DNA from: Porticoccaceae bacterium
GTDB taxonomy: Bacteria; Pseudomonadota; Gammaproteobacteria; Pseudomonadales; Porticoccaceae
Assembly (NCBI GenBank): GCA_024644595.1
Contig: JAHEHL010000004.1
Span: forward strand, 311,196-352,783
Length of the DNA stretch: 41,588 bases
Direction: 5' to 3'
Part shown: positions 1 through 41,588 of the stretch, in pieces
Layout of the letters: each line of letters opens with the position of its first letter
Position numbering within the stretch: position 1 is the first letter of the stretch
Made by a program: the position numbers and the translations under genes
The notes under the pieces: generated by a model
Databases searched by the model: none
Told to the model about the DNA's origin: nothing
What the model saw: only the letters and a program-made list of their open reading frames with translations

Positions 1-28
1 AATCCTTCCGAGTGCACCATCTAAACAA

Positions 29-54
29 AAGCCCGGCCTTGTGCCGGGTTTTTG
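29..54. terminator. Rho-independent terminator, probably bidirectional
   Basis: A six-base-pair GC stem (CCCGGC at 32-37 with GCCGGG at 43-48) and a five-base loop is flanked by an A-run on the left and a T-run on the right. It can therefore end a plus-strand gene lying before the window and the minus-strand monooxygenase gene. Confidence 0.8.
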
Positions 55-75
55 GTTTAGTCGCCTTGAGAAGCT

Positions 76-114
76 CGAACCGTAAAAGGTTCGACAAACA
101 CCGACAGGTGTTTG
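76..114. repeat. Two tandem perfect hairpins
   Basis: CGAACC (76-81) pairs with GGTTCG (88-93), and directly after it CAAACACC (95-102) pairs with GGTGTTTG (107-114). Neither is followed by a T-run. They lie between the monooxygenase stop codon and the terminator at 29-54, so on the minus strand they would form the 3' end of that transcript. A REP-like element or a 3' mRNA stabiliser is possible. Confidence 0.5.
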
Positions 115-133
115 GACCAAGCCGAAGAACTAA

Positions 134-1609
134 CTATTCTGCGCTGCCGCTAGCGCGATAGAATCCCATCACCTTGTCCTGCAAGCCACCCCCACGGAGG
201 GTAAAAATATCCAACAGATAATTCTGGTGCAAGCGCCAAGGCGCCTTGTTACCCTGTTTGGGAAACTGGTCCACGGCACGATCCACATACCCGGAGGCGA
301 GGTCTAAAAACTGCAGTTTCTCGACACTGGAGTCAGTGTTTTTCGCCATACAATATTGAAATTTGTATTGGTCCATATAACTTAAGAGACGACATACGTA
401 AGCACTGGTCAAATCGCATTTCAATGTCCAGGACGCATTTGTGTATCCCGCCGCCAGCGCTAAATTGGGCACATCGCTAAACATCATACCCTTGTAGGTA
501 AGACTATTTGAGAGATCTACTGGCACACCATCGACATTTAGCTCGATACCACCGAGCAACAACAACTCCAAACCGGTTGCAGTGATAACAATATCGGCCT
601 CGAGAAAATCGCCGGATTTGAGCTGTATCCCTTTTTCGGTAAAGGCCTCAATGTGGTCAGTGACGATGCTTGATGTTCCTTTGCGCAACGAGCGAAACAG
701 ATCACCGTCGGGTACCAGACAGAGGCGCTGATCCCAGGGGTTGTAGCGGGGGTTAAAGTGCGTGTCGATATCAAAATCGTCACCCATCCACTGGTGAACC
801 GCCTTGCGCAAAATCTTTTTCACGAAGTTGGGGTAGCGACGACTAAGCTGAAACAACAACGCTTGCGTTGAAACATTTTTCCAACGAGTCAGGCCATACG
901 CGACTCGCTCGGAAAACCAACGCCTCAAGCGCTGGCTGACTTTATCTTCAGCCGGAGCAGAGATTACGTAGGTAGGTGAACGTTGCAACATCGTGACATG
1001 GGCAGCAGTCTTAGCCATTGAGGGGACCAGGGTAATTGCCGTAGCACCGCTGCCGATCACCACTACGCGTTTACCGCTGTAATCGAGATCTTCCGGCCAC
1101 AGTTGCGGGTGAATAATGTCACCTTTGAACTGGTCGACGCCAGGGAACTCCGGAGTGTAGCCTTTATCGTAGCGGTAATAGCCGGTGCAGCTGTAAATGA
1201 AGTTACAGCTCACCGTTTCTGTCGCGGTTTGATTGTCGTCAGCTGTGCTCTCGACATTTAGTGTCCATTTTGCCGAGCCACTGTCCCAGTCGGCCTGCAC
1301 GACTTTGCTGTGATACTGAATATGCTCCTCAACACCATACTCAGCTGCGCTCTCTTGAATATAGTCTCGAATCGACGGACCATCCGCGATCGATTTAGCC
1401 TTTAACCAGGGCTTAAAGTTATATCCCAAAGTATGCATATCTGAATCGGAGCGCACACCAGGGTATCGAAACAGGTCCCAGGTACCACCCATGCGCGCGC
1501 GGCTCTCGATAATCTTGAAGGTCTTGCCCGGGTTGTTCAGCTGAAGATGGCAGGCTGCACCAATTCCGGATAGGCCGGCGCCAATAATAATGACATCGAA
1601 ATGGTTCAT
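134..1609 (-). CDS. Flavin-containing Baeyer-Villiger monooxygenase, EthA-like
   Basis: A 491-residue, probably cytoplasmic FAD/NADPH monooxygenase. The N-terminal FAD Rossmann motif is at residues 9-14 (GAGLSG), followed by GGTWDLFRYPG near 41-51. The type I Baeyer-Villiger fingerprint FxGxxxHxxxWP is complete at 161-172, and a second Rossmann motif (IGSGAT) lies at 185-190. Length and the downstream NPWDQRLCLVPDGDLFR block closely match what I recall of mycobacterial EthA (about 489 residues). The family oxidises ketones to esters and can also S-oxygenate thioethers. The substrate is unknown. It sits alone on the minus strand after a lipoprotein gene and 8 kb from the DMSP genes, so a role in oxidising DMS would be speculation. 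Confidence 0.88.
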   Translation of the reverse strand: MNHFDVIIIGAGLSGIGAACHLQLNNPGKTFKIIESRARMGGTWDLFRYPGVRSDSDMHTLGYNFKPWLKAKSIADGPSIRDYIQESAAEYGVEEHIQYHSKVVQADWDSGSAKWTLNVESTADDNQTATETVSCNFIYSCTGYYRYDKGYTPEFPGVDQFKGDIIHPQLWPEDLDYSGKRVVVIGSGATAITLVPSMAKTAAHVTMLQRSPTYVISAPAEDKVSQRLRRWFSERVAYGLTRWKNVSTQALLFQLSRRYPNFVKKILRKAVHQWMGDDFDIDTHFNPRYNPWDQRLCLVPDGDLFRSLRKGTSSIVTDHIEAFTEKGIQLKSGDFLEADIVITATGLELLLLGGIELNVDGVPVDLSNSLTYKGMMFSDVPNLALAAGYTNASWTLKCDLTSAYVCRLLSYMDQYKFQYCMAKNTDSSVEKLQFLDLASGYVDRAVDQFPKQGNKAPWRLHQNYLLDIFTLRGGGLQDKVMGFYRASGSAE

Positions 1610-1668
1610 AGCGGATCAGTCTTTTTAATTGTTATTGGATTTTCCCTGCAGGCAATCGCGACACAGGA

Positions 1669-2277
1669 TCAAAATGGCCACCAACCTCTCACGGCTTTGT
1701 CCAATCCGGGCTGGCACTTTTTTAACTGCGTATTGTAGGTTGAGGCCTGAGCCTTGACCTTGGCCGCAACGCCACTGAGAAATTTTTTCTTTTTATAGGT
1801 GCCGCGCTTATACCCACCCCAGCCCTCGTGATAGGCGAGGTACTGCGCATAGGCATCCCACTTCGATAAACCAAGGTTCTTTTGACTCTTGTCGGTGTAC
1901 CACCCAACAAAATTAATCGCGTCGGCAAAGTTATCGCGATCATGACTCCAGCTACCTGTATCTTTGCGGTAATCATTCCAGGCTGGATTCTGCGCCTGAG
2001 CATATCCATAGGCCGATGACTTGCGCGGCAGCGGAATAAATAAAAACTTCGGGCGATCGGGGCGAACATCGTGCCTAAAACTGGATTCCTGATTGATAAT
2101 CGCCATCATCACGCCGATGGGCGTACCCCAGCGTTTATTGGCACTGCGCGCCGCTTTATACCAATCTGTTTCACCACGAAAAATCTGACATACGTCATTG
2201 GTATTTGAAGGTTTATAGGTCGCGCAGCCACTCAACGCGAAAGCCACAGAGAGCAAGAAAATCTTTGTTAGACGCAT
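1669..2277 (-). CDS. Lytic-transglycosylase-like (SLT) outer-membrane lipoprotein
   Basis: A 202-residue protein from the ATG at 2277. That start gives a short lipoprotein signal (MRLTKIFLLSVAFALSGC) with the lipobox cysteine at residue 18; a longer reading to 2328 would put 17 unlikely residues ahead of the signal. The mature part has an SLT-type fold signature: the likely catalytic glutamate is E64 in INQESSF, followed by SAYGYAQA and a C-terminal AYQAY-like YAQYLAYHEGWGGY segment. The family cleaves murein glycan strands. It belongs to a small single-domain SLT group rather than to MltC or Slt70. The stop lies 59 bases before the start of the downstream monooxygenase gene. The ribosome site is weak (AAGAAA). 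Confidence 0.8.
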   Translation of the reverse strand: MRLTKIFLLSVAFALSGCATYKPSNTNDVCQIFRGETDWYKAARSANKRWGTPIGVMMAIINQESSFRHDVRPDRPKFLFIPLPRKSSAYGYAQAQNPAWNDYRKDTGSWSHDRDNFADAINFVGWYTDKSQKNLGLSKWDAYAQYLAYHEGWGGYKRGTYKKKKFLSGVAAKVKAQASTYNTQLKKCQPGLDKAVRGWWPF

Positions 2278-2385
2278 TTTTAATATTTCTTTTTTTGCCA
2301 TCATGTGATCTGAAAATTCCCATATCACGGATAATTAGCACAGCTGTCTGTCAACAGTAGACTTGCTAATTACCTCCCGATTCAA

Positions 2386-2415
2386 TTGACCATTCTACAG
2401 AGTTCCGGGCATTAT
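2386..2415 (+). promoter_or_regulatory. Candidate sigma70 promoter for purU-sox
   Basis: TTGACC at 2386-2391 and CATTAT at 2410-2415 are 18 bases apart, about 55 bases before the purU start. The -35 is good and the -10 matches four of six positions, so this is only a candidate. Confidence 0.3.
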
Positions 2416-2469
2416 TCATGCGCTAAATTAAGGTACACTCAGCGGCGAATTCATTAGCGGACAGCACCC

Positions 2470-3348
2470 ATGACGACCATGCCACAAGAGTCCAACAACT
2501 TCATCTTCACCGGAACCTGCCGCGCGGGCAGTGGCGTTGTCGCGGCCGTCACCGGCTATCTGGCTGAACGCAACTGTTACATCTGCGCGCTAGAACAGTT
2601 TGATGATGAATCCACTGACAAGTTTTTTATGCGCGCGGTTTTTCGTCCGCAACAGGATTCACCCTCTATAGACAGCATCAGAGACGCATTTAAGAGCGTC
2701 GCCGACACCTTTGCTATGGAGTGGCATATCCACGACCCCAAGGTGCCGGTTCAAACCCTGATCATGGTATCTAAATACGATCACTGCCTCGACGATATTC
2801 TCTATAGGCGCCGCAAAGGTGAGTTCAACATGGAAATCACCGCCGTGGTCTCCAACCATCTCGACCTGCGCGCGATGGTTGAACGTGAAGGCATACGCTT
2901 TATCCACCTGCCGGTCACCAAAGACACCAAAGCGCAACAGGAACAGCGACTGCTGGAAATTGTCGACGAAACCGGGACCGAGCTGGTGGTGCTGGCGCGC
3001 TATATGCAGATTCTTTCGAACGAATTGTCTGCCGCACTCTCCGGTCGCTGTATCAATATTCATCATTCGTTTTTACCCGGCTTTAAAGGTGCCAAGCCCT
3101 ACCATCAAGCTTATGACCGCGGCGTAAAAGTGATCGGTGCCACAGCGCACTATGTCACTTCAGATCTCGACGAAGGGCCGATTATCGAGCAGATCCTGAC
3201 TCGCGTAGATCACAACTACAAACCGGAACATCTGGTACGCGTGGGTCGTGACAATGAGAGCATGGCCCTGGCCAAGGCGATTACCTATCACATTGAGCGT
3301 CGAGTGTTTCTCGACGGCAATAAAACCGTGGTGTTTCTCGGCAGCTAG
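2470..3348 (+). CDS. purU: Formyltetrahydrofolate deformylase
   Basis: A 292-residue protein (E. coli PurU is 280). PurU hydrolyses 10-formyl-THF to formate and free THF. Residues about 10-90 form the ACT-like regulatory domain and 115-290 the formyltransferase fold. The catalytic set typical of GART-type enzymes is visible: N196 and H198 in INIHHSFLP and D234 in SDLDEGPI. A second ATG at 2479 is an equally possible start. It lies 28 bases before soxB on the same strand. PurU next to sarcosine-oxidase genes is a known arrangement: oxidation of N-methyl groups loads THF with methylene units, and PurU returns THF to the cycle while releasing formate. Glycine hydroxymethyltransferase, common in such operons, is absent here. 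Confidence 0.95.
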   Translation: MTTMPQESNNFIFTGTCRAGSGVVAAVTGYLAERNCYICALEQFDDESTDKFFMRAVFRPQQDSPSIDSIRDAFKSVADTFAMEWHIHDPKVPVQTLIMVSKYDHCLDDILYRRRKGEFNMEITAVVSNHLDLRAMVEREGIRFIHLPVTKDTKAQQEQRLLEIVDETGTELVVLARYMQILSNELSAALSGRCINIHHSFLPGFKGAKPYHQAYDRGVKVIGATAHYVTSDLDEGPIIEQILTRVDHNYKPEHLVRVGRDNESMALAKAITYHIERRVFLDGNKTVVFLGS

Positions 3349-3376
3349 ATATTGCTGACACCGTTCTGGAGGCTGT

Positions 3377-4618
3377 ATGCCATTTGGATTGTTAAAGTAC
3401 GGACTGAGTAGTGAATACCCGGCCGAACATCACTTCACCCCAGCCACAGAGCTCAAAAAGCACTATGACGTGGTGATTATCGGTGCCGGCGGTCACGGCA
3501 CCGGCATCGCTTACCATCTCGCCAAATACCACGGTATCACCAATGTAGCGGTGCTGGAAAAAAACTATCTCGGGAGTGGCAATACCGCACGCAACACTGC
3601 AGTAATCCGCTCCAACTATCTCACCGAAGAGGGCGTCACCTTTTACCGAGAGTCGGTCAAGCTGTGGCAAGACCTGAGCAATGAATTTAACTACAACGTG
3701 ATGATGGAAAATCGCGGCCAGCTGACCTTGGCCCACAGCGATGCTGCCATCCGCAGCTTTCGCTGGCGCGCCGAAGTCAATCAGCATTTGGGCGTGCGCT
3801 CTGAGTTGATCGACCGCCAGCAGATTGCCGAGTGGGTACCCAACTTGAATATGTCTGAAGACTCACGCTTCCCAATTATGGCCGGACTCTGGCATGCCGA
3901 TGGCGCCACGGCTCGCCACGATGCAGTGGCCTGGGGTTATGCTAAGGGCGCGTGTGAACGCGGCGTAGAACTGCATCAGCTGACCGAAGTGCAGGATATC
4001 GAAATCACCCAGGGCCGAGTGACCGCAGTAAAAACTAACCGTGGCCGTGTTGAGTGTGGCTGTGTGGTTCAGGCTGTGGCCGGCGCCAGCTCCGTGGTTG
4101 CCAAGATGGCCGGCATTAAGCTGCCGATTCACTCCTACCCATTGCAGGCAATGGTGACCCAACCTTACAAGCCGATTTTGACACCCCATGTCAGTTCTCC
4201 CCATGTGCATGTCTATGTGCATCAGACCTCACGTGGTGAGTTTGTTATCGGTGGCGGCTCCGACCCCTACCCGCTCTACAACACCAGAGCGACATTGGAC
4301 CAGCGCGAGTCACTGAGTGCCGCAGCATTGGAGCTGTTTCCGTTTCTGGCCCAGGCACGTATGTTGCGGCAGTGGGCCGGCACCACCGATATGACTCCCG
4401 ATTACAGCCCGATTATGGGTCTCAGTCCGGTAGACAATTATTACCTCGATGCCGGCTGGGGAACTTGGGGCTTTAAGGCGACACCGATCTGCGGCAAAAC
4501 CATGGCCGAGCTGGTAGCAACGAAAAAAGTGCCTGAGATTATCAAGCCGTTTGAGCTGGAGCGCTTTTATCGCTTTGAACAAATTAACGAAGCCGGCGCC
4601 ACTGCCGCCAGCCACTAA
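3377..4618 (+). CDS. soxB: Heterotetrameric sarcosine oxidase-type enzyme, beta subunit
   Basis: A 413-residue FAD amine oxidoreductase subunit, the expected size for SoxB. The FAD-binding GAGGHG motif falls near residues 37-42, then EKNYLGSGNTARNTAVIRSNY. H181 in the ARHDAVAW motif aligns by eye with the histidine that carries covalent FMN in family members. The C-terminal part has WAGTTDMTPDYSPIMG, typical of DAO-fold oxidases. The subunit oxidises an N-methyl amine; the product's methylene group goes to THF on the alpha subunit. A strong GGAGG site precedes the ATG. The genes order B-D-A-G is the classical one. The substrate could be sarcosine, but N-methylglutamate dehydrogenase (MgdA) is a close homologue and cannot be excluded. 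Confidence 0.9.
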   Translation: MPFGLLKYGLSSEYPAEHHFTPATELKKHYDVVIIGAGGHGTGIAYHLAKYHGITNVAVLEKNYLGSGNTARNTAVIRSNYLTEEGVTFYRESVKLWQDLSNEFNYNVMMENRGQLTLAHSDAAIRSFRWRAEVNQHLGVRSELIDRQQIAEWVPNLNMSEDSRFPIMAGLWHADGATARHDAVAWGYAKGACERGVELHQLTEVQDIEITQGRVTAVKTNRGRVECGCVVQAVAGASSVVAKMAGIKLPIHSYPLQAMVTQPYKPILTPHVSSPHVHVYVHQTSRGEFVIGGGSDPYPLYNTRATLDQRESLSAAALELFPFLAQARMLRQWAGTTDMTPDYSPIMGLSPVDNYYLDAGWGTWGFKATPICGKTMAELVATKKVPEIIKPFELERFYRFEQINEAGATAASH

Positions 4619-4630
4619 CGGGTACTTGCG

Positions 4631-4936
4631 ATGAAACTGTTAACCTGCCCTTTGAATGGCCCGCGCAATATCAGCGAATTTACCTATGGTGGCGAATACC
4701 ACCCGACCCCCGATCACCAACTGGTGACGCCCCGCGAATGGGCTGAACACGTTTTTTTCCATGACAATGCGGCCGGCGTGGTCATCGAGTGGTGGTGTCA
4801 CACCGCCAGTTCCTATTGGTTTCTGGCCGAACGCAACACCATCAGCGATCAGGTGATACGTACTTTCCCGGCGGATGAAATTTTTAATCAACGTGTCGAA
4901 TTTAATCAGCCCGCCAGCAGTGGGGAGTCAAATTAA
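4631..4936 (+). CDS. soxD: Sarcosine oxidase-type delta subunit, zinc site degenerate
   Basis: A 101-residue small subunit 12 bases after soxB; its stop codon overlaps the soxA start by one base (TAATG). In characterised SoxD three cysteines and one histidine bind zinc. Here C6 and H57 remain, but the usual second cysteine position is N9 and the last is S61, so a four-ligand zinc site cannot form in the classical way. The remaining signature (CPLNGPRN, FTYGGE, EW...HTASSYWF, ERNT) is coherent, so this looks like a distinct SoxD subgroup, not decay. The role is structural within the four-subunit complex. Confidence 0.88.
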   Translation: MKLLTCPLNGPRNISEFTYGGEYHPTPDHQLVTPREWAEHVFFHDNAAGVVIEWWCHTASSYWFLAERNTISDQVIRTFPADEIFNQRVEFNQPASSGESN

Positions 4937-7851
4937 TGTCCAATGACGTTCGTCTACCCGCACCCTTTGGCTCGCTGATTGATCGCGACAAAACCATCAG
5001 CTTTCGCTTCGAAAACAAAACCTATCAGGGTTTTGCCGGGGATAATATCGCCAGCGCGCTCGCCGCCAACAATCAATGGTTGCTAAGTCGATCCTTTAAA
5101 TATCACCGCCCGCGCGGCGCGCTGACCATGGCCGGGCAAGATGCCAACACCATGATCCAATTGCCCTCAGACCCCAATGCCCTGGCAGATCGAGTTGCCA
5201 TCAGCGATGGCCTCGAGGTGATGGGACAAAACTACAGCGGCAGCCTTAATCGAGACAGCGGTGCCCTGCTCGGTTTGGTCGCAAAGTTTTTACCGGTGGG
5301 CTTTTATTACAAAGCATTCTTTAAGCCCCGCGGCATGTGGGAACGCTGGGCGCCGCTGATTCGCAAAAAGGCCGGTCTCGGCGTGATCGATCAGCAGTTC
5401 CAGCCAGAATATTTTGACAAGCAATATCAGTTCTACGATGTCGCCGTCATCGGTGCCGGGCCGGCCGGTCTGACGGCAGCACTGGCTGCCGCTAAAGCTG
5501 GCGCCGAGGTGCTGTTGGTGGATGAAAATCCCAGTCTCGGTGGATCGCTTAACTACAGTCGCCTCGATGCCGAGGGCGAAAAAGCCCGCCAACTGCGCCA
5601 ACGTCTGGTGGCAGAAGTTTTAGCCAGCGACAACATTACCGCCATGACCAACGCCACCTGCAACGGCTGGTTTGCCGACAACTGGTTGCCGATTATTCGT
5701 GGTAAACGGCTGTATAAAGTACGCGCCAAACAGACCATCCTCTGTGTCGGCGCCCTCGAACAGCAAGCAGTGTTCCACAATAACGACCTGCCTGGCGTAA
5801 TCATGAGCAGCGCCGCGCAGCGTTTGATGCACCTCTATGGCGTGCGCCCCGGCAAAACCGCGGTCATTGTCACTGGCAACAATGATGGCTATGCCGCTGC
5901 ACTGGATCTGCTCGATGCCGGCGTCGAGGTTAAAGCAATCGTCGATCTGCGCGAGCAACCCGAATATGATGCGGTGGCCAAAAAGGCTGCGAGTAAAGGG
6001 CTGACGATCAAAACCGGACATGCGGTTTTTGCCGCACACAAAGATCGCAGTGGCCTGCATCTGGGCTCGGTGGAGGTGCGCAAAATTATCCGTCAAGGCG
6101 TCTGTGGTGATCAGAGTGAAACCATCCTCTGCGACACTTTGTGTATGGCAGTGGGTTATACCCCAACCTATCAGCTGGTCTGTCAGGGCGGAGGCCAACT
6201 CAGTTACAACGACAATACCTCAATGTTTACTCTCACCAACTGTCCGCAGAACTGTCAGATCGCCGGTTCTGTCAACAGTCACTGGCTGATCGATGATGTT
6301 ATCGCTGACGCACAGCGCGCCGCCATAATCGCCAGCAACGCGCTAGGGCTCAGTAATGAGACACCAGACCAGCAGCTGGACATCTCCCTGCAACACAGCC
6401 CCAATTTTAGCTGGCCGATCTTTGCCCACCCTAAGGGCAAGGAATTTGTCGACTTCGATGAAGATCTGCAGATTGCCGATATCATCAATGCCACCCGTGA
6501 TGGCTATGAACATATCCAGTTGGTCAAGCGTTACTCCACCTGCGGCATGGGCCCATCACAGGGCCGCCATTCGGCGCTGGCGACCGCGAGGTTGGTGGCC
6601 GCTGCGACCAATCGCACCGTGGCGCAGACCGGCGTTACCACCGCGCGACCACCATTTTCTGCCGAGCATTTGGCGCATAGTGCCGGACGCAGTTTTTACC
6701 CTGCCCGACGCAGCTCTATGCATTACCGTCACCTCGAGGCCGGCGCCCAGATGCTGCAGGCCGGCGCCTGGTATCGGCCCGCCTATTACGGCAGTGCAGA
6801 GTGTCGCGAGGCCTGCATCAACAGTGAAGTCAACAATGTGCGCACCAATGTCGGCCTGGTCGATGTCTCGACTCTCGGTGGCCTGGAAGTGCGCGGCCCA
6901 GATGCGGCAGAGTTTTTAAATCGTTTTTACACCTTTGGTTTTTTAAAGCAGCCGGTCGGGCGCGCGCGCTATGCACTGCTGACCAATGAAGCCGGCGTGG
7001 TGATCGACGACGGTGTTGCCTGTCGCTTTGGCGAACAACATTACTACGTTACCGCTACCACCGGCGGTGTCGATCGTGTCTATCAAAATATGCTTAAGTG
7101 GAATGCCCAGTGGCGCCTGGATGTGGATATCGCCAATGTCACATCCGCCTACTGCGGCGTCAACATTGCCGGCCCCAAAGCCCGCGATGTGCTGCGCAAA
7201 GTCTGCAGCGATATCGACCTCAGCAGCGAAGCCTTTCCCTACATGGGTGTGCGTCAAGGGACTGTTGCAGGCATCGCCGCGCGAGTTATTCGGGTCGGCT
7301 TTGTCGGCGAGCTCGGTTATGAAGTGCATGTGCCACAGCACTGCGGTGAGGCGCTCTGGGATGCGCTAATCGAAGCTGGCGCCGAACAGGGCATAAAGCC
7401 GTTTGGCATTGAAGCGCAGCGAGTGCTGCGGCTTGAAAAGGGCCACATTATAATCGGTCAGGATACAGACGCTATGTCGACGCCCGCTGAGGTACAGATG
7501 AGCTGGGCGATCGCCAGACAAAAACCCTTTTTTGTTGGCAGCCGCAGCATCCAGGAACTCGACAAACTGCCGGCCAAACGCAGTCTGGTGGGTTTTGTGG
7601 TCGATAATCTCAGCGCACCGATTCCACTGGAAAGTCATCTGGTGCTGAATGGCGACCGCATGACCGGCCGCGTAACCTCGTGTCACTTTTCACCGACCCT
7701 CAACAAACCTGTCGGGTTAGCTTATGTAGAACCAGACAAGGCAGAGGTCGGCAGTCGTTTTACCATTAAGTCCAGCGGCGGCGTAATGGTCGATGCACTG
7801 GTGGTGGAGCTACCCTTTTACGATCCCGAAACACAGCGTCAGGAGCTCTGA
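4936..7851 (+). CDS. soxA: Sarcosine oxidase-type alpha subunit (THF- and NAD-binding)
   Basis: A 971-residue protein, full length for SoxA. Residues 1-110 are the ferredoxin-like Fer2_4 region without an obvious iron-sulfur cysteine set. GAGPAGLTAALAAAKAG from 173 starts a pyridine-nucleotide oxidoreductase domain, with CVGALEQQAVFHNNDLPGV near 270-290. From about residue 590 to the end it is a GcvT/aminomethyltransferase domain, which binds THF and captures the methyl carbon as 5,10-methylene-THF. A GGGGAG site precedes the ATG and translation is coupled to soxD. The substrate is not set by this subunit alone. Confidence 0.93.
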   Translation: MSNDVRLPAPFGSLIDRDKTISFRFENKTYQGFAGDNIASALAANNQWLLSRSFKYHRPRGALTMAGQDANTMIQLPSDPNALADRVAISDGLEVMGQNYSGSLNRDSGALLGLVAKFLPVGFYYKAFFKPRGMWERWAPLIRKKAGLGVIDQQFQPEYFDKQYQFYDVAVIGAGPAGLTAALAAAKAGAEVLLVDENPSLGGSLNYSRLDAEGEKARQLRQRLVAEVLASDNITAMTNATCNGWFADNWLPIIRGKRLYKVRAKQTILCVGALEQQAVFHNNDLPGVIMSSAAQRLMHLYGVRPGKTAVIVTGNNDGYAAALDLLDAGVEVKAIVDLREQPEYDAVAKKAASKGLTIKTGHAVFAAHKDRSGLHLGSVEVRKIIRQGVCGDQSETILCDTLCMAVGYTPTYQLVCQGGGQLSYNDNTSMFTLTNCPQNCQIAGSVNSHWLIDDVIADAQRAAIIASNALGLSNETPDQQLDISLQHSPNFSWPIFAHPKGKEFVDFDEDLQIADIINATRDGYEHIQLVKRYSTCGMGPSQGRHSALATARLVAAATNRTVAQTGVTTARPPFSAEHLAHSAGRSFYPARRSSMHYRHLEAGAQMLQAGAWYRPAYYGSAECREACINSEVNNVRTNVGLVDVSTLGGLEVRGPDAAEFLNRFYTFGFLKQPVGRARYALLTNEAGVVIDDGVACRFGEQHYYVTATTGGVDRVYQNMLKWNAQWRLDVDIANVTSAYCGVNIAGPKARDVLRKVCSDIDLSSEAFPYMGVRQGTVAGIAARVIRVGFVGELGYEVHVPQHCGEALWDALIEAGAEQGIKPFGIEAQRVLRLEKGHIIIGQDTDAMSTPAEVQMSWAIARQKPFFVGSRSIQELDKLPAKRSLVGFVVDNLSAPIPLESHLVLNGDRMTGRVTSCHFSPTLNKPVGLAYVEPDKAEVGSRFTIKSSGGVMVDALVVELPFYDPETQRQEL

Positions 7852-7853
7852 TT

Positions 7854-8555
7854 ATGTCAGCTACAACGGTCACCGCCGCTTTGCGTCGCAGTCAGCTCTA
7901 CCGCCGACATATTGATCTCGGCGGCCACTTTGAGCAGGTTGCTGAAAGTACGCTGGTATCACATTATCGCTCAATTGAGGAAGAACGAGCGCAGGTCAAA
8001 ACACTCGCGCTGGTAGATCTGTCGGCACTGCCCCGGATTGGTTTTAAAGGCCTCGGCGCACCGGACTGGGCGGCGGCTCAAGGCATGACTCTACCCGCTC
8101 AACCCAACCGCGCGACGCTGCAGGACGACGGCACCCTGATCGCCCGCCTCTCGCAAACCGAATTGCTGATCGCCAGCAATCTGAGTGGCGCATCGACGCA
8201 TAGTGCTGTGGCCGTGTCGGCAGTAGCTGACACGACGCTTGCTGAGCGAGTCTACAGCCTGCCGCGCGCCGACAGCCACAGTTGGTTGGTGCTGTGTGGC
8301 GATCTCGCGGCGGAGACTCTGGCCAAGGTCTGCGGTGTTGATTTACGACCGCATAAGTTTGCCAATGGTGAGGTCGCACAGACATCAATCGCAAAAATTA
8401 ATGGAGTGCTGATTCGCAACGATTATGGCGATACGCTGGCTTACTCTATTTTTAGCGACAGCAGTTCGGTGGAGTTTTTGTGGGATAGCCTGCTCGATGC
8501 GATGGCAGAATTTAATGGCGCGCCAGTGGGTGTTCAGGCGCTGCGAGATTGTTAA
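7854..8555 (+). CDS. soxG: Sarcosine oxidase-type gamma subunit
   Basis: A 233-residue protein starting two bases after the soxA stop, with an AGGAG site at the end of soxA. SoxG is the least conserved subunit, resembling a shortened GcvT fold with no catalytic role known; here position, size and segments such as LSQTELLIA and NDYGDTLAYSIFSDSS support the call. It closes the four-subunit set. The next gene starts about 60 bases downstream and is a regulator. Confidence 0.82.
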   Translation: MSATTVTAALRRSQLYRRHIDLGGHFEQVAESTLVSHYRSIEEERAQVKTLALVDLSALPRIGFKGLGAPDWAAAQGMTLPAQPNRATLQDDGTLIARLSQTELLIASNLSGASTHSAVAVSAVADTTLAERVYSLPRADSHSWLVLCGDLAAETLAKVCGVDLRPHKFANGEVAQTSIAKINGVLIRNDYGDTLAYSIFSDSSSVEFLWDSLLDAMAEFNGAPVGVQALRDC

Positions 8556-8616
8556 TTAACAGCAACTTCGGTCGTGCCGATTGCAAACTCAACAGCCGCA
8601 TATAATACTGGCGCGC

Positions 8617-9594
8617 ATGAAAAATAATAAAAATATTGAAATCGGCGCGCTGAAAATATTCGCCGCCGTGTCCACTTCTGAAACCCTTACCCAAGCTGCC
8701 GAACAGCTTGGCATTACCCAATCTGCGGTCTCACAGACGATCAAACAGCTGGAAATTCAAACCGACACACAGCTGGTTATCACCCGCTCCAGACCGATCA
8801 AACTCACCCCCAGCGGACAGGTTCTCAAAGATTACGCTATGCAGGTGATCGAAGACACCCAGCGTATGCTGTCGGATGTCAGAATGGCCTCCAAGGGCGG
8901 TTTGATTCCGCTGAATGTCGGTATGGTTGATTCATTTTGTGATGTCGCCGGACTGCAATTTATGCAGCAGCTCAAACCCTTTACCTCGCGCCTGGCACTG
9001 CGGACCGGATTGGTCTCACCCCTGACCCAGGCGCTACTGAACCGCGACCTCGATCTGCTAATCACGGGTGATCCATTGGATGAGCATCCGCAACTTCAGC
9101 GTTATCCGCTGTTGCGCGACCCATTTGTGGTGTTGGTGCCAAAAAAATACAGCCAGCGCAGCGATTTAAATATCGAGTGGCTGGCAGAGAATTTGCCGTT
9201 TATCCAGTACAACCGCCAATCACGGATCGGTGCCCTGACTGATCTGATCGCCCGACGTATGAATATCAAACTAATGACTAACTATGAGCTGGATAGCACG
9301 CAAACGTTGTTGCGTTTTGTTCAGTCCGGTCACGGTTGGGCAATTGTTACCGGGCTGTGCATGGTCCGCTATCCCGACCTGCTGGACGACGTCAGTGTGA
9401 TACAGCTGGCCAAGGGCAATCACGCCCGCTATCTGACCCTGCTCTGCCGTCCCGATGAATTGGGGAAATTGCCGCAAAAGAGCGCCGAAATCTGTCGCAC
9501 GCTGTATAGCAACGAGGTTGTTCCGCAGCTGGAAAAGATTGCGCCCTGGCTTAAACAGCAGGCCTATGCTATCGACGAAATGCCGGCAATATAG
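8617..9594 (+). CDS. LysR-family transcriptional regulator
   Basis: A 325-residue LysR protein from the ATG at 8617. A longer reading from TTG at 8581 would run through a perfect TATAAT at 8601-8606, so the ATG is preferred. The N-terminal winged helix-turn-helix is clear (ALKIFAAVSTSETLTQAAEQLGITQSAVSQ), and the rest is a periplasmic-binding-like effector domain. It follows soxG on the same strand and converges on dddD with 31 bases between the stop codons, so it could regulate either the sox operon or the ddd genes. It is unlike the LysR at 17899, which is GcvA-like. Confidence 0.88.
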   Translation: MKNNKNIEIGALKIFAAVSTSETLTQAAEQLGITQSAVSQTIKQLEIQTDTQLVITRSRPIKLTPSGQVLKDYAMQVIEDTQRMLSDVRMASKGGLIPLNVGMVDSFCDVAGLQFMQQLKPFTSRLALRTGLVSPLTQALLNRDLDLLITGDPLDEHPQLQRYPLLRDPFVVLVPKKYSQRSDLNIEWLAENLPFIQYNRQSRIGALTDLIARRMNIKLMTNYELDSTQTLLRFVQSGHGWAIVTGLCMVRYPDLLDDVSVIQLAKGNHARYLTLLCRPDELGKLPQKSAEICRTLYSNEVVPQLEKIAPWLKQQAYAIDEMPAI

Positions 9595-9625
9595 GCCCTG
9601 CTGTTAAGGCTGCGCAAAACACTTA

Positions 9626-12262
9626 TTAGATGATCAGTTCCGGATCTGGATCGATATCCCAATCGTTGAGCAACTCCGGCGTCTGCTGCGGTGCAATGCT
9701 CACTCGCGAAATTGCAATGCGCTGGTCACCTGTATCTGACGGCAAGTGTTCATCAGTCCAACCCAGCGACGCAACTCCGGCGTCGATCATGGCATCAATT
9801 TCAGCGGCCGAATAGTTTACCGAAGCGAGAATTTCACGGGTTGAATGACCGTGGCGTTCAGCTGAAGAGGCTGATCGAATTAAACTGTTCACTGGTCGAA
9901 TAGCATAGTGATCAATCTGGGTCAGGCAGTGCCCACTGGGGTGGTTGGCGTGAATTGAAAACGCAAAGCTGCCCATATCAGTACCGACAAAGCCGTCGGC
10001 CTCACGACTATAAAGCGCCCGTAAAGTCTCGATTGACTGTGGCTGTGCAGCTGCGATATCGGCTGCCACAAGACGCTTCATCCACTCCTCTGACGAAGCC
10101 TGCTGGAACGCCACTGTGAGGAACGTTTGAATATCGGCAGTCGCGGTAATGCCCTGCAGGCCTGACACCGATTTCTCAATATAATCGAGCTGATGTTCGT
10201 CGGCATCGATAAATATCCAGTCGTCCGAGGTTTTATAAAAGTGTGACAGTGGGTGATTACCCATCACTCCGCGGCCAGAGGGCTCATTGAAAGGCGCCAG
10301 GCCCGGGTAGTCGAAACAAAACGGTAACTGGGCGAGGTTGGTCACTGCCGACAGCGAGGTGCGCGCACGAATGCTCTCCCCGGTTTTGTGTCGATGATAC
10401 AGCGCCAATGCCATTCCCAGACCACCGGCAAAACCGCAGTTCACATCCAGCGTGCCGATATGGGCGTGTTCTTCCGGCGTATCCTCACCACCAAAGCGCG
10501 ACATAATCCCACTGTTGGCCTGAATAATATCGTCATAGCCTATGTAGTTGGTTTTTGGACCAACCAGTGGCCCACCAAAACAGTCCAGCCGGCAAAACAG
10601 CACACCCGGGTTGATCTTTTGCAGGGTTTCATGATCGAGACCCAAACCGGCGAGCTGACGCTCGGGGGCATTAATCACCACCATATCGACCGTCTTAATC
10701 AGGCGCTCAAAGGCTTCTCTTCCCTGTGGCTGATGGATATCCAGCAAACCACTGCGCTTACCCATATCAGACTGAAAGGCGTAAATAGTGCCAATCAGTG
10801 GATCGTAGGTTGGCACAACTGGTTCAAGCTTGACAATTTCTGCACCAAACCGAGATAAAAAGGCCGATGAATGGGGCCCGGCAATAACATTGGTGAGGTC
10901 GAGTATGCGCACGCCATCCAGCCAGCCGGTTTTGTCCATCAGGCTCGGCTCGCTGCTATCTGCAGATACGCTGGGGCGAGTAACAACCTCTGCTGCCGCG
11001 ACATCTTTTAAAAGTTGTAGTGCTTGCGCAAAGCTCACCATCTTGCGAGGAGCCGGGGACAACATCAGGTGCCCAGACTCTTCGAACCAAGCCACTGGGC
11101 CGGGCTGCTTCATCACGCCATACTCTGGATCATTGACTTCAACAATCAGGCCTGCGCGATTGCAGTGCTCACTGTTAACCCACTCTGCAGTGGTGCGGTG
11201 TGGTGCGCCGGGAATGCCGCGCTCACCGAAAATAATTCCCCACTCTGAAGACGTTTTGGTAAGAAACACCAGCTTCATCTTTGCGGCGATAATATCTGCC
11301 CACTTTTTTGGAAGCGGATAAACACCAATAGAGGTTTCACCATCCCACTCACTGACCGGCTTGTGCAGATCAGAGGTATCCGGCAGACCCTCGGCAACGA
11401 GCTCGTCATAGAGCCCCAAAACATCGAGACAACGACGGGCATGCGTGCGGTGCGACGGACAGACACAGTAGAACATACGACCGTCGGCACACTCATAGGT
11501 GCGATAGAACGGATCCAGATATTCCTGCAAATCGTCGTAACTGACATCAAGGGGAATATTGGCCTCGCGACGTCGGGCAATCTCAAGCTCACGCATGGTT
11601 CTGTAGCGCTGAGGTAGATCCTCGATTACGTAGGAGTTGTAGGAGAGCCCCTCCATCATCGCCGCGATAACCGGCACCTCTATGCTGTCGCCACGTCCGC
11701 TTTTCTCACGCCCAAACAGTGCCAGCGCCAGAGAAGCAGCCCCGAGGCAGGTGGCATAGGAAGAGCCCAGGGGCAGTGGTGAGTAACATGGATTAAGCCC
11801 CATCAGCACGCGATTAAAACCCATATCGGTAAATGCACCAGCGGTGGCGGAAACCACTGCCTCGGTGGCTTTCCAGTCTCGTCGCAGCTGATCATTGCTG
11901 GCAAAACCGGGCATCGATAAGGTGATCAACTCAGGTCGCTGGCTGCGCAGTTGCTGAAAATTGACCCCGAGTTTTTCCATCACACCGGGACGGAAAGATT
12001 CGATAACAATATCGGCCTGATCGATCAACTCCAGAGCATCACTGAGACCTTGAGTGGTCTTCAAGTCGAGACGCAGGCAGCTCTTGTTGCGGTTTAAAAT
12101 GGCATTGGCGGGGTGATTCCACTGCGGACCCTCAGGTGGATCAATATGCACAACAGTGGCTCCGAGGTCAGCCAACACCATGGCAACCGCTGGGCCTGCA
12201 ATTTGCTGACCAAAGTCAACAACCCGCACACCGACAAGTGGAAGATGAGTCTGAGTTTTCAC
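9626..12262 (-). CDS. dddD: DMSP CoA-transferase/lyase DddD
   Basis: An 878-residue protein if started at the GTG at 12262, which follows an AGAGGG site. The frame stays open to 12385, but that extension is built from tandem repeats and is unlikely to be coding. Two class III (CaiB/BaiF) CoA-transferase halves are fused: about residues 8-390 (PLVGVRVVDFGQQIAGP) and 415-840 (LDGVRILDLTNVIAGP). D606 in TLDVNCGFAGG of the second half is the catalytic aspartate candidate, close to the D602 I recall for Marinomonas DddD; the matching position in the first half is serine, as expected. DddD loads CoA onto DMSP and splits it to DMS and a 3-hydroxypropionyl unit in the cytoplasm. It is divergent from dddT, as in Marinomonas. 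Confidence 0.93.
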   Translation of the reverse strand: MKTQTHLPLVGVRVVDFGQQIAGPAVAMVLADLGATVVHIDPPEGPQWNHPANAILNRNKSCLRLDLKTTQGLSDALELIDQADIVIESFRPGVMEKLGVNFQQLRSQRPELITLSMPGFASNDQLRRDWKATEAVVSATAGAFTDMGFNRVLMGLNPCYSPLPLGSSYATCLGAASLALALFGREKSGRGDSIEVPVIAAMMEGLSYNSYVIEDLPQRYRTMRELEIARRREANIPLDVSYDDLQEYLDPFYRTYECADGRMFYCVCPSHRTHARRCLDVLGLYDELVAEGLPDTSDLHKPVSEWDGETSIGVYPLPKKWADIIAAKMKLVFLTKTSSEWGIIFGERGIPGAPHRTTAEWVNSEHCNRAGLIVEVNDPEYGVMKQPGPVAWFEESGHLMLSPAPRKMVSFAQALQLLKDVAAAEVVTRPSVSADSSEPSLMDKTGWLDGVRILDLTNVIAGPHSSAFLSRFGAEIVKLEPVVPTYDPLIGTIYAFQSDMGKRSGLLDIHQPQGREAFERLIKTVDMVVINAPERQLAGLGLDHETLQKINPGVLFCRLDCFGGPLVGPKTNYIGYDDIIQANSGIMSRFGGEDTPEEHAHIGTLDVNCGFAGGLGMALALYHRHKTGESIRARTSLSAVTNLAQLPFCFDYPGLAPFNEPSGRGVMGNHPLSHFYKTSDDWIFIDADEHQLDYIEKSVSGLQGITATADIQTFLTVAFQQASSEEWMKRLVAADIAAAQPQSIETLRALYSREADGFVGTDMGSFAFSIHANHPSGHCLTQIDHYAIRPVNSLIRSASSAERHGHSTREILASVNYSAAEIDAMIDAGVASLGWTDEHLPSDTGDQRIAISRVSIAPQQTPELLNDWDIDPDPELII

Positions 12263-12742
12263 TGGTTTATACCCTCTTGCAAAGCACTTAATCTGTAGCA
12301 CCTGATCAACAGCACTATCTAAACAACAACCTAAACAACAACCTGAACAACGACTGGAGCTGGCTTTGGTCTCTACCAGTCTCATTTTGGCGGCATGATA
12401 AGAGTGAACAATTTACCGCACCATCAATTTAAAAATGGCCTCAGGCACGGTTTTTTTTATACCTGTAATTGGCGTCAGCTCAGATCCTATAAAGCCAGCT
12501 GCAGCAGGGCCTGCAGCATATGTAATGCGATTCAGAAAGCGAGCCTGATATCAGATATTCGAGCTTGATTTCGCCGCTCGATAAAATGATTTTATGGGCT
12601 TAGGTCAATTTTTTTTAATGACGCTTAGGTAGTTGGGCCGATAACAATACAAATCGTCTCGTTATGCTGTTTAAAGTATCAAAATCGGTGTAGTATTGCG
12701 GCCATAAAAAATAATTATAAAAATTCGGGGACCTTCACAATA
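12263..12742. promoter_or_regulatory. Divergent dddD-dddT control region
   Basis: This 480-base gap has no convincing gene. It holds the 12-bp repeats near dddD, a perfect palindrome CTGATATCAG at 12545-12554, and a perfect 7-1-7 inverted repeat (ATAAAAT, G, ATTTTAT) at 12581-12595. The inverted repeat fits the T-N11-A form of LysR operators. A possible dddT promoter is TGTTTA at 12668-12673 with TAGTAT at 12691-12696, 17 bases apart, which is weak. Both transcripts must start here. Which regulator binds is inferred, not seen. Confidence 0.5.
12319..12354. repeat. Three 12-bp tandem repeats in the dddD leader
   Basis: CTAAACAACAAC occurs at 12319-12330 and 12331-12342, and a third copy with three differences (CTGAACAACGAC) at 12343-12354. 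On the dddD strand they are GTTGTTGTTTAG units 57-92 bases before the GTG start. Read in frame they would encode the odd CCLGCCL stretch of the long N-terminal alternative. Confidence 0.85.
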
Positions 12743-14347
12743 ATGCATCACGAGCAACCCAGTCAGCCTGCCAGTGCGGCGCCTGCCCACGCGGCGACCA
12801 CAACTCATCCCATTATGGCCATGGCCTCGGCACTTACTGTTATTGCCTTTGTGCTGTTCACCGTAATCAGTCCCGACTATGCCAGTTCCGTTTACAACAC
12901 GGCGCGTGATTTTATTTCCACACAGCTCGACTGGTACTACATTGCCATTATCAATTTTTACCTGATCTTCGCGATACTGCTGGTATTCAGCAAGTACGGC
13001 TCTATCCGCCTTGGTGCCGATGGCGAAAAACCCGAGTTCAGCTATTTTGCCTGGTTTTCGATGCTGTTCGGTGCCGGTATCGGCATTGGCATCCTGTTCT
13101 GGAGTATTGCCGAGCCAATCACTCACTTTCAGGATAACCCGTTTATCGACGCCAGCCAGAGCATGAGTGCAGAGGCGGCGCAGATCGCCATGCGTATCTC
13201 GATTTTTCACTGGGGTATTCACGGCTGGGCCCTGTATGCCGTGTTGGGTATGACCTTTGCCTACTTCACCTATCGCAAAGGTCTGCCACTATCGATTCGC
13301 TCTGCCCTCTACCCTGTTTTTGGTGAGCGCATTTACGGGCCGATCGGTTTTATTGCTGACCTTCTTGCGGTACTCGGCACAGTCTTTGGCATCGCCACCT
13401 CACTGGGGCTTGGTGCACAGCAGATGAATGCCGGCATCAGCTACTTGATCGGAATTGACATTTCCATCACCACTCAGATCCTACTGATTGCTGTGATCTC
13501 AGTCGTTGCCACACTGTCGGTTCTGAGCGGCATCAACCGTGGCATTCGTATCCTCAGCGAACTGAATATGCAGTTGACGATGTTGATTCTGGCGCTGTTT
13601 TTGGTTTTTGGTCCAACACTCTATCTGCTCAGTTCAATCGTCACCAACGGCATCGACTACGTCGTCAATTCCCCTGCATTGGGGCTCTGGATCGATCCCG
13701 ATCGCGACTCTCAGTGGCAGAGCTGGTGGACGATTTTTTACTGGGGCTGGTGGATCGCTTGGTCTCCCTTTACCGCAATGTTTATCGCGCGTATTTCCCG
13801 CGGCCGCACCATTCGCGAATTTGTCTTGGGTGTGCTGCTGGCGCCAACTGTACTGACCATCCTGTGGATTACTATTTTCGGCAATACCGCACTGCATATG
13901 GAACTATTTGGCGACGGTGGCGTGACCGCTGCGGTTAATGCTGACCGCACCACGGCACTGTTCAAGACTATCGAGCTGCTCGACCTGGGCATGTTGCTCA
14001 CCGGACTGATGGCGACGATCTGCACAGTTATGTTACTGACCTACTTTGTGACTTCAGCCGACTCAGCAACCTTGATTATCTGCACCCTGATTTCGATGGG
14101 AAGCGACGAGCCGACCTCGAGGCTGCGGATTTTCTGGGGTATTGCGATTGGCTCAGTGGCTGCTGTGCTGCTCTATGCCGGAGGGCTTGAAGCTTTGCAG
14201 ACCGCCTCGATTGCCGCTGCGCTGCCGTTCTCGTTGGTCTTGATACTCTCAACCTATGGGCTCTGTAAGTCTCTTTACCAAGAAGGCACGCTGCGCTCAC
14301 CACAATCAGACCAACCAACCCGCACAACGACAAAAACAGGGGAATAA
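12743..14347 (+). CDS. dddT: BCCT-family transporter, DMSP/betaine importer
   Basis: A 534-residue inner-membrane carrier with about twelve membrane segments. The family hallmark, a tryptophan-rich stretch followed by FIARISRGRTIREF, falls at about residues 328-362, and the GxGIGIGILFWSIAEP helix lies near 112-130. BCCT carriers import quaternary ammonium and sulfonium osmolytes (glycine betaine, choline, carnitine, DMSP), usually driven by sodium or protons. Its place opposite dddD and four bases before dddB makes DMSP the best-supported substrate. An overlap in specificity with glycine betaine would be usual. A GGGGA site lies 12 bases before the ATG. Confidence 0.92.
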   Translation: MHHEQPSQPASAAPAHAATTTHPIMAMASALTVIAFVLFTVISPDYASSVYNTARDFISTQLDWYYIAIINFYLIFAILLVFSKYGSIRLGADGEKPEFSYFAWFSMLFGAGIGIGILFWSIAEPITHFQDNPFIDASQSMSAEAAQIAMRISIFHWGIHGWALYAVLGMTFAYFTYRKGLPLSIRSALYPVFGERIYGPIGFIADLLAVLGTVFGIATSLGLGAQQMNAGISYLIGIDISITTQILLIAVISVVATLSVLSGINRGIRILSELNMQLTMLILALFLVFGPTLYLLSSIVTNGIDYVVNSPALGLWIDPDRDSQWQSWWTIFYWGWWIAWSPFTAMFIARISRGRTIREFVLGVLLAPTVLTILWITIFGNTALHMELFGDGGVTAAVNADRTTALFKTIELLDLGMLLTGLMATICTVMLLTYFVTSADSATLIICTLISMGSDEPTSRLRIFWGIAIGSVAAVLLYAGGLEALQTASIAAALPFSLVLILSTYGLCKSLYQEGTLRSPQSDQPTRTTTKTGE

Positions 14348-14351
14348 AACA

Positions 14352-15509
14352 ATGTCGACACAGATTATCTTGCCACGCATCCTGCAAGTAGGTGCCGGTG
14401 CCAGCCGTGAAGCGGGCACCATTATTCAAGCGCTGGGCTGTCAACGGCCACTCATTGTCACCGACAAGATGATGGTGCAACTGGGATATGTGGCGGGCAT
14501 CCAAGAGAGCCTTACCGCGCTGAATATTGTTTCCGATGTGTTTGATGAAACGGTTCCTGAGCCGACTGTGAGCTCAATTCAGGCTGGTGTCGACAAAGTG
14601 CGCAACGGCAATTACGACGCGATTATCGCCATCGGCGGTGGCAGCCCCATCGACAGCGCCAAAGCGATCAGTATTCTTGGTAAATATGGCGGAGTGATGC
14701 GCGACTATAAATTCCCGCGCCTGGTCAGTGAACCCGGCCTGCCGATTGTTGCCATCCCCACCACCGCAGGAACCGGCTCTGAAGCCACCCGAGTGACGAT
14801 TATTACCGACGAGAGCAATGATGAAAAAATGCTCTGTGTAGGCATTGGCTTTATGCCTACCGCAGCGCTGGTCGACTATGAGCTCACGCTGAGTCTGCCG
14901 CCTCGAACCACTGCCGATACGGGTATCGATGCGCTGACCCATGCTATGGAAGCTTATGTCAGTAAAAAGGCCAGTCTTTACAGCGACAGCCAGGCGATTG
15001 AAGCCATGAAGTTGCTCGCGCCCAACCTGCGCCGCGCCTATCATGACGGCAGTGACCGCGAGGCTCGCGAGGCGATGATGCTCGGCTCGACACTGGCAGG
15101 TGTTGCTTTCTCCAATGCCTCGGTGGCACTGGTACACGGCATGAGCCGGCCCATTGGCGCCTTCTATCATGTGCCTCACGGCCTCTCCAATGCCATGTTG
15201 CTGCCCGCTGTCACCCAGTACTCGATTCCTGCCGCAGCGGAACGCTATGCTGACTGCGCTCGCGCGATGGGCGTTGCGGATGTGGCTGACACAGTGGATG
15301 TCGCCAACACTAAATTGATGACAGAACTCTATGCGATCAATGAAGAGTTACAAGTGCCAACACCCGAGCAATTTGGTATTTCCCGCGAGCACTTCTTTGG
15401 CAATCTCGAAACCATGGCGGAACAGGCACTGGCCTCCGGGTCACCGAGCAACAATCCTCGCGTGCCCAGTGCTGATGAGATTGTCGAAATTTATAAACAG
15501 CTCTGGTAA
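14352..15509 (+). CDS. dddB: Iron-containing alcohol dehydrogenase, 3-hydroxypropionate-oxidising
   Basis: A 385-residue group III alcohol dehydrogenase. The ATG at 14352 follows AGGGGAATAAAACA and starts four bases after dddT; a start at 14256 would overlap dddT by 92 bases and add a foreign N-terminus. The NAD-binding GGGSPIDSAK motif lies near 95-105. The four metal ligands are intact: D193 and H197 in GIDALTHAMEAY, H262 in LVHGMS and H276 in VPHG. In ddd clusters this enzyme is thought to oxidise 3-hydroxypropionate (or its CoA form) to malonate semialdehyde, which DddC uses. The symbol rests on gene context, since the family is broad. Confidence 0.9.
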   Translation: MSTQIILPRILQVGAGASREAGTIIQALGCQRPLIVTDKMMVQLGYVAGIQESLTALNIVSDVFDETVPEPTVSSIQAGVDKVRNGNYDAIIAIGGGSPIDSAKAISILGKYGGVMRDYKFPRLVSEPGLPIVAIPTTAGTGSEATRVTIITDESNDEKMLCVGIGFMPTAALVDYELTLSLPPRTTADTGIDALTHAMEAYVSKKASLYSDSQAIEAMKLLAPNLRRAYHDGSDREAREAMMLGSTLAGVAFSNASVALVHGMSRPIGAFYHVPHGLSNAMLLPAVTQYSIPAAAERYADCARAMGVADVADTVDVANTKLMTELYAINEELQVPTPEQFGISREHFFGNLETMAEQALASGSPSNNPRVPSADEIVEIYKQLW

Positions 15510-15579
15510 ATGCTGCAATAAGTGAGGCTGTTTTTACGCTCCACCACGTTTAACCTTTTTTATTTTTAAGGACCCCATT

Positions 15580-17076
15580 ATGGATACTGTCGGACATTTG
15601 ATTAACGGCGAGATAACAACTGCAGGCGAACGCACTCAGGATATCTACAACCCCTCTACTGGCGAAGTCAGCAAGCAGGTGGCGCTGGCGTCTAAATCCA
15701 CCGTTGAAGAGGCTATCGCAGCAGCACAGGCAGCATTTCCAGCCTGGCGCAATACACCGGCAATCAAACGTGCGCGCGTAATGTTTAAGTTTAAAGATCT
15801 GCTCGAGCAGCATGCCGACGAGATTTGCAGAATGATTGGCGAAGAGCATGGCAAAATCTCCCACGATGCGGCCGGTGAGCTGCAGCGCGGCATCGAAAAT
15901 GTCGAATACGCCTGTGGCGCGCCAGAACTGTTAAAAGGCGAGCACAGCAAAAACGTAGCACCGGGCATCGACTCCTGGAGTGAGTTTCAGCCACTGGGTG
16001 TGGTTACCGGGATTACGCCCTTTAACTTCCCCGCCATGGTGCCACTGTGGATGTACCCCATGGCCATTGTTTGCGGCAACTGCTTTGTGCTCAAGCCCTC
16101 AGAACGCGATCCCAGCTCGACGCTGTTTATTGCCTCGCTGCTCAAACAAGCCGGTCTGCCCGACGGCGTGATGAATGTTGTCAATGGCGATAAAGAGGCC
16201 GTTGACACACTCCTCCATGACGAGCGCATCAAGGCCGTCAGCTTTGTCGGCTCCACGCCGATTGCTGAATATATCTACACCACGGCAAATGCTAACGGCA
16301 AGCGCTGTCAGGCGCTCGGTGGTGCTAAGAACCATGCGATTGTGATGCCGGATGCGGATATGGATAACGCTGTCAACCAGCTTCTAGGCGCGGCCTTTGG
16401 CAGCTCCGGTGAGCGCTGCATGGCACTTTCTGTGGCCGTTACGGTTGGCGATGCCGCCGGCGATGCATTGGTCAGCAAAATGAAAGCCGCTATGGAAGCC
16501 TTAAAAGTCGGACCCTTTAATGACAGCAACAATGACTTTGGCCCAGTTATCACCAAGCAGCACCAGGACAAAGTGGTCGGCTATATTGACCATGCCGAAC
16601 AGCAAGGCGCTGAGATTGTGGTCGACGGACGCAAGCCAAATATCAGCGGCTATGAAAATGGTTTCTTTGTCGGCGGCACATTGATCGACCGTGTCACCCC
16701 CGAAATGGAAAGCTACAAAGCCGAGATCTTTGGCCCGGTTTTGCAGGTTATCCGCGTCGACAGCATGCAAGCAGCAATGGATCTGATCGATGCGCACGAA
16801 TATGGCAACGGCACCTGTATCTTTACGCGAGATGGTGAAGCCGCGCGATACTTCTCAGACCATATTCAGGTGGGCATGGTAGGTATCAATATTCCGCTGC
16901 CCGTTCCCGTTGCCTATCACAGCTTTGGCGGTTGGAAGCGCTCATTGTTTGGTGACCTGCACGCCTATGGCCCAGATGGTGTGCGTTTTTATACCAAACG
17001 CAAAACCATCACTCAGCGCTGGCCCTCGGCCGGTGTCCGTGAAGGTGCGCAATTCTCCATGCCCACCATGAGCTAA
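15580..17076 (+). CDS. dddC: CoA-acylating methylmalonate/malonate semialdehyde dehydrogenase
   Basis: A 498-residue aldehyde dehydrogenase of the MmsA type. The nucleophile is C280 in GSSGERCMALSVAV, within the MmsA-specific context; PFNFPAMVPLWM and FVGSTPIAEYIY are also typical. Unlike ordinary aldehyde dehydrogenases, MmsA enzymes release CO2 and transfer the acyl group to CoA, here turning malonate semialdehyde into acetyl-CoA. The gene starts 70 bases after dddB; no terminator is visible between them. A separate role in valine breakdown is possible, but the position after dddB supports DddC. Confidence 0.92.
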   Translation: MDTVGHLINGEITTAGERTQDIYNPSTGEVSKQVALASKSTVEEAIAAAQAAFPAWRNTPAIKRARVMFKFKDLLEQHADEICRMIGEEHGKISHDAAGELQRGIENVEYACGAPELLKGEHSKNVAPGIDSWSEFQPLGVVTGITPFNFPAMVPLWMYPMAIVCGNCFVLKPSERDPSSTLFIASLLKQAGLPDGVMNVVNGDKEAVDTLLHDERIKAVSFVGSTPIAEYIYTTANANGKRCQALGGAKNHAIVMPDADMDNAVNQLLGAAFGSSGERCMALSVAVTVGDAAGDALVSKMKAAMEALKVGPFNDSNNDFGPVITKQHQDKVVGYIDHAEQQGAEIVVDGRKPNISGYENGFFVGGTLIDRVTPEMESYKAEIFGPVLQVIRVDSMQAAMDLIDAHEYGNGTCIFTRDGEAARYFSDHIQVGMVGINIPLPVPVAYHSFGGWKRSLFGDLHAYGPDGVRFYTKRKTITQRWPSAGVREGAQFSMPTMS

Positions 17077-17098
17077 GCATCCAGGACGACACAAATAG

Positions 17099-17881
17099 AT
17101 GGAAACTAGCACGCGAGAAAAAGGTTCAACCATCAGCCGTGTGATGGAAATTGTCGAGGCCGTTGCCAAGGCTGAGCGGCCTCCGTCGCCAGCCGATCTC
17201 GCGTGCCTGTTGAATATCCCCAAGCCGAGTATTCACCGACTGCTCAACCAGCTTGAAGCAGATGGTTATACGCAGACTAATATGCGCGGCCTGATTATTC
17301 CCGGCTTGCGTATGCATGGAGTGGCTTGGGGAGTTCTGCACAGTGAGCGTTTCAGCGCGGCACGGCGCGTGATTCTCGAGCAACTGACCGAGCAGATCGG
17401 CGAGACCTGTGGCATCGCTATTCCCCATGGCAGTGAGATGATCTATTACGATCGCGTGCAATCGGACTGGCCCCTGCAGCTCAATCTGCAGGTTGGCAGT
17501 CACACACCGACCTGGTGTACCGCCAGCGGCAAGCTCTATCTCAGTTCACTGCCAAAACAACGCCGGCAGAAGATTATTAACCATCTGCCTCTGCGTCAGT
17601 ACGCGCGCAATACGATTATTGATATCGATGAACTGGACGCTAATTTGGGCGAGATAAAAAGCGGCAAAATAGCCACCGACAACGAGGAGTTTGTCGACGG
17701 TATGGTGGGCTGCGCGGTACCGATTATGGACAGCGACGCGCGCCTCTGCGCCTGCCTGTTTATCCATGCCCCGGTGTTGCGGAAAAGCCTCGATCAATTG
17801 CTCGATTATGGTGATATCCTGCATGCTGCAGCGGCCGAATTAAGCTCACTGATTGATGGCCCAGATAGCGCCGCTGGATAA
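17099..17881 (+). CDS. IclR-family transcriptional regulator
   Basis: A 260-residue protein starting 22 bases after dddC, behind an AGGACG site. Residues about 8-75 form the winged helix-turn-helix (SRVMEIVEAVAKAERPPSPADLACLLNIPKPSIHR split over two helices) and 85-250 the IclR effector domain (RVQSDWPLQLNLQVGSHTP, TASGKLYLSSLP, DNEEFVDGMVGCAVPI). IclR proteins control many catabolic operons by binding pathway intermediates. Being last but one in the dddTBC strand it probably regulates these genes; this is unusual because described ddd clusters generally carry a LysR-type DddR. Confidence 0.88.
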   Translation: METSTREKGSTISRVMEIVEAVAKAERPPSPADLACLLNIPKPSIHRLLNQLEADGYTQTNMRGLIIPGLRMHGVAWGVLHSERFSAARRVILEQLTEQIGETCGIAIPHGSEMIYYDRVQSDWPLQLNLQVGSHTPTWCTASGKLYLSSLPKQRRQKIINHLPLRQYARNTIIDIDELDANLGEIKSGKIATDNEEFVDGMVGCAVPIMDSDARLCACLFIHAPVLRKSLDQLLDYGDILHAAAAELSSLIDGPDSAAG

Positions 17882-17898
17882 CAGCAGGGTAAATAATA

Positions 17899-18810
17899 AT
17901 GAAGAAACGACTGCCCCCTCTCAACTGGCTGCGCTCATTTGAAGCGTCGGCGCGCCACCTTAACTTCACCCTGGCGGCTTCCGAGTTAAATATGACTCAG
18001 GCTACGATTAGCCAACAGATTAAAGGGCTCGAATCACAACTCGGCTGCGCCCTGTTCAAGCGCTTGCCGCGTGGATTGGAACTCACCGATGCAGCGCGAG
18101 CCTATATTCCCGGGGTACGCGAATCAATTGAAAAACTCGCCGTGGTCACCGACGAAGTATTTGGTAAAGAACGCAGTCATACTCTGACTGTGCGCGTTAA
18201 TCTGGTGTTCTTCAATACCTGGCTGGCGCCGAGACTCGCTGACTTTCGACACAATTATCCGGACATCGATCTGCGCTTTACCAGCAATATATGGCCCGAT
18301 CAGGAAAACAAGGAAGCGGATATTGAAATTCGCTATGGCAAAGGAATGTGGCCGCAACTCATCAGCGACCGCCTCACCTGGGATCAGCTTATTCCGGTGT
18401 GTAGCCCACAGCTGTTGAGCCACGATCAGCTCTCGAGAAACAGGCTACCACCAGCCAACCCAAGAGAACTGTCAGAGCATACCCTTCTGCATGTAATTGG
18501 TTATGAAGAGGGTTGGGGATACTGGCTCAATCGACTCGGCTACCACAGCATCGATGCCTCTCAGGGCATCCATTTCGACTCACTGATGACAGCGATGGAG
18601 ATGGCAGTCCAGGGCCATGGTATCGCCCTTAGCCGCACCTCTGTGGCGTCAGCCCTGCTTGAGTCAGGTGGTTTAATCAAACCGTTCGAAGAGAGTGTAC
18701 CGACAGACGAAGCGTTCTTTGTTGCGATTGCGTCCAACAAACCGATTCAAAGCCACGTGCAGACCTTCCGCAACTGGGTTATTCATCAGGGGCAAAATGC
18801 TCGTTATTGA
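17899..18810 (+). CDS. LysR-family (GcvA-like) regulator, DddR candidate
   Basis: A 303-residue LysR regulator 17 bases after the IclR gene. The N-terminus PPLNWLRSFEASARHLNFTLAASELNMTQATISQQIKGLE is the GcvA/AmpR-type helix-turn-helix (shown here as one family signature spanning residues 6-45). The effector domain has the NIWPDQENKEADIEIRYGKG region usual in GcvA-like proteins. Its place at the end of dddT-dddB-dddC matches dddR in Marinomonas, so it is the best candidate to activate the divergent dddD/dddT promoters, but the IclR gene and the LysR gene at 8617 compete for that role. It converges on the next gene with 13 bases between stop codons. Confidence 0.85.
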   Translation: MKKRLPPLNWLRSFEASARHLNFTLAASELNMTQATISQQIKGLESQLGCALFKRLPRGLELTDAARAYIPGVRESIEKLAVVTDEVFGKERSHTLTVRVNLVFFNTWLAPRLADFRHNYPDIDLRFTSNIWPDQENKEADIEIRYGKGMWPQLISDRLTWDQLIPVCSPQLLSHDQLSRNRLPPANPRELSEHTLLHVIGYEEGWGYWLNRLGYHSIDASQGIHFDSLMTAMEMAVQGHGIALSRTSVASALLESGGLIKPFEESVPTDEAFFVAIASNKPIQSHVQTFRNWVIHQGQNARY

Positions 18811-18823
18811 ATCTCAGCCAACG

Positions 18824-19582
18824 TTACTCGCCAGCGCCCGCCCGAGAGCTCTCGGTGGATTCCACCAGCACCCGCGCCGTCAATAAATCGAATTTCTCCC
18901 AGAGCGGTACTGGCATCGCAATACCCTGCTCCAGCGAGTCGGCATAAGCCTGTTGCAAAGTCTGTGGCTCACGCTGTTCACTCTTATTCGCGTTGGCCAG
19001 CTCCGGCAGCGCGGCGGACATTAATTCCCAACAATCTTTCTCAGCCGTACTACAGAATAGCCACAGCGACTGATGCAACGGTGTCTCAATCGGCGCACAG
19101 ACAAACTGTTTAAGAGCGGGATATTGCTGCCCTGCCCCAATCGTTGCCCAGCTGAAGCAACCCTCTTTAAACCACCCCATCGCCGCTACCAGCCCACGCT
19201 GCCCGGCATTACTCAGCCGCTCAAGCGCAAACAGCCGATTGCGACAATTGTCGACACGCAGCATAACCGAGTGATTTTTGCGCGCCAGCGAGCAGGCCAG
19301 GTCCACTATCCTGCTACCACAAAGCAGACTGCTTGCTCCCTTGGCGTCAAGCACTGGGTGGGGGTTATTGCTATCAGCATAGCGATAGCCAAGGGCCGGT
19401 GATTGACTGTTGCCAGCATCAATAAACGGGAGTGCTCGCTCGAGCGTTTGCAGACCATCAAGGCCGGTCATCTCTGACCAGGTCACCATTGCTGCTGCGT
19501 CGAGGTAGTCTCCATAACTAAAGCCAAGTCCCTCAAAGGATTTTTTAAGCGCAGCAGTCAGCTCATTCTTGGAGACTTTCAT
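18824..19582 (-). CDS. DUF3726-like protein of unknown function
   Basis: A 252-residue soluble protein with no signal peptide or membrane segment. I match it from memory, with moderate confidence, to the uncharacterised DUF3726 family; SYGDYLDAAAMVTWSEMTGLDGLQTLE at the N-terminus looks like the conserved block, with a histidine-poor, cysteine-bearing middle (SSLLCGSRIVDLACSLARKNHS). The first half resembles the N-terminal helical part of Ldh2/MdhB oxidoreductases (an acidic helix, then a one-word LGFSYGDY...AAxMV..SEMTGLDGL pattern), but the NAD-binding part is absent. The gene is 15 bases downstream of the 580-residue gene, so the pair is probably co-translated and may form one complex. Function unknown. 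Confidence 0.75.
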   Translation of the reverse strand: MKVSKNELTAALKKSFEGLGFSYGDYLDAAAMVTWSEMTGLDGLQTLERALPFIDAGNSQSPALGYRYADSNNPHPVLDAKGASSLLCGSRIVDLACSLARKNHSVMLRVDNCRNRLFALERLSNAGQRGLVAAMGWFKEGCFSWATIGAGQQYPALKQFVCAPIETPLHQSLWLFCSTAEKDCWELMSAALPELANANKSEQREPQTLQQAYADSLEQGIAMPVPLWEKFDLLTARVLVESTESSRAGAGE

Positions 19583-19597
19583 CTCGCCACGGCCCGA

Positions 19598-21340
19598 CTA
19601 ATTGGTCGGCTTGACAGGAAACTGCCAGCCGTCTGCGAGCTGATTGGCGATCGGCGAGCTGAAGTCAGAGATCAGGGGCGCACCCTGAAACATGGTATTG
19701 CGCACCCACAGGCGCGAACGTGGATCAAACTTGCTAACACCGAAGAAAGACAGTTTGCAGCGCAACAGATGCATTGGCAGAACGGCCTTGTGCACCAGGT
19801 TTTCACGAATCTCGCCATAGCGGCAGTTAGCCATGGTTTGAATGCGACAGATAATACCTCGAAACTCCGGCTGGCGAAGTAAAAAATGGGCGATATCGTC
19901 GTTTGGATACTCTGCCAGATAGGCACAGATAGCGTCATAGCATTCGCGCACAGAGCGACCAATAGCCAGCGGCATCTGCCGTTCTTCACCTATATCAATA
20001 TTCGTTTGTCCGAGACGTGGCTCCATTTTTTCCTCTGAGCGATACCAAAAGACTCCCTGCTCCTGAGGCTGCGAAAAATCGATTTTTAACGCCCAGTCAT
20101 AAGCGCGCTCAATACTATTACGCAGTTCAACGAGTGGCATCTCGGGCACCAGGTCATAACGCTCAACAATATCCATCTGCTCTTCGAGACGATCAACCAG
20201 TTGCGGATAGAGCTCAATCAGCAGGCTATTGATCAACTCCTGAGTCTCGACTCGCCAGTTGGCCTGAGCATGTTCAGTCAACTGCGTCCAGCTGCTGAGA
20301 CTGGCGCCATATTCCTTCAGCCACGGCAGCACGACCTGCTGCAGCTGGTCATGAACACACTGGTTACTCTGTCGCTGTAACGCGTCGTCGGTCACAATTT
20401 CATCTAAGTGTTGAATAACACGTTTCGCAGTACACTGCAGGTTATCCAATGCCTCATCGGTAACCTGCCCCTCAACCAAAACAGTCGCCAGTGCCGTTTC
20501 ACGCACCTCGACCCATTGGTTGATCAATTGCGGGTGATTAATCAAAAACGGTGCCATGCCCAGACCGGTGGAATTGCCGATACCAAAGTAGCGTTTAATC
20601 TGGTCATCCAGCACCACGGCGGTGTCCGGCGCGCGCTGGCGAGCGATGAAATCGGCCTGTTGCAGACTGAAGTGGCGCAGCATAAAACAGGTGAACATCT
20701 CGGCGGCAAAGGGCCGAGAAAAGTCACGGTGCTTGCCGCGAACCTTGTCCCAGTCGGCCATGCCGAGCTTACCGCTGCCATAGGCCGCGGTGGTGCGATA
20801 GAGATAACCAACCTCGGCGATCTTGTTGACATCAGGCTGAGATCCCTGGGCCAGCTGATCCACTACATAGTTAAAATTGCGCGCGCTTCTATTGGCCCGG
20901 GACAGCACAAATACCCGTGAGTCAACGCGACCTGCCTCTTGCAGTGGCACATTGGCACGCAAATGCTCGAGTTGCTCTTGATCGACAGAACCCTCACAAA
21001 GGGCCATGGTCAGATCCCATTGATCAGCAATGACTCGGTCATTGCGCAGACTGTCGTCAAGGTAGTGAGAAAACAAGACAAAACTGTAACGCGAATATTT
21101 GGCCTGCACTTCATAGACTACGGTGCCATAGCCATTGCTGTCGAGATCAAAAACAGGGGCTTCTATCTGCCATTTTTCAGTGATCATTCGACGCATTAAC
21201 GTGCGCATAAAGCTGAGGCGGAACTGGTGGAAACTGCCCAGTCGGTCGAGCTGCATAACCACGTCAGCAGGCCGCATGGGCAAGCCCTGCTGGCCATCGA
21301 TAGTCGATGCTGGCATAACTGATAAAGTCGCTGTAGTCAT
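19598..21340 (-). CDS. Large protein of unknown function (580 aa), catabolic operon member
   Basis: I do not recognise this 580-residue family. It has no signal peptide, no membrane helix and no Rossmann, P-loop or iron-sulfur motif. It is rich in Asp, Glu, Gln and Arg. Notable segments: RPADVVMQLDRLGSFHQFR (23-41), VFVLSRANRSARNFNYVVDQ (about 142-161), YLYRTTAAYGSGKLGMADW (about 177-195), RPFAAEMFTCFMLRHFSLQQAD, and VHKAVLPMHLLRCKLSFFG (near 527-545) before RSRLWVRNTMFQGAP at the end. The clustered aromatic, Arg and Met residues in the last two suggest an enzyme rather than a scaffold. It is followed after 15 bases by the DUF3726-like gene and preceded by the M19-like gene (140 bases). Confidence 0.85.
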   Translation of the reverse strand: MTTATLSVMPASTIDGQQGLPMRPADVVMQLDRLGSFHQFRLSFMRTLMRRMITEKWQIEAPVFDLDSNGYGTVVYEVQAKYSRYSFVLFSHYLDDSLRNDRVIADQWDLTMALCEGSVDQEQLEHLRANVPLQEAGRVDSRVFVLSRANRSARNFNYVVDQLAQGSQPDVNKIAEVGYLYRTTAAYGSGKLGMADWDKVRGKHRDFSRPFAAEMFTCFMLRHFSLQQADFIARQRAPDTAVVLDDQIKRYFGIGNSTGLGMAPFLINHPQLINQWVEVRETALATVLVEGQVTDEALDNLQCTAKRVIQHLDEIVTDDALQRQSNQCVHDQLQQVVLPWLKEYGASLSSWTQLTEHAQANWRVETQELINSLLIELYPQLVDRLEEQMDIVERYDLVPEMPLVELRNSIERAYDWALKIDFSQPQEQGVFWYRSEEKMEPRLGQTNIDIGEERQMPLAIGRSVRECYDAICAYLAEYPNDDIAHFLLRQPEFRGIICRIQTMANCRYGEIRENLVHKAVLPMHLLRCKLSFFGVSKFDPRSRLWVRNTMFQGAPLISDFSSPIANQLADGWQFPVKPTN

Positions 21341-21480
21341 AACGTTAGACGCTCAAAGTGGCCTCTTATGAATGAGGCTATGTGCCGTCCCCCAAAGAGA
21401 AGTCGGGCGTGTCTCGATAGTACGTTTTCGCCGCCATTTAAGATTAAAACCGGACTGCTTGGCAAGCCCTACACAATCAC

Positions 21481-22476
21481 TTATTTAACCGAAGCCGGTG
21501 CAAATGAGTCGCGGAAAAAACGCAACCAGTTTTCGCCCATTACCTTGGCAGTATCTTGTTCAGAGAAGCCCATTGCCAACAGCCCGTTAGCGATATTGCC
21601 GATATCCTTGGAACTCTTGAACCAGCTTGGCTGTTCAGGCCATGACGGGCTGGCAGCAGACCCTTCACCATGATCAACCGTTGTGGTCCAGCGACCGCTG
21701 CGCATCCACTCCAGGGTGGAGTAATCCCAGTTTTGGCAAAGGTCTGAGCCAATACCGATACGATCGATACCGATCATATCGGCAGTCTTGGCGATCATGG
21801 CGCAGAATTCTTCATTCGTGCAGTCACCGCCGTTGTGCAGATGAAAGGGGTAGAGGCTAAAGCCGATCATACCTTCGGATTCACCGATAGCGTGCAGTAC
21901 CTTATCGGATTTATTGCGCAGCGCCGGATGGAAAAATTCAGGATTGGCGTGTGTAATTGCAATGGGTCGCTGGGACAGTTCAATCGCTTGCAAAGTCGAC
22001 TCTTCAGCACTGTGAGACATATCGATAATCATGCCGACGCGGTTCATCTCGGCAATCACTTCGCGACCAAAACGGGTGATACCACTGTCGCGCTGCTCGT
22101 AACAACCGGTCGCCAGCAGGCTCTGATTGTTGTAGCTCAGCTGCATGATCCGCACACCGAGCTGCTGCAGAATTTCGACCATTTTGACGTCGTCTTCGAT
22201 CGGCGAGCAGTTCTGAAAACCAAAGATAATACCGACTTTGCCGAGGCGCTTGGCCTCAAGGATATCCTCGGCCTGACGCACCGGCATAATCAGGTCGCTG
22301 TGATTGATAAAGTGACGATTCCAATGACCAATATTCTGCAGTGTCTCGCGAATATTTTCCCAGTAGGCAATAGTCACATGGATAGCATTTAAACCGCTCT
22401 GTTGGGCTTCCTCAAATAGCTGACGGTTCCAGTTGATGTACTGGAGGCCATCGATAAACAACATATCCCGCTTCAT
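21481..22476 (-). CDS. M19 (membrane dipeptidase) fold protein lacking canonical metal ligands
   Basis: A 331-residue TIM-barrel protein of the renal-dipeptidase family. In true dipeptidases an N-terminal DGHND supplies two metal ligands and a glutamate bridges them. Here the first motif reads DGLQY (9-13) and the bridging position appears as Q88 in FGFQNC. Later histidines are kept: H155 in DMSHSAEES, H176 in ITHANPE; D245 is in GIGSDL. So a two-zinc peptidase site is unlikely. I recall the same DGL...GFQN pattern in the dipeptidase-like gene of Pseudomonas glycine-betaine and carnitine clusters, so this is a subfamily tied to methylated amines. A hydrolase for a ring-opened or N-acyl intermediate is possible. 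Confidence 0.87.
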   Translation of the reverse strand: MKRDMLFIDGLQYINWNRQLFEEAQQSGLNAIHVTIAYWENIRETLQNIGHWNRHFINHSDLIMPVRQAEDILEAKRLGKVGIIFGFQNCSPIEDDVKMVEILQQLGVRIMQLSYNNQSLLATGCYEQRDSGITRFGREVIAEMNRVGMIIDMSHSAEESTLQAIELSQRPIAITHANPEFFHPALRNKSDKVLHAIGESEGMIGFSLYPFHLHNGGDCTNEEFCAMIAKTADMIGIDRIGIGSDLCQNWDYSTLEWMRSGRWTTTVDHGEGSAASPSWPEQPSWFKSSKDIGNIANGLLAMGFSEQDTAKVMGENWLRFFRDSFAPASVK

Positions 22477-22512
22477 GGGGTTCCCCTCTTAATACCAATT
22501 TTTTCGCACTGG

Positions 22513-22551
22513 GCTCTTAAACCCAGCTCTTAAATTCAGCTCTTAAAATCC
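22513..22551. repeat. Three 13-bp tandem repeats between two catabolic genes
   Basis: GCTCTTAAA begins each of three exact 13-base units at 22513, 22526 and 22539; only the last four bases vary. They fill the gap between the aldehyde dehydrogenase stop and the M19-like start, so on the minus strand they are TTTAAGAGC units in the mRNA leader of the M19-like gene. Confidence 0.85.
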
Positions 22552-22555
22552 GAAT

Positions 22556-24001
22556 CTAATACGGCTTGCTGTAATTGGTTTTAATAATTGTGTAAAAGTC
22601 GCGAGCATATTGTCCCTGCTCACGCGGACCATAGCTGGACGCCTTGCGACCGCCAAACGGCACATGGTAGTCAGTGCCGGCTGTGGGCAAGTTGACCATC
22701 ACACATCCAGACTTGCTGTGGCGTTTAAAGTGTCCGGCTGCGGCCAGCGAATTGGTGATAATGCCTGAGGTCAGGCCAAAATCTGAATCATTCGACACCG
22801 CCAAGGCCTCATCGTAATTCTCTACTTTGATCACACAGGCAATCGGACCAAACACTTCTTCGCGATTAATCCGCATCGTGTTGCTGGTGTTGATAAATAG
22901 CGCCGGCGACATAAAGTAACCCTCGGTTTCCAGCTGCAGACGCTCGCCACCCTGGACCAGTTCGGCGCCCTCCCGCTTGGCAACTTCCATATATTCAAGG
23001 TTTTGTAACAGCTGGCGCTCATCAACCACAGCACCAATATGCACGCCCGGAGTCATCGCATTGCCAACCACCAATTTGTTCATCTCAGCCGTCATCTTTT
23101 CGACAAACTGATCGTGAATACCAGCCTCGACAATAATCCGTGATGAGGCAGTGCACTTTTGCCCCGTACCAAAATAGGCGCCGGCGACGGCACATTGCAC
23201 GGCGATATCGAGATCGGCGTCATTCAGTACCACCAGCGCATTTTTGCTGCCCATTTCAAGCTGCACGCGCGCCATATTATCGATTGCATTGCGTGCGATA
23301 TGACGGCCTACAGCCACCGAACCGGTAAAGGTTACCGCCTGAATATCCGCAGAGGTGCAGAGGGTTTCACCGACATCGCGACCCGAGCCCATCACCAGAT
23401 TAAAGACTCCTGCAGGCAGGCCGCTGCGGCTGATAATATCGGCCAGAATCCAGGCGCTGGCGGGGACCAGTTCGGCGGGCTTGAGCACCACGCAGTTGCC
23501 GTAACAGAGTGCCGGTGCCACTTTCCACGCCGCCACTGCCATCGGAAAATTCCACGGCGTTACGATGCCGATCACGCCGAGCGGTTCGCGGTGTACTTCC
23601 ACATCCACACCGGGACGCACCGAGGCGGTATTTTCGCCCATCAAACGCAGCGCCTCAGCGCCGTAATATTGGAAGAACTGTCCGGAACGAGCGACTTCAC
23701 CAATGCCTTCGGCCAGGGTTTTGCCCTCTTCTCGAGCCAGGATTGCACCGATCTCGTCTTTGCGTGCAATCAGTTCAGCGCCGATAAAGTCGAGGATTGC
23801 TTTGCGCTGCTCGAGCGCGCTCTGAGACCAGCCCTGAAAAGCCTGATTGGCCGCGGCAATGGCATTTTCACAGTGTTCGGGCGTGGCCTTGGCATATTCG
23901 CCAACGATGTCACTAAGATCTGACGGATTAATATTTCTTATCGATGCGTCGCTGCCAACCCACTCACCGTTGATATAGTTTTTAAAAATGCCGCCTGTCA
24001 T
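22556..24001 (-). CDS. Aldehyde dehydrogenase, 2-oxoglutarate-semialdehyde type
   Basis: A 481-residue NAD(P)-dependent aldehyde dehydrogenase, with the order of motifs intact: PWNFPMAVAAWKVAPAL near 146-162, FTGSVAVGR near 222-230, the general base in LEMGSKNA near 246, and the nucleophile C283 in GTGQKCTASSR. Sequence style is closest to the alpha-ketoglutarate-semialdehyde/succinate-semialdehyde group, which oxidises C4-C5 semialdehydes to acids. As the first gene of the minus-strand unit, divergent from a LysR gene, it probably oxidises a ring-opened semialdehyde of that pathway. The exact substrate is not readable from sequence. Confidence 0.9.
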   Translation of the reverse strand: MTGGIFKNYINGEWVGSDASIRNINPSDLSDIVGEYAKATPEHCENAIAAANQAFQGWSQSALEQRKAILDFIGAELIARKDEIGAILAREEGKTLAEGIGEVARSGQFFQYYGAEALRLMGENTASVRPGVDVEVHREPLGVIGIVTPWNFPMAVAAWKVAPALCYGNCVVLKPAELVPASAWILADIISRSGLPAGVFNLVMGSGRDVGETLCTSADIQAVTFTGSVAVGRHIARNAIDNMARVQLEMGSKNALVVLNDADLDIAVQCAVAGAYFGTGQKCTASSRIIVEAGIHDQFVEKMTAEMNKLVVGNAMTPGVHIGAVVDERQLLQNLEYMEVAKREGAELVQGGERLQLETEGYFMSPALFINTSNTMRINREEVFGPIACVIKVENYDEALAVSNDSDFGLTSGIITNSLAAAGHFKRHSKSGCVMVNLPTAGTDYHVPFGGRKASSYGPREQGQYARDFYTIIKTNYSKPY

Positions 24002-24213
24002 GACTTCCCCTCACCATTGCTTTGTATTATCGGTAACCCATTGTTGTTTAGATTAACGGGCCATGCTCGACGTGAATTCAAGCGACGTATTTTTCACCCT
24101 GACGGCCGATAATTCTATTTAAATATTCATATAGATAAATAAGCAGAATTAATATATGGTTTTGTTCGAATTATAAAAATCAGACAACAATAAGAATTAT
24201 CTCAGGGGGCATC
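24002..24213. promoter_or_regulatory. Divergent control region of the aldehyde dehydrogenase and LysR genes
   Basis: An AT-rich gap between divergent genes. TAATTCT (24110-24116) and AGAATTA (24145-24151) form an inverted repeat 28 bases apart, and AGAATTA recurs in AAGAATTAT at 24192-24200. Such half-sites suit binding by the adjacent LysR regulator. AGGGGGC just upstream of 24211 is the ribosome site for the LysR GTG start. Confidence 0.45.
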
Positions 24214-25176
24214 GTGAAACATCTCAATATTACCCTGCGTCATCTGCGCACTTTTATTATTGTCGCCCGTCAGGGCAGCTTTAATCTGGCGGCTCAGGAG
24301 CTCTCGCGCACTCAACCGGCGGTGACTCTGGCCATTAAACAGCTCGAAGAATTTGTCGGCATCAAGCTGCTGGAGCGCACCACTCGCAGTGTTGCACCCA
24401 CCAACGAGGGAGAAAACTTTCTGCCGATTGCCGAGCGTTTGGTAAGGGATTTTGATAGTGCTATCTACGATCTGCGCGCCACGGCAGAACGTCGCGTCGG
24501 CCATGTCAGTATCGCCATCGTGCCGTCGGTGGCGACCAATCTGTTGCCACCGATTATCAAAACATTTTCCAATGCTTACCCGGGTATTAATTTACATCTG
24601 GATGACGACAGTTCACGGGGTGTGCAGCAACGAGTTGAACGCAACGAGGTGGATTTTGGCGTCGGCAGTATGTGGCAGCCAAGTCAAAACCTCGACTTTA
24701 CACCGCTGTTTTCCGATCAACTGCAGCTGGTTTGCCATCGCGATCATCCACTGTCGGCAGAATCAGGCCCGATCGAATGGGGTGCCATGGAAAATGAGAC
24801 GTTTCTCGACAGTGGTATCACCAAGACACTGCGCACCCGGCAGCACTTCGCCAGCTCGAAGTTTGATTTCCCAAATATCACCACATTGATGGCAATGTTG
24901 AAATCCAATCTCGGCGTCAGCATTCTGCCCTCACTGGCAGTACCCTCATCGGATCAGGAACTGGTCACCCGGCTGCTGGTGCCGATTGAAACCCGCGAAA
25001 TCGGTTTAATCACACGCCGTGCCTGGACGCTGTCACCGGCGGCAGAGACCATGGCGGAAACTATTCTCAACGAAGTTCCAAAACAGTTGGCGAATTTGGG
25101 CTTGAGCGCACTGGTGTCATCCGACAACAGCGCACGCCTGAATCAGCCGGAGCTGCCCACGCTGGCCTCGGCATAA
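24214..25176 (+). CDS. LysR-family regulator of the adjacent catabolic unit
   Basis: A 320-residue LysR protein starting at GTG 24214 behind a strong AGGGGG site. The winged helix-turn-helix is in residues 5-65 (TFIIVARQGSFNLAAQELSRTQPAVTLAIK region), and the effector domain follows, with IAIVPSVATNLLPPIIKTF near 105-125. It is divergent from the aldehyde dehydrogenase gene, the standard layout for a LysR activator of a catabolic operon, and sits between that operon and the Ldh2-type gene, so it may control both. Confidence 0.9.
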   Translation: MKHLNITLRHLRTFIIVARQGSFNLAAQELSRTQPAVTLAIKQLEEFVGIKLLERTTRSVAPTNEGENFLPIAERLVRDFDSAIYDLRATAERRVGHVSIAIVPSVATNLLPPIIKTFSNAYPGINLHLDDDSSRGVQQRVERNEVDFGVGSMWQPSQNLDFTPLFSDQLQLVCHRDHPLSAESGPIEWGAMENETFLDSGITKTLRTRQHFASSKFDFPNITTLMAMLKSNLGVSILPSLAVPSSDQELVTRLLVPIETREIGLITRRAWTLSPAAETMAETILNEVPKQLANLGLSALVSSDNSARLNQPELPTLASA

Positions 25177-25188
25177 AGTCGAGGCCAG
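25162..25188. terminator. Perfect hairpin at the end of the LysR gene
   Basis: CTGGCCTCG (25162-25170) pairs perfectly with CGAGGCCAG (25180-25188) around a nine-base loop that contains the LysR stop codon. No T-run follows on either strand, so termination would need help or the hairpin may instead protect the two converging transcripts. Confidence 0.45.
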
Positions 25189-25209
25189 TGACACGACTAA
25201 AACAGAGGG

Positions 25210-26229
25210 TTAGCCTGCAGCCTGAATAAACCCCATGCAGCTGTCATACACTGACTGTTTGACAGCGATGCCCTTATCGGCATGGGCTGCACGGTTGGCG
25301 TAACGTCGATTACCAGGAATATGCGCCCCATCCATAGCGGAGAGACGCGCGAAAAACGCTTCTGAGTGCTGTAACCAGTTATCGCCGTCTCCAAACCGGT
25401 TGGGATCGATTGCGAGCATAAATTCGCCGCCATTGGGTGGCCCGCCATCATTGTTATCGTTTTGCTGGGCTTCGTAGCTAAAGTCCATTCCGGTCAAGCC
25501 GGCGACCAGCAACTCAATCATCATCGCGATAGTCGACCCCTTGTGGCCACCGAATGGCAGCAATGCGCCGCCTTCGATAATCGCTGCCGGATCTGTGGTC
25601 GGATTACCCTCAGCATCAACGCCGGTTCCCAATGGCACCGAGTGACCGTCGCGGGCGGCAATCATGACTTCACCGCGCGCCATTGAGGCCGAGGCCTGAT
25701 CAAATACCATCGGCGGCTGCTCACCCCGCGGCCAGCCGAAACACATGGGATTGGTACCAAACAGCGGCTGCTTGGCGCCAGCGGGTACCACGGCGGGTTT
25801 ATACGTGGTGAAGGCCATCGCGGCTAGGCCGGCCTCTGCGATGGGCTCAACTTCAACCCAGAGTGCGGCAAAGTGATGCACATTGACCAGCGCCATGGCA
25901 GCAATGCCATTTTCTCGCGCAGCCTCAATCAGCGCCTGACGGCCTTTTTCCAATGCCAGAGGCGCGTAACCGCGCTTGCCATCTACTCTCACAACCGATG
26001 GCGAAATGCGCTCTACGAGAGGTTCTGCGCAACCATCAACCTTGCCACTGCGCAGTGAGGCGATATAACCGGGCATTCTAAACAGCCCGTGGGAGGCACA
26101 ACCATCGCGCTCAGCAGCACCAATGGTGCGCGCCAGTGCGCCAGAGTTCTCAGCATTGCAGCCATTTGCCATCAAGCAATCAATGACGAGCTGTTCAATT
26201 TCGGATACGGTCATTATTCGATCGGACAC
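25210..26229 (-). CDS. Ldh2/MdhB-family oxidoreductase, possible DpkA-type imine reductase
   Basis: A 339-residue NAD(P)-dependent enzyme of the family that includes malate/L-lactate dehydrogenase (MdhB), ureidoglycolate dehydrogenase and DpkA. The conserved catalytic block is present: RDGCASHGLFRMPGY at about 36-50, then NVHHFAALWVEVE, and GTNPMCFGWP and FGGHKGS downstream. DpkA reduces delta-1-piperideine-2-carboxylate and delta-1-pyrroline-2-carboxylate and can form N-methyl amino acids from oxoacids and methylamine. Beside the catabolic unit and facing its LysR gene, an imine or cyclic iminium reductase role is attractive, but a hydroxyacid dehydrogenase is equally compatible. The TPR-sulfotransferase gene ends 30 bases upstream. 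Confidence 0.85.
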   Translation of the reverse strand: MSDRIMTVSEIEQLVIDCLMANGCNAENSGALARTIGAAERDGCASHGLFRMPGYIASLRSGKVDGCAEPLVERISPSVVRVDGKRGYAPLALEKGRQALIEAARENGIAAMALVNVHHFAALWVEVEPIAEAGLAAMAFTTYKPAVVPAGAKQPLFGTNPMCFGWPRGEQPPMVFDQASASMARGEVMIAARDGHSVPLGTGVDAEGNPTTDPAAIIEGGALLPFGGHKGSTIAMMIELLVAGLTGMDFSYEAQQNDNNDGGPPNGGEFMLAIDPNRFGDGDNWLQHSEAFFARLSAMDGAHIPGNRRYANRAAHADKGIAVKQSVYDSCMGFIQAAG

Positions 26230-26259
26230 AGGTTCACTCCCTCTTTAACACGTTTTTTA

Positions 26260-28287
26260 TTATTCAATTGGATAGCGTTTAAGCACAGGGCCCAGAGCCT
26301 GCTTAAGTGGCTCCAGATGAGTATCAAAGTTGCGCCACTGGTCAAGACCGCCAGTGTAAATAGGCTGTCTGACCTGCTCTGAGCTGGGTGTACGCACAGC
26401 TCGCTCGTTCTCATAAAAACTGATGCAGCCCTCTTCAAAAGGTAGCCCACAGTAATCGAGAATACGACGCACCTGCGTGTCCAGGTCGGCAACTACTTCT
26501 TCGTACTGAACCCGTAGCACCTTGCCGGGCAGCGCCTGATCCCAGAAGTCCATCAATTCCACATAATCTTTGTAGTAGGTTCCCACTTCCTCGAGTCCAT
26601 AGGTAAATTCCTGGCCTTCGGCGAAGAGTTGTTTGAAACCACTAAAGCAACAGCCCATTGGGTGACGTCGGGCATCAATGATTTTGGCATTGGGCAACAT
26701 CAGGCTTATCAGCCCAATATGACGGAAATTATTCGGCATTTTGTCGATAAAGAATGGCGCCGATGCTCGGTGGATGCGGGTCTCGTCGATATAGGTTTCA
26801 CCAAACTTGGCAAACTGCTCAGGCTCCAAGGTAGTCAACACGTCCGGGTAACGACTCACACTGCCCATGCGCTCACCGCGACGCAGCTGCTGAGCCAGCG
26901 CCAGCATATTGGGTAGTTCCATGGTGCCATCGACCTGGCTGTGGGAGGAGAGAATCTGCTCCAATAGCGTCGATCCCGAGCGCGGCAGGCCAACAATAAA
27001 GATCGGATCTGGCGCCGGGCAACCGGTATTGGCGTGACGTTCGATCAGTGCCGGAGTAAAGACCCGTTGCTGGTCCTGAAATTCATCAGTTATATCGCTG
27101 GGCTTATAACGGCTGGTGGCCTTCTTTAAGCCATTGCCACGCTCGTAACGGGCAAAGGCTTTATCAAACGCGTGCTGATCCTCATAAGCTTTTCCCAAGG
27201 CAAAATTAAGATAGATACGATTGGTATGTGAGATCCCCACAACCGATTCCTGACGCTCCATCGCGGTAATTTCATCATCGGTAAAACTAAATAATTTCAG
27301 ATTGGCCAGAGAGTAGTATGCCTCTCCATGACCGGGGTATTTGGTAATCGCCCGTCGATAGGATTCGATGGCAGAATCGGTCTTGCCGAGGGTTTTCAGC
27401 GCATGTCCGCGCGAGGTTAAGGTAACCGGGTCTTCGTCAAGTTTGTTTAAAATTGACTCAAAGTAGTTGAGTGCCGTGTCGTAGTCGCCCGACTGCATGG
27501 ACTCGACGGCAAATACCGATTGGAACTGAGGATTTTGCGGGTCTTTTTCAAGCAGTAGTTTGGCTTGCGCTAAGGCCTCGGCATATTTCTGACGTTTCCG
27601 CAAAATCTGGATATAGTCGATGCGCACTCTGGTGTTGTCAGGCGCAAATTCCACTGCGCTCTCAAGCAGGAACTCAGCATCATCATGCACACCTAGGCGA
27701 CTGCCAATATCGGCCAGCAGACGCATCCCCTCAACATGGCGCGGCACCTTCTGCATAAACGCCTTACACAGCTGCTCAGCTTTGACCAATTTGCCCTGAG
27801 AAATCAGGTCGGTTACCGCAACCAATGCCTTGGGCAATGCCTGTAACGCCTCGAGCTGAGTCTTCACAAACCTAGCTGATTCAGCTCTGCCGGTTTCGCT
27901 GAGAATGTCGACCTGCGCACGCAAACTGGCTTCCAGAGCGGGATTGATCTGGGTTGCGCGGAGATAGGCAGCGAGTGCCGCGTCGAGATTATTCAGTGCG
28001 CGATAGACATGCCCGGTTTCCTGATGGGCGCGACTGTGTTCAGGTGATAAGCGCAGCAACTCATCCAATGTCTTCAGTGCCAGGGTCAGATTACTCTGAT
28101 AACGCTGACAGACTGCGAGCATATACATCGCTTCCTGATTGTCTGGCTCGGCACTGAGCATCAGCTGCAATGTGTGTTCGGCGGCAGCAAAGTCACTTGA
28201 CTGAATCAGGCGCTTTACTTCATCAAGGGAAGCTTGAGGCGAGCTGTTATTTGGCGTTGAGTTATCGGGTGTTGAGTTATCGAGCAA
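26260..28287 (-). CDS. TPR-repeat protein with C-terminal sulfotransferase domain
   Basis: A 675-residue fusion. Residues about 15-345 hold a run of TPR helices (for example YRALNNLDAALAAYLRATQINP, LKTLGKTDSAIESYRRAITKYP), and 420-675 a sulfotransferase domain starting with the PAPS 5'-phosphosulfate-binding motif IVGLPRSGSTLLEQIL and a VDARRHP-like IDARRHPMG segment. No signal peptide is visible. Such fusions sit next to TonB-dependent receptors in many marine and freshwater proteobacteria, and the receptor gene lies just upstream here. What they sulfate, or whether they bind instead of transfer, is not known to me. Confidence 0.88.
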   Translation of the reverse strand: MLDNSTPDNSTPNNSSPQASLDEVKRLIQSSDFAAAEHTLQLMLSAEPDNQEAMYMLAVCQRYQSNLTLALKTLDELLRLSPEHSRAHQETGHVYRALNNLDAALAAYLRATQINPALEASLRAQVDILSETGRAESARFVKTQLEALQALPKALVAVTDLISQGKLVKAEQLCKAFMQKVPRHVEGMRLLADIGSRLGVHDDAEFLLESAVEFAPDNTRVRIDYIQILRKRQKYAEALAQAKLLLEKDPQNPQFQSVFAVESMQSGDYDTALNYFESILNKLDEDPVTLTSRGHALKTLGKTDSAIESYRRAITKYPGHGEAYYSLANLKLFSFTDDEITAMERQESVVGISHTNRIYLNFALGKAYEDQHAFDKAFARYERGNGLKKATSRYKPSDITDEFQDQQRVFTPALIERHANTGCPAPDPIFIVGLPRSGSTLLEQILSSHSQVDGTMELPNMLALAQQLRRGERMGSVSRYPDVLTTLEPEQFAKFGETYIDETRIHRASAPFFIDKMPNNFRHIGLISLMLPNAKIIDARRHPMGCCFSGFKQLFAEGQEFTYGLEEVGTYYKDYVELMDFWDQALPGKVLRVQYEEVVADLDTQVRRILDYCGLPFEEGCISFYENERAVRTPSSEQVRQPIYTGGLDQWRNFDTHLEPLKQALGPVLKRYPIE

Positions 28288-28305
28288 CTGTTATTTCTCC
28301 GTATA

Positions 28306-28331
28306 AAAATAATGCCCCTCGAAAGGGGCAT
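28306..28331 (-). terminator. Rho-independent terminator of the TonB receptor gene
   Basis: An eight-base-pair stem (ATGCCCCT at 28312-28319 with AGGGGCAT at 28324-28331) closed by a CGAA-type tetraloop is followed on the minus strand by a T-rich run down to about 28303. It separates the receptor gene from the TPR-sulfotransferase gene 20 bases further on. Confidence 0.85.
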
Positions 28332-28360
28332 TAAAGTCTAACTAACTACAACTTGTAACA

Positions 28361-30955
28361 CTAGAAATTGTAAGTCAAACGGACACCCATGGTGCGGGGT
28401 CGCGCATAGGACACACGCTCTCTGTCGTTGATGTAGTTGCGTGACAGTTCAGCACGCTCATCAGTCAAGTTATCGACAAACAGCTCAGCACCCCAGGTCT
28501 CTGTGGTGATACCAGCTGTAATACCCAGCATGGTCCAGCTGTGAATCAAGTCACGGTTGATTCTGATGATATCGCTGTACTGCTCAGCAGAGTGCGACAT
28601 GTGTGGCATGACGTGAGCCATGGCACCACCTTCGAGGCTCCACTCATAACGCGCCTGGAGATTTGCCTGCATTTCAGGAGCAAATGCCAAGGAATCACCT
28701 TTGCGAACGTCATCTGTCGGTACCAATACCTTCGTAATCTCGGTATCAAGCAATGACAGACCACCGCTGATAGTCAGGCCATCGATACTTTCTGGAGCCC
28801 AGATCAGATCCATTTCAATACCAGTAACTTCAGCATCCGCCGAATTATCGGAGAAGAACAGGTTTGCAATGCTTGGATCAAAGATCGTCGTTTGCAGTCC
28901 GTCAATTACCGACATAAAGGCACTACCGTTGAAACGCATGCTGCCATCGAGAAGATCAGCCTTCCATCCGAACTCGTAGTTCATCAACTCATCTGTTTCG
29001 AAGTTGAAAGGAACGGTATACGAGCCATCGGAAGACGTGTAGCCGCCTGGACGGTTAAGGAAGCCAGGACGGAAGCCTTCAGACAATGTTGCATAAAGCA
29101 GGAGATCATCAGATGGCGTGTACGACGCAGTGAACTTAAGGATGGTGCCTGAAGATTCTGCCTTGTCAGGAATATCTTCAACCGCAGTACCGCGGTAGAC
29201 AGTCTCTCCACCAACGGTTGAGTCACCGTTATACAGGTCTGCGATATTGGTTCCGAAAACCTGTGCATCTCCACAATCCGGATTAGCACTACCACAGAAA
29301 TTGTAGAACGAGCCGTTGGCACTACCGTCGAAGTCTACAGTGATATCGTAATAACGGGCACCCAATGTCAGCGACAGTTCGTCGGACACATCGTAGCTCA
29401 ACTCACCAAACAGACCTTTCTGCTCATCGGTGCGCTGGATATCGTTGCGGAAAATCTCACCCGGAGCAAACGGCTCCTGGCTTGACAGGAAGCCATCGCC
29501 ATAGGAGTAGTTAACCGAAGAGAAACCTAGGCCTGAGCCCGCTCCACCCCAACCCTGGGCAAAGACACTACCTGGGTAGGTAAAGGAGTTACGCTCTTCC
29601 AAGGTGGTATCACTGAAGAACGCACCAGCAGTCAAGCGCATATCGGCTTCCTGATCGGTGGTGATACGGATTTCGTGAGTCGTCACTTCAGTTTCAGAGT
29701 GGCTTGGCACAACCAGATCTGGCGCATAACAGGTACCTGTACCATCACCGTAGGTCACTGAGTAGTCACAGACGTAGTAAGGCAGATACTGACCGATAAA
29801 CATATAGTCTGAGTAGCCAATATTTTGATCTGCAGTACGCTCGGTATAAGCACCGGTGTAGACCACGTCGAGACCGGCAATACGGCCAGTCAGTGTCCAA
29901 CTGGTGTTATTGAACTCATCTTCGAGAGAGTCATCGATCCAGCTCTGAATTTCAAGGTCGCCGAGATCAGGGTCGGCAAAGAACACGCCGTCTGAATCCA
30001 GTTGCTGAGTCGTATGAGAAACCAACAGATCCCAGTCTTCACCGAGATTGATCAGGGCACTTAAACGAGCGCCTTCATAGGTTGATTCGTTGAAGTCATC
30101 TTCAACCAGGTCAGAGTTGTCTGCTGCAATGAAGGTGGCAGGCAAGTTAACGTAGCCGTCGCCATCGGTGTCAGTAAACTGACCTGTTTCAAAACCGGCA
30201 CGGCGAGCACTAACCGGAACACCGTTTGAGCGCATAAAGCCTTCAACACGGAAACGTGCACTCTCTTCAAGCGTTCGAGTTCCGTGAATGTTGTCGATAT
30301 AGCCGCCCTTGTCATCGCGATAGACCACACCACGCAGAGTAACCGCATCGCTGACTGGCAGGTTGTACATGACTTCAACATTGTTGTTGGTACCGCCCTC
30401 GTTCATGGTCGAGAAACCAAGCTTCATCTTACCGTAAGCTGCCGAAGGATCCGGCTTGTTGGTAATCAAACGCACGGTACCGGCCTGAGAGCTGGCTCCA
30501 AACAATGTGCCTTGGGGACCGGCAAGAACCTCCACACGACTCAAGTCAGCTGCATAGACATCGAGGTTACGACCTGGCTGAGCCAGTGGTTGCTCGTCGA
30601 GATAGAACGCAACGTTAGGAGCAAGACCGGCTACACCCGCAATAGAGATAGCTGGAGTTGTCGATGCAACACCGCGTATATAAATAGTATTTTGTCCTGG
30701 ACCACTACCGCCGGCGGTAACACCTGGCAGCTGAATCAAATAGTCTTCGAAGTTTGAGACACCCAGCTGGTCGAGTTTCTCGGAGGTGATTGCTGATACT
30801 TTTACAGCAATATCCTGGGTGCTGGCCGAAGTTTTAGTCGCCGTAACGATAACTTCTTCAAGGCTTGCAGCAGCCGCTACACCGGCTGTGCTCGCTGCGA
30901 TACCAGCGGCCATCGCGGAGATAATCGCGCGATTTACTTTTGTCTTACGAAACAT
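28361..30955 (-). CDS. TonB-dependent outer-membrane receptor
   Basis: An 864-residue outer-membrane importer. A signal peptide covers about residues 1-29 (ends AAAA-SLEEV), directly followed by a TonB box, EEVIVTATK. The plug domain (about 45-165) contains LPGVTAGGSGPG, IYIRGV and VEVLAGPQGTLFGASSQAGTVRLIT. The rest is a beta-barrel with alternating aromatic strands and a C-terminal phenylalanine in RLTYNF. Ligands of this group include siderophores, vitamin B12 and glycans or other complex organic matter; sequence alone does not decide. A GGGGAG site precedes the ATG. Position next to a TPR-sulfotransferase gene is a recurrent pairing. Confidence 0.94.
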   Translation of the reverse strand: MFRKTKVNRAIISAMAAGIAASTAGVAAAASLEEVIVTATKTSASTQDIAVKVSAITSEKLDQLGVSNFEDYLIQLPGVTAGGSGPGQNTIYIRGVASTTPAISIAGVAGLAPNVAFYLDEQPLAQPGRNLDVYAADLSRVEVLAGPQGTLFGASSQAGTVRLITNKPDPSAAYGKMKLGFSTMNEGGTNNNVEVMYNLPVSDAVTLRGVVYRDDKGGYIDNIHGTRTLEESARFRVEGFMRSNGVPVSARRAGFETGQFTDTDGDGYVNLPATFIAADNSDLVEDDFNESTYEGARLSALINLGEDWDLLVSHTTQQLDSDGVFFADPDLGDLEIQSWIDDSLEDEFNNTSWTLTGRIAGLDVVYTGAYTERTADQNIGYSDYMFIGQYLPYYVCDYSVTYGDGTGTCYAPDLVVPSHSETEVTTHEIRITTDQEADMRLTAGAFFSDTTLEERNSFTYPGSVFAQGWGGAGSGLGFSSVNYSYGDGFLSSQEPFAPGEIFRNDIQRTDEQKGLFGELSYDVSDELSLTLGARYYDITVDFDGSANGSFYNFCGSANPDCGDAQVFGTNIADLYNGDSTVGGETVYRGTAVEDIPDKAESSGTILKFTASYTPSDDLLLYATLSEGFRPGFLNRPGGYTSSDGSYTVPFNFETDELMNYEFGWKADLLDGSMRFNGSAFMSVIDGLQTTIFDPSIANLFFSDNSADAEVTGIEMDLIWAPESIDGLTISGGLSLLDTEITKVLVPTDDVRKGDSLAFAPEMQANLQARYEWSLEGGAMAHVMPHMSHSAEQYSDIIRINRDLIHSWTMLGITAGITTETWGAELFVDNLTDERAELSRNYINDRERVSYARPRTMGVRLTYNF

Positions 30956-31313
30956 AAGGTACTCCCCATATGAATAGATAGTTTTCGAGCTCTTTTACTA
31001 CCGGCTTTCAATCTAGGCCATCATGTGCCTTGTTATTAATCCATTTACTGCCAATAACCCGCTCGATACTCCACTACGCAACGGAGAGACACAAATTAAA
31101 AACACAAATAGATTTATTAATTAAACTTATTAAGTCAGGATTCAAGACCGGTTAACACTTATTAATTGCGGGCTATAACGGCGGTAGCACTATCGCAAAT
31201 ACCCCTCTGGCGGGTTTCGACGAGACAATTGGGTTCTATTTTTTAGCACTGGATCAAAAAACTTATTAAACAGCACCCGCAGCAGAAAACCACAAAGCGC
31301 AGTCGAGAACTGA
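30956..31313. other. Intergenic region upstream of the TonB receptor gene
   Basis: This 358-base AT-rich gap has no convincing open frame. It must carry the receptor promoter, but no clear -35/-10 pair, Fur box or riboswitch fold is apparent to me. Three ACTTATTA copies (31125-31132, 31157-31164, 31260-31267) recur in it. Confidence 0.4.
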
Positions 31314-32147
31314 CTAGTCAACCAGCTTGATATGTTGGGGCGTGATAACAATGCGCCGGCTCTTAAATAAAGTACCTAGAGCCTGCTTGTATTTTTTCTT
31401 GGAAACCTTGAACTGACGATAGATTTCATCGGGATCACTCTTATCGGTCAGAGTAGAGAGGCCCCCAGACAAACGTAGCTTTTCAATAATCTGCTCGCCG
31501 AGATCATAATCTCCCTGCAGCGTGCCCTGAGAGATTAACAAGTCGATCTTGCCGTCAGGCCGAATGGCTTTGACAAAACCCGGCAGGCGCTCGCCAATTT
31601 TGAGTGGCCGAAACGCATCGCCACGAAAGATCAGCCCCAGATATTGATCGTTGATCACCGCCTTATAACCAAGGTCTGTGCGACCGGCAATCAGCAAATC
31701 AACCGCCTGTTTAGGCTTCATCCACACCGACTCTTCGGCAAGGTGATCCTGCAGTCGGGTTGAGGCTGCAATGCGGTCGCTCTCTTGATCATGAAACACA
31801 TACACCACGTAGGAATAACCCACTTCCATAGGCTTTTGCTGTTCGCTGTAGGGAACCAGCAAATCTTTCGGTAATCCCCAATCCATAAACGCGCCGGCAT
31901 TATTGATGTCGATCACTTTAAGCAGCTCACAGCGTCCCACTTGCACCTTGGGCGTCTCGGTTGTGGCAATCAACAGATCTTCAGAATCAAAATAGAGAAA
32001 TACATCGAGCCAATCACCGATTTCACACTCGTCCGGAACATAGCGCTGTGGCAGCAGAATGGTGTCGTGCTCACCGCCGTCAAGATAGACACCAAAGTCG
32101 ACTTCTTTTACTACCTGCAATTTATTGAAACGGCCGATCTCTGCCAT
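31314..32147 (-). CDS. cvfB: CvfB-family S1-like RNA-binding protein
   Basis: A 277-residue protein with the CvfB layout of S1-like domains: VVKEVDFGVYLDGGEHDTILLPQRYVP (about 13-39), LLKVIDINNAGAFMDWGLPKDLLVPYSEQ (74-102), a third around 150-210 with VKAIRPDGKIDLLIS, and a C-terminal winged helix (DPDEIYRQFKVSKKKYKQALGTLFKSRRI). CvfB binds RNA and affects virulence gene expression in Staphylococcus; in gammaproteobacteria its role is barely studied. It is divergent from the MFS gene. Housekeeping in character, on the minus strand after a 358-base gap. Confidence 0.9.
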   Translation of the reverse strand: MAEIGRFNKLQVVKEVDFGVYLDGGEHDTILLPQRYVPDECEIGDWLDVFLYFDSEDLLIATTETPKVQVGRCELLKVIDINNAGAFMDWGLPKDLLVPYSEQQKPMEVGYSYVVYVFHDQESDRIAASTRLQDHLAEESVWMKPKQAVDLLIAGRTDLGYKAVINDQYLGLIFRGDAFRPLKIGERLPGFVKAIRPDGKIDLLISQGTLQGDYDLGEQIIEKLRLSGGLSTLTDKSDPDEIYRQFKVSKKKYKQALGTLFKSRRIVITPQHIKLVD

Positions 32148-32250
32148 GGTGGTACACCTAATTAAGGTTGCTGAATTTCAGCGCAGCAGTATACAGTAGT
32201 TGCCGCGTGCTTTTATTGCTCCCACAACAACTTTTAATAATGAGAAATAC

Positions 32251-33441
32251 TTGAACAAACTAACCGCCAACGGCTTTGCCAACGTCTGGATTCTCACTCT
32301 AAGCAATGCTCTCGCGGCATCCATAATGGCCATGATGATTCTGGTTGGCAGCCTCGTCGGCAGTGACCTTGCACCTGCCGCAGAATGGGCGACACTGCCC
32401 CTTGCCCTGACCATCTGCGGCACCGCAATCGGCGTAGTGCCCGCAACCCGGACCATGCAGAAGATCGGCCGCAAAGGTGGACTATGGGCATTTATGGGGC
32501 TTGGACTGCTGGCCTGCGCCACCGCCAGCATTGCCCTGGAGCAGCGCAACTTTGCTCTGTTTTGCCTGGCTGCCGTAATGCTCGGCATGACCAACTCAGC
32601 GATTCAGCAGGTCCGCTTTGCGGCAATGGAATCCGTGGACATTGAACAGGCTCCCAGTGCCGCGTCGCTGGTGATGCTCGGAGGAATAGTTGCGGCTTTT
32701 ATTGGACCCGAGCTCGCGGTACTCGGCGCACAGATAACCAGCGTTGAGTATCAGGGATCTTTTTGGCTTGGCGGCCTGGCCATTATATGTGGCGCAATGT
32801 TACTCACAGCCTATAAACCCGCCGCTATTCGAGCCGAAACCAAACAGGTCGAGGCAAGTGCTTTGCGTAGCATTATCAGCGGCCGCGGATTTATGCTGGC
32901 AGTCGCCGCTGGCGCCGTCTCTTATGTGGTGATGTCATTTGTCATGACAGGCACGCCAATCAGTATGCACCACACCTATGGCCATTCTCTGGTTGATACC
33001 AAGTGGGTTATTCAGAGTCATATTGCAGCGATGTTTCTGCCTTCATTAATTGCGCCACTGCTGTTTAGATGGCTCGGTATTCGCGGGCTGATGGTGGCAG
33101 GTCTGGTTTGTTATGGCGCAACCATCGTGATTGGCTATTTTGATATCAGCGTCAGCGGTTTCTGGCTACAGCTGGTGTTACTCGGTGTTGGCTGGAACTT
33201 TCTATTTGTCTCCGGCACGGCACTGCTGCCGACCACCCATAGAGAATCAGATAGATATAAGGCACAGGCCTTTAATGATTCCACAGTATTTTCACTGCAA
33301 GCATTGGCATCGCTGTCGGCCGGCTGGGCACTCAACCTGATTTCCTGGCAGCAGATGTTGCTGATTTGTTTGGTCCCGATCAGCCTGATGCTATTCGCCC
33401 TGACCTGGGATGCAATCAAGAACGCCAGAGCTGAACGCTAG
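32251..33441 (+). CDS. Major facilitator superfamily permease
   Basis: About 396 residues and roughly twelve membrane helices. The start is uncertain: a TTG at 32251 gives LNKLTANGFANVWILTLSNALAA, and the frame opens further upstream to a TTG at 32200. The loop motif between helices 2 and 3 is RTMQKIGRKGG, a form of the MFS GxxxDRxGRR signature. HTYGHSLVDTKWVIQSHIAAMFLPSLIAPLL and RESDRYKAQAFNDSTVFSLQALAS in the C-half occur in uncharacterised marine MFS permeases. Substrate unknown; nothing in the neighbourhood points to one. Confidence 0.82.
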   Translation: MNKLTANGFANVWILTLSNALAASIMAMMILVGSLVGSDLAPAAEWATLPLALTICGTAIGVVPATRTMQKIGRKGGLWAFMGLGLLACATASIALEQRNFALFCLAAVMLGMTNSAIQQVRFAAMESVDIEQAPSAASLVMLGGIVAAFIGPELAVLGAQITSVEYQGSFWLGGLAIICGAMLLTAYKPAAIRAETKQVEASALRSIISGRGFMLAVAAGAVSYVVMSFVMTGTPISMHHTYGHSLVDTKWVIQSHIAAMFLPSLIAPLLFRWLGIRGLMVAGLVCYGATIVIGYFDISVSGFWLQLVLLGVGWNFLFVSGTALLPTTHRESDRYKAQAFNDSTVFSLQALASLSAGWALNLISWQQMLLICLVPISLMLFALTWDAIKNARAER

Positions 33442-33499
33442 TCGCGGCAACTAAATAGGAAGGCTGTTAGAAAAACCAGTAGAGACGTCGGCAGGCGGA

Positions 33500-33853
33500 T
33501 TAGCCGCGGTAGATACAACCGCTGGTGCAGGTCTCTTTAATGGTGATGCAACTGAGTAATGGCAGCTGAGGCTTGAGCTTATTCCAGATCCAGATCGCCA
33601 GATTTTCGCTGGTTGGGTTTTCCAGACCTTCAATATCATTTAAATAATGGTGGTCCAGCTGGGCATAGATCGGCGCAAAGGCAGATTTGATATCACCGAA
33701 ATCCATGACCCAGCCACTGTCGTCACCAATCGGCCCCTCAACCTCGATGGAAACCATAAACGAATGGCCGTGCAGCCGAGCACATTTATGCCCCTCTGGA
33801 ACGTTTGGCAGACGGTGCGCCGCCTCGATATTAAACTCTTTGTAGATCTGCAT
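33500..33853 (-). CDS. queD: 6-carboxy-5,6,7,8-tetrahydropterin synthase (queuosine biosynthesis)
   Basis: A 117-residue protein from the ATG at 33853; five codons upstream the frame opens with TTG, a poorer start. QueD converts dihydroneopterin triphosphate to 6-carboxytetrahydropterin on the way to queuosine in tRNA. The zinc histidines H13 (EAAHRLP), H28 and H30 (LHGHSF) and the catalytic C24 are present, with LDHHYLND near 66-73 and [14 protein letters not shown] near 84. Length is normal for the family (118-121). It converges on the MFS gene and is divergent from the tRNA-Val promoter. Confidence 0.93.
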
Positions 33854-33931
33854 TTTCACGCTTTTCAATGGCCGTTAATGGAGCGTATCTTAGGTCCATG
33901 AAATGGATATGTATATAGCCATAGAAAAGGT

Positions 33932-33959
33932 TTGACAGCCCTCTCCAATTCGGTAGAAT
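33932..33959 (+). promoter_or_regulatory. Sigma70 promoter of the tRNA-Val/tRNA-Asp unit
   Basis: A perfect TTGACA (33932-33937) and TAGAAT (33954-33959) are separated by 16 bases, 17 bases before the tRNA-Val gene. Confidence 0.8.
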
Positions 33960-33975
33960 GCGCTCCTCTTTCAGT

Positions 33976-34051
33976 GGGTGGTTAGCTCAGCTGGTAGAGC
34001 ATCGCCCTTACAAGGCGAGGGTCACAGGTTCAATCCCTGTACCACCCACCA
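33976..34051 (+). tRNA. tRNA-Val (anticodon UAC)
   Basis: A 76-base cloverleaf with CCA encoded. The acceptor pairs GGGTGGT with ACCACCC without mismatch, the anticodon stem is TCGCC/GGCGA around CTTACAA, and the T-arm carries GGTTCAATCC. Anticodon TAC reads valine. Only 27 bases separate it from tRNA-Asp, so both are probably one transcript. Confidence 0.97.
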
Positions 34052-34078
34052 AGTTTTGTGTGTTTGAAAGGTTTATGC

Positions 34079-34155
34079 GGACCGGTAGTTCAGTTGGTTA
34101 GAATGCCGGCCTGTCACGCCGGAGGTCGCGGGTTCGAGTCCCGTCCGGTCCGCCA
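34079..34155 (+). tRNA. tRNA-Asp (anticodon GUC)
   Basis: A 77-base cloverleaf with encoded CCA. The acceptor GGACCGG pairs fully with CCGGTCC, the discriminator is G as usual for tRNA-Asp, and the anticodon loop CTGTCAC gives GTC. Confidence 0.97.
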
Positions 34156-34162
34156 CTAATAT

Positions 34163-34196
34163 GCCTCGTAAGTCTATGACTTGCGGGGCTTTTTTT
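34163..34196 (+). terminator. Rho-independent terminator of the tRNA unit
   Basis: A twelve-base-pair stem with a few G-T pairs (34163-34174 with 34178-34189) closed by a three-base loop, followed by seven T residues. Confidence 0.9.
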
Positions 34197-34350
34197 GTGG
34201 GCTTTCATTCTAGTCCTCACAGCTTTTGTGCATCCGCGGGAGCAACGTCAAACGACAACAATTCGGCTGCGCATTGATCACTCCCCTCACCCAGATCGAC
34301 ACGCAGACTTTCATCTTAATTCGAAAAAGCGAAAAAACGGGTCTAAGCTC

Positions 34351-34476
34351 ATGATGTTTGAAGCTACCGGGAAAAGAGTAAACCCAAGCAATGATAATGA
34401 GTCTTCATGGCCCGTTGATACCGGAAAGCTTGAGTTGATATTCGAGTTATTGATATTCAAGGACAACATCGCGTGA
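34351..34476 (+). CDS. Possible small ORF (41 aa) overlapping the HEAT-repeat gene
   Basis: ATG at 34351 (or 34354) opens 41 codons that end in a TGA overlapping the GTG start of the next gene (GTGA). I do not recognise the peptide (MMFEATGKRVNPSND...). No good ribosome site is visible. It is the only candidate in the otherwise empty 34197-34472 stretch and may be the tail of a lost gene in this accessory patch. The overlap suggests translational coupling, but chance is possible. Confidence 0.3.
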   Translation: MMFEATGKRVNPSNDNESSWPVDTGKLELIFELLIFKDNIA

Positions 34477-35114
34477 CGTCAAAAAAAGCCCAATTAATTG
34501 CCGCCTTGATTGACGGTAACGAGTCTGTGCGATTACGAGCAACGCTCTCACTTGGCTCTAATCCAGATCCGGATTTGGTTGGCGCACTTCTAGAACGCTG
34601 TGCAGTCGAGCAAGACTTCTACGTTAGAGACATGCTCACCTGGGCATTGCTTCGCTGCCCATCTGACATAACCGTCCCGAAATTGCTTGCCGAGTTACAG
34701 TCTGGGCTCGCTCAGGCCAAGAGTCAGGCATTGCACACATTATCGAAGATAAAGAATGCCAGCACATGGTCAGCAATCACTCCATCCCTCTTGAGAGACG
34801 CGGACGATGAAGTCGCCAAAAGCGCCTGGCGTGCTGCAGTCATTCTCGTGCCTGAGGGTGAGGAAATGGCTTTGGCTGAGGCATTGGCAACACAGCTCGG
34901 TCGTGGTGGTCGCGAAACACAGCTCAGTCTCAGCCGTTCCCTAGTTACCCTCGGGGAGGAAGCTGTCACTGCGGTCCTTCAAAAAGCAACAGAAACCAAG
35001 GACCCAAACATCATTGCACATGCGAGGGCAACTGAAAGACTACTGAGCGAACCTGAATCTGGTTCAGAGTTTGCGGTCGGCCAGGTAAAACGCATTTTCG
35101 CACCGGGTCAATAG
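34473..35114 (+). CDS. HEAT-repeat protein
   Basis: A 213-residue soluble helical-repeat protein from GTG 34473, seven bases after an AAGGA site. Repeats of about 31-33 residues are visible: LIDGNESVRLRATLSLG, EQDFYVRDMLTWALLR, LAQAKSQALHTLSKI, DADDEVAKSAWRAAVIL, RGGRETQLSLSRSLVTLG and TKDPNIIAHARATERLL. No catalytic motif is seen, so it is probably a protein-binding scaffold. Similar small HEAT proteins are frequent integron-cassette and accessory genes. An attC-like site lies 23 bases after the stop, which makes it a candidate cassette gene. Confidence 0.82.
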   Translation: MTSKKAQLIAALIDGNESVRLRATLSLGSNPDPDLVGALLERCAVEQDFYVRDMLTWALLRCPSDITVPKLLAELQSGLAQAKSQALHTLSKIKNASTWSAITPSLLRDADDEVAKSAWRAAVILVPEGEEMALAEALATQLGRGGRETQLSLSRSLVTLGEEAVTAVLQKATETKDPNIIAHARATERLLSEPESGSEFAVGQVKRIFAPGQ

Positions 35115-35136
35115 CCGTGATGAATGGATTAGCACC

Positions 35137-35205
35137 GCATAACAAGGCAAATCAGCGTGGACCAATTCTGCTTCGCTCAATTGTCCACTGTTGATGATAT
35201 TAGGC
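35137..35205 (+). other. attC-like recombination site 1 (69 bp)
   Basis: Starts with GCATAAC at 35137-35143, then the AACAAGGC seen in many attC sites, and ends with ATTAGGC at 35199-35205, one change from the GTTRRRY end box. Inside, GTGGACCAATT (35157-35167) pairs with AATTGTCCAC (35179-35188) leaving one unpaired C, like the extrahelical base typical of attC. One end box is degenerate at one position on each side. Confidence 0.6.
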
Positions 35206-35230
35206 TTACAAGATAAATAAAGGAGCACTA

Positions 35231-35632
35231 ATGGATATAGGAATTCACCTCAATTTTCCAGGAACGTGCAAAGAAGCTTTTAAAACCTATGCAGACCTAT
35301 TTGAAGGCCAATTAAAATTATTTACTTATGGCGGTTCGCCATCTTCTCAAAACGTTCCAGAGGAATGGCAAGGTAAAATAGTACATGGAAATTTAAAAAT
35401 TGAAGGTATGGAGATTGCCGGTTGTGATCTTATCCCCTCACAATTTAAACCGCCGCAAGGTTTCTCTATTCTGGTCGAGTTAAAAGAAATAGATAGAGTG
35501 AGAAAAATATTTAGTGCTCTTTCCCAAGATGGTACAGCCATAATGGAGCCACAAAAGACTTTTTGGTCTCTCTGTCACAGCGTCGTTACTGACAAATGGG
35601 GTATAACGTGGGAGGTTTACAGTGAAGCCTAA
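35231..35632 (+). CDS. VOC-family (PhnB-like) protein
   Basis: A 133-residue protein with a strong AAGGAG site before ATG 35231. It has the VOC/glyoxalase-fold layout of PhnB-like proteins: IHLNFPGTCKEAFKTYADLFEG at the start, GMEIAGCDL in the middle, FSILVELKEIDRVRKIFSALSQDGTAIMEPQKTFW and a terminal VTDKWGITWEVY. The metal-binding residues of true glyoxalases cannot be assigned securely. Base composition is clearly more AT-rich than its neighbours, and attC-like sites flank it on both sides, so it looks like a mobile cassette gene. Function unknown. Confidence 0.85.
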   Translation: MDIGIHLNFPGTCKEAFKTYADLFEGQLKLFTYGGSPSSQNVPEEWQGKIVHGNLKIEGMEIAGCDLIPSQFKPPQGFSILVELKEIDRVRKIFSALSQDGTAIMEPQKTFWSLCHSVVTDKWGITWEVYSEA

Positions 35633-35695
35633 CAAGGCTAGCCATCACCGGCAGCGTAAAAAGCACACGCTTGCTCGTTGCTGTTGGCGTTAGCT
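35627..35695 (+). other. attC-like recombination site 2 (69 bp)
   Basis: GCCTAAC (35627-35633), a perfect RYYYAAC box, overlaps the VOC stop codon and is followed by AAGGC. The other end is GTTAGCT (35689-35695), two positions off the ideal complement. Internal GCAGCG (35651-35656) pairs with CGTTGC (35676-35681) with one G-T pair. The overlap of the box with the stop codon and the 69-base length, equal to site 1, match cassette architecture. Confidence 0.62.
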
Positions 35696-35711
35696 GAAGA
35701 AGGAACTCAAC

Positions 35712-35956
35712 GTGTTTATCAGGAAAGTACAAATAGATGACTCCGAGGATATTGCTTCGGTGTAATTTGATACTTAGGCGGCAGTTTATTCAGGAATCAT
35801 GCCTGAAGAATTCATGTTCTCTATGGATTTAAAAGCATATAAATCAAATAGGTATTCCTTCAAAGTTATTTGATCTTACAGACATTTCCGACCTTTATAC
35901 AAAACTGGGGTGGAGAGTCAAAAAACAGATCGAAGAGGACCAACCAATCAGTTAAT
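35712..35956 (+). pseudogene. Degraded GNAT acetyltransferase gene
   Basis: From GTG 35712 the frame reads VFIRKVQIDDSEDIASV, stop, FDT, stop, AAVYSGIMPEEFMFSMDLKAYK, then stop at 35871. In the next frame FDLTDISDLYTKLGWRVKK continues to TAA at 35954-35956. The N-terminal part resembles the start of GNAT proteins and the LYTKLGW tail their C-terminus; the acetyl-CoA-binding middle is missing. Two in-frame stops, a frameshift and an internal deletion make it non-functional. It directly follows attC-like site 2, as the next cassette would. Confidence 0.7.
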
Positions 35957-36003
35957 ATCGGCCCTCGATTGGCGACAATAATAACTAACAACGGGGCTAT
36001 GCA

Positions 36004-36387
36004 ATGTCAGTAAAATTTGACTACCAATTCAATGCCACCGCAGAGCAACTTTGGGCCATAGTGGGCACGCCAGATCGAGTCGATTGGGTTCCTGGCGCGG
36101 CTGGCTGCACATTTGACGGTGAAGTGCGCTCACTGTCTCTGCCCGGTGCCGGTGATATTAAAGAAAGGATTTTAAGTCGTGACCCTGAACAGCGGACCAT
36201 GGAATATTCGTGTTTTGAAAGCCCTGCGCCCCTGGAGTCTCATCATGCCAGCATGCAAGTTGTGGCCAATGCAGATGGCTGCCGTCTGATTTGGGAGACG
36301 GCTATTACGCCAGTAGCGTTTGAAACTTTTATTCGCAGCAGTATGGAAGCCTGCCTAGAGAGAATCGGTGAGATTCTCAGCGCATAA
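36004..36387 (+). CDS. SRPBCC-family (polyketide cyclase/dehydrase-like) protein
   Basis: A 127-residue START/SRPBCC-fold protein: SVKFDYQFNATAEQLWAIVGTPDRVDWVPG at the start, ERILSRDPEQRTMEYSCFESPAPL in the middle, and CRLIWETAITPVAFETFIRSSMEACLERIGEIL forming the last helix. The family binds hydrophobic ligands in a deep cavity; function cannot be predicted. A GGGGCT site precedes the ATG. It has no attC-like site behind it, so whether it belongs to the cassette patch is unclear. Confidence 0.83.
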   Translation: MSVKFDYQFNATAEQLWAIVGTPDRVDWVPGAAGCTFDGEVRSLSLPGAGDIKERILSRDPEQRTMEYSCFESPAPLESHHASMQVVANADGCRLIWETAITPVAFETFIRSSMEACLERIGEILSA

Positions 36388-36475
36388 AACCGGGAGGCCG
36401 TGCCAAACTGCATGGTCAGCGCTGCAAGAACGCCCGCAGGCTGGCTGAGACCCCTCCCTCCACTATTATGGCTGG

Positions 36476-36498
36476 AAAAAAATCACGCTACAGCCGTG
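36476..36498 (-). terminator. Candidate terminator of uvrB
   Basis: On the minus strand a short hairpin (36498-36484, five pairs with one bulge) is followed by seven T residues (36482-36476), 30 bases after the uvrB stop. The stem is weak. Confidence 0.45.
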
Positions 36499-36527
36499 TT
36501 AACTGGCTTTTAATTACCCGCCACCAG

Positions 36528-38558
36528 CTAAGACGCCAAGCTGCGCTCGCGCAATTTGCCAATCTCATCGCGGACCTGAGCGGCCTCTTCAAACTCGAGA
36601 TTACGCGCGTGCTGGTACATCTTTTCTTCAAGTCGTTTCAACTCTTTGGCTACATCGCGAATCGCTACCGGGGCGTCAGAAATGTCATAGCTGGCCAACC
36701 CTTCGGCAACCTTTTTGCCACGCTTGTTCTTGGCCGTTCCGGCGTAGGCACCTTCCATAATGTCGGCGACTGATTTGATAATACCGGTGGGTGTCAGACC
36801 ATGCAGTGTATTGTGCTCGACCTGTTTGGCTCTGCGGCGTTCGGTCTCGTCAATGGCGCGCTGCATGGAGCCGGTGATTTTATCGGCATAGAGTATGGCT
36901 TTGCCGCGAACATGTCGTGCGGCGCGTCCAATGGTTTGAATCAGTGACGTATCAGAGCGCAGAAAACCCTCTTTGTCAGCATCAAAAACCGCAACCAGAG
37001 AGACCTCTGGCATATCCAAACCCTCTCGCAGCAGGTTGATCCCCACCAGCACATCAAACTCTCCAAGGCGCAGATCACGGATAATTTCAACGCGCTCTAC
37101 GGTGTCGATATCAGAGTGAAGGTAGCGCACCCTAACGCCGTGCTCGGCGAGGTAGTCTGTGAGGTCTTCAGCCATGCGTTTGGTCAGAACGGTAATTAAA
37201 ATACGCTCGTTGAGCGCCACACAACGATGAATTTCAGAGAGCACATCATCGACCTGACTGAGCGCTGGACGCACCTCAATAATCGGATCGAGCAGGCCCG
37301 TCGGACGCACCACCTGTTCAACAATCTGCCCTGCATTGGCCGCTTCATATTTACTTGGGGTTGCAGAAACAAACACCATCTGCGGTGCCAGCGCTTCCCA
37401 TTCGTCAAACCGCAACGGCCGATTATCTAGCGCTGAGGGCAGCCGAAACCCATATTCGACAAGGGTCTCTTTGCGCGAACGATCGCCTTTATACATGCCG
37501 CCAATCTGCGGCACCGTGACATGAGACTCGTCGATAATCAGCAGCGCATCGTCGGGCAAGTAATCAAACAGTGTCGGTGGCGGCTCGCCCGGCGCGCGTC
37601 CTGAGAGGTAACGCGAATAGTTTTCAATGCCATTGCAGTAGCCCAGCTCGCGCATCATTTCGGTGTCGTAGCGCACTCGCTCGCCGAGACGCTGCGCTTC
37701 AACCAGCTTGTCCACAGAGCGCAATTGCGTCAGCCGCTCGTCGAGTTCAAGCTTAATTTTCTCTGCTGCTTCAATGACCGTATCGCGCGGCGTCACATAA
37801 TGGGTCTTGGGATAGATGGTGTAGCGCGGCACCTTGCGCAGCACTTCTCCGGTGAGCGGATCGAACAGCGTGAGGTTCTCGATCTCGTCATCAAACAGTT
37901 CAATGCGCACCGCTTCGTAATCAGAATCAGCCGGATAGACATCGATCACATCGCCGCGCACGCGGTAGGAAGAGCGATCAAAGTCGATGTCATTACGCTT
38001 GTATTGCAGTTCGGCGAGACGCCGCAAAATATCCCGTTGATCAATTTTCTCACCGCGGGAAAGATGCAGCACCATCTTGAGATAGGATTCGGGATCGCCC
38101 AGACCATAGATAGAGGACACTGTCGCCACAACAATTACATCGCGGCGCTCCATCAGCGCCTTGGTGGCCGATAGGCGCATCTGTTCGATATGGGAATTCA
38201 CCGCCGCATCTTTCTCGATAAAGGTATCAGATGAGGGCACATAGGCTTCAGGCTGATAGTAGTCATAGTACGAGACAAAGTACTCAACCGCGTTATTGGG
38301 AAAGAAACTTTTAAACTCGCCATAGAGCTGCGCGGCGAGAGTTTTATTGTGCGCCATGACAATCGTCGGGCGTTGCACCGCTTCCATCACTTTGGCCACG
38401 GTAAACGTCTTGCCCGAGCCCGTCACACCCAGCAGGGTCTGCCCGGCAAGGCCGTTATTGAGCCCTTCGACCAATTTGGCAATCGCCGCTGGCTGATCAC
38501 CGGCGGGCGAATAATCACTGACAACTGTCAGTGGCGGCATGGGTAAGACATTGGCCAT
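36528..38558 (-). CDS. uvrB: Excinuclease ABC subunit B
   Basis: A 676-residue protein from the ATG at 38558 (E. coli UvrB has 673); the open frame extends 23 codons upstream into the preceding gene and is not needed. UvrB is the damage-verifying helicase of nucleotide excision repair, working with UvrA and UvrC. Walker A GVTGSGKT is at 44-51, the damage-inserting hairpin includes [21 protein letters not shown] (given as the region near 92-112), the DEAD-like DESH lies near 344, the C-lobe has QTIGRAARH, and a UVR domain ([23 protein letters not shown]) closes the protein for UvrC contact. It starts 13 bases after the MlaC-like gene. Confidence 0.97.
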
Positions 38559-38571
38559 GACTATTCTGCGC

Positions 38572-39315
38572 TCACTGTTCAGCCTTGGCAGCACAGGGTG
38601 CCGCACCCGCAGCGCCGGTTTTGGCACAGAGCTCTGTAAAGTACTCGCGATTTTTCAGTTGTAGCTCTGTGATCAATGTCGTCACGCCCTGCTCTTTAAT
38701 GGTTTCACGGAACGTATGTTTTTTCACCGCAACATAGGTGATGCCCTTTACACGAACATCTACCGCCTTCCAGATATCAGGCTCCGCCTGTTTAATCAGT
38801 ACGTCTAAAGTAATGTCTGGTATCACCGGCGACACCATTAACACTTGAATCCAACCGAGAGTCGATTGTTGATTGAGCACCGCATCCACAACCTGAAACT
38901 GCTGCCCGGAGTAATACTCCAAACCCTCAAAAGCATAGCGTATTAATGTATCGCTCACTGCCTGCACCAGCTCGGACTGTTGCAGTGTATCCAGCTGCTC
39001 AAAACCCTTGCGGCCGATCAGCGCACTCGTGGTCGAATCAACATCCCACAATGGCTGCAGGGTACGGCTGATAAACTCATGGTAGGCGATTGGGTTATCG
39101 AGGAAGTGCTGCTTGTCTTTGGCTAACTGCGCGGTCACCTGATCAAATAAAGGCTTAAACTGCTGTTTTACCAACTGCGATTGATCGCTCACGGCAACCT
39201 GAGTTTGTGGGGCAGTTTCTTGAGCAAATGCGGCGCCTGTAATAACGATCATAAGACCCAAGCAGGTAATCGCACGATGCAACGATCGGCGGAAATTAAC
39301 AGTACTGAGCTTCAA
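38572..39315 (-). CDS. MlaC/Ttg2D-family periplasmic phospholipid-binding protein
   Basis: A 247-residue protein with a signal peptide (residues 1-31, cleavage after AFA). The mature part matches the MlaC family: [74 protein letters not shown] and a terminal [16 protein letters not shown]. MlaC carries phospholipids between the outer-membrane MlaA and inner-membrane MlaFEDB complexes. The other mla genes are not here; this copy is alone upstream of uvrB, so it may be a paralogue with a different partner. Confidence 0.85.
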
Positions 39316-39528
39316 ATTTTATTCCTTGATTAGGCACGCGCGGCAATGAAGCCAAACCCAAGATTATACAGACTATCCCACTGCAGACACCTTATGCCCA
39401 TCAAAATTTCAGACTAAGGTCAGCGGCCCTCAAACGGCGAGGAGGTATATCGATTTACGCCCAGATAATGACTTTATCAAGGGTATCCGATTACCTCAAA
39501 AAGGTCCTGATTAAGCGCCGAGAAATAG

Positions 39529-39557
39529 TTGACTCCACCCGCCATGCCCCCTAGAAT
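39529..39557 (+). promoter_or_regulatory. Sigma70 promoter of tRNA-Asn
   Basis: TTGACT (39529-39534) and TAGAAT (39552-39557) are 17 bases apart, 25 bases before the tRNA. Confidence 0.75.
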
Positions 39558-39582
39558 GCCCGCCTGTCTGAAAAGACACCAT

Positions 39583-39658
39583 TCCGCCTTAGCTCAGTTG
39601 GTAGAGCAAATGACTGTTAATCATTGGGTCGCTGGTTCGAGCCCAGCAGGCGGAGCCA
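39583..39658 (+). tRNA. tRNA-Asn (anticodon GUU)
   Basis: A 76-base cloverleaf with encoded CCA. The acceptor TCCGCCT pairs with AGGCGGA, discriminator G, and the anticodon loop CTGTTAA gives GTT. Confidence 0.97.
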
Positions 39659-39668
39659 AACAAATAAA

Positions 39669-39696
39669 GCCTGGTCGTTGTGACCGGGCTTTTTTG
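39669..39696 (+). terminator. Rho-independent terminator of tRNA-Asn
   Basis: GCCTGGTC (39669-39676) pairs with GACCGGGC (39682-39689) around a five-base loop, followed by a run of T residues. Confidence 0.88.
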
Positions 39697-40017
39697 TGTC
39701 CGGATGGCGGGCAACAAGAGCTCAGTTGGGTAACCGAGGAAATTGAACTGCGTAGCTGCGAGCCTGCGAACGCACAAGAGATATAGCCCGAGGGTACCAG
39801 GAGCCCAAAAACAACCCGCAAAATCACCAAAAAGCCAACTCGGTCAGTAGTACTTCACATCAAGAAGGGGCATAATCGTCGCAGTTTTTGGGGCCCCGCT
39901 CTTAAATGTAGTACCTAAGAGCAGCACACAAGAACAACCCAATCGCCCGGACTGGCGGATGGGGCAATGGAAGGATGCACAGAAGAGTTAAATGGAATTT
40001 TTCACGGAGACACACGG
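39697..40017. other. Gap between tRNA-Asn and the WecA-like gene
   Basis: About 320 bases without a credible gene. Nothing resembles a JUMPstart element or an integrase. The CGGAGA ribosome site for the next gene lies at about 40005-40010. I see no clear promoter. Confidence 0.4.
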
Positions 40018-41124
40018 ATGATCCAATATTTGCCATCACTTGCGGGCGTTGCACTAGTCAGTTACACCCTCACCAAACTACTGATCCCGATATCCCATCT
40101 CGCCGGCCTGCTCGACCGTCCCGACGGCCGCAAAGTGCATCTTGGCTCGATTCCATTGGTTGGCGGGATCGCAATCTATCTCTCGGTATTGTTCAGCGCC
40201 GTATTGTTTTTGAATCTCCCCGATCGCTTTATCAGCATCGCCTTGATCTGTGGACTGATCACTTTTATCGGCGCTCTCGATGATCGCTATCCAGTTCACC
40301 CCTACTACCGCTTAACCATGCATCTGATCGCAGGCATCTCAATCGCCACCATCGCCGGCAGCTGCTTATATAACCTCGGCAACCTCCTCGGATTGGGTAA
40401 TATTTATCTCGGCATCATCGCAATTCCCTTTACCGCCATCGCCATTACCGGCCTCTGCAATGCCTACAACATGGTGGATGGAATCGATGGCCTCGCTGGC
40501 TCCCTAACCATTGTTTCACTGGTCGGCCTGTTGGTTCTCGCCAATGGTCGCGCCGCCGATAATGAAGTCGCCCTACTCGCTTATCTGGCGACGTCCATCG
40601 GCGTATTCTTACTGTTTAACCTCACCGTCAAACCGTTTGCGAAAAACAAAATCTTTATGGGCGATGCCGGTAGCACCTTCCTCGGCTGCGCCGTCGCCAT
40701 CGCCATGATCCACTTCTCGCAAAGCAACCGCGCCGTTATCCAACCCGCCACCGCCCTCTGGCTGGTCGCCATCCCCCTAATGGACATGGCCAGCACCATG
40801 GTGCGCCGCTTTAGCAAAGGCAAATCACCCTTCCACGCCGACCGAACTCATCTGCACCACATTCTCATGCGCGCAGGCTTTTCTCAGCGACAAGCACTAT
40901 TAGCGATCATTGTTGCAGCAAGTGGACTAGCCGGAATCGGCATCTTTTTGGAGAGAGCATGGCCACAGACCGAGGCCATATCATTTGCGTTATTTTTGGG
41001 GATTTTTGGGCTTTATTTTAAGTTTGTGTTCAAACATGCATTTCGGTTTGCCAAGAGGGTTCGGCGGCTTTTTGTGAGGCAGTTACTGCGGTGGATAGTG
41101 GTCTTGGTGAAAGATCGGCGGTAA
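40018..41124 (+). CDS. WecA/MraY-family undecaprenyl-phosphate sugar-1-phosphate transferase
   Basis: A 368-residue polytopic inner-membrane enzyme from ATG 40018, seven bases after CGGAGA; a frame extension to 39967 has no ribosome site and is excluded. It links a UDP-sugar phosphate to undecaprenyl phosphate, the first step of O-antigen, enterobacterial-common-antigen-type or teichoic/exopolysaccharide synthesis. Family motifs: the DDRYPV pair near 88-93, NAYNMVDGIDGLAG near 143-156, GDAGSTFLG near 215-223 and DRTHLHHIL near 275-283. The arginine-rich tail is typical. It most resembles WecA/TagO, with UDP-GlcNAc the likely donor. No other polysaccharide gene follows within the window. Confidence 0.9.
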   Translation: MIQYLPSLAGVALVSYTLTKLLIPISHLAGLLDRPDGRKVHLGSIPLVGGIAIYLSVLFSAVLFLNLPDRFISIALICGLITFIGALDDRYPVHPYYRLTMHLIAGISIATIAGSCLYNLGNLLGLGNIYLGIIAIPFTAIAITGLCNAYNMVDGIDGLAGSLTIVSLVGLLVLANGRAADNEVALLAYLATSIGVFLLFNLTVKPFAKNKIFMGDAGSTFLGCAVAIAMIHFSQSNRAVIQPATALWLVAIPLMDMASTMVRRFSKGKSPFHADRTHLHHILMRAGFSQRQALLAIIVAASGLAGIGIFLERAWPQTEAISFALFLGIFGLYFKFVFKHAFRFAKRVRRLFVRQLLRWIVVLVKDRR

Positions 41125-41222
41125 CCACTGCTATCAATTGCTATAGGATAACCGTCTATAGCGGATGAAGATACATATTGTAATGTGTCTTTAAAGACCT
41201 ATTACTTAAGTAGAAGTTTGAT

Positions 41223-41491
41223 ATGGCGACTCTATTGACCCGAAATGTTACATCCATGACCGAAATACGCAAGCCTCACAAGGTTCTGGAAAAATCAGTC
41301 GGGGAGCCTGTGGCAGTCTTAAAAACTCAGCCCTCGTCGGTTATTTCATGGCCGCTGAGGCGATCTCCGAAGAGCAACATCGCACGGCGCGATTGACAAA
41401 ACCAGACACAGCATTAAGTCCCGTAAGGCAATCACCCAGCCAGCACAGGACTATTGGAAAGACAAATGAGCTTTTTACTTCTATCGGTTGA
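41223..41491 (+). pseudogene. Frameshifted YefM/Phd-type antitoxin gene
   Basis: From ATG 41223 the frame reads MATLLTRNVTSMTEIRKPHK, then VLEKSVGEPVAVLKT, the N-terminal DNA-binding pattern of YefM/YafN/Phd antitoxins. Near 41330 the homology jumps frame: VGYFMAAEAISEEQH, continuing to a TGA at 41489-41491. A one-base change in this stretch would restore a protein of about 88 codons, the normal length. Whether it is a real inactivation or a sequencing error cannot be told from one read-out. No intact toxin gene follows in the remaining 97 bases. Confidence 0.72.
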
Positions 41492-41588
41492 TAACATTAT
41501 TGCGATTGATGACGAGGTTGATCTTGCTCAATGGCTTCGGCGCGTAATTGTGTAAAGACCTAATGTCTGTTGGAGCACGATAATTCTA

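Follow-up and report, generated by a model that had tools for sequence, protein, structure and literature searches.

We analysed a stretch of 41,588 nucleotides (the window) from a marine bacterium related to SAR92, in which a six-gene unit at positions 18824-26229 is probably dedicated to the catabolism of homarine (N-methylpicolinate). Judging from gene content, this unit would most likely be the homABCDER operon, paired with an N-methylglutamate dehydrogenase (Mgd) encoded in the same window. HomABCDER is reportedly a homarine operon of five catabolic genes and one regulator, described by Ferrer-Gonzalez et al. in 2026. The unit holds the same numbers, namely genes for a 580-aa protein, a DUF3726-like protein, an M19-like protein, an aldehyde dehydrogenase (ALDH) and an Ldh_2 reductase together with a LysR-type regulator, the Ldh_2 gene standing apart from the run. 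We liken the two by this gene number and by the probable link to N-methylglutamate and Mgd, not gene by gene, and a literature search for the name homABCDER found no match. The initial annotation had proposed a route from homarine or a related N-methyl zwitterion to N-methylglutamate, and the homarine reading is now the best supported because of evidence that was absent there: the Mgd operon, which it had missed, the co-distribution of Mgd with the 580-aa gene in 35 genomes of the genus, and a betaine-type BCCT transporter that 56 of 80 relatives encode within the locus. In addition, a passage of a 2026 paper that cites the primary homarine paper states that Mgd takes part in homarine catabolism (PMC13390433).

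All six open reading frames announced by the initial annotation were recovered at the positions given there. Its four-gene minus-strand run was also found, with gaps of 15, 140 and 79 bp, while the Ldh_2 gene lies outside this run, beyond the LysR gene and 30 bp downstream of a TPR/sulfotransferase gene. Several starts are preceded by ribosome-binding-like sequences, and GC3 is even over the six genes (0.59-0.60). LysR would regulate the unit; its candidate operator is kept in the window and in the relatives' loci L039 and L040, with one base changed in L039. The TPR/sulfotransferase gene is also present in the hom loci L039, L040, L045, L046, L054, L058 and L062, and the TonB-dependent receptor in L039, L040, L054, L058 and L062 (33-77% identity).

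Table. Features of the window, with positions counted from its first nucleotide.
Feature	Position	Strand	Evidence and proposed role
PurU, formyl-tetrahydrofolate deformylase	2470..3348	+	320 bits with TIGR00655 (exceeds the cut-off of 286)
MgdA-like (beta) subunit, FAD oxidase fold	3377..4618	+	72% identity to an Acinetobacter gene that has GmaS/Mgs-type genes close by
MgdB-like (delta) subunit, 101 aa	4631..4936	+	ORF between beta and alpha genes; position as in L037
MgdC-like (alpha) subunit, N-methylglutamate dehydrogenase	4936..7851	+	58.8% identical to Acinetobacter plasmid protein
MgdD-like (gamma) subunit	7854..8555	+	GCV_T; 39% identical to L037 protein
DUF3726-like protein, 252 aa	18824..19582	-	PF12525 48.7 bits vs cut-off 22.1
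580-aa protein, fold unknown	19598..21340	-	no Pfam match; proposed ring-opening enzyme
M19-like (dehydropeptidase-like) protein	21481..22476	-	PF01244 260 bits; proposed N-formyl hydrolase
ALDH	22556..24001	-	PF00171 520 bits; proposed C5 semialdehyde oxidation
Candidate LysR operator	24113..24136		inverted repeat ATCTAT-N12-ATAGA(A/T), divergent promoter region
LysR-type regulator, divergent from ALDH	24214..25176	+	PF00126/PF03466, 128/77 bits
DpkA-type Ldh_2 imine reductase	25210..26229	-	PF02615 335 bits; proposed N-methyl-2-iminoglutarate reductase
TPR/sulfotransferase protein, accessory, function unknown	26260..28287	-	Pfam
TonB-dependent receptor, candidate outer-membrane uptake route	28361..30955	-	Pfam

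In the route that we propose, the 580-aa protein and the DUF3726 protein would cleave the pyridinium ring between C5 and C6 by oxidation, so that ring C6 ends up in an N-formyl group and C5 becomes an aldehyde. The C5 semialdehyde would then be oxidised by ALDH, and the M19-like protein would take formate off N-formyl-dehydroglutamate. The resulting N-methyl-2-iminoglutarate would be reduced to N-methylglutamate by the DpkA-type Ldh_2, and MgdABCD would convert N-methylglutamate into glutamate and a folate-bound C1 unit that PurU may help to clear. The TgnABCD trigonelline pathway opens an N-methylpyridinium ring, oxidises an aldehyde and releases formate, a logic that matches this route, but a relative of the first Tgn enzyme is absent from the unit. 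TgnAB is a two-component oxygenase made of a luciferase-like protein and a flavin reductase; no such Pfam domains were found among the 28 window proteins scanned, and no flavin reductase is encoded within the six-gene unit. Passages of PMC8269262 describe homarine breakdown as still uncharacterised in 2021 and judge TgnAB unlikely to act on homarine, and the homarine passages of PMC12817926, PMC9723723, PMC9038784 and PMC12093977 name no homarine catabolic genes.

The MgdABCD-type operon spans positions 2470-8555, about 10 kb from the unit. It encodes four subunits, and the tetramer resembles Mgd more than sarcosine oxidase. The MgdA-like protein scored 476 bits against soxB (cut-off 529) and the MgdC-like protein 895 bits against soxA (cut-off 1164), both under the cut-offs, which the kin of the tetramer in Ruegeria TM1040 do pass. 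The Acinetobacter plasmid relative of MgdC is encoded alongside GmaS- and MgsABC-type genes, and the order purU, beta, delta, alpha, gamma is common to the window and Acinetobacter, which has folD in addition. On these cut-offs and gene neighbours, we rejected an assignment of the window tetramer as sarcosine oxidase.

This result also bears on general betaine or dimethylglycine catabolism, in which M19 and Ldh_2 would be accessory and the tetramer an ordinary sarcosine oxidase. In TM1040 and P. inhibens the unit does sit next to tetramers named sarcosine oxidase, and the nearest solved relative of the M19-like protein (2i5g, 240 bits) is presumably a Pseudomonas aeruginosa protein encoded in the dimethylglycine region. 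We consider this explanation very improbable, as the tetramer of the window is of Mgd type, a SoxA-type protein (37%) is encoded separately in the genome, and the 580-aa and DUF3726 genes would be left without a role.

Genes of GmaS and MgsABC type accompany Mgd in Acinetobacter, whereas searches of 35 genomes from the window's genus turned up no close relative of GmaS or MgsA. The window Mgd thus does not appear as part of a GmaS-Mgs methylamine pathway in these genomes, and its substrate should come from elsewhere. In agreement with the homarine reading, MgdC was present in 26/26 genomes of the genus with the 580-aa gene and in 0/9 without it, and Ldh_2 in 24/26 and 0/9, respectively. As the Mgd and hom genes are linked, this co-distribution among congeners may reflect shared loss. 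In genomes beyond the genus the two can part: G053 carries the 580-aa gene but no MgdC, and G044 MgdC but no 580-aa gene.

For a wider genome test, 50 of the 80 loci were picked according to type (13 with Ldh_2, L068, 35 of the 41 with RidA, and L105), and the genomes of 49 were searched, all but L052. Mgd without a close GmaS occurred in 9/14 Ldh_2-type genomes, L068 being counted by hand as Ldh_2-type on a 168-base edge match, versus 1/34 RidA-type genomes (L047). GmaS matches of 35-45% (G063, G068, G069, G086, G090 and G104) were counted as not GmaS. Without L068 the first figure is 8/13, and 7/13 if G063 is in addition counted as GmaS. SoxA-type proteins only, with no MgdC-type, were seen in 4/14 Ldh_2-type genomes. 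Taking phylogeny into account leaves 4 independent Ldh_2/RidA contrasts, for which the sign test on Mgd was not significant.

The reductase slot itself is variable. Across the 80 loci it is held by Ldh_2 in 13, by RidA in 41, by both in none and by neither in 26, and this mutual exclusion points to a branch point at the N-methyl-imine. The DpkA-like call of the initial annotation agrees with the best solved relative of the window Ldh_2, which is DpkA (1wtj, 303 bits; next 138). With this delta1-piperideine-2-carboxylate reductase (1wtj/2cwh) the window protein shares the HHFAALW stretch; besides its family score, it has the Ser-His motif, but it is proposed to act on an acyclic N-methylimine. 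Among the 14 aligned slot Ldh_2 proteins, the catalytic His position is present in 10 (missing in L056, L063, L083 and L095) and the catalytic Ser is missing in L040. Since these proteins fall into several subfamilies and some lack Ser or His, one shared reaction is not assured. In the row sets, L083 was left out of A2 for its length, and L054, L080, L082 and L093 out of A3.

The window unit has no RidA, the imine/enamine deaminase that elsewhere fills the Ldh_2 slot. All 42 hom-locus RidA sequences (42/42) carry Arg at position 100, which we take to be catalytic. In RidA-type bacteria, RidA would take the place of Ldh_2 and split N-methyl-2-iminoglutarate by hydrolysis, giving 2-oxoglutarate and methylamine. 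We tentatively propose, at somewhat less than even confidence for the whole, that the 580-aa and DUF3726 proteins form a new-fold N-methylpyridinium ring opener shared by two swapped versions of the pathway that meet at the N-methyl-imine, one, present in the window, with Ldh_2 leading to N-methylglutamate and Mgd, the other with RidA leading to 2-oxoglutarate and methylamine. The hydrolytic RidA version would, as part of this same tentative proposal, belong to Pseudomonas, Halomonas, Vibrio and others. The swap at the reductase slot is possibly new and, if true, the version present would tell in which form, glutamate or methylamine, the nitrogen is released.

The frequency of RidA also suits a hydrolytic route, in which cleavage of homarine between N1 and C6 would give 2-(methylamino)muconate semialdehyde, followed by ALDH oxidation and a RidA deamination as by 2-aminomuconate deaminase (6izh), an enzyme that is among the solved relatives of RidA. 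It is a weaker match there, at 35 bits versus 79 for the best. Moreover, such a route would yield a C6 diacid rather than N-methylglutamate and leave Mgd unexplained. The model for hydroxymuconic semialdehyde gave ALDH 329 bits, less than the models for the C5 compound alpha-ketoglutarate semialdehyde (AlphKGSA, 488 bits) and for 2,5-dioxovalerate dehydrogenase (486 bits), both of the latter scores being under their NCBIfam cut-offs. We therefore regard the hydrolytic route as improbable. ALDH is closest to the alpha-ketoglutarate semialdehyde dehydrogenases, and its C283 is at least 97% conserved.

Returning to the homarine route, M19 dipeptidases bind metal through HxD, Glu, His and His. The M19-like protein of the unit shares the fold of the renal dipeptidase family, of which 2i5g is a divergent member, but in 69/69 sequences residues 9-13 include no His and Glu is replaced by Q88. 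The HxD and Glu ligands are therefore absent, likewise from aligned 2i5g, which counts against the route. It keeps H155 and H176, with one metal site missing.

The oxygenative opening by the 580-aa protein is the weakest step of the proposed route. This protein had no Pfam match even at E 10, no significant NCBIfam match, and no match below E 0.18 to PDB sequences, singly or as an 80-row profile. Its AlphaFold2 model is confident (pLDDT 90, pTM 0.90), and fold searches against the PDB and a viral fold library gave no match at E<=0.001; several Foldseek matches to a kinase-like fold (E>=0.3, TM about 0.1) were given no weight. Across 80 sequences, H269 is the sole invariant His (next His columns 62-67/80) and no Cys is invariant, every Cys column being below 60/80. 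Neither two conserved His nor a Cys/His cluster of a non-haem iron or Rieske oxygenase was found, so that the usual iron-oxygenase site is absent. Going by the model, the protein may be a new enzyme fold.

DUF3726 gave a model with pLDDT 91, and each of the 27 PDB entries that it matched at E<=0.001 belongs to the type-2 malate/lactate dehydrogenase/DpkA kind. By this model it is a contracted version of the Ldh_2 fold in which the catalytic Ser-His is missing. In Mesorhizobium it is fused to the 580-aa protein, and it is likely a partner subunit of it. A literature search found no paper on DUF3726; the confident 580-aa model without a PDB fold match and DUF3726 as a shrunken Ldh_2 fold are both possibly new.

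The unit is widespread. Relatives of the 580-aa protein are encoded on at least 579 genome stretches from species genomes, and the genes return as a set in SAR92, Ruegeria, Mesorhizobium, Vibrio and, in part, Bacillales. Of the 80 loci, 58 have flanks long enough to count neighbours, and these include M19 (56/58), DUF3726 (56/58), ALDH (52/58) and LysR (50/58), a clustering that is far beyond chance. The 580-aa protein, DUF3726, M19 and ALDH make a portable gene signature for ocean gene surveys and, as homarine is an abundant and common marine metabolite, this signature, together with Mgd encoded on the same island, would let such surveys tell homarine users.

The flanks of these loci also bear on whether a pathway of the same class takes another N-methylated substrate (N-methylproline/proline betaine, N-methylpipecolate or trigonelline) to N-methylglutamate or glutamate. 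Betaine ABC transporters adjoin some relatives' loci and, like the BCCT transporters, would be compatible with any quaternary zwitterion; some loci also have Rieske and FAD-oxidoreductase genes at their sides. On the contrary, going from N-methylproline to N-methylglutamate would presumably not need five enzymes. We hold another substrate to be unlikely, though the least so of the alternatives, and homarine remains our preferred substrate.

No hom-type BCCT transporter was found in the window genome (best 35%), which counts against the homarine reading. The BCCT encoded at 12743-14347, considered as a homarine carrier, lies in a ddd-like cluster and is 35% identical to the hom-type BCCT. The window also encodes an FMO-like protein at 134-1609.

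The initial annotation had described six genes here, and ORF coordinates and a family scan bore out both their positions and their kinds. This hom unit is probably a new member of the published homarine operon. Its DUF3726, 580-aa, M19-like and ALDH genes form a minus-strand run in that order, spaced by 15, 140 and 79 bp. The LysR gene points away from the ALDH gene, and the Ldh_2 gene shares the strand of the run but lies on the far side of the LysR gene. The block between the ALDH and LysR genes is conserved in three related loci and holds an inverted repeat (one base differs in locus L039), a candidate operator. The Ldh_2 gene follows a TPR/sulfotransferase gene after 30 bp, itself preceded by a TonB-dependent receptor gene. 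This pair also occurs in hom loci L039, L040, L054, L058 and L062 and is a possible outer-membrane route for homarine uptake.

Positions of features in the window and in two related loci
Feature	Sequence	Position (nt)	Content
FMO-like flavin monooxygenase gene	window	134-1609	upstream of mgd unit
mgd operon	window	2470-8555	purU, beta, delta, alpha, gamma
ddd-like DMSP cluster	window	9626-17076	two-domain CoA-transferase III protein (919 aa), BCCT, Fe-ADH, MMSDH
hom unit	window	18824-26229	DUF3726, 580-aa, M19-like, ALDH, LysR, Ldh_2
inverted repeat	window	24113-24136	ATCTAT-N12-ATAGA(A/T)
TonB-dependent receptor and TPR/sulfotransferase pair	window	26260-30955	
fused 580-aa and DUF3726 ORF	L033, Mesorhizobium sp. 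131-2-1	8962-11406	one 814-aa ORF
Ldh_2 match	L031, Phaeobacter inhibens DSM 17395	~11402-12387	two frames, no annotated CDS

The unit is widespread. The host genome of the window measures 2.38 Mb, and the closest named relatives, among the matches listed, were Porticoccaceae and SAR92-clade MAGs (68-71% identity in the 580-aa protein). Searches with this protein found relatives in 168 plasmid records and in species genomes, the latter in at least 579 stretches. In the best 80 of these stretches, M19 was present in 75, DUF3726 in 74, ALDH in 63, LysR in 57 and a BCCT transporter in 56; in the 58 that had at least 6 kb upstream and at least 4 kb downstream, the counts were 56, 56, 52, 50 and 45. 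LysR, ALDH, M19, 580-aa and DUF3726 genes all occur in Ruegeria sp. TM1040 and P. inhibens, each with a BCCT transporter within the unit, and in Aminobacter and Mesorhizobium, with an ABC transporter behind it of glycine-betaine and branched-chain type, respectively. Bacillales loci L105, L110 and L112 showed the order 580-M19-(DUF3726)-ALDH, and neither Ldh_2 nor RidA was found in these three loci.

In the window, the hom unit shares one island with its probable downstream dehydrogenase, the MgdABCD-type N-methylglutamate dehydrogenase (Mgd). Between the two lies the ddd-like cluster, whose CoA-transferase III protein is presumably DddD, and the three together make an osmolyte-catabolism island. 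The alpha subunit (MgdC) had its best plasmid match in Pseudomonas aeruginosa (61.1%) and was 58.8% identical to an Acinetobacter plasmid protein. On the latter plasmid the same genes lie near a type III glutamate-ammonia ligase, a glutamine amidotransferase and an FMN glutamate synthase, a GmaS-MgsABC-type set that we take to be the N-methylglutamate pathway. Rhizobial relatives were 53-55% identical, and the one examined adjoins purU, with no GmaS-type gene in the stretch around it. Against the sarcosine oxidase models, alpha scored 895 bits (cut-off 1164) and beta 476 (cut-off 529), versus 1357 and 677 for the relatives in TM1040, whose alpha lies beside its hom unit. Near-full-length alpha matches in whole genomes split into a class of at least 55% identity and another of at most 40%; the window's genome has one of each (100% and 37%).

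Within the genus, 26 of 35 genomes carry the 580-aa gene, and exactly these 26 had a best MgdC match of at least 70% identity (none of the 9 non-carriers), the matches being partial pieces in some drafts. Ldh_2 was present in 24 of the carriers and in 0/9 non-carriers; the two carriers lacking it are 71% and 82% complete. Pairing was looser among 21 order-level relatives outside the genus: G053 carries the 580-aa gene but lacks MgdC, and in G044 the reverse holds, with MgdC (60%) present and the 580-aa gene absent. In one congener (G011, contigs C14 and C2), both genes occur in two copies, reflecting either duplication or strain mixture. The GmaS search in the genus found no close homolog, only matches of 25-42%, as expected of ordinary glutamine synthetases, and the MgsA search no close one either, only weak matches (best E 4.8e-16, 31%), most of them to PurF- or GlmS-sized ORFs (about 510 or 610 aa). 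Therefore, the genus appears to possess an N-methylglutamate dehydrogenase but not the usual supply of its substrate. A 2026 paper (PMC13390433), citing the primary homarine paper, states that Mgd participates in homarine catabolism.

Conversion of homarine to N-methylglutamate entails the loss of one carbon. We propose a route through C5-C6 cleavage, ALDH, the M19-like protein and Ldh_2. By analogy with trigonelline, the simplest option would be to cleave C5-C6 and then release ring C6 as formate. The ALDH was nearest to C5 alpha-ketoglutarate semialdehyde models (488 bits, below the model cut-off of 770). The reductase was rightly described as DpkA-like, the Ldh_2 enzyme being nearest to DpkA. 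M19 members include dehydropeptidases, and hydrolysis of an N-acyl dehydroamino acid would fit; the HxD and bridging Glu are absent from this subgroup (69/69 sequences), making its chemistry uncertain.

The candidate for ring opening is the 580-aa protein, whose predicted model (pLDDT 90, pTM 0.90) possibly has a new fold: no PDB structure reached E ≤ 0.001 in Foldseek (best 0.3, TM 0.12), and a sequence-profile search gave nothing below 0.18. Residues 189-193, the sole inner stretch with pLDDT below 50, lie inside the invariant motif RTTAxYGxGKxG and may form a mobile active-site loop. Invariant residues include seven Trp (57, 108, 276, 416, 432, 545, 572), many Arg, one His and no Cys; the Trp and Arg would match a cationic ring bearing a carboxylate. 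The DUF3726 model (pLDDT 91) has the Ldh_2 fold (27 PDB matches at E ≤ 0.001), with a profile match to YiaK at 1.6e-5, and the catalytic Ser-His of Ldh_2 had no counterpart in a weak profile alignment (probability 14%). The fusion in Mesorhizobium suggests that the 580-aa and DUF3726 proteins act together.

The reductase slot held Ldh_2 in 13 and RidA, an imine/enamine deaminase, in 41 of the best 80 of at least 579 loci, never both, and neither in 26, many of which end at contig edges (Fisher p 2.6e-5 for exclusion, kinship ignored). This split is possibly new. RidA had Arg at position 100 in 42/42 sequences, presumably with a catalytic role. We infer that the two proteins share one C=N intermediate as their substrate; as RidA is unable to reduce a ring, Ldh_2 would act late. 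Judged by one conserved stretch, the slot Ldh_2 proteins form at least three subfamilies: HHFAALW (window, L039, L040, L046, L054, L058), NSYNCG (L045, L061, L104, L107) and SSSAGV (L063, L083, L095), with L056 unlike all three. The catalytic His position is absent from L056, L063, L083 and L095. Either one kind of reductase entered the slot more than once, or its Ldh_2 proteins do not all catalyse one reaction.

At the whole-genome level, an MgdC of at least 55% identity was present in 10/14 Ldh_2-type versus 5/34 RidA-type genomes. Close GmaS (66-83% class) accompanied it in 4/5 of the latter versus 1/10 of the former, and Mgd without close GmaS occurred in 9/14 Ldh_2-type versus 1/34 RidA-type genomes (p 1e-5, kinship ignored). 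The 580-aa protein tree requires 4 changes between the Ldh_2 and RidA states, and with only 4 independent contrasts the association of Mgd with slot type is unable to reach significance. In P. inhibens DSM 17395, the Ldh_2 gene looks broken, its match being split over two frames.
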